Below, piece by piece: positions 1 to 64,000 of a stretch of 64,000 nt of DNA (the stretch's first letter is position 1; each line of letters opens with the position of its first letter). The notes under the pieces were generated by a model that worked only from the letters and a program-made list of their open reading frames with translations, did no database searches and was not told the origin of the DNA. Source of the stretch: Dryococelus australis (lineage: Eukaryota; Arthropoda; Insecta; Phasmatodea; Phasmatidae); contig CM056994.1 of the NCBI GenBank assembly GCA_029891345.1, forward strand, positions 222,900,491 to 222,964,490, given 5' to 3'. A program made the position numbers and the translations under genes.

Positions 1-104
1 AATCACTCATTTCATTTAAACGCTAAACTGAACTATACCAGTAGTAAGAATCGGCATTTTCCTGCTACTCGTACCTTATTTTACAATTAAAAACGTTATG
101 AACT

Positions 105-185
105 ACAACGCCGAATCCGGGATTCGAACCCGCAGACCCTCGCATGGTAAGATGGCTTCCAAAGCAGTGGCGTAGTGACGGGGAC
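105..185 (-). repeat. tRNA-like SINE head (antisense)
   Basis: Read on the minus strand, this stretch carries a good Pol III B-box (GGTTCGAATCC) after a short tRNA-like stem region. No complete tRNA cloverleaf can be drawn, so a SINE head or tRNA pseudogene is more likely than a working tRNA. The body beyond it is not recognised. Confidence 0.45.
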
Positions 186-445
186 GTGAAACTCAGGACG
201 GGAAATATAAACAGCTTTATCTAAAATTGTCATACTGAATGTTTCCTTATATTTTACTAATTTTTGTGGATAACTTTTTAATAAAACAGTTTTGTACTAA
301 GCAAGTGTGTGCTGTATAAAGTCGGACCCCTTATCAATAGGAAAATGTTTTCTCACAATGAGGGTTGGCATGCAGAATTGTTATCAAAAAATGTTCTACT
401 TGAGAATAATGACTGCATCATCTGCATCATCCCGTGTATATTTAA

Positions 446-966
446 CTAGCGACCCGTCCCGGCCTCTCTCGGGTTTGATTTACAAATATGGCTTCGTTTA
501 GTTTTACAGCAAGTGTATACACTAAATGCTTAAGGTAACTAACATAGGATTAATACTGTGTTGTTCACAAAGTCTTCGTAAGTGAACCCCAAAACGACAA
601 AAATGTGTTTCTGTGGGTCATACTTAAAAAATAAACATATGCTGTCGCGGCCTTTTTTGTAGACATTTTTTAAATCTACGAATGTGTAACACATCACTTT
701 GGTGTATCTCTTATGGTTTAGTCAGCGTAAGACATATTTAAAAAAAACCGAAAAGCTGCTTTTTCCGACTTGATTAGAAAACGACGACATTTATCTACTA
801 TCCTTACATTAAATATTAATGTGTTATATACTTAAACCGTTCTCAAGAAATTCTCTAAATTTTGGTGAAAACTGCATCAAAATCCATCTCGTAGTTTAGA
901 ATCCTTAGCCGAATACACAGACACACGCGGCCGGGCGACTGACTTTGTTTTATACTATGTATAGAT
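446..966 (+). repeat. RTE-like retroposon 3' region
   Basis: The left edge (ACTAGCGACCCGTCCCGG) and right part (ACTGCATCAAAATCC, then CAGACACACGCGGCCG, then a TATACTATGTATAGATT end) match the style of widespread arthropod non-LTR tails, usually assigned to RTE-type LINEs or SINEs that borrow their 3' end. No reverse transcriptase is present. The family name is from memory and not searched. Confidence 0.45.
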
Positions 967-1183
967 TAAAGAAAATTTGGCTTTGTTAGCCAACGAGTTA
1001 CTGTTCCGCCATCATGATTTCGGTTTTCCGTGGTTTTTGAAATCACTGTAGGCGAATGCTGGGATGTTTCCTTAATACAAGGCCATGGCCCATTCCTTCC
1101 CCATTCCTACTTGTCTGAGCAACTCGCCACGTGTCTAACGACCTCGCTGTCGAAGGGGCAAGTCTTACCTATTCACATACATA

Positions 1184-1230
1184 TAGGATGTTCACGATAA
1201 AGTAAGGACTTTTGAAATCGACCTTTGAAA
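1184..1230 (-). repeat. Solo terminus of the TA-MITE family
   Basis: A single degenerate copy of the TIR of the MITE family described at 1269-2111, with no partner end. It sits about 40 bp before a full copy, so this spot has taken at least three family members. Confidence 0.55.
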
Positions 1231-1268
1231 AAAAAATTATTGCCCGTAAATATTGTATATTACATGCA

Positions 1269-2111
1269 TAGGCTGTTCACTGTAAAATGAGCACTTTTGA
1301 AAGCCCTGCAAAAGATCTACTTGTATGCACGTAATGTATTCTTACACCTTAAGTAAAATTAACATTGTCATGGGCCTCATCACTTTATTCGTGCGTCGGT
1401 CAAGTGAAATTGTGAAATTATTAGAAAAGTAAATAATTTACAATAATGCTAATTTTTACACTTTATGCTTTAAAAACCTGAAAGAAAACAGAAACTTTTT
1501 AAGTTATCACAAACAGTTACCTATAGACTGTTCACGGTAGAATGAGCACTTTTGAAAGAACTGCTTAAGATCTGCTTGTATGCACGTTGTGTACTTTTCC
1601 GCCTTATGTAAAATTATCATTGCCACGTGCTTCGTCACTTTATTCATCCGTTGGTAAAGTGAGACTATAATTATTGGTAAAGAAAATATTTTACGAATCT
1701 GGTCATTTTTACACTTCAATGCGGTAACAAAAAAACAGAAAGCGAAAGGAATAATTAAATTTATCACAAATGGTTACCTACCAGTTTTTATTCAACTTTA
1801 AGCTATGGAATTACTTTCTATCCATCGTTACCAACTTCACTGGGCGAATGTCTCTCAGTGCGCCCGTTAAAATATATGCAGGTAGGAGCAGTGACTTTTT
1901 TCCAAGGTTGATTTCGAAATTGCTTACTTTATCGTGAACAGCCTATATCACTTTTTTTCGGCGTTAAGAAGTGGAAATACTTTTCCTCTATCGTTACCAA
2001 CTTTACTGCGCGTATGCCACTCAATGCGCCCGTTAAAGTGTATGCAGTCAGGGGCAGTTACTTTTTTCTAAGTTCGATTTCAAAAGTGCTCACTTTATAG
2101 TGAACAGCCTT
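1269..2111 (+). mobile_element. TA-MITE copy, interrupted by a second copy
   Basis: Non-autonomous DNA transposon of about 420 bp once the inner insertion is removed. Its inverted ends start TAGGCTGTTCACGRTAAA and match for about 35 bp. It is followed by TA at 2112-2113. The interior has no open frame. TA target duplication and short TIRs fit the Tc1/mariner superfamily. The sequence GTTACC at 1518 continues after the inner element at 1948, matching the uninterrupted order in other copies. Confidence 0.8.
1524..1945 (+). mobile_element. TA-MITE copy nested in the first
   Basis: A complete 422-bp family member in the same orientation as its host copy. It is flanked by TA on both sides (1522-1523 and 1946-1947), which gives a 2-bp target duplication. 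Being nested, it is younger than the outer copy. Confidence 0.85.
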
Positions 2112-2962
2112 TAAGAGTGCACTTTACCACACGGCCTCACAGTAAGTTGACAGCGAAGAAATACAAATAGCGAAGTTTACTGGTTTTTGAAAGCCAACAT
2201 AGAAAAAAATAGAAATGGCAATCTTAGATAAAAGATTTTGCCAACTTAACGACCAAGTATTTTGCAGTATTACCGTATAGATTTGGCATAATGTCTTGCG
2301 CCACGAAAAAACACAAAAATTGACGGCGTCAGAAATATCTCGACAGAATAACGTCACTGAGGTATAATATTTGCTCTCGTAGTTAGTAGAATCTATTCTG
2401 TATGGTTGCCCTTTCTTTGTTTTCTCTATCGGCTTCCATAAAATTTGTAAAATACGGTAAACCTCAATAGCATTAATTTATGTCCTGTGGCCTCTTAAAT
2501 CGTCGACTTCGCCTCTCTTGCAGAACTTCTTCGTTGTAGTGTCATTATTTCGGATTCATAGTAATTGCTGACAGTGTACTACTATAGGGAATCTACATTT
2601 TACGAATTGTTAAACATTTTTGTGCTTAACTTTTATTGTGTGCTATCTGCTAGTTGTAAAAATTCAGGAACGTATTTATATTTTATCAATAAGTCTTTGC
2701 CTTTTTGCAAGCAAGAAATAACGTGTAGTGAAATTTTTAATTTTCTATAGTCAAACATTTCCAACAGTACCTCTGAAACTGAAATTATGACACGAAAAAT
2801 GAAACATTTCTGCATAATGTGTGTAGCCGAGCCTTAATGTTTCTTGTTTTATTCATATTATAGTAACATTTTGCACATAAGTAACAAATCTATATGACTA
2901 ACAATTCCACATTTTCACTTGGGCGGCGTTTGAATAAAGTGACTAGGTCCACGTCAGTGTTA

Positions 2963-3623
2963 GGACCTGTATACAATTGCGCTATCCCAACCTGTGTCTT
3001 AGGACAAGGATGTGCTGATTAGTGCACGTGACCTTATGACGTCATGGGGCTGTCCCAAGCTGCTGTGTCCCAAGTCAAAGCATTCGGAAAACTGAACTTC
3101 TGTCCCAAGTTGTGTCCTACGCCGATAGACGAAGAAGGAAACTTCAAATAATTTTGCGCGCATTCTTGGAATGTTTACGTTATTAATGTGAACATTGGAT
3201 GTGCAAGGTGGGCTTTCTCAAAACAAATGTGATGAAACGGTAATAAGTAATTAGGGATGTCTTCTTTCGGTCTGAGCAATTTGATTTGAAGGCTAAAATT
3301 TTTTAAAATGTAAGTTTAAAAAAAAAAATTGGATGTCAGTTTGATAACTTATTTAAAATATAACCGTTAAAGCGCTAATTATAAATAAATATTTAAATCA
3401 CCCATTTCGTAAACTTTAAATAATTAGTAATACAGCAAATAAGACATCAGTACGTAACAACAAATAATATGCCGAATTTAGTGCGATCCAGTGTCAGATT
3501 GTGAAAGCTCACTTCGTGCAGCGCATTTGTAGACCATATTCGGACTGCGTCAATGTGACGTCACTTAACGTCGAGTTTCGGATACGTCCACGTCCACAGG
3601 AACGGGCGGATGTAGACAGGCCC
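2963..3623. mobile_element. PIF/Harbinger-like short element, 661 bp
   Basis: Ends are imperfect inverted repeats: GGACCTGTATACA on the left and, read inward on the other strand, GGGCCTGTCTACA on the right. TTA occurs at 2960-2962 and 3624-3626 as a 3-bp target duplication. TIR style and TWA-type target fit PIF/Harbinger. The interior has no transposase; near the left end it repeats GTCCCAA several times. Confidence 0.7.
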
Positions 3624-3659
3624 TTAATATGACATACGGCGGAAGGATACAATGTAATC

Positions 3660-3940
3660 AGGGAAGCAGTTCCTCTGCAGGGCTGTCAGCTCACCGTGTA
3701 CAAGTCCTTAGCCACCCACGTACCCGGCCGCGAGCCGTGTTCAGCCTGCCCCTCGCGCGATGCGAGTGCGAGGCGGTCTAATGTCGGTAATGGACGCTGC
3801 GCGACCAGTGCGTTCCACGTGTAATAATCGGATGGGCTCAGACTGCGGCTGCTCGCAGCACGGGACATTGATCCTTAACGGCCTCGTCCATTTGCGCCGC
3901 CGCGCTGGTGCCGCTTATCCAGATTATATATGGCACTTTG
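3660..3940. other. GC-rich island, no assigned gene
   Basis: CpG-rich block in an AT-rich setting, with short overlapping open frames on both strands and no recognisable protein. A TATATAAT motif near 3925 could serve as a minus-strand TATA element facing the island. It may be a promoter or first exon; nothing proves transcription. Confidence 0.2.
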
Positions 3941-4041
3941 GTTGATGTCGCCGATCTCCATCATCAGACGTGGCAACTTTTCGCGAAAATGTATTTTTGC
4001 TTTTTTGGAAACCCGGGAACTGTTATCGTACTGTCACGAAT

Positions 4042-4417
4042 ATAGACTAAAGGTGCGGTAGACCGATCTCGCTGGCTACGCACAACCAGTCTCCATGTCC
4101 CAACATTGAACTGCTTTTCTGCCAATACGACTTGCAAAAACGGCTTGGATTGGATTTGAGCTTAGAACACTGTTTAGTAAACAAGTGCTTTGTAACGTTT
4201 GTATACTTGCTCTAGCCAATTCGTAACGCAGTTTAAGATTCAACTGGTAAAAGTATTTTCTTAATATAATAGTGGTTATCACTTAGAAATTAAGATATAA
4301 ACCCACACGTTCATCACTGCTGACCATATGACTTTGACATTTATGTTCTTTTGGGGTAGGTCAATGTTGGAACATGCGCAGAAGACGAATAAGGGGTCTG
4401 CCTCATCTTTAGTCTAT
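4042..4417. mobile_element. Short TIR element, 376 bp
   Basis: The left end ATAGACTAAAGGTGCGGTAG is mirrored by the right end (minus strand ATAGACTAAAGATGAGGCAG). A second inverted match just inside (CCCAACATTGA / TCAATGTTGG) extends the TIR to about 75 bp. The interior is non-coding. The target duplication is not clear (TA against TG), and the superfamily is open. Confidence 0.65.
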
Positions 4418-4654
4418 GGGTTACGAAGTATCATTACTGTTACTCCGTACAAGAGATGGGTACGGATGTAGCTGAATGACAACAGATTATATCGTACAAC
4501 ACTACTGTGAATTAAGGAGTTTATTTAGACATGACGATCGTACAATAACATAGAACGGTAATTTTAATCACTCGGGGGAAATTGTGTGAAGTGATATATT
4601 TTAAATTACATTGTTATTATTGATTACTCACGCCTTTATTGTGATAGTCTTATT

Positions 4655-4970
4655 GGAATGTTCTCACCTTAATCATGGAGGCTCTTTTGGTAGACGGCTA
4701 TCGGCGATTGGACACACACATTCTGCGATCTTCCCTTGATGAAGGCATGATGAAGGCGGCCTTGTGCTGGCTGGCCTATATAGGCGCGCTGTTTGGTAAG
4801 TTGTCTCCGATTGTTGGCCGGTGGAGGCGATTTCTGCTGCTGTGCTTTTCGTAATAAGTTGTTGCTATTCCTAGCGTCCTAGTTTAATGTCTCAAGATGT
4901 GATCAGGCAGGGATGTCTACGTAAGGCCTAATCACATCGTAATAGTACGTACATGAATGTGGACCTTTTC
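4655..4970 (+). repeat. Dispersed repeat, family of 26165-26350
   Basis: Shares blocks with the minus strand of 26165-26350, in the same order: CACCTTAATCATGG, then a TGTTGC-ATTCC block, then GTGTGATCA-GCAGGGAT, then GGCCTAATCACAT. This copy has about 100 bp of extra sequence in the middle. No coding function is seen. Confidence 0.55.
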
Positions 4971-5425
4971 TTCTATTCTATACTGGCGGTGAATATTATT
5001 TACTTGCGTAACATGACATTTTCTTGCTACCAATAATTTTTACCCATAACGCATTCTATCCTGCACAGAAGGGAAGACATTGAAACGTCCTCGTGTATTA
5101 TTTATCCGTGTTTTGAGTTCTGCCGTGCAAATATGTAGTACGTGTATGAAAATGACACTATCTGTAGCACTGAATTCATTTTGTATAGTCTTTTTACTCT
5201 CTGTGGAATGCCTTGCGATATTTAGCTCCCACCATAATTTTAGTTTATTTGCCCTTTAAAAAATTCTTCTACTTCAAACGTATATAAAAAAAAAACCTCC
5301 ATATTTATCCGACGTGTGTACTTCAGAACTATCAGGACCAAGAGTTTCTGTGAACAAATGAGCAACATTTTCACATAAAAATATAATGGAAAATGTTGCT
5401 TTTTTTAATTTAACGTGCGTGGTTT

Positions 5426-6056
5426 ATGGTGAGTTTTTTGTGCAAGAGTGGTATAAGTGTAAATTTTGTCTCGTAGACAGTGTTGGTAGATACGCGACTT
5501 TGAAAGCTAGTATTGTTCCGAATGCAATTAAGCGTCAGAGAATTCCAGAGTGTTTAAACGATTTCTACGTATGAATAAATAACACAAGAGAGAAGTAAAA
5601 CTACCTGGTCTCATAAAGAAACAAGTGCAATTACGTGACTCTCCAGGGGCGTTAAAATGAATTAAACGTAAAGAGATGAATTATTAGTCTACCCCGAGCT
5701 GTACGTTAGAAATATAATTTTCACGAAAGAAGTATAACGAACGAACACAACTACGGGAATAACAAGTGGTAAATGATCAAAATTACGTGAGTGTGCAGTA
5801 TGGAATTAACGAATCAAAAATGTCCCTATAAATTAAACTAAAGTCTTCCTAAACACAAGATATATGAAAACACGTACACTACTTGATGTCTCCCGCACAT
5901 ACCTTACACGTCCGTCTGCCTGTGAGATTGTTGAGGAACTTTAGAAACGCAATCCACACGTTAAAAGTAATTACATTATTAACACGCGTAATGAAATCGC
6001 ACCTCTCCCAAAACACATTCGTCCGCCTCGGAGGATGGTGAAGGAATTGCGTGAGT
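5426..6056 (+). repeat. Left arm of a 630-bp inverted repeat
   Basis: The reverse complement recurs at 15866-16496, with most positions matching by eye (roughly 85 percent). The outer edge is sharp at TATGGTGAGTTTT and the inner edge at GGTGAAGGAATTG. Flanking TA occurs at both outer edges. It contains no long reading frame. It could be the terminal repeat of an 11-kb element or one of two separate insertions of a dispersed repeat. Confidence 0.8.
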
Positions 6057-6226
6057 GTATGATGTACGCCTCCTTATATACGTGGAGCTGGCAGGCGAGT
6101 TGAAATTATGGTAAGAAACTCTGAATATAATTTACACACTACTCATATGCATCCTGAATTATATCAGGAAAAAAATGTATTCCTACCAAGCACTGCGTGC
6201 AATTTAATTAGCAAGATGCACAGATA

Positions 6227-6480
6227 ATGATTCAGCACTTCCAGTTAACAATGACAAATAAAGATTTCGAAACTCTCATTTTGAGTTTTAAACTAACACA
6301 ATACCGTAATAGAAGAAATACACGTAATGAAATCGTACAAGGAGCTCTCCTAAAACCATCTGTCCACCTCGGAGGTCAGTTAATGAAAGATGTGCGTCTG
6401 CTTATAAGCTTTTATATATACATGTAGCGTGGCTGAGTTGAAATTTGCAACTGATAGAAACTATTTCTCTACCAAGCTAC
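6227..6480 (+). repeat. Partial tandem copy of the inverted-repeat arm
   Basis: Repeats the inner end of the left arm: ACACGTAATGAAATCG, CTCTCCTAAAACC, GTCCACCTCGGAGG, then GAGTTGAAATT, in the same order and strand as 5990-6110. The inner edge of the left arm is therefore locally duplicated; the right arm shows no such copy. Confidence 0.55.
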
Positions 6481-6779
6481 TATTAACGACTTGATTACAC
6501 TATTCGTCCTACAACTACGTGAATATATAAAAATTACACTACTTGATAAAATTAAAGTATTTAACAATAATGGACGTACTACCAACATTTTTTTCCCCAT
6601 CAAGTCTGTGAAATTCACGGCACTAGTACCGAAACGACAGTTGAAAATCATAGCTAGTTACGCCTACCGAACACAGAAACAAAGTTTACATGATAAACGC
6701 ACTATCACACGAAAATTTATATTTTTTTCCCGACAAATTAAACATTTTTATATTAAAACGAGAAATGCGGCTAACACTA

Positions 6780-7190
6780 TCCGAAACCCGCTGACCGCTG
6801 CGCCCTGTAATGTTCACAGTCCCGTCAAGAAGCCTGCTGGCCACCTACCCCTTGGTCGTGCCACGGAACCCCTGTAGTCACCCTGAGAAGTCGAGAGAGT
6901 CGGTGGCGCGTCCATACAGGGCGGCAGACTGTGACATCTCTTCATGTCGCTCCTCACTGCATTCTTCCCCCACCCCTTGTACAGAAGACGACTTTGTGCG
7001 AAAAGAGAGTTATTTTCAAGGTCACGGAACACCACCACTGAGCGCGTCTTCTGTGATCTGTCCCCCTCCCCCTCTCACCCTCCAAACATAGAGTTCGTTT
7101 TTCGGAGGGCTGCCCTGCCCACGGAGGGCACTACACCCTCATTGTCGATCCAAGGTCACACACCCTCCTGAAGCGAAGTGTGGTCTCTTC
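6780..7190. other. GC-rich block, no assigned gene
   Basis: About 400 bp of higher GC and CT-rich sequence with short overlapping frames on both strands, none recognisable. It lies inside the inverted-repeat frame, about 1.2 kb upstream of the plus-strand finger locus. The AT-rich interval 7190-8400 shows nothing further. Confidence 0.2.
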
Positions 7191-8404
7191 CGAATGCATT
7201 AACCTGTTTTATTTGCAGCGAAATAAAACTCACAAGTCCCGCCGACCAAAAATCCAAGAAAAGAATTCTAATCCAATTAATTATGCCGTTTTCCAGCGAA
7301 CTTATTAAGGTATTTCCAGGAAACTAAGTATATTTTCGTACAAGAGATATTTGTAACTCACTAAAAAAAAAACATTGAAAGAACACCGTTTTTCAAACAA
7401 GTATTATTCCATTTACCTTAGTTTCCACTATTACGATGGAAGACACGACATATGCATACATATTCAAACTTTCAATCTGTTTTTTTTTTTTTTTAATATA
7501 TGTGCATAACAGAGAAAAATATGTATTTTACATGAATATTTGTCCACGACTAAAAATTCACTTATAACCAAAGTTCAAATTCAAAAGTTTCCCAGCCGAG
7601 ATTTTAGATACACTCTCTGCCATAAAATGTGTATATACTCGAACTGATTTACAAATCGATTTCCGTAGTAAACAAATTTGGAAGTAATATTAAAGAAGTA
7701 GCACGTATCCATGTTGAAATGACTTCTATCGGAGATGTAATATATAAATTTCATCATATTTCAATACATATAAGCAAAATTTGTAAAATGGCGACCATAT
7801 TGTAGTTGTATAGCCCATATTTTAGGATAATACATTACGACTGTTAACCAAATATTTACAGTGTAAAAAGATATCCAAGACAAATATATTTATTCCATAC
7901 AACTAATGGAATAGACATAACAAATTATCAGACAAAAGTTATTGGGAAAAACGAATTTCGTATTATATACATAGGTTTAAAACAAAAGACCATTAAGACA
8001 ATCACCGCTCAAAATTGCTTACCCAACAGACTAGTCTCCGATTAACACAAGCGTTTAGTATACAAATTCTTTAAAAAATGGTCTACAAAATACTTCCAAA
8101 CCCATCTCTCCCTTCTACATTCCTGAAATTAAATTATTATTTATTCATTTTAATTGAATACCAAGTAAAGATGTATTCCATCTAACATACGTAGATATCT
8201 AATCACATGGTGAATTAGTATACATACAGATATTAGAACGGAAGACATTTTATCGTCATTAATGAAAATTGACACTGTTTAAAACAGTACATTCATATAG
8301 AAACAAGTTGGTTGTCATTCTGACATTGTGGGGCATCTATTCGGAAGTAAACTTTATCCTCACACAGAAGATTATTCATTTAACATACACTGATGAAAAT
8401 GGAG

Positions 8405-8934
8405 ACTACCGAATAAACTACACTGCAAATACTGAGGGAAATTTTCGCTTTCTTCTAAAATGTTCATAGACATGAAAGGAGCGAATGTTTGAAGAATTCA
8501 TCTCGTACGATTCTTAGCTGCAAATATTGTTTTCGCCAGTTCGCACGAATGGATAACTTGAGTCGTCATGTCCAGATCTGTAGAAAAAATAATCTTCCTC
8601 CTGAGAAAGTAAATGTACCGTCTACACTACATATATCACAGAAGGAGATGGAAATAACGTAATTACAAGAAATTACATAGAATCGCATTGTATGAAATAT
8701 ACACTAACACGTGAACGTAACGATTTTCGACATAAACTACCGCAACCAGCTGTAGAGACCACTATCGGTAACGATATAGCTCATTCAAAGCAAAGTAAAG
8801 TCGATATTTATGATGAAACATCAGGTGAGGATGGCAGTGAGGATGTCAGTGATACTGTTGAAGACATTCCTTCAACAAATGCTGTGAAGAAGGCAAAAGA
8901 CATCAACAATGCTCGTTTCATATTTCCCTAAGAC
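8405..8934 (+). pseudogene. Twin CCHC zinc-finger locus 1
   Basis: Intronless remnant of a zinc-finger protein. The clearest part is a finger at about 8520-8585, reading SCKYCFRQFARMDNLSRH and then VQIC: spacing C-x2-C-x12-H-x3-C, with the fourth ligand a Cys. A decayed first finger lies just upstream, joined by a linker containing HRHERSEC. Downstream, an open 79-codon frame from ATG 8692 encodes a basic-then-acidic tail (YDETSGEDGSEDVSDTVED). The finger-linker-finger spacing matches locus 2 (12.5-13.8 kb, minus) and locus 3 (37.6-38.4 kb, minus). The copy is broken in a few places. Nucleic-acid binding is likely from the fingers; the actual role is unknown, as is whether the family is a host gene family or cargo of a mobile element. 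Confidence 0.6.
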
Positions 8935-9235
8935 TCCAACGAGCTTGTAGACAGGCTTATATATTTATTTTAGTTTAAATAACACGGTGAATACTACAGA
9001 ATAAGAGAGGTGGTTTTGATTATAACAACACTTAAGGAACGAGGTTACATCGAATGAAGTAATATCTACAAACACCTGAGAAGTATGATAATAAATTTTA
9101 GTTAACCTTATTAATTAACCAAAACAAAGTAATTATTTCAAGTAAACATTGCGTGATAGGAATATGTTTTAATGTGAAATATTATGTCTTCCTCAAACCA
9201 ATTAAGTCGTTTTAAATTGGCTCCAATGTTAATTA

Positions 9236-9395
9236 TGTTTTTGAGGAATAAATTATATTATTTGAGGAATAAATTATATTATTTGAGGAATAAATTATGT
9301 TTTGTGGTATAAACAGTCTTATTTGAGGAATACACAGTCTTATTTGAGGATTAAACAATCTTATTTGAGGAATAAAGTATTTTGTGGAATGGTTT
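9236..9395 (+). repeat. Tandem repeat, about 22-bp unit
   Basis: About seven units of the type TTATTTGAGGAATAAATTAT with small changes, just downstream of finger locus 1. It resembles an expanded 3' untranslated region. Confidence 0.75.
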
Positions 9396-9419
9396 TATGG
9401 AATAATGTGTAAACAGTAT

Positions 9420-9900
9420 TAAAACCTTTTTGTATCTATGTTTCTGAAACATCCTATACCTGCTTGTACTATGATTTTTGTAACCTCATATACTGAAACT
9501 TGATAGTGTTCAATGCTTTTTGTTATCCTGCAGTTGTTTTGGAGTAAGGTGTATTTGTTAGTGTTGTACATAAATTTTTGGATCTACCTGTACTTTTGAA
9601 ATAATTGGGTAATTTGTGTGACATCCTATACTTGATTGATGCTATGTGTGTTACTGTTTTGAGATGGCCTGTAATTTTTTGTGTATGTTTTTGGAGCAAC
9701 ATGTACTTGCTTGTGTGTTTTGGAACATTCTAGATTTAGTTTTGTTAAAATGATTTGATAACTTGTTCGATGTTTTGTGTCATCCAATACTTGTTTATGG
9801 GTTTTTGAGCTAACTGTATTTGGTAGTGTTAAAATGTATATAAATTTGTGGAATAACTGTGCTTGTATACGTTTTTATAAATAAATTTATCATGTAAAAT
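9420..9900 (+). other. T/G-rich degenerate repeats downstream of locus 1
   Basis: Phrases such as GTTTTTGGA, CATCCTATACTTG and GTACTTG recur every few tens of bases, ending in ATAAATAAATTTATC, which includes an AATAAA-like signal. It may be the 3' end of the locus 1 transcript. From here to about 11900 the sequence is AT-rich and nothing is recognised, apart from an AT dinucleotide tract near 10970. Confidence 0.35.
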
Positions 9901-11989
9901 TAATTTTTTAATTTTATTTAACTTCACTTCTTAAAAAGTGAAATTGTTTTCGTAAGAAAATTATTTTCTCGACGGAGTGAGAGCGTGAGAGGAAAGTAAT
10001 TAAAATGTCATAACAGAGAGAGACTCTTAAATTTTCTATTAAAAGTATTTTGCATTAACACAAAATACTGTTGTACTAAAAAAAGCCAGAGGAAATAATC
10101 TGAAAGCAAGCACTCCAACCACTTTTCCATAACTAACAACATATCATACCATATCGGGTAAGAAACGCTTGATAATAGTTGGTGTTAAAGTCAGTGACCA
10201 TATAATTATAAAAGGAATAATAAATGAAAAAAAACATATTTAAAAAATATATATAAATTCGCTTCTGCATGTGAAAAAACTAGATATGCTCAATTTTATT
10301 GATGTGTAAACTTAAATGAATCATGTGGAATTTTTCCGATCAAACATTATTAGATAGTAAATTTATGCTCGCTTCGAAATCGTAAGACTTATAGCGTTTG
10401 CCAATGACTCCAGATGTGAAAAAACCATTATTTTTAGAGATCTACGACCTTAGCAATGTGACTTGCGAGTTTCTCCAGAGTCATATACCTTAAAGGTTAA
10501 ATTTCAAAGTTTTTTTTCCAATTGTACCAACTACAAAACCCCAGATATCAGAGGTTGCCGGCCTGACTCCGACAAACTCCAGCAGAATGCATTTTGATTT
10601 TTTATACCCTAAGGAAAGTGACTCTTTTCACAAAGCAAACTGTCAAAATCCATCCTGGAGGGAGGAGACTTCAGGTTAACGATTTTAACTCTCTAGGATT
10701 GCAAGGTCAAAATGTCTTCCTTTCTGTTTAGAAACTCTCGCACAAAATATTGTGTTTTCTACTTGATAAAAAATTAATATTCACTTTGCAAGCTCCATTA
10801 CACACAAAAATATTAATAAATTAAAAAAACACAGAAGACTTATATAAACTGAAAAAATATTTTTGAGAGAACTTTTACTTCCTCGGGTCCATTAACGGAA
10901 AATTTTCGTATATGGGTAGTGTAAATATGATTAACAATATACAAATTAAGAAAACAGGAACACACATATATATACATATATATATGTATATTAGATTTTA
11001 AAGTGTAGCATGTTTCTTCAACTTGACAGGGAATCAAGCTGAAAAATGTCTCTAAGCCAGAAACTCTAATTACCTGTTTCACTGTTGCATACCATTACCA
11101 CTGATAAAATTTCCAGTGCTACCAACCCAAGATTTTCGGCTATACTATTGTAAATGAAAATATAATAAAATATTGTTTAACTTTATTATTCTTTGTTTCA
11201 TTTTAAACAAATACTATCTCATATTGAAATTTTATTTCCCTACTATGTAATTAAGCCAATAAAAAATAAGTAACAGAGCTGAATTTTATTTTGAAAAAAA
11301 ATTTCAACTATTTTTTCTGAGTTTGTGTAAAGTATGACTGTGTTTTTTCATCACCAGAAAGTGCCTTCATGTTGAATCTTCAGATGCAACAGTTGTAATC
11401 TTTCTGCTGTGAGAATTTTTTCTTTTAAGTTGGCTGGACTCTCCCAGTTGTAGGACAGCGGGGAAATGTGTTGTGACACTAAGGGCTCTTTCTGCCTAGC
11501 CCTGAAAAGGTTTTTGTGTGTGTGACTTTCAGTTTTGTTAAATTCCCTATTTCTTGAACTTGACCAGCGACCCGGCAATGTTTTCTCGAGATTTCCGAGT
11601 CTGTTCCTTCCGTTTCAAAATTTATTCATTTAGACATGTTCCTTTCTCTACATCATATTTTGTAAGTTCTCCTCAGCTCTTCAGAGTGTGTTTTAATGGA
11701 AATGTTAGTTTTTCTCCCTCATCAAGTTAACATCAACAAACTTTAAAAAAAAAAATCGTGAAAGTGAGCAAACAGATAATCTGAAATTAAATTCAAGTAA
11801 ACAACTTACCATCACCTACTCGTCTCAAGAACATTTAATATGCAGTCATATAAAAGTACTTAGGACTCCAATCATTCTCAGAGTAGTGACACTGGGAAAA
11901 TTTTCGAACTAATATATGTCACAGTATTCAATTTAATCATATAAAACTTTTATTCAAAATTCTTATTTTTTAATTATCCTTAAGAGCTT

Positions 11990-12400
11990 AATATTTACAA
12001 TGACTTTACAACAAACATTTACACACACTAAAAGACATTTTAAATCACAATTTTTTTTTAGAAATACATACACTAAACATTTGTTTGACATACTTTAAAA
12101 CAAACACAAGAGAATGGAATATACAACATTCATATTCCAAACATAATTACCAAACAAATTTTTTCAAAGACATTTTAACAAAAATAAAACATTTTATGAT
12201 TTTAACTACCAAACATTCCTTCAAAGTTATTTACATCATAAACCTACTACTACTTCTGCTACTATTACTACTACACTACTGTTACACCATTCCGAAATTG
12301 TTTGACACAGATTACAAGATCATACATATATATATATTTACAAAAAAAATATTAATAAAATATTTACAAATATAATACAGCAATCTGAAGATCGTCATTT
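11990..12400 (-). other. A/C-rich tract downstream of locus 2
   Basis: On the minus strand (the sense strand of locus 2) this is T/G-rich, with recurring TGTTTGG and a TAGTAG run. It mirrors the composition of the tract after locus 1. No protein is recognised. Confidence 0.3.
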
Positions 12401-12920
12401 TTACCTAAAACTATGGATATATATATATATATAATATTTACAGCAACTGTTTACATAATGATGCACAGAGGGGTGTTCATTTGTCAAATCCGGGTTACTT
12501 CCGCTCACACACTCAAATGCACGCAGTTTCCAGTAGATGATTTGTCAGACTGTGTGAATTTCTTCTTCTTATTATTATGTATTGAAGACAGTAGTAATCG
12601 TGTTACAGTTAGGCAAACATGGAGCAACAGCACTGATTCTGATGCAACAGGTGTTGTAAACAGTTGTAGACAGCAATAGTTAGCTGTGAAGTTGGTCGTG
12701 GAACAGGAGGTGTGTGTGGTGGTGGCAGATTGACGTCATCAGCGGTGTGGTGTTGTAGATGCCATGGTTGAAGATATTATGACACTATCTGCAGTATTGA
12801 GGGGAAAAATATTTGGACAGATAATATTTAATAGCCTCTAGTAAGACACCGTCCGATTTATGTATTTCTAATTGTATTAAAACCTTGAAGAAAACATTAT
12901 ATATATATACATAGGAGCGA

Positions 12921-13000
12921 AAGAAGAGATTTTGGCGGCTCTCGAAACTTGGGCATTGAGGGTCGATGAGGGTGAAGCAAGATGAGTAATGGAGTAGCGT
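12921..13000 (-). repeat. SINE-A 3' fragment
   Basis: Minus strand reads TTCACCCTCATCG, then CTCAATGCCCAAG, then GAGCCGCCAAAATCTCTTC, matching the 3' part of the full SINE at 59225-59490. It lies within the tail of finger locus 2. Confidence 0.6.
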
Positions 13001-13364
13001 TAGAATATCAGACTTCTTATCGCTAATAAACTTGGATTATTTACCACAAGCGGTATTGAAACATATAGGTGCCCCTGTCTGCACCAGTTTTACTCCTATC
13101 ATTAATTATCTTCGCATCATGTTAACCTGCTGGCGAACACGCTTGCCACTATCTCGTATTTGAGACTAGATGATGAAGTCTTCACTTAGGCTGGGGAATT
13201 GATTTATCCTTCATCTCTGAATAAACATATCTACTTTTTGAAGGTAATGAAATAGGTAGGGCAGAAAATTTTAAGTGTTTTGCAGTAGATGTCCTATGAG
13301 GAGCTAACTGAGGAGCAGATTGTGGAGTAAGTGGAAGTGGTTCTATTTGTAGCATTGGCTAAGG

Positions 13365-13590
13365 ATGTAGTGTTGTTTGTGGTGCTGCCTTAGGATATGG
13401 TGCTGGCTGAGGATATGGTGCTGGCTTATGATGTGCTGGCTGAGGATATGGTGCTGGCTTATGATGTGCTGGCTTAGGATGTGGTGCTGTTTATGGTGTT
13501 GCTTAGGATGTGGTGCTGTTTGTGGTGTTGGCTTAGGATGTGGTGCTGGCTTAGGATGTGATCCTTTTTGTGGTGTTGATTGTGGTACAG
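13365..13590 (-). repeat. Minisatellite inside finger locus 2
   Basis: Tandem copies of a G/T-rich unit built from GGCTTAGGATGTGGTGCT-type phrases, 16 to 30 bp long with internal variants. On the minus strand it encodes His/Pro/Gln/Ala-rich peptide in more than one frame. Confidence 0.8.
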
Positions 13591-14274
13591 TTGTGAAGCA
13601 AGTGGAGGCGATGAACCAGTGTTGCAAGTTTCACAATGTCTCTTTAATACATCACTCCAAGAAAACTGCTTCTGACAGACATCACACTCAAACTCCTTTC
13701 TTGAATTTTTCATTCCACAGCTCGTTCTTTCATGTCGATGCATGCTGCACTGAGCTGTAAATTCTTTACTGCAGAAGCGACACAGAAAATACATTATTCC
13801 TTCCGTACTATTCCAAGTTTATAATGAAACTGCTTATGAAAGGTTATAGGTAATTTTAGGAATTGCAACTGTGAGCAATAGTTAATTTTTAGGGATTGTA
13901 AATTTAATTTAACTATCCGTTTTATCACACAGTACGTCTGAAAACGGTCTTTTCATTAAAGATACAGAAAGTGAATCTAATTGTTTTTTTCTCCTACAAC
14001 AGTGCAATTAATTTCATAATATCTGTAGATCGTGCTGAAAACAGAAAAAAAGAACCCAAGTTTATTCCCTCATCATGTCATAGTTGTAATTAATAGTAAC
14101 ATAAATTAATATAAAGAAAAAATATTTTTGAGGGAACTTTAATTTATTTAAGAAAGTCAGTCGACTAAAGCGACGTGTTTTTACGAAAGAGACGGGTATG
14201 AGTCATTCTATAGCCTTGTGTATAAAGCCAGGTATTGGATGTCAGAAAATTGAGTGTGTGCGAAGCGAGCGAAA

Positions 14275-14326
14275 GCGAGGTCTCAAGAGCCGATGAGGGT
14301 GAATCATGCATAATTTGAGTAGCGTA
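14275..14326 (-). repeat. SINE-A 3' fragment
   Basis: Minus strand ATTCACCCTCATCGGCTCT then TGAGACCTCGCT matches the conserved core of SINE-A. Only the core remains. Confidence 0.55.
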
Positions 14327-14329
14327 ATA

Positions 14330-14645
14330 GATTGCATGCGCGGGCCAGAGTTTTGGCCTGCTTGCAGAGGTGCGAGTGAGAGAATGGTTCAGTAAACTGT
14401 CGTAGTCCGCTCGACGTACCACTGTTCAGGCATAATTCCACCAGACAACTTCCCCTTCCCCCCGTTGTCATGCAAAGCCAATGGGCGCGCATGTGCTCCA
14501 GCGGGAGGGACACTGGGAACTTCTCATCCAACCACGCCACTCTGGCGACTTCTCTCTGCGGCACGAATTACTGGTCTGCAGCTCGCATCCACTATACAAT
14601 TCACCGTATCCCGGGACCTGCCGCGCCTCGCCAATATTTTCCAGC
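14330..14645. other. GC-rich block upstream of locus 2
   Basis: CpG-rich island of about 300 bp with several overlapping short frames and no recognisable protein. It lies about 550 bp upstream of the ATG of finger locus 2 and could hold its promoter; this is inference from position and composition only. Confidence 0.25.
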
Positions 14646-14739
14646 TACATGTTTGGAGCAAGCAGACTGCACTTAGAATATTGAAATTTTAACTATTGCA
14701 ATTTAAGCCCAGTATAAAAAACTTCCGAACATAAATGCA

Positions 14740-15065
14740 CTTTTTGAAAAATACTATGAGTTACTCGACACCGTCAAAACTAATGTACACCATAAAAATA
14801 AAAATGATGAATTTACACCATCAAAATTGTTTACACCGTAAAAAAAAATTATGTACAATGTAAAAAAAATATGAGTTACTTGACTCCATAAAAAATTTGC
14901 ACTAAGCTACACCGTCAAAAATATGTTCTAGGGTGCATCTATTACATTATCAAAAATACATTCAAGGCTACACCATCAAAAATACGTTAAAAGTTACATA
15001 GCTTACACCATCAAAAATATGTTCTAGGGTATAGCATAACAATTCTTTACACTGTCAATTAAAGA
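14740..15065. repeat. Degenerate tandem repeat (TACACCRTCAAAAATAT)
   Basis: The phrase TACACCATCAAAAATAT or close variants occurs about ten times with irregular 20-50 bp spacing. The longer unit ATATGTTCTAGGGT appears twice. It is a decayed satellite-like tract. Confidence 0.7.
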
Positions 15066-15166
15066 TTTTCACTTAAATATTTCAGCAAGGGAGCAACACA
15101 ATGGATATTAATAATAATACCAACGAAACAAACACTCTTAAAAAATGACATTTTAAAATACTACTC

Positions 15167-15168
<2 letters not shown>

Positions 15169-15227
<59 letters not shown>
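15169..15227. repeat. (CT)n microsatellite
   Basis: About 29 uninterrupted CT dinucleotides. Confidence 0.98.
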
Positions 15228-15231
<4 letters not shown>

Positions 15232-15307
15232 TTTCTCTATCTGTCACACTTGCAGTTATCCAACAACTTTTAAAAATGAAATGTTTTAAAATTAACTTAA
15301 TTACCCA

Positions 15308-15830
15308 AACCACCACATCACAAACACATGTAAAACATTTCATTTGTTAGAAATACTCAAGGCTCATATATTAATCTTCCAATCGTCCATCTCCAGGTAA
15401 CTCATACAGAATAACTTGGAGGCTGAGGTTATGCACCTCCTGAATACACGAGGTGTATACAGCTTAGTTCTTCCCCTGTCTTAGCCATGCCATAGTTCAT
15501 ACAACAGTCTTAACCAAAACCGACTCTTAAACCACTCATTAAAAAACTACTTGCTAACTAAATATATATGTTCAAACCACCCCATCACATTTAGATCAAA
15601 AACATTTCATTCATTAGAAGTATTCAAGTCTTGTACATTCATCTTTCAATCATCCTTCTCCAGGTAACTCACGCAGAACAAGCTTGGGAGCTGAGGTTAT
15701 GCACCTCCTGAATATGCGAGGCATATCCAATGTATTTCTCCCTTGTTTTAGCTGTTCCACAGTTCATACCTCACACAAATAACAGCCCTCCCTTAAATAT
15801 GTCTTAAAACTATGTAAAACTAACTAAAAT
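15308..15830. repeat. Direct duplication, two units of about 267 bp
   Basis: Units start at about 15308 (AAACCACCACATCAC) and 15575 (AAACCACCCCATCAC). Shared blocks include CATCTCCAGGTAACTCA, GAGGTTATGCACCTCCTGAA and a short hairpin (ACACGAGGTGTA). The copies differ at perhaps one base in six, so the duplication is old. Confidence 0.75.
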
Positions 15831-15865
15831 TGATTGAAAAAAAAAAAAGAAAAACAATTTTCCTG

Positions 15866-16496
15866 CCATTCCTTCACCACCCTCCGAGTCGGACAAATGT
15901 GTTTTGAGAGAGATGCGATTTCATTATGCGTGTAAATAAAGTAATTTTTTTAACCTGTGGATTATGTTCTTAAAGTTTCTCACCAGTCTCATAGGTAGAC
16001 AGACGTGTAAGGTATGTGCGAGAGGTGTCAAGTAGTGTACGTGTATGTGTTTTCATAATCATGTGTTTAGGAAGACTGTCGTTTAATTTATAGGGGTATT
16101 TTTGATTCGTTAATTCTATACTGCAAACTCACGTGATTGTGAATGTTTACCACTTGTTATTCCTGTAGTTGTGTTCTTCATTATACTTATTTTGTGTAAA
16201 TTATATTTCTAACGTACAGCTCGAGATAGTCTAATAATTCATCTCTTTACATTTAATTAATTTTAACACCCCTGGAGAGTCACGTAATTGCACTTGGTTC
16301 TTTACGAGACCAGCTAGTTTTACTTCTCTCTTGTGTTATTTATTCATACTTAGAAATCTTATAAACACACTGAAATTCTATAATGCTTAATTGCATTCGG
16401 AATAATACCTGCCTTCAAATTCGCCTATCTGCCTACACTGTCTACGAGACACAAAATGTACACTTATACCACTCTTGCACAAAACTCACCATATAT
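15866..16496 (-). repeat. Right arm of the 630-bp inverted repeat
   Basis: Reverse complement of 5426-6056: blocks such as CTGGAGAGTCACGTAATTGC, CACAAGAGAGAAGTAAAACT (minus strand) and CAAGAGTGGTATAAGTG (minus strand) line up in order. Just outside, at 16590-16625, a short related phrase (GTGCAAGAGTGTACTAAGG, minus strand) hints at a local partial duplication of the outer edge. Confidence 0.8.
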
Positions 16497-16974
16497 TTTT
16501 TTTCACACCCCGTCCCCAACACGCCACACCTCATCCGAGTGCCAGAGCTCCAAGTGCGAGGACTTACCACAGCTGCACCCCGCAAAAGGAAAGATAGAAC
16601 ACCCTTAGTACACTCTTGCACCAAATACAATTTTTTTTAATCAATATAATAGATTTAACCCTTTCATTAAATTTAGGCCTTCAAATGTTATTAACCATTT
16701 CGATTTTTCAATCAATTTAATTAACCCTTTCAGTAAATTTAATCTACCTCTTGATATCAAATTACTTAGGTCAATCAAAAAAGGCGGCATCTCTTTGGGG
16801 TTGAAACCCTCACGCCCCTACTACTGGAAAGCGAGACTGGATTCTGAGAGGTTGTTCTTGTTTTCCGTTCTGTCTGTTCGGTGTGATCGTCGTACATGTG
16901 TATCAGGCTTAACACCACTGAGCCCAATACAACTGTAGTTATCTCGGCGAATGAATATTCTGTTATTTCAAGCT

Positions 16975-17420
16975 TTGGCCTGTGTGTAGTAAGCATTGTA
17001 GATATGCCGCGGCGGAATAGACCACATTTCGTGCAATTAACGGACTTTGAGCAAGGTCGTATTGTGGGCCAGACAGAAGGAGGATGGATACTCGTTCCAA
17101 AAGATTGCCCAACACATAGTACGTCGCGAATGACGTAACTGGTGGGATGAACGAACGGGTGATGAGAGCAGATTCTGCCTTGTCGTCAATGACGGTCGTT
17201 TGGGAGTGCGGCGTCGACCAGGAGAGCGACAACAACCAGAGGGTATACGGACGGGATGGCGTCGGCAACTAACCTCCACCAATTGCAACAACAGGTAGAA
17301 TAAGCATGTAATATTATTCCCCAAGATGACATCCGACACCTTTATGATCGTCTCTGCGCACGACTGCAGGACAGCATCGTCGCTAAAGGCGGCTACACAG
17401 GATGCTCACATTGTTGTTCA
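16975..17420 (+). pseudogene. Tc1-like transposase, internally deleted
   Basis: Decayed cut-and-paste transposase. An ATG at 17004 opens the family N-terminus (MPRRNRPHFVQLTDFEQGRI), followed by a helix-turn-helix remnant (SFQKIAQHIVRRE). The next recognisable part is the region around the second conserved catalytic block (DESRFCLVVNDGRLGVRRR, 17161), then the C-terminus (QDDIRHLYDRLCARLQ and SIVAKGGYT, 17322-17400). Most of the sequence between these parts is missing. A full member has about 340 residues; well under half is left, with frame changes. Terminal inverted repeats were not located. It cannot be active. Confidence 0.8.
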
Positions 17421-18904
17421 AGACACTCTGTAGCATTTGAACATAGGTGTACGACCCTACGATCATTATCATATACAGTGTACTACCTGTATGATTATTG
17501 AATGAAACTTCCATTCATGTCAGACAATTGCATCCGTGTGTTCATTTTCTGTTTTCCGCCAGTGAATTTATACCTGCTGCTAATTCTTTCCAATTCATCA
17601 CGCATTGAGGCTCGTAGATTACCGTTTTCGACGTCGACAATTTTCGTAAAGGGCAGGCAATACCTAACTTTCTCGTATGAATTCCGCAGGCATGCTCCAA
17701 CCAGATCACACCCAACCTATTTCCCTGTCGCATTACTCCTGCTGTAAGAAGGGCTTTTCGTAATCGATTATCACAAAATAAATTACAATAATTTTTCATG
17801 AATTGATCATTCAAAACCTAATTGTTGTTCATATTGCTAGGAAACATCGCTTTGAATAGATACAAATGACTTCATGTATTTATTGGGAAGAAAATAACTT
17901 TCAAAAAAATACTTGACTTTCGTGGATGGATACGTTTGCTTTAGACCCTTGTGTTTTTCAGCAAAGTTCAATCAAGGATTCTCGAATATACCGATAATAG
18001 TTATAATTGAATGGTTTGTATAACATTTTGTCCTAGAGATTTTAGTATTGAGGAATGAAATTGATTTTTTTTGTGAAATTTCTTTACAGACACTAGCACT
18101 TCACTAAATCAATTAGACGTGACTTGATGGCCCTGAGCGTGTCCGTCTGCTTTGGCGACAAACAACCTCGCAGAGGCGCCTCGTGTCTACCTACTCTTGC
18201 CGTACAGTTCCGTGTGTGTCTTCCACGCGGCCATTACTGATTCCTGCCGCGTGCCGGGAGGACAAGCGCCACGATCTTTTGTTCTGCCTGCCTGCTGTCT
18301 TTGTTTCTTGCACTGGACTTTGTGCACCTGCGTAGAGCAGCTGGACCACACCTTGTGGAAGTGGCGTGTACTTCTGATGTTTAGTTGAATACTCTCCTCT
18401 CCGACCTTAAGAGGAGTGTGTACGTGCGCGTCCAAGGTCAAGAAGCGAGGGAGCGATACAGGCGACACGAACACGCACGCCTAGTGCCTTATCGCTCCTA
18501 CGCGCAACGCGTGCAGTGTTTCCGTCGTGGTCCTGTACTGTGCAAATCAGATCTGTAATAGTTGGATTTTATTACATGTAATGAAAGGACGCAGATTAAA
18601 CTGCGTCCGTATGTTTGTACTTTCCTATTGCTGCTTGAGAAAACTGCATAGGCAAGCTTCTAAAATGCGTTATTTGACCATTTTCACGAATTCTTTTCTC
18701 CACGAATATACTTAATATGTTAAAATAAAAACATAGAATTATAGATAATATTTTTTACCTTTTCTAGCAGAAGGTCGTGTATACAAAACATATATTTACC
18801 AAGATACGCGAATACGCGCAAACAACGATTTCACAAAAAAAAAAGTTTCACTTTCACACTCCTCTTAACTGTGCGTAATCCAGGAGTGCAATGCACACCT
18901 TTGA
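17420..18904. other. Unassigned sequence with a GC-rich block
   Basis: AT-rich except 18120-18500, which is GC-rich with overlapping short frames on both strands. A pyrimidine tract ending CCGTACAG near 18211 resembles a plus-strand splice acceptor, but no protein is recognised. Confidence 0.2.
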
Positions 18905-19329
18905 TAGGCTGTTCACGATAAAGTGAGCACTTTTAAAATCAACCTTAGAAAAAAGTCACTGGCCCTGCCTCCATATACTTTAACGGGCGCAATGAGTGAC
19001 GTGCGCCCAGTAAAGTTGGTAACGAAGGATGGAAAGTAGTTCCATATCTCAACGTCGAATGAAAAGTGTTAGGTAACCATTTGAGATCATATAAATTCTT
19101 TCGTTCTCTTTCTGTTTTTTCTTTTTCATGCATCGAAGTGTAAAAATTAGCAAATCTGTAAAATACTTACTTTTCTAATAATTTCACAGTTTCACTTGAC
19201 CGGCGCATGAATAAAGATATGAGACCATGGCAATGTTAATTTTAAATAAGACGGGACAATACACAACGTGCATACAAGTAGATCTTAATCAGCGCTTTCA
19301 GAAATGCTCATTTTATCGTGAACAGCCTA
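18905..19329 (-). mobile_element. TA-MITE copy, complete, 425 bp
   Basis: Complete family member in reverse orientation relative to the copy at 1269. Both TIRs are well preserved (TAGGCTGTTCACGATAAA and CGTGAACAGCCTA). The right flank begins TAG; the left TA seems mutated to GA. Confidence 0.8.
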
Positions 19330-19550
19330 TAGTACGTGGTACTCCACCTGTGAGTCTGCCTGTCGCATTCTATAATATTGGCGAGAAGCCACAGACGGGA
19401 ATTTGTCGATCACGCCTAGAATTCGTCAATTTCTAGGCGTCCCTGACGGGAGACTTTGTTCGCTGACCAATATCAGAAAATAATTTTGAGCACGTAACTA
19501 ACAAAACAGTTGAAAATATGCCGGCGTTTAGTTATTATGTTTGCTTTCAA

Positions 19551-19591
19551 ACACACACACATGCACACACACACACACAGACACACACATG

Positions 19592-19624
<33 letters not shown>

Positions 19625-19632
19625 GCACTCTC
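19551..19632. repeat. (CA)n(TA)n microsatellite
   Basis: Mixed CA runs broken by ATG triplets, then (TA)n, then a short (CT)n. Confidence 0.95.
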
Positions 19633-19639
19633 TCTCTGT

Positions 19640-22600
19640 TTACAGTTCACATTTAATTTAACGCAGACTTTCGAAACGCCACAATGACTTTACAGACAAT
19701 CCGTACTTGGACCTGTGTTTCCACTTGAGGCCTCTTCCAGATTGAGCAGTCGGCAGTTCGCAGTCAGCAGCTGGCAGTCGGAAAAGTATTGTTCCCAATT
19801 AGCACTCGACAAAATATTAGTGTAAATAAAACTATGGTTACTTTGAAACAATTAAAAATGTGGTTTTCCAAAAATTAAATATCTAACACTGTATAGGTAT
19901 TTTAACATACTGTAAAGTAAGCTTTATTTACTTACAAAAAAATTTAATGCAGAATTTTTTATATGTAATTTCCCTCGAGATATGTTTTTGCTTGTATGGT
20001 TTTTAAATATAAATTTGGCTGCCGTAAAAATTTATATCAATGACAATTTGAAATTATTTTGTAATTTAATATTTATCTATTTGCAAAAGCATAAAATGCA
20101 ACAATTATTTTTTCTGGTATTTATTTTACAACTATATTTTTGCTGTTTGTTTATACATTCATTCCTTCTTTATGGAAGAAAATGTTGGGAAATGACGCAA
20201 GTATGAAGAGGTCTGACAGGTTAGTAACAAGTTGCAGTCTGTCACATTCAGTTACACTACTTCCAATAATACATGGTTTATTACGTGTTAACGTTGTAGC
20301 GATGCTGCGCTCTCTTCCTTAGTTCGCGCCATCGCCACCGTCGCCAGCGTGCGAAGACGATCTCCATGGCCAGCTGGTTCACCCTCCCTTCTCCTTTCTC
20401 TTCCTCTATCACCTTTACCCTCCTGGCACGTAACTAATTTTTATTGGACGAGATCATGTGACTACTGGCGGGTTGGAACACCGACCTCTCTCAGGTTTTT
20501 TTCTACTAACGACCACCACGCTGACTTGATCTGCAATATTCCACGAGGGTAACATAGGCAGACAGAATGGACACAGCGTAATTTTTAAATTGTAATATCC
20601 CCTCGAGTTGATAGTTTTACTGCAAAGGTTTTTAATGATACTCAGGGCTAGGTTGTGAGCCTCAACGGGAACGAGTAGAAGTTGTGAGTGTTGCATTGTA
20701 ATGGGCCTAGATTTGCGAGTCTTTAGTAGTTGTAAAGGCTGTGTTTAATTTTGGTGGTAAGCGGCCGTAAATTGTAGAGTTTGGTATTTTGTACTTTCGG
20801 CTACACATTCCAAATTTAATTGGAAACAACGTGTCGAATTTTGCGTTTTCGCGATATGAAGGCAGTCGCGTAGTACTCTTTGGTAGCTGCTGCTCCGTTT
20901 GCCTGGCCCGGCTCATGATTGCTTTTGTTTGGACGAACTGTCCACGCTTAGTCTGTTAAGTAGAAATCTTTTAGATTTTTTCCCCTTTTTTTTATAATGT
21001 TTAATTTTCAGGTACACGGCACTTTAAACGAACACATTCATGGGGTATCCCGTCGTGTAAGTTAAGCTTGTTGGTAACTTTTAATGTATAAATTTTAACT
21101 TGTATTATTTTATGGGGAATGTCCTTTGTTGGGTCGACAGACTGCAGCATTTTTTTTATATTTATAGTAATATTGGAGCAATTCAAGGGTTTGCAATTGG
21201 TGCGTGCTCCATAGCAAGTCAGCGTAAATTACGTGAATTAAATGTGGTCTGTTTTAAAACTAGTAGTAAGTGTGTTAGGGATTTGTGAAATCCATAAGAG
21301 TGGAAACTATTGAAAATTGTGATCACACCGTATACTAAAGTCTATAAAACGTCATTCTGGCTTGTGGACGAGGTTGTTTAAAGAGTTTTTTTTAAATACT
21401 ATGCAAGCTGGTGAAAATATTTTAGATCACTTCAGTTGGAAAAAGAAAACGCACTGGTTGTTAACGGCGCTCAGCGACACTGTTAAATGCAACGCTTTGG
21501 TACGCAAATCGTGCTTGTTCACGTGGCAACTTATTAATTAAAGTAAATTTCAATTATTGTGGTCGGAATGTTTATTGACCAGATAACTGTCAATGAATTA
21601 GTGGAGTTTTTTTAATCTGCTTTTAGCAAAGGTTTTTTCAAAGGGATTTATAAATTTGTACGTGTTGGTGATACTCTTATATTGTGGAAACCAGGTGCTA
21701 TAGTAAAATTGTTATTTCGCCACTTGAATTCTTAAGGGCACTGTGCCGTTCTGTGAATGTGGAGTGGTTTGTGGAGGTACTATTCTATAATTATTATTGT
21801 ACCCAATAAGAGTTCTGTCATGATTCTCCTTGTATCCGATCAGTATTAATAGCTTGTAAGTTATTTTTACCTTGTCCAGCTTCTATTGATAAGATGTGCA
21901 TAGTAATTATATTTATTAATTGTGTTAACTAAGGGTGTTCATGGAAATAAATTGCCAATTTTGAAAGAGTTTTTTTTTTATTGTATGTCAATGTTCTGAG
22001 ATTCATTACAACATGAAACCAGGACCATACATACATGTAAAATGAACATTGTCTTCATTTCCTTATAAGTGTTAAAAGAAAGCAGTGATTGCCGAGTACT
22101 TGCCGTTGGGTTGAAACTGCATTCTGGATGAAAATTGATGACATTACACGAGTAGCTATTGCAAACAGAGGGAAATGAGAGCTTCCCTTGCGGGAAACTA
22201 AAGGTTTGTATATCTCCGTCGCAGTCCAAGATCAACTGCGGGCAACAGGCTCCACGATTGCTCATTGTGGAAACCCATTCGAATACACATGCATTAATAT
22301 ATGACTGCCGACTGCTCCATTTATCTTCCCTTAAGGACGTAAATCGGCTCTTCATAATCGGAAAAGTAGATGAGAATCGCACCCCAGGCCACGCGTGTAA
22401 TGGAGCCTGCCATGTGCAGTTTTCTACAGACTACTCTTTCATGATACAGTTTTGCAAGAAAATGCTGAGTTTTCCGTCTTGTAGGATCGTTGTGATTTTC
22501 TGTTCTGGTTTAGTACACAATAAAGAACTTGCACCAAGAAGATCTGAGACGTTGATGGCAACATATCGTCGAGGGTGACGATAGCGCGACAGGTGACAGC

Positions 22601-23835
22601 AAATATCTGTCCAGTGACAACGGCGAAGCTTGCCAGCTGTGCTTGACAGTTCCAACACACGGGCACCTGAAGGACCAGCGAGTCTGTCGTATAACAAACC
22701 TCTGTGATTAGCACCAGAGGCGGTTGTTATTCCAAGCCGCCCCATGATGGAACTGGATACGCCTACAGCACTCTGCACGTAAATAGACCGCTGCAGACGC
22801 ACATCAAAGCCACGTGACCGTCTCCAGAGAATGTGTTTGTCCCGGCGAATCCAAACACTAGCCCCGGGATATTATTGAAGGACAGGAGAGACTTGTTCTT
22901 CCATTGTGACGCGTGTTGCTTTGATTCGGGGAGTTTAAAAATGAGACTTGCGGCCACAGCTGTTGCTGCTGTGTGTGGAGTATGCATGTATCATAGAGGC
23001 TTCACACTGCAAGTTATTATAATTTAGGAAGATTGATGGTTCTGGTGACAACACATGGCTTGACTGTGGTGTGTGTTCACAACTCCCGACTTCGCTGTCA
23101 AGTGGCACGTATCCAGTGAGACCGGTGTATCTTGGCAATATCTGCAGTCGGCATATTGCACCGCTGTACTCAGCACTACAGAACAGCTGCTTGGTTAAGT
23201 AGTTCACACAGTTGCAAATTATTAGCCAGTAGGAAGAATAAAATGCAGTAAGCGTGGTACACATTATAATTTATTATTATTTACTCTCAGCCGGTATATA
23301 ATTGATGTTATTACAAAACCTCGTAACTCCAGAAAACAAAATGTTTCAGAAACAGCAAACACGTTTATAAAACCTTCAATATGCAGCAAATAAAAATATG
23401 ATAGTTTAAAGGCGTATTGAAATGTATTACAGTAAGGAACAAATACATTGCATTTACAAGTATTTAAATTTATGAGGTTTCGCAGTAGCAGAAATACTGC
23501 ACGCAGTTTTGTATTTTGCCATTTCAGGGAAAAGTATCGTAGAATATTTGACAAGGTTTCTGCAAACCATTGATGGCCGAAATTTTCCGTCCGAGGGACC
23601 CAAAAACATCGGCTTCCGCAAGTGGAGGAGTCAGCCTGCCAGGCTTCGGAGTCATAATGACGAATGTCCGAACTCGAGCGCAGCATAAAATATTATTGCA
23701 CGAGCGCGTGTCCACATGAACTTGAGCAACTCCTACAGACCCCGGCCCACATGGAAGCATCGATACAACGCAAAATAGTCAACATTGTGCCTCGACTTAT
23801 GTACACTACGACACGTGATTGTCGCATCCGAGCGC
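19640..23835. other. Unassigned AT-rich interval
   Basis: No transposase, RNA gene or host protein is recognised. Overlapping open frames of 120-140 codons on opposite strands at 21978-22802 look like chance frames. A mildly GC-rich patch (20280-20420) and short CAGTCGGCAG-type repeats (19740-19780) are the only local features. Confidence 0.3.
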
Positions 23836-23841
23836 TTTATA

Positions 23842-24743
23842 TAAAGCGGATATTACACGATACCTGCAGCCGTAATTGGTTCTTGTACAAGCTTCTACAA
23901 GTTCTGGTGCACTAGCCGGTATACCAGCCGCTATATGAGGCGCCATGGAAGGTTCATATTACACGACAGCAATTCGCGCACAAGCATTTGGCATCATTGG
24001 TGGGTGCGCAGTGTGTGGTTTGCAGTAAATATGAAGCCCATTCATAGAACTGCTACCAGTTAGTAACTTGTGTAGGCCTATGAAAAAACTAGCTAGCACA
24101 TCTTAATATTGCTATATTACAGTTCACCTTTTACATGAACTGATTGCTTACTAGTATAGTTTCATTAATTTTCTGGAAAATGACTTGAAGTCACTAGAGT
24201 AAGAGTGTGTTATTTTTAATTTTGACGAAAATTACTGATGGGTTGCAAAATATAGTTTTTTCTTTACGTACCGGGATATTATCAGCGTGTAAAATTTAAT
24301 GATAAAACATTTTTTGGGTCTGACAGAGTTTTGAACTCACGCCCAAAAAATAATCTTTTGTCGCGAACGCCGCATCTAGTTGTCATAGCCAATTTTATTT
24401 GTCATTGTCGGATTCAAAATATATTTGAAAGAGTTTTAACCTCACGGATGTATAATCAAGATGGAGGTGTCCTTTTCAGTTTCTTCATCAACTCGTTTCA
24501 AGTATTAGCCACGGGGAGCGCCCTACGCTCTGAAGCTGCGACGTGATTGGCCAGGTACGAAAGCCAGTATGGAACCTGCCATGAAAAATAGGACTTGTCC
24601 AATTACCAAACCTGGTACGAAAAAATCTGGCCGTACAAGGCGGGAAATGCCATGAAGGGTGCCACAGTAGCCCGTATAGCAATCGCTATGGCTGACCTTG
24701 CACAGGCTTTTACGGAACCTGGTATCGTGTAATATCGCCTTTA
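23842..24743. mobile_element. TIR element, 0.9 kb
   Basis: Left end AAAGCGGATATTACACGATA and right end (minus strand) AAAGGCGATATTACACGATA are inverted copies extending about 35 bp. Further inside, weaker inverted matches continue (GCCGGTATACCAGC / GCCTGGTACGAAAG-type blocks). No transposase. The ATTACACG core is like PIF/Harbinger ends, but the target duplication is unclear. Confidence 0.65.
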
Positions 24744-25656
24744 CCCAGGGAGAGAGAATGGCGCGTGGGCTAGTTCAGATAGTTCCCGGATGCACACAAT
24801 GTTTGGTCGACCGTGTGCTGCATGATTCAAGCAAGCCATCGAGAGTGTGCACTAGGTAGCCGCAACCGTTACAATGAGGAGGTGGGACCAGTTGTAGCTG
24901 GGAATCCGCCCACGTCGTGACTCACATTTGCACAGCACGCATCCGGTAACCAAGCGAACTTCGACCTGTTTTGATCAGCATGTCTTGTCACTTTCAGCCA
25001 CCCTGGGCCTACACTGTAAACACTCTTCCAGTAAACTTCTTAACTTGTAATGGAAGATCTTAATCTACACATTGCATAGAAAATGTATCATATTCCAAGC
25101 TGCAGGCGTAGAAATGCTACTATAGACAATTGGGGTATCATGGATATGCGGCGAAAAACTTTACAATCCGTGCGTATTCAGTACATATATACATCCACTC
25201 ATAAAGACGCAGTCCAGTTCAAGCTCATTACAGAATGGGCCACGTTACACAAACGTACTACAACTCATACATCACTTTAAATGTGCGAAATAAGAGTGCT
25301 CATTTAGTTCGCACTCAAAATAAACAGTTGAATTATTTTAAACTCAATCGTTTCACAGAAATGCGTATGTTTATTTTCTTAACACGAGAATTGCAGGTAA
25401 CTGCGATTGCCGACAACTTTTGTAAGTGTCCTACGCGGGTCAGCTGGCATCTGATGACGTTTTGGCGGGGATAATCGTGGAACGAATGTGGGCGCAGGAA
25501 TGGCAAGCTAGCGAAGTTAGTACTTTTTCGAAGGTGGTCGAGATTAAAACGTTGAAAGATTTCGTGTGAAAATTGATGATATACTTCAAAATCTTACAAT
25601 ATAATCGTTGGCACGGACTGCACACTCACTACAAGATGCTGCGTTGACGTGCATGT

Positions 25657-25795
25657 TTAGGTTGTTTACGGTCAAATGAACAGTATTAAATGCCCCTACT
25701 TACGATCTACTTGCCCGCCCAATTTGTAAGCTTCCGCCATAAAGTTACCACAGGTGCAGTGACTTCAGTCAAGCGTCGTTAAAGTAAAGCTGGGG
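25657..25795 (+). repeat. TA-MITE fragment
   Basis: Diverged left third of the MITE family (TTAGGTTGTTTACGGTCAAA, then TTACGATCTACTTG). The rest is missing. Confidence 0.45.
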
Positions 25796-26164
25796 ATTTG
25801 TTAGGAACGAAAACATGTTGATAATATACCAGTTCATAAAAAAGGTAGCCGTAATAAATTATTATTATTATTATTATCATATTTTCAAATATGACGGTAC
25901 TATATGTAACTTGTTTATCTGTCATTGTCGTCAGCATTACTGGTAACATTGAGGCCAATGTGTCGGTAAAACTAATTGCAGTTATGGTCAGGGATTCTTT
26001 TTCAAAGATTGTTTCGCTTGCTTAAGTCTGTAAATGTGTTGTTTCGTTTACTAAATTTATGATTATGTATTGTTTTGCCTCCTCTGTACGCAACTTATCT
26101 CTTTCGTAACCCGCCAGCATCCCAATTCGCGAATATTTATTTCACCTCATACTCTTTAGTTTCA

Positions 26165-26350
26165 GCGCGATGTTATGATTTGATCAGGCGTTAAGTAATA
26201 TCCCTGCTTGATCACACCTTCCCAAGTTAAACCAGGACACGAGCGGAATTGCAACAACTCATTGCGGTAATCACCGTGCGAAGCCAGTTGCAGAAATGGC
26301 CACCTACCAGAACAACCTCCGGAACCATGATTAAGGTGGAGACATTCCAG
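26165..26350 (-). repeat. Dispersed repeat, family of 4655-4970
   Basis: On the minus strand, TGGAATGTCTCCACCTTAAT, then GTTGTTGCAATTCC, then AGGTGTGATCAAGCAGGGAT match the plus strand of the other copy. A 66-codon minus frame lies within it but is not preserved in the other copy. Confidence 0.55.
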
Positions 26351-27349
26351 TTGGTTTGTCATAGAAGTGGCTTTGGTAACAATTCCATGACTGGTTAATA
26401 ATATAATAAATTAAATATAGGCTCCCCGAGAAATTAATATTAACGTAATATGTTATTGTGCGTTCATCAAATCTGATAAACCCAGTTATTCACAGTAGTG
26501 CTCTACCATATAATCAATTATTCATCTACGCCCCGTACCCTTTCATGTATGAGTATAACTATAAATTCTAACTGATAACAGTATGTTGTGAGCTGCCTGC
26601 GTGTACTGGGACATACGTGTGATGAGAAAAAACATAGTACTTCGTATTTTTGTGGTACGTGCTTATTGCCAAACAAGTTCCTCTTACGTAACAAGCCGTT
26701 TGACCGTAGATAGCTGATAACCACATTTATCGCAGTTCGATAACTTTCACCGCCTTCAGCAAAAATAAGTAACTTTTTTTTAATGCTCTGGAACTGTAAT
26801 TTATTTGTAAGAAAACATAAGATACGATAAGATACTAATTTTTATTATTAAAATAATCTTCGTTTTAAATTTTAAAAGGAAATTCACTTTATCACTGATG
26901 ACCAGTATTGATGACCACATAATTAAACTAAGATTTTAAAGTGTATATATTATGTATTTCTCGTGAGCTCTTATACATTTCTGTAATGTTGAAGGGACTA
27001 AAGTCACAATTTTTTAAAAACAGAATTTTATAAAGAGCATTTTCATGGGAAGTTGTAGACTTTCTCAATTAAGTTTAGGGGTAAAACGTGCGCAACCAGG
27101 CAATCGAAATATCATAACGTAGGCATTTGAGGACTTTCATATGCAAATATGGATACCAAGTAAAATACGTACGCTACATAAACAGATAATTGTTTACCAT
27201 GTTGTTTTCTCGAATATACATATTTACGTGAGTGAAGCCAATGCGATTGGAATTACAAAGAAGCCTACGTGTATTGCCTGAAAAGTAATTGACTTCATGA
27301 ATAGGCAGTTTGTACATTGCTTAAGTGGCGCCATACACGTGATCGTTAA

Positions 27350-27683
27350 GGCTACGATTTCCCATTACTACAACTTTTGAGAGAATTAATTTTTTAATCC
27401 CTAAAGGGAATCAATACTTGAAATCGCTCTAGCCATTTTGTTACAAATTGATTTTATGTATTTTCAACGTAAAAATGGTATAATTTTATCAAAATAATTA
27501 ATTAACGAAATTTTTGTTGATTTAATAATTAATTAAAACGATGAAGTTTTTTGCGTTGAAAAATTATGCTATGTAATAAAACCAATTTGTAACAAAATGG
27601 CCAGAGTGATTTTACAATATCGGCTCCTGCTTGTGTTTAAACAATAAATTCTCACGAAATCTGTAGAAACGGGGATCATGGCC
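27350..27683. mobile_element. Foldback TTAA element, copy 1
   Basis: Nearly the whole 334 bp is one inverted repeat around an AT-rich centre: GCCATTTTGTTACAAATTGA on the left is mirrored by ACCAATTTGTAACAAAATGG on the right. Preceded by TTAA (27346-27349); the right flank CTAG is a decayed match. No coding capacity. Confidence 0.75.
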
Positions 27684-27689
27684 CTAGTG

Positions 27690-29285
27690 TTCAGTGAGGA
27701 TATCATATCGCCGGCACAGCCTAGTGTTATCACATGTGCTAGCAAAAGCCATTACTAGAAGCCTGCAACAGCAGATCATTACAGGTTGGATGTTGGCGGG
27801 GGGGGGGGAGGTGCAAGTACGTAGTCAGGCGAGAATCTCGGCCCGAGTAGCGCGCTAGTGCTGGCAGGACATCTCCGTATTCCGCATAAGGTCGTGAATA
27901 GAAGCTCCGCGGAAACGAGGCGCTAACTTTTGACACAAGTGTTTTTTTTGTTACCCTTGCGAACGCCATTAGAAGTAGGGGGCAGGGGGCAGGGTTGTTC
28001 GGCGGGGGGAAGGAGGGGGGACAGAGAGAAGTTGTGACTGCAGCATCATCATTTAATTAAGGAAGGAAGGAAGGAAGGAAGGAAGAGAGAAGGGGGAAGG
28101 TGGTGTCCGGACGGAACTGCGAATGGCGATAACGACGTTGCGTCTCGCTGATGTTGATCACATTTACCTTCGCGGAGTGTTTATCTGGCGCCGCCGACTG
28201 ATCGGCCGGTCGAGCCACGACCGCGCGCCAGGTAATGAGGTTTCCCCGCCCGTCAACGCCACCTGTTAATTGAATTGCGGTTCTTCGCCTTCCCGGATTT
28301 CTTTCCCGTCGTCTTCTCCTCTCGCCCCCCCCCCCCCCCAAATTGTTCCTTCAACTTTTACTGGAGTGTAATGTTTCTGAATGCAGACTCGCATTTCTCG
28401 TGAAGCACTTCGCTATATACCCGCTTCTATTCATATTTGCTGCGAAAATAAGATTAAGGTTTTTTTTTTTTTTTTCCCAGCGTTTCCTTTTTTAACTCCA
28501 AATTGTGGGTTTGCAAAGAAGCTGCCTAGAAGAGCCATAATACCGAAATACTGGCGCGGATGTTTTCCTGTTCCAGCTGAAGGTGCAAATTACAGCAAAC
28601 GTATTATTTTTAAACAAGGCTATTCATTTCGAAAATAGCAATACCGTATTTTTATACGACAATTAAAATGTTGACAAGACGGTGATTCGAAGCTACTTTT
28701 CACATATTGTAAATTTACTGTATTAAAGTAGGCATTAAGAAGAAAACCAACTCAATATTTGCATTACAGCAATTTTTTTTAAACAAAAAACTTCGATTTC
28801 ATAAATTGTAATATGAATAATATTGTGACATTCTTTACTGATTCACTTTGATTACAAACGCCAGATGCTAAGTATTCGTCGTGCATTTACGCACTTCGTC
28901 GTTTTTACGCAACAAAATAAAATAGAGCTATTAATTAATTTACTGCATGGCCGCAGAATGAGAAGTTCACCCCCATACACGTAAAAAAACAGCCGTATAA
29001 CCGCTGCTTCATCGGGCCTATTGCTAGTGCCCTGTGATCTTGGTCGCATTGCCGTCGTCTTGATTTTGGTGATCTTGATCGCGGAACTCCTGATGTGCAG
29101 GTAATTTCGGGAAACAAACATATGATTTTCTTCTGCGTCTTTATACACGGTGGAAAGGCTTGGCAAACTTTTATTAATTGCCTTCTGTCTCCCCAAAAAA
29201 TTTCAAATATTTTGAATATTCCATTTGGTTTTCTCTGCGCTCTTTCATACACGCCAGTCTGTTATCGTTTCGAAATTCAAGTGAA
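27690..29285. other. Unassigned, with simple repeats and a GC-rich patch
   Basis: Contains poly-G near 27795, a GGAAG tetranucleotide-type tract (28061-28084), poly-C near 28326, poly-T near 28462 and a GC-rich patch at 28090-28330. Short frames here show no recognisable protein. Confidence 0.3.
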
Positions 29286-29290
29286 ATATA

Positions 29291-29749
29291 CCGGGTGAGG
29301 CATTAAAAACAGGCCACCTTAAACCTTAATAAATCGGCGATTTGTAACGATAGAGGAAAATGTTTCAGACAAATGTTGTTTGGGTTAAAGGTGCCATAAT
29401 GTTACGTTAATAAATAGGTGTGTTGTACGCCGAGGGGTGACGGAAATATATGGGGGTCAACTTCGGTATGTTAAATGGGACGATGTGGTTTAATGTTTGC
29501 ATTTCTAGTACGTTTGACACATGTTTGCATTCATCTTGTGAAGAGCTGTTCAGAGGTGTGTAATAAAGTGTATCATCCCATTTACAAAACCAAAGTTGAC
29601 CCCCATATCTCCTTCACCCCTCGACGTAACACCAAACTGTTAACATCACATTATGGCCCTTTTCACCCCAAACAACGTTGGTCTGAACCATTTCCTTCTA
29701 TCTTCACAAGTGGGCGATTTAGTAAGGTGGCCTGTTTCAAATGCCTCAC

Positions 29750-29753
<4 letters not shown>
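29291..29753. mobile_element. Near-perfect palindromic foldback element
   Basis: Left arm CCGGGTGAGGCATTAAAAAC and right arm (minus strand) CAGAGTGAGGCATTTGAAAC begin an inverted repeat that runs almost to the centre, about 230 bp per arm, through CCTCGRCGTA and GGGGGTCAACTT. A tiny spacer lies near 29530. No protein. It abuts the (TA)n tract on its right. Confidence 0.8.

Positions 29754-29822
<69 letters not shown>
29754..29822. repeat. (TA)n microsatellite
   Basis: About 34 pure TA dinucleotides directly at the right end of the palindrome. TA is also a typical target of such elements. Confidence 0.98.
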
Positions 29823-29826
<4 letters not shown>

Positions 29827-30050
29827 TATTTATTTCGATGAACTTATTGAGTAAAATACTGTCATGAAGATGAACACATGTATATTTTGTAACTACCAGT
29901 AACGTCTCGTACGCCCCACGGGTGGGTACGACTGTCAACAAGTGAAAATAACCGATGTGAGTCCACTGTGCTCCACAATGTCGAAAATGTGATGTCCAAC
30001 GCCATGATTAACACCAACCTCTACGACCAAGTATACCCTGCTCTTCCCCA

Positions 30051-30245
30051 GGAGCCGCGGTGATGTAGTGGTTAGACTACTCGCCTCCCACCTATGAGAA
30101 CCGGCTTGTAGCAATCCCTCGTATCGCTCCGGTTATGTCCCATGATAAGACAACAAAACAGTATGGATTCCCCCATCCGCCTTTGTTAAATGTGCGATGT
30201 CATTCAACACCAAATACAATCACGACACAGGAAACATTTATTGCG
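30051..30245 (+). repeat. Second SINE type (SINE-B)
   Basis: A tRNA-like head with a plausible A-box (TGTAGTGGTTAGACTACTCG) is followed by a body unlike SINE-A (CCATGATAAGACAACAAAAC, CCCCATCCGCCTTTG). The B-box is degraded. One copy only in the window. Confidence 0.5.
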
Positions 30246-30301
30246 CAATTGCAAGCGCGACAGTTGATCATTGTCGCCATAGATAGATAGTATTTTAACT
30301 A

Positions 30302-30714
30302 AAGGCTGTTCTCCATACAAAGAGCGCTTTTGAAATCAACCTTAAAAAATAGTTACTGCTTCTACGGGCGCACTGAGTGACCTGCGCCCAGTAAAGTTGG
30401 TAACGATGGAGGGAAAGTAGTTATATATCTTAACGTCGAATAAAAAGTGTCGAGTAACCATTTGTGATAACATAAATTGTTTATATAGCTTTCTGTTTTT
30501 TTTTATGATTAGAAGAGTAAAAATTAGCAGATTTTTTTTTTTTTAATGCTTTCTTTTCTAATCATTTTACAGTTTCACTTGACCGACGCATACAGAAAGC
30601 GATGATGCTCAGGGAAATGATAATTTTACATAAGGTAGGAAGAACACACACCTTTCGTGCAAATATATCTTAAGCAGGGCTTTCAAAAGTGTTCATTTTA
30701 CCGTGAGCAGTCTA
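30302..30714 (-). mobile_element. TA-MITE copy, complete, 413 bp
   Basis: Reverse-oriented copy flanked by TA at 30300-30301 and 30715-30716. TIRs are AAGGCTGTTCTCC and (minus strand) TAGACTGCTCACGG. The interior keeps the family marker GCGCCCAGTAAAGTTGGTAA. Confidence 0.8.
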
Positions 30715-30719
30715 TATAA

Positions 30720-32700
30720 TCGCGTGAATCAGGGCTTTACAACAAGCAGGACACACACGCACAATAAATATTTAAATAACTAGTAAAATGTACATTGCTC
30801 GTACATTATCAGTAATTATTATGAATCCAAAATTATGACGTGAAAACGAAAAATTTCTGCAAAAGTGGCGAAATCGAGCGTTAAGGGTGTTGTTGGCCAC
30901 GAAAAAATTTGTTATTTTTAATTTGTACCACATACTGTTAACATTATCAACGACTACTTTTTCCTCACATACTTTTTTTTTTAGATCGCATGGTTTTTGC
31001 AAAATATCTCGAAATCAAAATTTTACTGTTTTTTTTAATGTCCATATATAATAAACCAAACTATTTTCACAAAATTCAACGAGGGAAACTGAAAGGTCTG
31101 GTCTTAATTAATTTTAAGGTATCCTCTGCAAAAAAATATTTTCCTAAATTCAGGGGCAGCGACAAATCAAGAACATGGAAGAATTTCCTTATTTTCAGAA
31201 ATTTTTTGAAATAGCAAAAAACATTTCCTTTTAAGGTTTTATAGATGCCTACTTGGCATCTTCTCTCAGTATGAATCATCTCATTTCTGTACATAAGTTA
31301 GTTTCCATTATTTGTACGTTTCCAAAGAAGAAAAATTTTGACTTTGTAATTTATTCATAAGAACACTATGCTCTCAAAATGTTGCGAGAAACGAGTAATT
31401 TGCGATAATGTCTAAAAGTTGAACAACACATATTAACGTGGCCAACGGCCTTAATAACCAGTGCTTGTGTTCGAAGTGTTACGGTGTTGCAACTCGGCTG
31501 AGACAGCTGTGGTGTTTCTGCTTGTTTCCTGCGGTAACGACGCAGACCAGAAGAACGGAGGCTCTGAGTCTCAGCAGACGCGTAGCGGGAGCTCCAAGAA
31601 TGAAGCTGGTTCAACGACCCGACACAATTGGGCCTACTAGTCATGCCTGCTGCTCGCATGACGTTTTTGGTCTCTCGCGCATTGTAATTTTAATGCGGTA
31701 CAGTTGAACATGTATTTAGGTTAAAGTAGGCGTCATTCGTTCTGAAAGTTGTGTGTATACTACTATTTATGTATTGAATTATCATCTATAGCCTACTTGA
31801 TCTTCTCTCAGCGGAAGTGTTCACCATTAATTTAAATAATATTCCTCTGCTTATCTGAAAACCAACATGTCCTTCCTCCACGAAAAATGTTTTTCCATAA
31901 TCTCAATTATCTAATCACCGCGTTATGCATAGCACGCTTATTCTCCTGGGCATTTGCAGATATACTTAATTTTATGTCAATATTGCCTTTTAATTATATC
32001 TTGCAATGTGGGGAAAACATTACAAATTAACTATTGTTTTGGAGATACATATGTCTTTGCAGAGTTTTGTTCCCTCAGAAAACATTGAAACATACAGACC
32101 TAAGAAAGTCAAGGTTGGCTAATGAGTCGCACCTTTTATTTTTTTTCACTGATAAAAGTTTTTCACTGATAAAAAAAGGTGATTTTGATAGACTCGTGTA
32201 TTTGAAACTGGAGTTTAGTGAAGGGAGCTCAAGGTGAAGTTAGTTTAACTAGTTTGACACAAAGCGAATTCCGTTCACTGTGTTTCAATTTATTTGGTCT
32301 GTCGAATGTGAGAGCTGAGAGAGCAAAATCGCTGGTGTAATGATACGAGCTAAAACTCTGCTGTATCGATAAACCGAAAGTTCTAATAGAGTACTTATAC
32401 TGCAAAATGAAGCACTTTAGTAACCATATATAAACATTTTATGGGCTGTGCCAGTATTACTCAACACTGTGTTAAATACGAATATTAGGTTACTGCAAAG
32501 CTGAATTTATACAGTACTTATAGCCGACAAATTATTTCCAGAAAATGTGTCACGTGTTCCTAATATTTCTCATCATAATGTATGTCCCAAATTAATGTTT
32601 ACACTATTTGGATGGGAATACCAGAGAAACTGTTGAAATATAATTGGACTCCTCGTATTTGACGCAATAAAGACAATGCTGGGTGTGCACGAATTTTAAT
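30720..32700. other. Unassigned AT-rich interval
   Basis: A moderately GC-rich patch at 31430-31670 has overlapping frames on both strands without recognisable products. No RNA gene or transposon ends were found. Confidence 0.3.
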
Positions 32701-32704
32701 AACA

Positions 32705-34145
32705 GTTACAAGTGTTTAAAATGTCTGTTATCAACCACAATACAGCGTCTGCAACACTGTTGAACAGAACGTCAGTCAATAGCTATAATTTCCACGGCAG
32801 TGGATTCACAGCTTTTCTTATGACATCCAGTGTCCGTGGCTTTATGGTGTATACACTATTCTTCAGAGTTCACACAAACAAATCTAATGCGTCAAATCTT
32901 GAAATCCGAGTGGATACTCAACACTTCCTGGTAGACTTATCCACCTCCCAGCAAATGTTTCATCCAGGAGAGACTGTACGTCCCCAGTAGATATTAAACC
33001 ATTAAAATTGTTAGGACTTTTCACTTGGCAGTGGTTTTCAGATTTTATCCTAATTAAATAATTTAACTGTATCTAATGTCCCTACATTTAGATAGTAGAT
33101 ATAGTGGCGTGTGTGTGTGTGTGTATATATATATATGAATTCGAAAACACCCCTCCCCCTTATGCCTCACTAACACATAATACCACATTCATAATAGCAC
33201 AATTACAAACAGTGAATCCATAACCTCAGAAAGACACAATTGTATAATTGTAGACATAAAAAAATTAACAAGCATAACAACACACGACACAAACAACACA
33301 TAACACAAACAACACAACACTGACACCGACACATCATTACACAACACCAAAGCACGACGAGCAACTCACATGAATAACAAACCGTCGACCCTCTTTCTCC
33401 GACAGGGATGGCGTGGTCGAGGTATAAGGGTCGAGGTAATTTTAACCTTAACGTAAATTCAGTTTTAATATAGAACATTAATAATTTTAATCCTTTGCTT
33501 GACTATAACTTTTTATTTTTGACTTCAATATTATAACGCGACCAATTTTACTTTCTACTAAATATAAATTCTCTTTTTAACAAATATTGTAGGTCTCGAT
33601 GGCACTGTAGCGGTGTGTACCGACCTGCTGGAAACAGCAATCGTCTTCTGGGTGGAATTTGTGAACAGCTGGCACAATGTTTATCTTCACTGTCACCGTT
33701 CCTTCAAATAAAAATGGCTCTACTGGTCCTCCGGCAGATATATCGCACCACACTGTTATCCCAGGAAGACGAACTGCTTGCTCTACATCACAATGTGGTG
33801 ATTTTCATCGGTCCGGTACACACACTTGTGGCGGGTGACAGTTCCATTCAATTCAAATCATGTCTTGTTGAACCAAACAATCGGGTCGGTAAAATGTTCA
33901 TTGCCGTAGCACATGTTCACAACCCACTCACAAAATTCAAAATGACTATCTCAGCCGTCTTTATTCATAGTGTGAAGTAACGTGGGAATGTAGGGCCTCC
34001 ACTCTATTTGCTTTAAAATGCAACGGGCACTTGATTTACTTACACCTTACTTGCGTGCAGCCTGCGGGATGGACTTCGATCTCCCGGGGGAACGTGTGCA
34101 TGTATGCAACACAGACCCCGTATGTCCTTCGCTGCGACTCATAAA
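32705..34145 (-). pseudogene. Mariner-like transposase, split by an insertion
   Basis: Remnant of a DDE transposase of the Tc1/mariner superfamily on the minus strand. The N-terminal helix-turn-helix region lies at about 34110-34000 (SIPQAARK, GVSKSSARCILKQ, WRPYIPTLLHTMNKD). The core follows at 33960-33590: NGTVTRHKCVYRTDENHH, VRLPGITVWCDISAGGPVE, and FQQVGTHRY where the family normally has FQQDGAPPH, so the second catalytic Asp is lost. The C-terminal part resumes at about 32990-32760 (LLDETFAGRWISLPGSVEY, RIVYT). About 600 bp (32991-33590) with a (TG)n(TA)n tract separates core and C-terminus and is taken as an insertion. Several stops and frame changes; inactive. Confidence 0.8.
32991..33590. 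other. Insertion inside the mariner-like element
   Basis: AT-rich sequence with a (TG)n(TA)n microsatellite at 33107-33137 and an AC-rich stretch at 33250-33360. No TIRs, poly-A tail or target duplication were recognised, so its class is unknown. Confidence 0.45.
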
Positions 34146-34688
34146 TTCCGCGTAGTATAACTTTTGACTAGAAGAAGCTACGACGCTCTCGACAGCTCTC
34201 GTCAAGATCAATCGATTGCGTGTATTAAAACATTTGTGTGGCGTGGTTATGGTGAAATTGTATGAGTTTAATGTAAAAAATTAAGAAAACTTAACACAAT
34301 GTCGGCCTATATTCGTCAAAAAACTAAGTCGAAATATAGAAATCGTATACGGTTGGAAAGAGTAGCTCAAAAGCAATCCATCGATACCCATAAAACCTCA
34401 TATGATCGAGAGCAGCGGTGCCGGGAACGTAATAAAAAAAACCTCAAGGCGTCCGAGCGCGTCAACGTAGACGTATTGACGCAAAACAAACGGCCGTGTC
34501 CCCAACACAGCCACGCCCCATTTTTTCACTTTAGGTGGTGTATGAGTGAAATTGGCATATTTTCGTGAAGGCGACGCTTGATCTGAGAAAGTCTTAAAAT
34601 CTGTAACTCTTCTTGAGGAGATGCATAACGCGATTCATACAAACGACTTACTAATAATTGTACTTGATATAAGAACTTTAATTTTCAA

Positions 34689-34946
34689 GGGGCCACGGTG
34701 GTTGAGCGGTTAGACAGCTAGTCTCCTACCTAGGCGAACAGGGTTCAATCACCGGCCAGATCACTCCGTATTTTCGCAAGTGGGAATCGTGCCGGATGAT
34801 GCCGCTGGTCGGCGCGTTTTCTCGGGGATCTCCCGTTTCCCCGCCCATAAATTCCGGCGCTGCTCCATTCTCATCTCATTTCACCCACATCGGCTCACAA
34901 GACCCCGTTGTCAAAAGTCACCCATATCTTTCAACTCAGCAACACT
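34689..34946 (+). repeat. SINE-A copy
   Basis: The head GGGGCCACGGTGGTTGAGCG holds a tRNA-like A-box, and GGTTCAATC at 34742 is the B-box. The body has the family marks CGCAAGTGGGAATCGTGCCG, TCTCGGGGATCTCCCGTTTC and CATCGGCTCACAAGACC. There is no poly-A tail; full copies end near ATCTCTTCA. Transcription by Pol III is expected from the boxes; movement would depend on a LINE not seen here. Confidence 0.85.
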
Positions 34947-35124
34947 TTATTTTCAACGGAATGTCGTGAGAGTTTAGAAACAAGAGAAAAATCCCCGAAG
35001 AATAAAGAGTTACAGCGAAAATATTTTCTATTCACGCCCTCCATTTATGTCGGATGGCTGATTGAGGGTGGTGGATGGCTTACAGATTAAAGTACGCTGA
35101 GAAAAAAAAACACGCTTATTAATA

Positions 35125-35187
35125 TTTATATATATTATATAATATGAATATTATATAATATGATATATTATATATTATTATATATAA
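35125..35187. repeat. AT palindromic tract
   Basis: Alternating ATATTATATAAT phrases that can fold into short hairpins; low complexity. Confidence 0.85.
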
Positions 35188-35409
35188 CTCACTCACATAG
35201 TAGTTTGGTATCCCAGACAATTATTCCACTGAGTCGGCATGGGCAGTGAAGGACGTAGTGTTCAGTTTTACTGTTAAAGAAATTCAGAGTTTTATTTCCT
35301 ACAAGAAATGGGCGTATTGTCATGATATGTGAATGCTGTTATTTGAATCATGTCCACCGATGAAAAATTACTGTAACGGACTTTGTTTCGTGTGTGGAAA
35401 GTAGACGTA

Positions 35410-36012
35410 ATGGAGGTCTCGGCGAAGGAGTGTTTGGTACCGAAGTGTGCGTGGTATGTGAGGAGATATCCAGCAGCGGCATTGTGTGCTCTGCAAGAGG
35501 GCTGTGAATGTGGCCCCACTGGAAGTGTAGCTCGACTTACAGGGTCTCCCTTGCCGCGTGGTCACGTGAGGGGAAACCTGAAGACGAGGAAAAGTAAGGG
35601 CAGCCTTTGTGGCTATTCCAAGAAGTGGCGCAGGAAACCTTTTCATGTGAGACATACTATTGGATGTGTGTTTCACATCACTGTATCTGTATTCGATCCT
35701 TCCTGCTGTAGCACCTCGCTGGCGACAGAAAATGGAGCTGAAGTGCCGAATACTGATGGTAACCTGGCAAGGACTGTCAGCAAGATCGTGTGGATCATTG
35801 TATTGCACATAACAAACATGATCGATATGCGTTTTGAAGTAAGAAGTGATAGTGTTGTGCTTGTGCCTGCAGGAATTTGTACCGCCTTACAAAAATATCG
35901 CTATTTCAAAAAAGATAATCCTAGTGAAATAGCCAAGGAAAGAAGTTGTGTTTATACAAACACTTTTTGTTACTGCCCTGTTATTTGCAGGCAAAAGGTT
36001 GGAACTACGTAA
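35410..36012 (+). other. Longest unassigned open frame, 200 codons
   Basis: From ATG 35410 an uninterrupted frame of about 200 codons runs to TAG-type termination at 36012, long for this AT-rich window. The product would be Cys- and basic-rich (CALQEGCECGPTGS, LKTRKSKGSLCGYSKKWRR), with no signal peptide, membrane segment or family motif seen. The minus strand is also open for 146 codons across 35368-35808, which lowers confidence that either is real. The local GC content is raised, which makes chance frames longer. It could be a spliced exon or chance. Confidence 0.2.
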
Positions 36013-36359
36013 TTGGTTTATCTTATTTTATAGTTACGGTCGTTGTGAAGTATATGACGAGTTTCTTCATACTGTTATGGTCCCTTAAGTGTAAGGGAGC
36101 GTGACTAATACGTTAACCAATACCATCAAGAGGAAATACTAAGTTTAAATTACTTACGATTATCCAATGCAACCGTCGCCACTCATCGCAATATGTCGTC
36201 TTCCCGCGTACGTTTTCCTAGGTCTTGCCTCCTTGACGCGGTGTAGCCGAGGTAGAGCTTTCCTTTTCTTTTTCCGCATACAGTTGTTAACTCCGTTCTG
36301 GCGCGAGGGCTGTGGTGCAATGGTGCCGTTCGCGATGACGTTTCAAGCGCGGCCGGCCA

Positions 36360-37215
36360 TGTTGTGACGTCACCCAACCGCCATCTTGGATCTGGCTGAC
36401 ATTGACATTAACCCTTGACCTTGACCCTGTGCCCGTGATCTCGAATGACCTTTAATTTTAAAAATCCAAAAAATTGCAGAAAAGTTATAAAATCCCAAAA
36501 AAATTATTTAAAAAATGATTAAATCAAAAAATTGTTAAATAAAAAAAATACTAAAAGATGTACGTGTAGGAGGTTTGGGGTGGATCGACTAAGCTGCCGA
36601 CACGACCGGCCCTCGCCAGGTCAACCAGTGTCCATCTTGTCGACCACGTTGGTGTCAGTAACCTTCAGCTTTGACCTTAAACCCGTGACATTTAACCTTA
36701 ACCCCCCCCCCCCAAATTCCAAAAAATCCCAAAAAACGAGTAAAAATCTTATTTAAAATTTATTATTAAAAATTATTTAGAAAAACTTACATTTCAAGAT
36801 GTCCCTCCACCACCACCCTTATAATTTTTATTGGTTATTTATTATATCAATTACTTGCCTTGGCTAATTTGTCGTCAGGCCTCCACCACCCCCCCTCCCC
36901 CGTCATCCATACTCATTCCATCGCATGCAATCATCGTGATTTTTTTTCATTTGTCATTTGTTTTCATTATCTATCACCTAGGTAGTGCTATTTTCACGAT
37001 TTACTCGTCAGATGAGTTAGTGATTTAGCCACCAGGTGGCAGCCATATTTGTTTATGTTTTTAAAGTATATGTGGTGCTGTCAGCGTCCCCCATATTGGA
37101 TTCTATTTTCAACACATAGAGGAAGTTAAATTTCTCGATTTCAACACCAGGCGAGTTGCCGATTCAGCAGCCAGACGAGCTGTCGACAGTCATATTTTTA
37201 TAGGCATAAGAAAAT
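36360..37215. repeat. Degenerate satellite-like tract
   Basis: About three to four loosely repeated units with the phrases CCATCTTG or CCATATT, GACATTGACATTAACC, TTGACCTT, and AATCCAAAAAAT at roughly 240-bp spacing, including a C run at 36704. It is strongly diverged and the boundaries are approximate. Confidence 0.45.
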
Positions 37216-37639
37216 CTGTAATTTTCATCTTATCTAAAAAAACATTTTTCGAAATAGCAGTATACCTACATGCATGATGCGGGACTTTGACTATCTGCAT
37301 AATTTATTAAATCTATGTTTGTATTAAAAAATTTTAATTTGTTCAATTTTAAAAATTATTTTTATTAATTTATATAATCGTACATATAGTGCAATGGTAC
37401 TTTATACGATACTTTTACATTAGATTAATTTTATTTCTGTGCCTTTTAAATTTTAATTTTATTGTGGCAAATTAGATAAACATAAAACAAAATTTTATTC
37501 ACTAGCATTTTTGTACTTAATTTATTTAATACAGTTGTTCATGCCCTCGAAAAATATTACAATATTTTTCGATGTGTATGCATCTCAATATATGCAGCTT
37601 TGTTGTAGGTTACAAACTTTTATGTATCTCGTTATTCGC

Positions 37640-38408
37640 ACTTGTGTTGTCCTTGTGCGAAAATAAAGTGACATTTATTACACCGACACAACTCTGCAGG
37701 GCAGGTTATGTAAGTCACTACACTGTTGAGGACATGTACCGAAGTCACAAGAGACTTGCTTACAGCAAACCTGGTAGCGAGGTACTGACGAAAAATGCAC
37801 TCCACCTTTACAGGGCTTTGCATGTCTAAGTAAATGGCCGGTACGGTTGAACTACTTACCGCACCTGTCACACAAATATGACATGCGACAGGGATTCTTG
37901 ACACATTGAAAGCTTTATGGTGCCGTACACCGTAGCCGAAAGTAAATGTCTTATCACAAACGTGACACTGATGACGACGTAGTGGTTCAGGCAAAGACTC
38001 GGACGGACCTGTTGGAGATGTAAGTGCTGGAGCTATAGAAGCCGGTAACGCCAGCAATGGTGATCTAGGTACCTCAGCCGAAAAGGTCGATGGCTCCGTT
38101 GAAGATTTCGTTGGCGGTACAGCTGAAGAAGTCTATGGTACTGTAGTATCTGTAGAAGATCGTGCTGCACTGGTGGCAGTAGATGCAGGTAGTGATGTAA
38201 GTGTCACAGCTGAAGAAGTCGATGACACCATACCAATCTGAAACGATGGTACTGCACTGGTGATAGCAGACGCTGCTAGTGACGTAGACATCACATCTGA
38301 TGAAGTGTATGGCTGTGGTAAAACAGGAAACATCTCACTCGAAGAAGAAATAGATGGCGAGAAACCATTGGGGGACAATACCCACTCCACGTTAACGTAA
38401 CTGGCCAT
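37640..38408 (-). pseudogene. Twin CCHC zinc-finger locus 3
   Basis: Third member of the finger family. An ATG in good context (GCCATGGCC on the coding strand) at 38406-38408 opens about 130 codons of Ser/Thr/Ala/Pro-rich, weakly repeated sequence (STSSAVTLTSLPASTATS). Then comes finger 1, QCHVCDKTFTFGYGVRHHKA, followed by a 10-residue-type linker. Finger 2 (FNRTGHLLRHAKPC) is readable only in another frame. Spacing between fingers matches loci 1 and 2, but here the fingers are C-terminal to a long low-complexity region. Further Cys/His-rich sequence (CRCNKCHFIFAQGQHKCE) follows toward 37632. It has a small number of breaks and is likely a pseudogene. Binding of nucleic acid is inferred; function unknown. 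Confidence 0.6.
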
Positions 38409-38678
38409 GGATTACCTGGCGTAAAAGCTACCTGAGACGATCCGCCTTTCACATTAGCTGTTGTCAAACTAAGTCATTAGGCAGGCTTTAGGTGCTTATC
38501 ATTATTGTATATTCGAACCACATAAACAGAGCCGTTCGTCAGACCATGTGGAAACTGCTCCAATCGAAGACATTTACTCGCAAGCACGACCTAGCGACGA
38601 GGAAGCCAACCCGGAACACAAGTGACCGATGTGTATAGACCTCGATGAAGTTTTGAATGATTTTGTCAAAAGTTTTTG

Positions 38679-38705
38679 AAAAAAAAAAAAAAAAAAAAAA
38701 AAAAA
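38679..38705. repeat. Poly-A tract
   Basis: 27 consecutive A. It is next to the 3' side (minus sense) of the mariner-like remnant; no retroposon upstream of it is recognised. Confidence 0.95.
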
Positions 38706-38869
38706 TTCTTCGCGTGCATGGAAACTTAATTTTTCATAACAAAAAACTGTATGATATGCAGGTCATAGGAAAAGAATTGTACAATTTCAAAAAATCACAT
38801 CTTCGTTACTATTTGTTGACCGATTTGGATGGTATTGCACCAAAATGTACACAAAGAATCAAAGTTCTG

Positions 38870-39335
38870 CTTACCTTAAAATGTTTCTATGTGCGTTCCA
38901 TTTGTAGCCCTTCGTATGTCCAGGCGATATTCGACCTCCATCCATGTATTCGGGAGCATTGTCGGCGTAATTGTCTCAATGGCAGCAGGTATTCTCTGAC
39001 GCAAATGCTCCAAATTTCGAATCTTTACATCGTAGACAATGTTATTCTCATATCCACAAAAGAAAAAGTCTAGAGTGTCCATTTCGTTTAACATGAAAGC
39101 AGCGAATGCAAAACGTTTAGGCCTATCTTCCGACTTAATTTCATTCCTCAATTGAATCTTGTAGGCATGCAATCTCAAACGTCTATGAAGAAAATTTTGC
39201 ACGATAGTCTTCGGAATGTGAAGCTCCTAACTGCAGCGGGTATTTGACTTTTCCGGGCTGCGCACACAAGCTGTTCCACATTTTCTTCGGACGTTCATTG
39301 CCGTCCTGGTCTTATTGTGACGATTTACAAATAAC
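38870..39335 (-). pseudogene. Mariner-like transposase, core deleted
   Basis: Minus-strand remnant of a second Tc1/mariner-superfamily transposase, distinct from that at 32.7-34.1 kb. A 108-codon open frame joins an N-terminal segment (QNFLHRRLRLHAYKIQL, SEDRPKRFAFAAFMLNEMD) directly to the C-terminus (CGYENNIVYDVKIRNLEHL, MLPNTWMEVEYRLDIRRAT). All the sequence that would carry the catalytic DDE residues, about 110-130 residues in relatives, is missing at the junction near 39055. Upstream to 39335 the frame is broken but still shows RPEENVEQL-like residues. Because the short frame is open, the deletion derivative is either young or open by chance. Confidence 0.75.
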
Positions 39336-39339
39336 CAGA

Positions 39340-41025
39340 ATACACTGAACAAAGTTTGAGCACATTTTATTATAAGTAAATACAATTTTCTGAATGACGT
39401 CGCATTATTTTTACAATTAGTTGAATTGTTAAAAAGTTGAAAGGCTATTTATTTTTTATTTTGGAGGGAGATTAATGAGCTATGCGAAAGAGTGTTGGGT
39501 AAAAAGTGACAGCTGGAAATGTTGTTTTAGTACTCAGATGCATTTGCCTGTACATACGACGTGCTCATCTAAAAAATATAAACTGGTCAAGGCTTAAATT
39601 CGGTTCTCGTATATTTCCGAGTGGCAGATAGCATAACTAACGTACACGACCGTGATTCCAGGCCCTGCACAAGAACAGGGTGTGTAGTTAGAACTCTGTT
39701 CGTATGGGAACTGCAGGCATGTTTCCCCTATTAGTATGTACGCCGTGGTAGCCCGGCAGTTGCCCGTCTGTCAGCATAAAACAAAGATAGTTTTGAGATT
39801 GTAGGAAACGTATTTTGTGTTCTCCGCGACAAAACGTGATTCGCACGCGCGCCCTTAGGAAAATGGCTGGTTTTGCGGTGGAGTGGTCGGTGAGACTTGG
39901 TTGGGGGGGGGGGGGGGTGCGTCAGCTCGGCGAAGCTAGTCTGCATGTAAATCATGTCCTACAGCACTCGCAAGCGGGCCTGTGCTTCTCTCGCTGTCCC
40001 TTCATCCCCACCGTCCACGTTGCAGTGCTCCGCTGTTTTCTTGTTTCGCCGCGCCGAGAGTGCGTTTGCGCTGGTGCTGCGTACTTTCCTTTTCCTTTTC
40101 TTTTTGTTTCGTGTGTCACAAATGCTCTCGATCATTTGTCATGCAAATGCATCGTTGCAAAGAAGTGCGGGTGAGAAATGAGAATGTCAGGGCGCCCGCC
40201 GCGGCGAAGCCACTGCATCTTGCGTGGACAAAAACGTGGGATGTTGTGCCAGGACTGCCTGCACGAGAGAGAAGCAGCACTGCAGTGAAACACGCGCTAA
40301 TTATATTACACCAAATAATCAATAGAGAAAACGCAACCCCAAATACATATGTAAAATAAACTGAACGAAGCGAAGGACAAAGGCTTAAAAGGAAACATTC
40401 AAATATATTAAACTTGTAATAGTTAGAGTAGCTACTTAAAAAAAAAAAAAATGCAATGAAAAATATGTCAGTTGTGGAAGCCATTAAGACGAGCGATGTG
40501 TATGATTTATATCTTCCTGACACTGATTTTGTTGTTAATAATAGCACAAACATTAGTGTGTTATTGATACATTTGGTATTAAAAATTGTACCTGAAATGT
40601 TACTCGCATACTTCGTTTCTATCATGATATAACGGTTATTTTCTCAGAAATTTAACTTTTTAAAAATATGGCAGTTGTATATCTAAACGTAGTGAAAACA
40701 GACCCGCAATAAAACAAAACTATATGTATGCGTTGTTTTTTAGTTGTCCAAAAATATCTAACATAAAATATGTAAATAAATATATTTAAAAAATCACAAC
40801 AAATCAGTTAGACATAGTAAACAACATCAAGATAAATCTAGGAACCATGGAAACGCGACCTCTTGGTTATCTTGACATGTTAATAATGATCATGGAGTAC
40901 TTCAGAGAACACACAAAAAGTATATTAAAAACTGTAGAGAGCGTCATGCTTCGGTAACTTACTGACAGGAACTTTGATTTTAATTAAATAATCTGCTTAC
41001 AGATTATATATGTGAACTAGCTGTC
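39340..41025. other. Unassigned, with a GC-rich patch
   Basis: Mostly AT-rich; 39800-40290 is GC-richer with a G run at 39903-39917. Overlapping frames on both strands (for example 119 codons plus at 39815, 169 codons minus at 40116-40625) show no recognisable domains. Confidence 0.3.
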
Positions 41026-41028
41026 ACC

Positions 41029-41235
41029 CACGGCTTTACCCACGTGCAAAATTCACACCTTAATTATAATGACCACGTGCTCTATCTATCTTCATGGTTG
41101 GTGACATATTTTATATATTCCCTTAAAAATTGTTTGTATTTCCGGGATGAAAAGTACCCTATGTACTAATCCAGAATATAAACTACCCCCGTGTCAAATT
41201 GCATCCAAACCCGTCGAGCAGTTATGACGTTATTG
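41029..41235 (+). repeat. RTE-like retroposon 3' region
   Basis: GAACTAGCTGTCACCCACGG, GATGAAAAGTACCCTATGTA and AATTGCATCCAAACCCGTCG are the usual run of phrases in a very common insect non-LTR/SINE tail. No reverse transcriptase. Confidence 0.5.
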
Positions 41236-41409
41236 GGTATGTTATACTATGCTATGTTATACCTGCTATGTTATACTCTCGTTCTTCACTTGACTTCACA
41301 CTGTTCTTCACTTACGCAGCCCAAACTCGCAACGCACAATTCATTGTTTCACATGTTTGCACGCCGAGGCTTCCGCTGTTGTCATTAACTACATCTCGCC
41401 AAATCTCAG

Positions 41410-41734
41410 ACCATGGGCCTAATCACTTTATTCACGTGCCGCTCAAGTGAAACTGTGAAATTATTAGAAAAGTAAATATTGTACAGATCTGGTCATTCTT
41501 ACTTTTCGATGCATTAAAAAATACGGAAAGTGAGATAAATAATTTAAGTTACTACAAATAATTACCTAACACTTTTTGTTGGACGTTAATATAAGGAACT
41601 ACTTTCTTCTCCATCTTTATCAACTTTACTGGACACATGCCACTCATTGCGCCCGTTAAAATATATGCAGGTAGGGGCAGTGACTTTTTTCTATGGTTGA
41701 TTTCAAAAGTGTTCACTTTATCGTGAACAGCCTA
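41410..41734 (+). mobile_element. TA-MITE copy, 5' truncated
   Basis: Starts inside the family at GGGCCTAATCACTTTATTCA and runs to an intact right TIR (ATCGTGAACAGCCTA). The first 90-100 bp are missing. Same orientation as the copy at 1269. Confidence 0.8.
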
Positions 41735-41739
41735 TGCCA

Positions 41740-42988
41740 TGTAATACACTAAATTGGGTATCTCTTTGTACCTGTATCGTATCCTTCCGCTGCATGTAAG
41801 CCTCAAGTTTACCTGCTGACCAATATCCATTTACCACAGTAAGTAAAGTTACTCTAGGAAATAGTTAATATCACTGTTACGCCATTTCTTCCTCTTCTGT
41901 CTTTGAAAAAAACATATTGCGCCTTACATAAAACGTTTAGTAGCATTCATAATCCGTAACCATTATTAGAAGTAAAGTATATACTATTACGGATAGGCAA
42001 TTTACTCAACTGTATTATTTGAGAAGTGGATCAGGCGCGACACTGCTCACTCACCGGCAGTGTTGCTGTGTTTGTGCGTGTCGGCTGTGAGAACGTCACG
42101 TTGCTGGTTCTTGACGCTGAACAAAACGATGAGGTCGTGCATGGTGAAGCGCGAAGAAATGCCAGCGGAGCGGATGGATATCCGAATAGACGAAGTAAAA
42201 CACATAGAGAATGTCCACTTCAGGAACAGAATTTAATGGTGGACTGGTGCTCTCGTATTGACAGACAGCTACGGGGAAAAGACGATTACGCATACCCTCA
42301 CTCGCTAAGATTTACTCCCGTTAGTCTACGTCAGATAACATATGCACGCCACACCCACTGACATCAGAACCTACACTGTGACACAGGGCGTCTTTGGAGG
42401 CGTTCGGCGCATTATGCCGCATGTTGCACAGCGTGCATGTCGCACAGCGTGCATGTCGAGAGATTGGCGGTAGTTTGAACAACTACTCTGCGTGTATGTG
42501 TGTATGTGATCCCTTCTGCTGATTACACGTGTACAGTTCACATAACTAGAAAACTAGATAATCTCATCCCTATCACAGTTTTCCATCTGTTCCTTTGCAT
42601 TGCCATCAATATTTTCGCTTTGAAGGGGTCTCGCAAAAATGCATAAAATCGCTCTATTCTCACCTTCGCCCCCCCCCCCCCCATATACCATGGAGCACTG
42701 TATCACTTGTCCATGTGTATCTCTTATACCGCCCTCATTTATGATAGCGACGTTGGCATGTCTAGAAGTCTTGGAGGCGTAACTGACACCTTTCCGAAAG
42801 TTTCAGCTCTGCCACAGTTACTTTATGGTATCGTTATACCGCTTTGGCTACGCGATAACTCACCTCGTCTGACACGCTATGGATCCTACGTCTGGGAACT
42901 CTGAAATGCAGTGGGCACGGAGCAGGCGCGAATAAATGTTCTTCTCTGCATGGACATGCTTCGAAGACGCATGTTGAGCTCCAGAGAG
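41740..42988. other. Unassigned interval
   Basis: A mildly GC-rich stretch at 42030-42480 has a 111-codon plus frame with no recognised domain. A 19-bp unit (CACAGCGTGCATGTCG) is duplicated at about 42426-42460. C run at 42669-42682. Confidence 0.3.
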
Positions 42989-43002
42989 CTCCAACACCAA
43001 CT

Positions 43003-43213
43003 AGGGGCCACGGTGGCTGAGCGGTTAGCCCGCTCGCCTCTAATCAAGGCGATCCGGGTTAAATCTCCCGGCTGAGTCACTCCGGATTTTCGCATGAGAA
43101 AATTGTGCCGGACGATGACACCCTTTCATTCCGGCACTGCTCCATACTCACTTCAATCACCCTCATCGGCTCTAAAGACCTCGATGTTAAGAGTGTCCAA
43201 ATCTCTTCACGTA
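43003..43213 (+). repeat. SINE-A copy with 14-bp target duplication
   Basis: Whole copy from GGGGCCACGGTGGCTGAGCG to AATCTCTTCACGTA-type end. It is flanked by a perfect CTCCAACACCAACT at 42989-43002 and 43214-43227, which fixes both ends. A-box GGCTGAGCGG, B-box GGGTTAAATC (decayed). No poly-A. Confidence 0.9.
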
Positions 43214-43379
43214 CTCCAACACCAACTGACTGAACTGTTAAGTCATTAATTTTTAATTTGGTATAGGCAAAACGGCATTACACTACAATTAAATTTATTT
43301 CCTATTTAGCCTACTTTCCGAAGGAAAAAAAGGCTTATTAGAACACTTTACCGTGTGACTGTGTATGACAGTGTCGTGC

Positions 43380-45070
43380 CATTTCAATTTTTGAATGCGG
43401 CAACCGAATTTCACTAAACTTGATACACATATAATACTTAGTCAGGACACCCGAATTCTATGGTTTTAGATCACGCCGCGCACTTACTTTTGAAATGGCG
43501 GCCATTTTTTAATATGGGGTGGGTCATATCTCGGGAACCATTCAACTAATTGAAACCAAATTTTGTAAGCTGGCAGAACATCAAGTGAACGGTAAATGTT
43601 GAGATTGATATTGTTGTTGGTCAGCCATTTTGTAAAATATCACTAAAAGAAGAAATAAATATTTCCATTATATCTTGAAAACTAATAAACCAATCATCGC
43701 CTAATTTGACAGGTAGGTAATACTATGATAGGCCTAGTAAACATAAGTGATTGAATTTGATAAGGTACTTATTTTCAAAATGGTGTCCATAGAAATATTT
43801 CAGGTTTGTTTCTTATATCTACTACACCATTTAACCAATTCCGACCAAATTTTGTATACTTAAAATATATATGTTAAAAGCATCGTATATGCCAACACGT
43901 AACCTTTTTCGCCCATTTTGGAAAATAGCATCATATGAATAAATAGTTATGTCATATCTCGGTAAAAAAAACTAACTGATTCCTACCAAATTTGGTAGAC
44001 AAGGTAGTACCAATGCAGATTATGTTAAGTGGTATGTTTTAAGTATGTTAGACACTTATTTACAAAATGGCGTTCATAGAGCCATTTAAGCTTGGAATGC
44101 TATATCGTCGAAATTATGTAATCAATTCCAACATAACTTTGTATGCTGTGTATAGATATTACAACCATCAACTGTATCTACATGGAGTATATTTTCCTCG
44201 CCATTTTTTGTAAGATAGCACCATACGAATAAATAACGATTTATATCATACCTCGGTAAACAATGGACCGATTACTATCAAATTTGGCAAACAAGTAGTA
44301 CTGAGGTAAATTGTGTTAATTGGTATGTTTCAAATATGTTACACTTATTTTCAAAACGGCGATCACATATGTATCTTAGCGGAGAATGCTATATCATCGT
44401 AATCATGTAATCAATTCCATCTTTACTTTGTATGCTGGCGGTATATATTACAACAATCAACTTTATCTACATGGATCATCTTTGTCCACCATTTTGTAAG
44501 ATATGACCACCCGAATAGATACATTTTTTATGTCATATCCCTTGAAACAATTGACAGATTTCTACAAAATTTGGCAAACAAATAGTACTGCAGCAGTTCG
44601 CGAAACTGGTTGTTTCAAGTAGGTCGGGCACTTATTTTCATGATGGTAGCTATATGAATATTTTAACTCATTATATTTTACTAACGAAAAATATTCGAAC
44701 TTAACTTTGTATGCTGGCAGTACCTATGACAACTATCAAATTTGTGTATGCAGAACCGCATTTTTCTGCCATTTTGTAAGACAGCTCCACCAATCAAAAT
44801 AAAAAATTTAACAAAATTCAACCAAAAATTGTATGTAGACAGTATACTTTAGAAGCATCGTATATAGAGCCTCCTTTTTTTGACAATTTTAACGATAGCA
44901 TCATAAAAGCAAAAAAAAAAAAAAAAAAAAGCCATACCTCAAGGATCAAACAACCGATTTCCACCTAATTTTTCATACAAATAGCGCTACGGTAAGCCAT
45001 GTAAACTTACATATTTTAAGTGGCTCAGTCACTTTTTTCATAATGACACCCCTGTAAATATTTTAGACCA
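43380..45070 (+). repeat. Tandem array 1, about 290-bp unit
   Basis: Five to six diverged units. Each has, in order, CTTATTTTCAAAATGGCG, a CTATATCTAC block, CCAATTCCAACCAAACTTTG, TATGCTGGCAGTA, GCCATTTTGTAAGATAGCA, ATGTCATATCTCGG and CCGATTCCTACCAAATTTGG. Marker spacing is 285-300 bp. The array ends at the Pol III-like tail at 45075. An A run lies in the last unit (44911). Confidence 0.85.
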
Positions 45071-45074
45071 ATGT

Positions 45075-45212
45075 TTCACCCGAAACATCAGTCTGATCAA
45101 ATCCGAAGTTAGATGCTCCGAATCCAGCCTCCGTAATGCAGTGGATTGTACACTAGCTTATTGTACGAGGTTTTCTGGGTTAAAATCCTGGGTAAGGCAC
45201 ATGTGTATTTGT
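45075..45212 (+). repeat. Pol III-like tail after array 1
   Basis: GATGCTCCGAATCCAGCCTC, TAATGCAGTGG (A-box-like) and GGTTAAAATCCTGG (B-box-like, decayed) occur in the order and spacing of a tRNA-like head. The same sequence follows array 2. Confidence 0.55.
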
Positions 45213-45213
45213 A

Positions 45214-45592
45214 TAGGCTATTCAAGGTAAAACGAGCACTTTTAAAAGCCCTGCTTACGATCTACTTATATGCACGTTGTGTATTCATGCGTCGGTTAAA
45301 TGAACCTGTGAAATTATTAAGAAAACAAATATTTTACAAATATGTTCATTTTTACACTTCGGTGAATGAAAATAAAATAAAATAACTGAAGGTGAAAGAA
45401 ATAATTTAAATAATCAGAAATGGTTACCTAACACTTTTTATTCAACGTTAAGATACGGACTACTTCCCATCCATCGCTACCAACTTTACTGGGCGCATGT
45501 CCTTAAGTGTACCCGTTAAAATATAGGTATGGGGCAGTGACTTTTTTTCTAAGGTTAATTTCAAAAGTGCTCACTTTATTGTGAACAGCCTT
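45214..45592 (+). mobile_element. TA-MITE copy, 379 bp
   Basis: Flanked by TA at 45212-45213 and 45593-45594. The flanks joined (GTATTTG, TA, ATTG) equal the uninterrupted GTATTTGTAATTG found in the paralogous locus at 48289, which serves as an empty site. Confidence 0.88.
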
Positions 45593-45630
45593 TAATTGTC
45601 TTACTGCACGTGTGTATTTGCAATTGTCTC

Positions 45631-45696
45631 GCTACTGTTGCCGAGCGGTTAGTCCGCTCACCTCCCACCACGGCGAACCGGGTTCAATCATAATTT
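45631..45696 (+). repeat. SINE-A head fragment
   Basis: GTTGCCGAGCGGTTAGTCCG and CGAACCGGGTTCAATCA: A-box and B-box of SINE-A, with no body. Confidence 0.65.
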
Positions 45697-45699
45697 TTC

Positions 45700-46575
45700 A
45701 GTGTTATCAATTTCAATAAAATTTGCTACGATTCAAAACTTGACGGTGTTTTTACATGTGTGGGTTTGAGTTACAATAAGGCATGTAACCTCTCCTCGGA
45801 TTAGCTCGCTGAAATAAAAGCTGAAGCGTTGATATACCTAACCTATAAATAATCGGATATTTTACCATATAATTAACCCTAGGAGTATGTAATCGTAATC
45901 ATTCGAGTTATTGTTCGTGGTCCCGCGTATGAGTTCGGTGAAATTAAGTGGTAGGTCAGTAATGTAATTTTTGAAGAACTGTCAACCATTAGAATTGCGG
46001 CCCATTAAACAAAAATAGCGGGGCCCTAATGAAATAAGTAACCGAAATCTGTAGTGCCATTAGTCTATGGCTCTGTTACTTTTCGTGCCTTTGTAATCCT
46101 CATTCTCAATTTTCCTCTACTCCGCAAACACTTTTCAAATCCAATGAGTCAAGCAAAACTGTGTTCATACTAATTTCCTGTCCCTCAATGATAATCTCTT
46201 AGCTGTAATTTTAGAATTCAGACTAAGTGTTTTTTTTTTTACTCAAATCTCCATAAAAAATCGCATGAGAGATGGGAAAACCAGAAGCCAAATTTCGTTT
46301 AGCAAATTAACTGTTGATACATTTGCTGTCATAAAGAGTAACTAAACTGGCCAAAATCTGGGTCTGACTGTGTGTTACTTTATTTCTCGAAATATTAGTC
46401 ACATTATCGATACATATATTTACAAACTTATCATATATCTTCACTTACTTTCAGTATTTTATGGTTGTGTACCACTTTCTTTACTCCCATGGATTACTTC
46501 GGTAAATTCATTACGTATAAGTATTTTTTCGAAGAAAAGATAGACTTGTGCAATCACCTTAATGTTTTTTCTGGA
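45700..46575. other. Unassigned AT-rich spacer between arrays
   Basis: No frame, TIR or SINE body recognised. The last 200 bp begin to resemble array units weakly. Confidence 0.35.
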
Positions 46576-46579
46576 ATGT

Positions 46580-48150
46580 ACACCCCATCCTAATAACTTT
46601 TAAACACGTCAACCGTATTTCAACAATTTCGGTCGTCATTTAGTATTTAGCATGTACATCCGACTTTTATGGCGACAGTTTCAAAATTTTCGAAACTATA
46701 CCGTATCTCGGGAAGCATTTAACCAATGTAAACTAAATTCGGAAATATTGATAGTGCTTAATGTAAGTAGCGAATTTAGAGATCAATCTTATTAATCTGC
46801 AATTTTGAAAGATAGCGCAACATGATAAAATTCAGCTTTTATGTTATAACTCGGTAACTACAAAACCAATTCCGTCCAAATTCGTCGTAGAAGTGATACT
46901 ATTCTAGGTCATGTTAACCTATGCACTTTAAACTGATAAGGCAAATATTTCCAAAATAGAGGACGTGTCATTATTTAAGATTCATTTGCCATATCTACCA
47001 TACATTTGGACCAATTTCGACCAAACATATTATGCCAAAATGTATATTGCGAGCATCAAATCTGTCACAACATAGCATCTTGTGAACGCCATTTTGTAAG
47101 ATAGCATCACACGAGTAAATAAAGTTTTGTCATATCTCCGGAAATATTCAACCTATTCGTGCTAAATTTTACAAACAAGTGGTACTACGGTAGGTAATAT
47201 AGAAGTGCATGTTTTAAGTAGGCCTAACACTTATTTTCAAATTGGCGGTCATATAAACATTTCAATTACTATGCTGCATCTACGAAACACTGTAACAAAT
47301 TTCAACTCTTCTTTGTATTGTGGTTAGTGTCTATTAAAACAATCAAATACATTTACCCAGAGTCTCTTTTGTCCACCATTTTGTATGATAGTGACACAAA
47401 TAAATCAAGTTTGGTCATAACTCGATAAACAATTAATAGATTCCTACCGAATTCTTCACAAGTGTTGTTACTACGGTAGGCCATAAAACTGACATGTTTT
47501 AAGTGGACCAGTCATCTGTTTTCAAAATAGTAGCCGTATAAACATTTTAGCATAGTATGCTATATCTACTAAACAATGTAACCAATTTCAACTTGACTTT
47601 GTAAGCTGCCAGTATCTGTGTTAGCATCAAATAAGCTGATACATACAATTATTTACTCGCCATTTTGGAAGATAGCATCCAATGAAAAATTTAACTTTTG
47701 CTCCTTTTCTCGGGAAACAATTACCTGATACACGCTAACTTGATGCAACAAGTTATGCTTTTGTAATCAATCTATATTAATTCAACAGACCTAACCAGCT
47801 AGTCACATATTTTCAAAATAACAGTCATTTAAATATTTTATATTAGTATTCCATATGTCCCGATTAATTTCAACCAAACTTTATTTGCTGGAAGTATCTG
47901 TGACAAACATTTAATGAGCCAATATATAATTATTGTGTTCTCTATTAATGAAAGTAGCACCACATGAGAAAATCGAGTTTTTATTCCATGTTTCGGGGAT
48001 CAGCCAACCGATTCCCACCGAATTATGCACACAAGTATGCCTAGTGATGCGGTTGGCCATGGCCACGAAGACATACATGATTTAGGTGATTCAGATTGTT
48101 TCTCTTCAAAATTATGATATCCCTGTAAATGTTAGAGTTTGGTAAACATA
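46580..48150 (+). repeat. Tandem array 2, about 290-bp unit
   Basis: Same unit and orientation as array 1 with about five diverged copies; markers GCCATTTTGTAAGATAGCAT (47091), CACCATTTTGTATGATAG (47379) and GCCATTTTGGAAGATAGCAT (47667) are spaced about 288 bp. Like array 1 it ends in the Pol III-like tail. Confidence 0.85.
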
Positions 48151-48154
48151 ATCC

Positions 48155-48315
48155 AACGAAACTTTAAACTGGTTGCAGTCGAAGTCGATGCTCTGAATCC
48201 GACGTCCGTAATGGAGTTGGTTGCACCTAAGCTTACGGTACGAAGGGTTCTGGGTTCTAATCCCGTGTAAGTCATACGTGTAAGTCATACGTGTATTTGT
48301 AATTGCTTCACTAGT
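48155..48315 (+). repeat. Pol III-like tail after array 2
   Basis: GATGCTCTGAATCCGACGTC, then CGTAATGGAGTTGG, then GGGTTCTAATCCC, which is a fair B-box. Followed by a 14-bp direct duplication (GTAAGTCATACGT) and the empty-site sequence GTATTTGTAATTG. Confidence 0.6.
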
Positions 48316-48316
48316 A

Positions 48317-48740
48317 AAGGCGGTTCACGTTAAAGTGAGCGCTTTTGAAATCAACCTTAGAAAAATGTCACCCCTTCTACCTGCGTATATTTTAACGGGC
48401 GCCCTGAGCGACATGCGCCCAGTCAAGTTGGTAACGATTTATGGTAAGTAGTTACATATCGCAACGTAGAACAAAAAGTGTTAGGTAACCATTTGTAATA
48501 ACTTTAATTATTTCTTTCGCTTTCTGTTTTTTTAATGCATAGAAGTGTAAAAATAAGAAGATAAAATTTTAAATGCTTACTTTTCTAATCATTTCACAGT
48601 TTCACTTGACCGACGCATGAATAAAGAGATGAGGCCCATATAAATGTTAATTTGACATAAAGCGATAGAATACACAACGTGCATACAAGTAGATCTTAAG
48701 CAGGGATTTCAAAAGTGCTAATTTTACAGTGAACATCGTA
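48317..48740 (-). mobile_element. TA-MITE copy, complete, 424 bp
   Basis: Reverse-oriented copy between TA at 48315-48316 and 48741-48742. It sits about 20 bp further along than the site used in the paralogous locus and in the opposite orientation, so the two insertions are independent. Confidence 0.85.
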
Positions 48741-48744
48741 TATG

Positions 48745-50765
48745 TATTTGTTTCTGGTTGTACTTATGACATTGCTGTCAACGAGACAAGACCCACCTAT
48801 CATCCAACCTTTAAAGTACTTCATTAATATCATTTGCATCCATGTAGATGGAAGTAAGCTCATTAGTTATATCGGTAACTTATTGTTTTAATTGTTTTTA
48901 TAAATGGACATGAGATAATGACCATCTTGCGGTGAGCTGTTATTTTACGCTTATCATCACTCCGTGTCGTTTTTAATATATGCGTGAGTACGTAGCTAAA
49001 GGGGGCAGTGGAGGTAAGAGAGAGCGATGAGTGGCGTAAGTTACTTGACTTGTCACGTGAAGGCGCCACGGACAAACGAAGCGCTTTATTATTAAATGCT
49101 TGCAGTAAACAGCTTTATGTCATTGACTACGTCCTGGCCCGTATGATCGTCGGCTTCTGCTCAGTCTACCTCCAACGATCTATGACAGAAACGTCAGTCT
49201 GTAAAGGTGCATCGAAAGAAGTCAGTGACGTGGTGTAGGCACATGTTTGTTTGGCAGAATTTTATGACCACAGTAGTATCCGCCCATGAAGGTAAGAGGC
49301 GTTATGGAGACTGTACTGTGACATGTGTAATGTATCATCGCATAGCAGTGCCGTCTGTGTGCTGTCAGGTATGACAGAACATCACCTGTATCTATTAACT
49401 TATCACGTAGTAGTTAACTTCAACGACATTGTAAGGACAGTCGTGTGTCCGTTTACTCGGAACATCCCGCGAGTAACATTTCCGTAAGACAACACCTGAA
49501 CAAATATAGCCACGACTATACGTGCCTTCTAAGGAATGGCAGTGTTCTGCATCTGCCCTAACTCACTAGACCATTGGATTTTTCACTTACTGCGCTCTAA
49601 GAAATTGTTTTTGAATTTACCATATCAGCTTATACGTACAGTGAAAAAGTGCGAATGGTAAAATATTTTCCCATGCATCTGGTAATGTTCCTACAGTTGC
49701 TCAGGAAAGAGTCAAATGCGTAGGAAAGTTCCAAACTATGTATATTAGCGGTGTTAAACATTCCCATATGTTCAGCCTGATATGTAGAACTATTTCCATA
49801 AACTCTATATTTTAATAACTTCCAGTACAGTTTAGGAAGATTACCAGAATTTTTTTTTTTACAGTGTAAAACTGCGTGAGACGTGCCAAGTGCAATAGTG
49901 AGACCGAATGTAGTAAATTGTTAACTTACTTTTTTCATCGTTGGATCACGACTAGTGGCGTTTAGTGCTCACGACTAGTGGCGTTTAGTGCCCGGGCGAC
50001 AACAAAAATCATACCGGCAAGAAGTGCGAAAGGGGGGGGGGGGAGCACACTAATTATTAGCTTACTCTGGACTTCGTTAACAGCTTAGAGCTCACCCGGA
50101 CATGTCTATAATCAACTGTAATCGAATTACAAACATAAGCGAAGTACATGCGCGAGTGAGGCGTGACTTGTACCAAAATGAATTTCCGAAATGTTCCAGC
50201 CCCTAGTTATGTGAGAAAATAAATCTGTGATGGTAGTTAACATATATTTCGTAGACATAAAATGCGACGACGCATGGCATTGTTAACATAATTTGTGCAA
50301 TAATTGGTTTTAAGAATCAACTATATTAATGTAAAACAGGGTTTTAAGTATGGGTTCTTCCATCCATATCTATAAATAAATATGTTTGCAAAAATGACCT
50401 GTTTCACCTATAGACCCTCTGGAACAAGTATTACAGTGTGTATCCGCAATTACCATATGCAGGCATGTTCGAGGGGTTGCAAATAATTTGCCGGGCGCTT
50501 TGAAGGGCTTATTCGTGTACAACACAGGGCTTGCGAGTATTGGAAGCTCGTCCATCAACCTGTTTTGCGAAACCTTGGATGACGTTAACTGGTGCCTCGT
50601 GTGGCTATACAGGCAGCCCGAGGGAATACGTAGCTAGCTGGGGATACCATAGCGTTACTGGCGGATCTGGGGGATATGTACGTTTCTTGTTAGTACCATA
50701 CTGTAGCTGTCGATAATCAGACCTCGGGGAAAAAAATTATCAAAATGATTACTGGGATACTACTA
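48745..50765. other. Unassigned interval
   Basis: No recognised gene or element. A 23-bp unit TCACGACTAGTGGCGTTTAG(TGC) is directly duplicated at about 49946-49992. G run at 50033-50043. Confidence 0.3.
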
Positions 50766-50768
50766 AGC

Positions 50769-50990
50769 AGGGTGCCACGGTAATAGTTACCTGCATTGCT
50801 TGTCTCCTTTTGGATTATCGCAAGTGGGAATCGTGCCGGACGATGCCTTTGGTCGGCGGGTTTTCTCGGGGATCTCCCGTTTCCCCCGTCCCTTCATTCC
50901 GGTCCCGCTCCATATTCACTTCAATCACCCTTATCGGCTCTCATGACCACGCTAAGAGCCGGCTAAATCTCTTCAACCACTCACTCACTC
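50769..50990 (+). repeat. SINE-A copy, damaged head
   Basis: The A-box/B-box head is scrambled, but the body is well kept: CGCAAGTGGGAATCGTGCCG, TTGGTCGGCGGGTTTTCTCG, TCACCCTTATCGGCTCTCAT, ATCTCTTCAACCACTCACTC. Confidence 0.8.
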
Positions 50991-50999
50991 CTTTTGGGT

Positions 51000-52155
51000 T
51001 ATTATTTTACTATGCCGTGTCTGCTTACCTACAAAAAATCAGTTCTTGGAAATATTTTCACAGTACGATCTAGAGACGCAAATATTTTCTTAAAAACATT
51101 TTTTTTAAAAGTTCAACTGCTAAAATTTGGAGCCGAGTCATATAAACGAAAATAAAAATACTTCCTCATTTCATGCGGTAACATGGAACTGGTTGTTAGC
51201 GGCATACGTGACAATTCTGTACATCAGTGATGCTTAAACCGCATGGGAATGGGAGTGGGGTGTTTATTTCCCTTAAGGACTTGGAGAGGGGGAAGCGTAG
51301 CGATTATTGTATTCACAAGTATGTATCCTCTAAATTAATAAACAAAATGAACATTTTCAGAACCACTTTGATTTGTGTTTGCTGGTGTTGGAAATACTAT
51401 TCTTGATGCGCACTCTACGCAAGGGACTCTATTCTAATAAAATATTGCTTGTCAAATCAGTATTGCACATATACGCGTATCTCGTTTAGTATAGCCTATG
51501 GAAATATGAGAAAACAAATGTTTTCCCCTCACGAAAGATTAAACACTATTTTCTACAGCCGCCACTTTTGACTTTCATTCTATTAAATATATCTAACAGC
51601 TGACGGATCACAAATTTATAAAAAAAATATTCTGACAGAAATAGCAATATATACCCAAGTCACATCGAAATACTGTCGTTAAAATTCAGAGTAAATGAAA
51701 TAAATTTGTAACATTTGACAAACTCTTGCCCCACCTCTTTTTCACATAAGAACCCTGATGTGAACTTATTTTCTTTATGAACATGTGATTCATTGGCTGT
51801 TTCACTTCACGGTGTAGTTAGATTCCATACTCATTTTTGGTTTGTGACTTTACTTACATGCAGAAATAGTAAATATATAGCACGTTCTAGATTGCAAAGT
51901 TTGCTTCATGATCAAGCGTAGTGTGAAAACATTTTCATGATTTTCAATTAAAGATTTCCTAAGATACTCAAAACGCGCAGGGGGTTATCAAATGATTGAC
52001 TTAAAATGAAAACCCTGTATTCAGAAACTGAAAATACTTACTTACCTCAAAGTGGAATTGAACTCATGCCATGTGTTAGCGTTGTAGAGATCTGGTGCAA
52101 GACGGGACGTGCAATGATTTGCTACGTTCGGTAGTTTGTTAGCAAGTGTCTATTC
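51000..52155. other. Unassigned AT-rich interval
   Basis: No coding, RNA or transposon signal recognised. Confidence 0.35.
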
Positions 52156-52159
52156 TTAA

Positions 52160-53626
52160 GGGTGCGTTTATACGGCGATAGTAGTGCGCGATAGTTCCTA
52201 TCGCGAGAGCTACGCTCTCATTACTATCGCCGTGTAAACTGCATGATAGTTACTGTCGCACCGTCGCCATAACACTATCGCGATATCAGCTCGAGCTATA
52301 TAGTGATAGTAACGGTCGTGACAGAATATGCAACTATCGTAGTGTGATCCGTGTAGCATCACTATCGTAATAGTGCGGGTCAAAAATTTGTACATATGTT
52401 CGCTTTGAAAGTAACATTGCAAAATTATTTGTATTCTGTCAATATCTGTCGCCGTTCTTACACTATTTGGCGGTATGAAAGGACGTAGGTGTGACACGAC
52501 AGTATTGACAGCATATTTATTGTATTATAATAAACCACGGGAACAATACATGTTTACATGTCATTAATGTCCTGTCACGATATTTAACTACCCCAACTAA
52601 TACCAACCTCTTGACAAAAATATACTAATGTACGGCCTATCAATGTATTTACACAAATGTTGTCGGACATGTCCATTTTGAGGTTAACTTCTGACGGTGT
52701 TTGCCAACACATACAGGACGAGGTCCTTGTCTCAACTGATTCCTGAATGTAGGTGTTTTAAGTTGGAAAACAGCTGAGAGCCCTCCAATGATGTCAAAAA
52801 AGGGCTTTGGGTTGGTTCCAGTGAAAAGGTTTGAAAATTATTCGTTGCCTAGGTTTTTATGCCAAAATATAACCATTTACATAGCTTTCCCCAAAAATTT
52901 TACAATCAATAAAAGTTATACAAAAATATAGTTTTCCCACTGATTACATTTAGTATAAAAATGGTATAAAAATAATTCAGTTTAAAAATTTCCCCAAAAT
53001 ATACATTTTTACAAGATTACATCTCTTTCCCGCTATATTCAGGTCACATATAATTATTTTGCTTTAAACCATACTTAACTAAAATGACAGCAAGCGCCCT
53101 CCCCCCTTTTAAAATGTTGACGGAACGGCAGTTTCTGCCTAAGTGAAAACATTGTGCTGTCCCCCCGAATCTGGGCGAGACACCTGCATTTATATTTTAT
53201 TTGAACTAATCTAGAACATTACAAAATGATCTTCAATCCGTCGATATCGGAAATCCTGGAAGGGCACCCTGGCGGTGCGTGACTGGTTGGCGTCACGTGG
53301 CCAAGGTGACGTACGATGGAGGGGAAGGCAGTCATAGTTTTCGTGGGCGTCAACGGACCCACGGCGCCCATACTTGCAGGCCAGTAGGCCCGCCCAGCGG
53401 ACGTGAGCGTGGAGCTCGTCAAACACACCCCCGCCGCAGCGAAGGTAAGCCGTCCCAACATTTTCTCAACTTCATGTGGCACCTTCGGTTTTGAATTTCG
53501 TTTGATGTGCAGGGATAGCAGTCACAAACTATCACATCATGTTTCGATCGAGTGTGTAAACAGGACCTATCACACTTTCGTGATAGCTACTACCGTGGTA
53601 GCAATTATCGCCGTGTAAACGTTCTC
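52160..53626. mobile_element. PIF/Harbinger-like element, 1467 bp
   Basis: Left end GGGTGCGTTTATACGGCGAT and right end (minus strand) GAGAACGTTTACACGGCGAT are inverted, with TAA at 52157-52159 and 53627-53629 as target duplication. Both subterminal zones are packed with ACTATCG/CGATAGT motifs (about a dozen on the left), likely transposase binding sites. The middle (52500-53200) is AT-rich and non-coding; 53219-53482 is a GC-rich block unlike the rest. No transposase is recognised, so it is probably non-autonomous. Confidence 0.8.
53219..53482. other. GC-rich block inside the PIF-like element
   Basis: About 260 bp with frames of 71-87 codons open on both strands, the minus frames starting MPHEVEKMLG and MFDELHAHVR. 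No domain recognised. Composition differs sharply from the flanking element, as for a captured exon or foreign insert. Confidence 0.35.
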
Positions 53627-53639
53627 TAAGAGTGTTCAA

Positions 53640-55625
53640 GTTCCTAAGTTCTTTCCTAGATTTTTTGGAAAATACGAACGACATGAATGAATTTATTTGA
53701 AATCCAGCATTTTGTCCGCCTACCATTAAAGTTTAGCCTCTAGCTACTTTTAATTCATTCGTAACTCAGGTATGATTGTTCGTATCGTCACCAAAAATTA
53801 GTAAGGCGATTCTTTGCTTACTCCCATTAGTCGACAGAGTAGATTTGCAACACATTCATTCAATTTATAAAGGAAGTTATGATGACTGGACAGCAAATTA
53901 TTACCGTAATATTTTGTGTTCGTGTAAATTCGTATGTATAAGATAGCAGACTCTACTTGTAGTGTCATCCTGTAAATAAAAATTATTTGCCGCATTGTTT
54001 TAGCGTAGATGTGTGTCGTGTTTTGCATCTAAAATATTACTGCTTTTTGTGTATAGTGAAAAATTTTAAAACACACAGAACTTTCATTAGAAAGGGTGCA
54101 AAACTTGTACTGTTTCTAACTATTTAAAATTGCCTTGAAACTGATGGTATCGTTTTCCAAAATCGTCATCGCTTCTTTAGGCGTCTGTTCGTTTATTGCA
54201 CAAAAAGTCAATTTTTAATTTTAATATTAGATTGTGTAAAAAGTATGTTATTGTTTTTTTATTTGTAGTAATGACATTGTATTTACGTAATAGCTAAAAG
54301 TTTAACGTTGTTTGAACAGAAATACGATGTTAGGAATTTTTAGGCAAGCAATTAGTTTTATCCATGCGATCACTCCATGCTAAGAAAAGTCATGGTTACA
54401 TTTGGAAATAGTAGACACGTAAACGCCGTTTGTTATTTAAGGAACTGTACCAAACAGGCCAAGTTATTCCTTTTAGATGAAACAAGTGACTAGCACCAGC
54501 CTAAAATTCGTCAAGGAACAAGTCCTTACGCCACGTTCACTTACCGTGTACGTAATATCGGAAACAAAGAGCTAGTAAACGTTCTTATACAGAACACTTC
54601 TCGAACAGAAGGCTAACTTCTGTACACTTGTTCACACACGGCATAGAGAAATAGCGCAAGTGTACAGCTGCGTACACGGTCACTTGTCATACCTACTTCC
54701 CTAGAGATACCTTCAAGTTGACACATTCATGCACACCAGTTGTCTGATAACGCCTGTTTTATTTCTTAGGCAGCCTCCTGATTCTTCATTCATAATTAAA
54801 ACAATTGTACATAATTAAGTGGTGTCAATGTTCCTCGTATTTCTAAGTGCTTAAGATTATAGCTCTCAGAATTTTGTTCTTGAATAATTCCTCCAACAGT
54901 GGCAAAACTTCAATCACAGTGTAAAATTTTCTTTCAAAGCTCTTCAGACAAAAGTTGGTCAAATAAATTTGGAAGTTTGTAAGTCACGAAAACGTCATTT
55001 TTTAAAAAGTTGAATGGCTTCAGTTTCCATCAAAAATGTTGTCTATTGTGATAGGTCTAAAATTTCTTTGATGTTGGATGGGTTCAGCCGATCAGAATCG
55101 TCCATATCAATAACTGTTATTTCCGACACCACTAAACTTAAAAATGACAATCAGGTACTAGAAACGAAGTAAATTTATCGAAATAGTATGATATCGTTCA
55201 GGACATCAATGGTGTTGGGAGTACACATTGCAGTAACTGAAACATCTAAGGCAGTGAATTTCATCGTACAGCAAATAGCTATGGTAAACAACTCACATTT
55301 AGTTATGAAATGAAAATATATCACAAACTGGTTAATATTGCTTCCTGTAATGAGTTCCATTGTATCACAACAGGTGTATGCTGCTTTGAACATAATGTTT
55401 TTAAAATTATCTGGTAAGGTTCACATAATAAAAAAAAAAAAAATTCAACAGAGTGAATGATTATCAAACACATTCAAGAATATTAATGCAGCTCTATTAA
55501 ACGGGAAAAAAAAAATTTATGGCTGTCGTTTTCATATAGTATTGTCAAATATGTTTGAAGGAAATTAGGCACCGTGACAGGGGTTTAAGTAACTGAATGA
55601 ACATTTTTTGTGGAGATACGCCATT
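53640..55625. other. Unassigned AT-rich interval
   Basis: No gene or complete element. At 54530-54690 phrases of the type ACCGTGTACGTAA and CTGCGTACACGGTCAC face each other and might be decayed TIRs; too weak to call. Confidence 0.3.
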
Positions 55626-55631
55626 ATACTT

Positions 55632-56340
55632 CATTGTGAAGATTTTCCGTATATTTACGGAATGTTTTACGGTAACGTACAATGTATATACGGAAAGGCA
55701 ATCCGTAATTATGAAAAACGGAGTTAAGTCCGTAAATACAGAATACGGAAAGTCTCCTTGGCTTCGAGTTACGGGGACGAACAATGCCATTTCTACACGA
55801 AGCTTTCTTCGCCACTGTAACAAGAAAATTATCGTTCCTGCGGCAGTTACGATTATCCACGTGACTATGACCTATTCTTTCAAACATTAAAAAATAGCAT
55901 CAGGTGTCAGTAACATTTGGCAACACTAAAAATGCACTAAATTTAATAGAAACAATATTTGCTTTAGTCATTCGAAAATAAATATAAAAGTTATATCATA
56001 ATTTTCAAGTGAGAGATGTAGGAGAATGGTTGGAGTCGTGGACTGATAATTTTTTGTCTCGGTTTCAAACCTCGCTCAAGTACAAAATATTTTAACTTTT
56101 TTGATATATTATATTTTATACACATAACGAAAAGTAAAGACATTTTCATTATCTCTCTTTATTTTAAACTGAAAGTACAGAAAACTAACTTGGAAATTAA
56201 CGGAGAGGTTCCGTGAAATTTTCGGAAAGTCCGTTTCTGAATATCAATGTGTCCGTAATTTTATGGAGAGTTTACGGACACTTCTGGATAAATTTTTACC
56301 ACTGCTTTTCCGTAAAATGAAGGAAATTTTTTCAACAGTG
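55632..56340. mobile_element. CACTG-ended TIR element, copy 1
   Basis: The right end (minus strand) reads CACTGTTGAAAAAATTTCCT; the left end is a decayed CATTGTGAAGATTTTCCGTA. TTACGGAAA/TTTCCGTAA motifs recur throughout both subterminal regions. A tRNA-like stretch lies in the middle (56015-56095). The superfamily is uncertain; CACTG ends occur in Chapaev-type elements among others. The target duplication is not clear. Confidence 0.6.
56015..56095 (+). repeat. tRNA-like stretch in CACTG element
   Basis: GTAGGAGAATGGTTGGAGTC then GGTTTCAAACCTCGCTC resemble Pol III A- and B-boxes about 45 bp apart. Either a SINE head inserted in the element or part of its own sequence. Confidence 0.4.
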
Positions 56341-56344
56341 TAGT

Positions 56345-58845
56345 GGTTCATCATAGGAAACCTGCTGTTTTGCATATTATCTTCGTATACACTGTTATCG
56401 TTGTTCGTTCAGTAACTGATATTTCTTCTCTCTCATCTTGGTCGTGAAATCATTCTTAAAGCCCGTCTTTAGAATGCTTTATTATTCACATATGTTGGCA
56501 GAACCAAATCTCTGTTTCTTTTCTGTACTTTCATGTATTTTTATGTCCTAATGTAGATTTTTTAAATAAAAAAAACACTAAAACTAAGAAATTGTAAAAT
56601 CTGTAAACAATTCGTACAATCACTGAGAATTTTTCTGTTGGTAGGCCCGACCATTATCCACTAATCCTCCTCTTCGTCTACACACACCACTCTGATAAAG
56701 TTTTACTTGTATGGGAAAAGTTATTATTGACAAAGATCAACAGGGTGGTTGACTTTCGCGCTTTGGGAATCGTCCATTTGTTATTCAAAATTGCAATAAA
56801 ATTGAAATATTAGACGTGTAGGGTCAATTAACATAATATGAATTCTTAGAGCACTTCGTTTAACATTTTCAAAATTATTGAATATTTTATTTGGTGGTGG
56901 GCATGGTGGAGGGGGGGGGGGGGGAATTCCTATCCTATATATCCACGGCGAAAAAAAGTTTATTTTGGGTGAGGAGGGAAGATATAAAATGCCCTGTTCC
57001 TTCCCTCCATTTACCCAACGTGCTATTGCTTTTGATCTAATTTTCGATAATTGTTACTTGGTTTCAGAAAAAAAAACTTTTGAAAATTATATTATCACAT
57101 AAGGGTTTCGCAGGTAGCAACAACAAAAATCTAGGAAACGGTTAACGTGTTTTCCGAATTAACACCGATACAGTATTTACTTAATGTGCAAAATATTACC
57201 ATCATTGCAATTTCCGTGTTATTTGGAATTATAATTATTCTGTCACCAATGTATTGTTACAATTTTCTCACAAAGTGAGTGGGCTAAACCAAGTCCGTTA
57301 AGGGAAGGGGTTTTTAATTAAATAAAAGAGTTATTTGTGGTTATTCTAAATAAAATTACAATTAACTCGACTGAAGATCCCACAGTAAATTGATATCAAT
57401 TGCGGTTTACAATTATTGACTTGAATCAATACAATTTACAATTACCTCAAAGAAATTTACGTAATTAAATAATTAGAAATCAGTCCCAACAGACAGTGTA
57501 TCAAACCTGTTCAATTATTTTACATATTATGTCCGTATTAGACAGTTCCAATATTTACAATAAAATCCGTATCATGTGTTATTGAGTCCCATCTCATTTA
57601 GTCCTAGCCCCACCAGTCCGCAATGTTCTAGAGTTCTCCGACCGCCCTCGTGCACAGTAGCCTTCGCTGGTCGGGTTTCACGCCATCTCGTCCATTCACA
57701 CCACACCACCTTGTCCGTCGTCGCCCATCCTCTTCACCGAAGTCCCGGTTACCGCACTCAACCAGAAGGCTTCTATAAAGACTGCCGGCCGTCGGACCGC
57801 TGCAGTATTTATATGGTCGTTGGCCATCACTCAGAAATTTCTCTACGTGCCGCATTGCACCGAGGGTACTAATTCCCAGAATATTCTCGCGCATCCTTTA
57901 CACTTGTCGGCTTCCCCAGCAGGGTAGTGGAGGAGGGTCTGTGACGCCAGCTACGTCACCTCTGTCAGTAATTCTCCCGGTTGACGCGAGGGGAATGGTG
58001 ACCAGGCAGTGCGTGAGTCTCCCGTGTGAGAGGGGAGTCGTGGTAGGTCTCACCCCCCCCCCCCCGGGGGGGGGAAGGCAAGACCGCGCATAACGGGAGC
58101 TCGCGACCGGCGATAGCTGCAGCGCGTAACAGTATTTAAAGAGTTGTGCGTAGTCAGAGCTGTAGATTTACATTACAGATTCGTAAGTACCAGTGGTGTA
58201 GACTATATTATAATATCTAATTGCGTTTACAACTAGTAATTACGCTATACAATTTTGGGGCATAAAATGGATGTTGTAACTCTAGTTATTTGAACCTAGG
58301 CTAGTCAAATATGTTGGCTGGTCTTGGACTGTTCAGTGATAATATTAAATTTCTGCTCTTTCTCCGATACGTTGATCCCAGACAAGTGATAATTGAGTTT
58401 TTCTTTTGGCAAGTTTTTCGTATTTTGTTTCTAAATACTCTTTATTTCGAGAAACTGTGAACTTGCGATTAATTTTTGTGATTCCGTGAACCTCGGGAAA
58501 CAGGTAGGTAAGTCTGTTAAAAACGTTAAGTTAAAATTTTCTTTTTCAAGTTAGTGGAACAAATTACTAACATGCGACGGAAATATCATAGCTTGTTTTC
58601 ACCCTCCTTGGATAACTTTGTCTTACATTTGATAAATGTATTTTCTTTCTTTCCTCGGTATTCTATACGTTATCTCAGTCACTTCTCTAACAAAAGAAAT
58701 AAGGTTCCGTATTCTCCAATTGCTACAAATTAATAAGAACTCAAACTAAGAAAGTTATAATTAAGCCTTTCCGAAAATTATGCGACGTGATAAGAGTGTG
58801 CATATAAATCACCGTCGTAAACGTTAATCGTATTCTAAAAATTTA
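56345..58845. other. Unassigned, with a GC-rich region
   Basis: G run at 56909-56922. The 57600-58130 stretch is GC-rich with overlapping short frames. TATTTAAAG at 58132 followed by TCAGAGCTG is promoter-like, and CAGGTAGGTAAG at 58500 fits a splice donor. This could be a 5' exon of an unseen gene; evidence is weak. Confidence 0.25.
58053..58074. repeat. Poly-C / poly-G junction
   Basis: 13 C directly followed by 9 G, a perfect GC palindrome; prone to secondary structure and to sequencing error. Confidence 0.9.
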
Positions 58846-58850
58846 TGGAG

Positions 58851-59225
58851 CACTGTTTAAAATGTCTGTATATTTACAGAAATTTTTACAGAAATGTACG
58901 GCAAATATACGGAAATGCAAACCGTAATGACGGAAAATGGAGCTGAACACCGTAAATACAAAATACGGAAAGTGTCTGTATTTCATATAGCTTCGGGTTT
59001 CGCGAACGAACAGTTCCGGGTTACATGAAGCTTTATTTACAACTGAAACAAGAAAATTATCTTTTCTGCGGAAGTTAGTATATCCACGTCACTTAGGCAT
59101 GTTCCTTCAAACATCAAAACAGAAGCATCAGGTGTCTGCAACATTTAGTAACAACTAAAATACACAAACTTTAATTGAAACATAAAGTTGTTTACGTTAC
59201 CGTAGTAGAAATACCAATTTGTACA
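58851..59225. mobile_element. CACTG-ended element, copy 2 (left half)
   Basis: Starts CACTGTTTAAAATG with the same subterminal TTACGGAAA motifs. It then follows copy 1 through CCGTAATGACGGAAAA, AACAAGAAAATTATC, TATCCACGTCAC and AGCATCAGGTGTC to about 59190. The right half is absent; a SINE-A begins at the break. Confidence 0.65.
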
Positions 59226-59490
59226 GGAAGCTTCGGTGGCTGAGCGATTAGCACGCTCGCCTCCCACCAAGGTGATCCGGGCTCAATCCCCGGCCGGGCC
59301 ACCGGACTTTCGCAAGTGGGAATCGTGCTGGATGATGTCGTGTCGTTGGCCGGCGGCTTTCTCGGTGATCTCCAGTTTCCCCTGCCCCCTCATTCCGGCG
59401 TCGCTCTATATTCTCTTAAATCACCCTCATCGGCTCTCAAGACCTCGCTGTAAAGAGCCGCCAAAATCTCTTCTCTCACCCTTGTGTATT
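59225..59490 (+). repeat. SINE-A copy, full length
   Basis: GGTGGCTGAGCGATTAGCAC (A-box) and GGGCTCAATCCC (B-box), then the CGCAAGTGGGAATCGTGCTG body, TCACCCTCATCGGCTCTCAA, and an end near AAAATCTCTTCTCTCACCC. Inserted in or joined to the CACTG element. Confidence 0.85.
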
Positions 59491-60177
59491 TCCCATGGAG
59501 ATTGTTTTCGCATAAGTTTTTACTTTTGTTCTTTTACTTTTGTCTTTTATTTTAATTTTTTCATGTTGGCGCTCATGGCCTCGTTGCCGACTCACTCATT
59601 AAGACTGCCCTTTTGTAGTTTTTATATATTGGCTGCCAAAAAAACTGCGAATTTCAATTCGCGTATTTGGATCTAACTTACGTCCAAAGCACTCTTTAAA
59701 TATTATCGATATAGTCGATTCGCGGATTCTTTACACTTTTCGAGTTGAACCGTAGAAAAATTACCCAATGCATGACGTGTTAAGTTATTTCCTAAATATG
59801 TCCTTTATCACAAGCGTTGTATACTTGTGTTAACAAAAAAGTGTATTATTTTTTGTTAAATTAAACGTTTACTTATATTTCATTTATAAATTATAAATTT
59901 TTGTCTATATCTAGTATGTATTAAACGGGAAGGAAATGCGTGTGTTGGTAATGCCTCGTAATTCAAAATATTTACACTCAGCGCTCACGAATGCGATGCA
60001 ATGTCCCTTTGGTGTAATTTTCCAGACTCTGTAAGTTTTGTTTGCATGATGCGGAGGAATATACTGGAAGTAGAACTTTAGCAGGGCTTTAGAACAGTTG
60101 AAAGTGGCCTTGTATGGACTATAATTCATGTAATAATGCTTTCGCTTGCACGTAAGTTGAGCGTGGACGTCTTTCTC

Positions 60178-60298
60178 CTCGATGGTCGGCGGGTTTTCTT
60201 GGGTATCCCCCCCCCCCCCCATCCCCGCCCTTTTCATTTCGGCTCTGCTCCGTACTCACTCGCTTCACCCTTACCGGCTCTCAAGACCTCGATGTTAA
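60178..60298 (+). repeat. SINE-A copy, 5' truncated and interrupted
   Basis: GGTCGGCGGGTTTTCTTGG to CCTCGATGTTAA, including a C run (60207-60220). Its last 30 bp (GCGCCAAAATTTATTCACTC, about 60659-60678) continue after the foldback element. Confidence 0.8.
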
Positions 60299-60651
60299 GG
60301 ACACGATCCTTCATTTCTACAGCTTTTGTGAAAATTAATTTTTTGTACCTAAACCGGAGCCAATATTGTAAAATCCACTTACAATTTTGTTACAAATTGG
60401 TTTTATTATGTAGTCTAATTTTTTCAACACAAAAAATGTGTATACATTTATCCAATTAATTAACAAACGATTTTTTTGTTTATTTAATAGGCTAATTAGT
60501 TAAAACTGTACCGTTTTTGTGTTAAAAAATTAGACTACGTAGTAAAATCATTTTTCGTAACAAAATTGTAAGAGGATTGTACAATATTGGCTCCCGTTTG
60601 GGTACAAAAAATTAATTCTTGCAAAAGCTGTAGAAATGAAGGATCGTGGCC
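60299..60651. mobile_element. Foldback TTAA element, copy 2
   Basis: 353-bp inverted repeat, same family as 27350-27683: GGACACGATCCTTCATTTCT at the left is mirrored by AGAAATGAAGGATCGTGGCC at the right. TTAA flanks it at 60295-60298 and 60652-60655, and the flanks are two halves of one SINE. TTAA targets are typical of piggyBac-type transposases, but the termini do not start CCC, so the superfamily is open. Confidence 0.85.
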
Positions 60652-60689
60652 TTAAGTGGCGCCAAAATTTATTCACTCAGTCTTTTTCC

Positions 60690-61470
60690 TCTAATGGTTG
60701 AGGACGGATTGCCCGTGGAGGCGCAAGTCCACGGCGCGAAACCAGCGCGGGGAATTTGTCAGCCGTGACAACGTGAAAGGTTGATCCGCTTCATCTGTTA
60801 CCTCTTCTTGCAGACTCTGCTTTCAGCTCCGGCGCAAGTCATGTGACACGACATGTGAAGTCGAGATCCTTTAGTCACTTCTGTCCGTGTCGACCACTCC
60901 CTACTTCTTTTGTCTCTTTCATTAAACCCTAATTGCTTCTACTGACTTGTCCGTGGGGTACGTGATGTGCGCAACATACCATCCTAGGTTGGCTTGGTCA
61001 AAGGATTTAATTTCAGAAAAAAAAGTCTTTGCACGTTTAATTAATTTCACCGAATTACTTGAAGCAATGCCCTTAACGACTGTAATGATATAATAAGTGT
61101 TTGCAGCAGCTGAAGAACGTGTAGGTACATTTTCGTTTGTTTGCAGAAAACAAAAAAATGGCTGCATTACTACGATTGCAGGAGAAATTTAGCCAACTAA
61201 TTTGACTTTTTTTGGGGCATATTTAGTGTATGAATTTTTTACGAGACAAATTTTACCAAAAGTGTACATACGAACGATTTTTTTAACCTCAGCTTTTAAG
61301 ACTGTTAAAGAGCCAAATGTTTTCTTACTACAGGACCCAAACAGTGAACATTTTTTTTTGTATTGTCACGGGGCTAGAACAGTTACCATGTTAAAAAATT
61401 TGGTTATCATACTAAGACTGAGAAAAACATTGCATAGATATTTGTAGGTAATAATGAAATGATGTGAACT
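60690..61470. other. Unassigned interval
   Basis: A mildly GC-rich part (60700-60900) has a short hairpin (GTGGAGGCGCAAGTCCAC). The remainder is AT-rich. Nothing recognised. Confidence 0.3.
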
Positions 61471-61471
61471 C

Positions 61472-61487
61472 AACTCAACATTGAAGC
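61472..61487 (+). repeat. 16-bp direct repeat left of the minisatellite
   Basis: AACTCAACATTGAAGC, identical to 61880-61895 on the other side of the array. Looks like a target-site duplication. Confidence 0.85.
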
Positions 61488-61879
61488 GACTGCGGTCCCA
61501 TTTAATATTTTTCTATCCACTTGGCCACTGCGGCCCCACTTGATATAGTTCTATCCACTAAGCCACTGCGGCCCCACTTGGAATCGCTCTTTCCACTGAG
61601 CCACTAAGGCCCCACTTGGAATTGCTCTATCCACTGAGCCACTAAGGCCCCACTTGATATAGTTCTATCCACTGAGCCACTGCGGCCCCACTTGGAATAT
61701 CTCTATCCACTAAGGTCCCACTTGGAATCGCTCTATCCAATGAGCTACTAAGGCCTCACTTGATATATAACTATCCACTTGGCCACTGCGGCCTCACTTG
61801 ATATAGTTCTATCCACTAAGCCACTGCGGCCCCACTTGGAATCGCTCTATCCACTGAGCCAGTGTGACCCCACTTTGAT
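61488..61879 (-). repeat. 38-bp minisatellite of tRNA A-box-like units
   Basis: About ten units of 38 bp built on GCCACTGCGGCCCCACTTG then a variable middle and CTATCCACTRA. On the minus strand each reads GTGGCTCAGTGGATAGAGC, a near-consensus Pol III A-box (TRGCNNAGTGG) as in tRNA D-arms. Two unit types alternate (GATATAGTT and GGAATCGCT), and the order A', A, B occurs at both ends, showing higher-order duplication. No B-box is present. Confidence 0.9.
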
Positions 61880-61895
61880 AACTCAACATTGAAGC
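61880..61895 (+). repeat. 16-bp direct repeat right of the minisatellite
   Basis: Exact copy of 61472-61487. Confidence 0.85.
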
Positions 61896-62019
61896 CAGAC
61901 ATTTAAAGTAAACAAGAATGATATTCTATTACTTTCGTATCTCTATGCATTAATACTAAACTTTTCATAGGGAAAAAGTAATTAAAAAATGAGTTTTTAG
62001 GGTAAAAGTTAATGATTGA

Positions 62020-62165
62020 GTAATCTGATCTTTCTGAAATTCGTACTTAAACTGCATTTTACCCTGAGGATTCGCTCTGCTAAATTTGAAGAACTTCTGT
62101 TGAGTTTCAAAGGACTGAGAGGTAGACGGACAGACAGAGATCGTCTATTTATTATATAGGATTCT
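62020..62165 (+). repeat. Retroposon tail
   Basis: AGACGGACAGACAGAGATCG then TTTATTATATAGGATTC is a common end of insect non-LTR tails. No coding part. Confidence 0.4.
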
Positions 62166-62369
62166 ATGTGGTTACGTGGTACGATATCGATGGTAAGTTA
62201 ATTAAAATACACTATATTTAAAAAATAATGCTTTTCTTGCTTTTTAGCGTGAATATAACAGTTTTAACTAAAATTTTGATTCCTACGAATTTCAACAAGT
62301 TTATCCTCAGAACCTTTGGTTTCAGCTAAGTATTTAGTGAAGTCACGGAAGTTATAGTCGCAATTTCTT

Positions 62370-62610
62370 ATAAGCTGTTCGCGGTAAAATGAACACTTTT
62401 GCGTCCCTAGTTACTTTTTTCTTTCAGGCATTTTTTTTTATCCTTTAAGGAACTTTTATAAATAAATATTGCCATGTAAGTAATAAGCACAGTGTGTATA
62501 TTCCACCGCACTTGGAAGTTAACGTCTAAGGCTACAATTAAATATATTTATTGACTATTATTCCAAATGAGAGGATTTTCAGAAGTGCTCATTTTATTGT
62601 GAATAGCCTT
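62370..62610. mobile_element. Short MITE with the same TIRs, different interior
   Basis: 241 bp, flanked by TA (62368-62369 and 62611-62612). Ends (TAAGCTGTTCGCGGTAAAAT and, minus strand, AAGGCTATTCACAATAAAAT) match the TA-MITE TIRs, but the roughly 170-bp middle shares nothing visible with the other copies. Confidence 0.75.
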
Positions 62611-62619
62611 TAGAAATCC

Positions 62620-64000
62620 TTCTCTTGATTCACCAGGGGTAATGGTTTAACTTTTGGAGTTTTTGACTTGTAAAATTATATCTCGAAAGTTGAAATTGTA
62701 ATACGGGCGAATATGGTAACGATTTCCAAAGAGATATTTTTCACGTATTTTAATAACATTTAATATAACTTTGAGCTGCATCTTAACATATTAATTTTGT
62801 TAAATCTTGATATTTTTACGTAAAGGTATTGTTGCGCACTCGCTGCTTCGCACCCTGCGCGAGCGAGTAGAAGTGGACTGAGCAGTTATATGAAGGCGGC
62901 AAGTAAATTGAATGTTTTGAATGACAGACGAGCGATAAACCCAGAACCGCGTATCTGTTTCAGAAAGCGAGCCGACACAATAATCCTTTTTGTGGCGCGC
63001 GCTGATGCCCTTGATTGTATTGAGTTTCTGCGTCTATCCGAGGAATTTTCTAGTTGGTTACTGCTCTAGATTCTGTCAGCATGACTCGGGGTGTGTCGAA
63101 CTTTCCAGGTCAAGTCCAGCAGAGAATAAATAGTACGACGGGCCTTCGGGCTGACAGAAGTTGTTGACGAGTGGCTGGAGTTTTGGCGGTGGATGACGGC
63201 CGAGTGAAACGAGAGGCGAGAGAAGTGACCAGCGGGAGGAAAATCTGCGACTGCGAACATCAGAGCGGTGAAGAGTACGACTGCAAAATGGACTATTGGA
63301 CTGGATGCGTGAGTGAAAGCCATTACAAATGATGGCAACATACAGACTGTACGTGTGTAAATTATGAATATGAGTTAATTGACTGTAGCCAAACAGAAAC
63401 TTTAAGAAGGATGTTGCTTGGAGTAAAAATAGACATTAAATATTTCGCTCATTCAGAAATAAAGAGTAATGGTAGTGATAGATAGAATAAATTAAAATCA
63501 AATTTAGTTCTTATACTTTTATTAAGACTTCCATCACTCACGAACCCGGATACTCCCTTCAGGTGTCTTGTAAATTCGTATAACCAGTTTAATTATATTT
63601 TGAATATTGATTGTACTCCATTGCCAGTATTTCTTGAATATATTATTTTATATCACGACAAAAAATATGGGTTTGCTGATATCGTAAAAAATAATTCTAG
63701 ACTCTCAGAAGCCCTTTAAGTATATGAATTTTGTAATCAACTAAGGGGTCTTGGATTTATCCATATTTTCCCCCGTAATTTCCATTAAAAAATGTTTAAG
63801 GAAATTTTTCGCACGATATAAATAATATTTTGTCAAGCTGTACCGAAATTTTTGAGCTGGACTGCCTTTATTAATGTGTGAATGGTGACCGCCTTCAAGA
63901 TAAAATTAACTTATTCTCGCAGGCGCGATGATACCAGTAACACAAATCAAGGAATATATTCAGTAAATGTGCAAAGCGATGCCCTGTGCATTGTCGGTGC
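62620..64000. other. Unassigned, possible 5' exon near 63.1-63.3 kb
   Basis: 62960-63320 is GC-richer. On the plus strand CAAAATGGACTATTGGAC at 63285 is a start codon in good context, followed within 20 bp by GCGTGAGT, which fits a splice donor. A 91-codon minus frame from 63341 has a hydrophobic stretch (IVHFAVVLFTALMFAVA). Neither is recognised. Confidence 0.2.

Follow-up and report, generated by a model that had tools for sequence, protein, structure and literature searches.

What is the segment of about 11 kb in the genome of the phasmid Dryococelus australis that is framed by an inverted repeat and holds two zinc-finger loci? The window examined here is a 64,000-nucleotide stretch of contig CM056994.1, and an earlier sequence-only reading had proposed a large element with terminal inverted repeats and convergent finger genes, with two chance insertions of a dispersed repeat as the alternative. 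Our analysis indicates that the segment (5425–16825) is very probably a decayed, internally deleted, and rearranged Polinton/Maverick copy.

The proposed 630-bp inverted repeat was borne out. The arms occupy 5425–6050 on the plus strand and 16493–15865 on the minus strand and are 88.3% identical (549 of 622 ungapped columns; the alignment has 633 columns, with 42 transitions, 31 transversions, and 11 gap columns), and the terminal repeats of the window differ by 0.128 substitutions per site. Blastn gave 11 inverted pairs of 300 bp or longer in the 64-kb window, and this one was both the longest and the most identical. The outer edges had been described as sharp, with TA just outside both. On the left, homology does break at ~5423–5425; on the right, however, it extends outward to 16825, and 19 of the 22 aligned arms, examined by eye, continue past the noted edge, often through a TA/TG microsatellite. 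The true end of the element, AGTAGTAGGGG, lies at 16825, ~330 bp outside the earlier right edge, and no such end was found on the left side of the window, where it has been lost. Both arms read TATGG, so the TA represents two further arm bases (TA being self-complementary), and there is no duplication longer than 2 bp at that point. A TA target duplication, the Tc1/mariner trait, was rejected because the TA lies inside the arm and the true ends are ~330 bp farther out. A solo-LTR or single-insertion reading was also discarded, as the outer flanks of 5–9 bases recur only as scattered 5- or 6-base repeats well inside the inner edges. The terminal repeats comprise the following:

5425–6742, plus strand: inner portion of the left terminal inverted repeat, from which the outermost ~330 bp, including the AGTAGTAGGGG end, are absent; blastn matches to all six other pairs (~76–84% over the main pieces), with no outer homology on the left.
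6317–6445, plus strand: degraded tandem copy of 5981–6107 within the left repeat (68.7% over 134 columns).
15865–16825, minus strand: right terminal inverted repeat, its inner part lost at 15865 and its true outer end AGTAGTAGGGG at 16825.

When the 3.415-Gb genome was searched with the arm, 40 long matches out of 4933 first-look candidates were scored. Fourteen of these 40 listed matches formed seven inverted pairs, as had been anticipated, all with the plus arm on the left and the minus arm on the right, whereas 0.014 pairs within 30 kb would be expected for 40 randomly placed arms. An arm tree (iqtree, ultrafast bootstrap) was built from 22 arms, namely both window arms and 20 of the remaining 38. 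In seven of seven pairs, the arms grouped as sisters, with support of 96 for the window and 92, 86, 100, 98, 97, and 100 for the pairs C10, C3a, C1, C11, C17, and C3b, respectively. The expected spacing of 9–12 kb around finger frames held only in part: the pairs lie 11–24 kb apart, and finger frames occur in two of the six other pairs. The longest aligned inverted piece per pair measured 0.7–1.9 kb, and the aligned terminal repeats ~1–3 kb; the four pairs with both ends located were 14.4, 15.0, 16.7, and 24.7 kb long from end to end. A shared outer boundary does exist, farther out than the noted edges: at the 12 arms of the six other pairs, the AGTAGTAGGGG end was exact in six, had one mismatch in three and two mismatches in one, and was not found in two. 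A check for target duplications gave a mixed outcome, with exact 6-bp duplications by eye in two of the four pairs with both ends located (TGTGAA/TGTGAA in C11 and CATACT/CATACT in C1) and no matching 6-bp duplication in the other two, C10 and C3a. The window copy cannot display one because its left end is lost.

Between the arms, the finger loci face each other, as had been proposed, with finger 1 broken:

8459–8581, plus strand: finger 1, remnant of a C2HC zinc-finger pair in which a frame shift and a stop disrupt the first finger and the second is readable; none of the six other elements matches it at the DNA level.
13474–13818, minus strand: finger 2, an open frame of 114 aa with paired C2HC fingers at 13624–13794 and all eight zinc ligands; DNA 79–80% identical to the matching places in C3b and C10.
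13343–13600, minus strand: tandem repeat of low complexity, T/G-rich on the plus strand, that encodes the His/Pro/Lys-rich tail following finger 2.

The two finger proteins are 41% identical over 46 aa, and their best DNA alignment covers 39 columns (E 0.005). Since the arms are 88% alike while the finger DNA can barely be aligned, a mirror-image inverted duplication of a whole half was rejected. A GC-rich block does exist by each finger (best 400-bp window 57.5% on the left and 54.75% on the right, levels attained by 0.3% and 1.6% of all 400-bp windows, respectively), but the two blocks cannot be aligned with each other, and the window holds 20 merged blocks with a GC content of 50% or more, these two included. 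The T/G-rich tract said to lie downstream of each finger did not hold: the finger 1 tract is T/G-rich on the sense strand and the finger 2 tract A/C-rich, so the tracts are not mirror images. A third paired-finger relic lies outside the segment at 37807–37982 and matches no element interior; it has no arm nearby, and the idea that the arm serves as a finger promoter was therefore dropped. Rfam and tRNA scans, as well as viral and prokaryote collections queried with the arm or the finger, returned nothing informative, and a sigma-70 scan is not meaningful in an animal.

The contents of the pairs proved to be related, many blocks between the window repeats matching the interiors of sister copies. 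This homology was limited to the segment: for window positions 4000–19000, 65 matches fell inside elements and 6 outside, whereas 0 of the 52 matches of the other 52 kb of the window fell inside element interiors. The shared blocks are:

6946–7209, plus strand: subterminal pieces common to C10, C3b, C11, and C1, including part of the left GC-rich block.
7616–7762, plus strand: short stretch common to the interiors of C11, C1, and C17.
9499–9960, plus strand: pieces common to the interiors of C11 and C3a, part of the T/G-rich tract.
10146–10991, minus strand: pieces matching the C1 interior in reverse (7082–6172 from the C1 left arm), 79% over 660 columns plus shorter neighbors.
11280–12755, plus strand: block directly inside the outer terminal repeat in C3a (1102–2614 from the arm), partly present in finger loci L030–L036 and L039.
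12858–13316, plus strand: pieces adjoining the finger gene, common to C3b (3878–4626).
14029–14899, no strand assigned: block common to C17 (same orientation) and to C11 and C3a (reversed), holding the right GC-rich block.
15073–15840, no strand assigned: block with a 267-bp duplication, common to C17 and C3a.

These observations bear on the alternative that a dispersed 630-bp repeat inserted twice, in opposite orientation, around unrelated fingers. The window does hold ten further inverted pairs of 300 bp or longer, and 26 of the 40 scored arms are without a partner in that set of 40, although partners may sit among the unscored candidates. The uniform orientation of all seven pairs and the sister arms in each nevertheless indicate one terminal-inverted-repeat element, and the related contents are confined to the segment, making chance insertion extremely unlikely. 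It is quite possible, if short of probable, that two or more Maverick copies were nested or recombined here, with the terminal repeats from one element and the left interior 6946–10991, including finger 1, from another copy, joined between repeat positions ~1056 and 1102. Positions 5469–6524 match C3a 0–1056 and 11280–12755 match C3a 1102–2614, leaving the intervening stretch as surplus compared with C3a, and the left interior matches the interiors of C1, C11, and C3a in mixed order and orientation. However, C1, C10, and C11 match the window unbroken to 6742–6757 in at least one arm, so the inner repeat may simply vary between lineages, and no additional 630-bp arm copy lies within 6742–15865. 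Such nesting would be a variant of the decayed-Maverick reading and not exclusive of it.

The decayed Maverick copy itself carries no recognizable core gene. That no transposase, polymerase, or capsid gene is seen in the segment agrees with our six-frame Pfam scans, which gave no such match and which we judge to be insensitive because they also missed the genuine finger 2. In the sister elements, 26 frames over the six pairs were tested; the double-jelly-roll major capsid domain PF21738 was found above cut-off in C10 (1.6e-25) and C1 (1.4e-10) and was not found in the frames tested for the remaining four. Polymerase B matches were weak (PF03175 fell short of its curated cut-off in both cases, at 1e-3 and 6.5e-4; the DNA polymerase family phrog_1907 at 2.5e-4), and polymerase-like motifs (NSLYG/NSVYG and DTDSL) occur in sister-element frames. 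An integrase-like frame of C1 carries the motif ERFNRT, which we take to be a mark of Maverick integrases; this frame had no Pfam integrase match and no PDB match. An Integrase_H2C2 match in C17 looks like an inserted retrotransposon and was not counted as a Maverick integrase. No open frame of 45 aa or longer contained a crude Walker-A pattern for the FtsK-like ATPase. The RNA polymerase domain PF04983 was matched weakly by one frame of C1 (1.3e-4, below cut-off).

Polintons/Mavericks are described as elements of 15–20 kb with long terminal inverted repeats around a large interior (PMC4028283), with ends bearing an (AGT)2 or (AG)3 motif and with 6-bp target duplications (PMC8097293). The present family shares with them, and with adintoviruses, long terminal inverted repeats, an (AGT)2-type end, and a span of 14–25 kb, as well as 6-bp duplications in some copies (two of four testable), a double-jelly-roll capsid frame in some (two of six pairs), and weak polymerase B pieces. 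The ends, duplications, and capsid frame are hallmarks of this class; the aligned terminal repeats of ~1–3 kb and a paired C2HC finger gene carried as cargo in some copies are different here. The central idea of the sequence-only reading, a large terminal-inverted-repeat element with finger frames, stands, while its arm ends, its TA, its tract symmetry, and its hint that the layout differs from elements with capsid or polymerase, which the capsid frame in two relatives contradicts, do not. Another DNA element with long terminal repeats is exceedingly improbable, whether of the foldback type or Tc1/mariner. Galileo and Tetris foldback elements do share long, partly internally repeated terminal repeats and deleted interiors, but their target duplications are described as 7 bp (Galileo) and 8–10 bp (Tetris) (PMC3573991, PMC4079207), as opposed to the 6 bp of C1 and C11; AGTAGT ends, in place of TA, and the capsid frame in two relatives also argue against these types. 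As a Maverick, a fuller copy would have been self-synthesized with the polymerase B of the element and then inserted by an integrase; its left end and core genes would later have been lost, leaving the copy to persist as a fossil.

The finger 2 search yielded 18472 loose first-look candidates, and the 150 that were scored all matched, on many contigs. All 11 of the other finger loci examined match element interiors at places outside the finger; as the best scorers of the 150 listed, they are biased towards the lineage of the window copy. From these sequence comparisons, finger 2 appears to belong to the element's own cargo and to have numerous relatives elsewhere in the genome. It is very unlikely that the locus is a lola-type host BTB zinc-finger gene whose paired-finger exons are alternatives and whose arms are incidental. 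Paired fingers with a C2HC first finger do recall lola isoforms (PMC1947980), and the third relic lies outside the segment without an element-interior match; the lola exon cluster was nonetheless dropped on the large, dispersed finger family and the Maverick-like setting of all 11 copies examined. A zinc ligand is lost in nine of 12 finger copies, and these 12 gave no sign of selection (median pN/pS 0.74 in the true frame versus 0.92 and 0.64 in control frames). A PDB search of finger 2 returned generic finger matches only, and matches to a phage 'endonuclease' family (1e-4) and a family of unknown function (0.0043) in PHROGs are taken as a generic zinc-finger or His-rich resemblance. The finger gene most likely encodes a putative accessory DNA-binding protein of the element. 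By description, and with no homology claimed, it may be likened to the C2H2 finger gene MV04, of unknown function, which is carried by Mavirus, a Polinton-related virophage (PMC3671162).

Eight of the 11 other finger copies examined share a common unit in which the finger lies between a repeat-proximal block and the 14–15.8 kb blocks, and element C17 has polymerase-like pieces at the place where that unit holds the finger. The arrangement suggests that shortened, non-autonomous Mavericks form a lineage of their own, which complete relatives helped to spread. A bolder version, which we consider speculative and rather unlikely, is a recombinant satellite-like subfamily in which the finger module replaced the replication and capsid core, reached a great many copies, and parasitizes complete Mavericks, its finger protein recognizing the shared terminal repeats.

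Mavericks are abundant in two other phasmids, with 145,675 copies (3.13%) reported in Timema cristinae and a third place in Clitarchus hookeri (PMC5691397); the main text of that account of Maverick-rich repeat landscapes has no occurrence of 'zinc finger'. The main text of the D. australis genome paper has no occurrence of 'Maverick', and that paper gives 1.56 Gb of repeats as not classifiable. The repeat-framed segment is now assigned to a recognized element class and its end is defined, and finger frames that might pass for a family of host genes lie within DNA of the element. Elements of this kind are ordinary, and what is modestly new is the amplified finger cargo; with the ends corrected and the finger as a marker, there is a handle for classifying part of the 1.56 Gb. 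If the finger-only lineage is true, large virus-like elements would be parasitized by shortened relatives in an animal genome.

Alignment within the window recovered the inverted repeat that the sequence-only reading had drawn around the 11-kb segment, with 5425-6050 (plus strand) matching 16493-15865 (minus strand) at 549 of 622 ungapped columns; this arm pair was the longest among the 11 inverted pairs of at least 300 bp found by blastn in the window. No third arm copy was seen in the window apart from a degraded tandem piece at 6317-6445, and the two halves of the segment did not align with each other beyond the arms and chance-level pieces. This lack of alignment is one of the details on which that reading fails; in addition, the TA placed outside both arms belongs to the arm, and the supposedly symmetric tracts downstream of the fingers are not mirror images.

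The arm was searched against the 3,415,067,245-base assembly, described in its publication as 3.42 Gb with more than 99% within 17 major scaffolds (PMC10268593). The search put the window at 222900491-222964490 of C2. It gave 4933 first-look candidates, of which 40 were scored; 50 arm matches were listed, 40 of them long. Of the 40 long matches listed, 14 formed seven inverted pairs, located on C2 (the window's contig), C10, C1, C17, C11, and C3 (twice, C3a and C3b), compared with a chance expectation of 0.014 pairs within 30 kb for 40 random places. Every pair had its plus-strand arm on the left and its minus-strand arm on the right, and the outer arm-to-arm spans were 11.1, 14.4, 24.0, 24.1, 13.7, 16.1, and 13.5 kb. 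The remaining 26 arms were partnerless among the arms scored. A tree built from 22 arms, two of them the window's and 20 drawn from the other 38, placed the arms of one pair as sisters in all seven cases. Within pairs, the K2P distance was lowest in C1 (0.008), 0.128 in the window's pair, and 0.113-0.157 in the others, and the median between elements was 0.179 (216 of 224 between-element pairs). By these results, the window's arms are the two ends of one element and not two chance insertions of a repeat. The arms have changed unequally, the right branch (15865-16493) being more than twice the left (5425-6050); the right arm holds 17 CpGs and the left 30, and the differences from left to right are biased to G-to-A and C-to-T, a pattern suggestive of methylation and quicker decay of the right arm.

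The arm edge proposed earlier is not the boundary of the element. Flank alignment, examined by eye, showed that homology continues outward in 19 of the 22 arms, including the window's right arm, often crosses a TA/TG microsatellite, and reaches a common start, AGTAGTAGGGG. Across the 12 arms that make up the remaining six pairs, this start was exact in six, had one mismatch in three and two mismatches in one, and was absent in two; in the window it was exact at the right end (16825) and was not found on the left side. The six bases adjoining the ends, judged by eye, are exactly duplicated in C11 (TGTGAA) and C1 (CATACT) and not duplicated in C10 and C3a, and one end is missing in each of C17, C3b, and the window. 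Within elements, the inverted match reached about 190-410 bp outward of the old arm edge and 0.56-2.7 kb inward of it, with 74-95% identity, and was interrupted on the outside in C17.

A Pfam scan of 26 open frames across the six other pairs detected the double-jelly-roll capsid domain PF21738 in a C10 frame (1.6e-25) and a C1 frame (1.4e-10). Polymerase B-like motifs were present in the relatives' open frames, PF03175 matched C3a and C17 frames below its cut-off, and one phage polymerase family was also matched, all of which suggests pieces of polymerase B. One C1 frame carries a motif that we take to be integrase-like; no database match supported an integrase there. In the right part of C17, a frame (L049:348-1259) matched Integrase_H2C2, but the frame is apparently part of a gypsy-type retrotransposon that had entered the element; the match was not counted as a Maverick gene. 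A further C1 frame (L045:9240-9638, plus strand), whose DNA is common to C1, C11, C17, C3a, and C3b, had a weak match to an RNA polymerase Rpb1 domain (PF04983, 1.3e-4, below cut-off), for which we offer no explanation. Other Pfam matches were weak and below cut-off. Because ends, partial duplications, size, and capsid combine, the family can clearly be assigned to Polinton/Maverick, and the window copy is placed in it by its repeats and interior homology.

The window DNA matches the six relatives in pieces, at 5423-6758, 6946-7209, 7616-7764, and 9499-9960 in the left part and at 11280-12755, 12858-13340, 13591-13833, 14029-15029, 15073-15840, and 15863-16791 in the right part, while 10146-10991 matches C1 in reverse. 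Both GC-rich blocks are therefore element DNA, from different parts of the element. The mosaic block order makes it likely that the window copy was shaped by deletions and by recombination between copies, one or more of them contributing. Window 4000-19000 gave 65 matches inside elements and six outside; in the control (1-5000 and 17001-64000), none of the 52 matches to fetched stretches fell inside an element, all lying in outer flanks. An abundant dispersed repeat of ~430 bp, present in both orientations (1261-2113, 18904-19332, 30300-30717, 41411-41736, 45212-45597, and 48312-48756), accounts for most of the window's other inverted pairs and also turned up in the flanks outside several Maverick copies.

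Both fingers read in the segment were recovered, one intact and one broken, together with a third outside it:

13624-13794, minus strand: finger 2, intact C2HC finger pair with ten residues separating the two inner cysteines, within a 114-aa frame
8459-8581, plus strand: finger 1, broken relative
37807-37982, minus strand: third paired C2HC finger relic, outside the segment, frame-shifted and with a stop

The third relic had no arm nearby and matched none of the fetched Maverick interiors; it lies downstream of a Ser/Thr/Pro-rich frame (37632-38411). A possible fourth relic at about 310-357 (minus strand), near the window start, scored no higher than noise. An open frame at 38876-39226 (minus strand) presumably resembles the helix-turn-helix region of a mariner-like transposase, and its sole Pfam match was a weak one to DUF4041.

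With finger 2 as query, the genome gave 18472 loose first-look candidates, of which 150 were scored (all E <1e-20), a sample and not a total count of the family; about 58 of these 150 had no stop in the matched stretch (hand count). The 12 best-scoring loci, including the window's, were examined, a choice biased in favour of the window's lineage. Each of the other 11 matched fetched element interiors away from the finger and had no matches outside them. Eight (L030-L036 and L039) matched 2.1-3.0 kb of window 11.9-15.8 kb with the order kept, and three (L037, L038, and L040) matched 0.6-0.9 kb, their finger surroundings resembling C3b, C10, and C1. Two of the six other pairs, C3b and C10, contain finger relatives as well, the latter also carrying a capsid frame. 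All eight zinc ligands are kept in three of the 12 copies, among them the window's and L031, which has a stop, and the codon test on the 12 copies showed no selection. The finger is thus cargo of the element and has mostly decayed in the copies studied here.

Very high Maverick abundance in stick insects has already been reported, Mavericks being listed as the most abundant repeat type of Timema cristinae (145,675 copies, 3.13%; PMC5691397). No report of phasmid Mavericks with finger cargo was found among titles and abstract openings, which leaves its absence from the literature unproven. The virophage Mavirus is listed with a C2H2 finger gene, of unknown function (PMC3671162). Vertebrate Mavericks are described as having 6-bp duplications and, most commonly, the end motif 5'-(AGT)2//(ACT)2-3' (PMC8097293).

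Members of the family moved as units whose ends are fixed. In Polintons, insertion is by an integrase, which links the element's ends to the target DNA and thereby produces a 6-bp duplication, and the element is copied by polymerase B. The finger may have a DNA-binding accessory role, and a shortened finger lineage may have spread with the help of complete copies.
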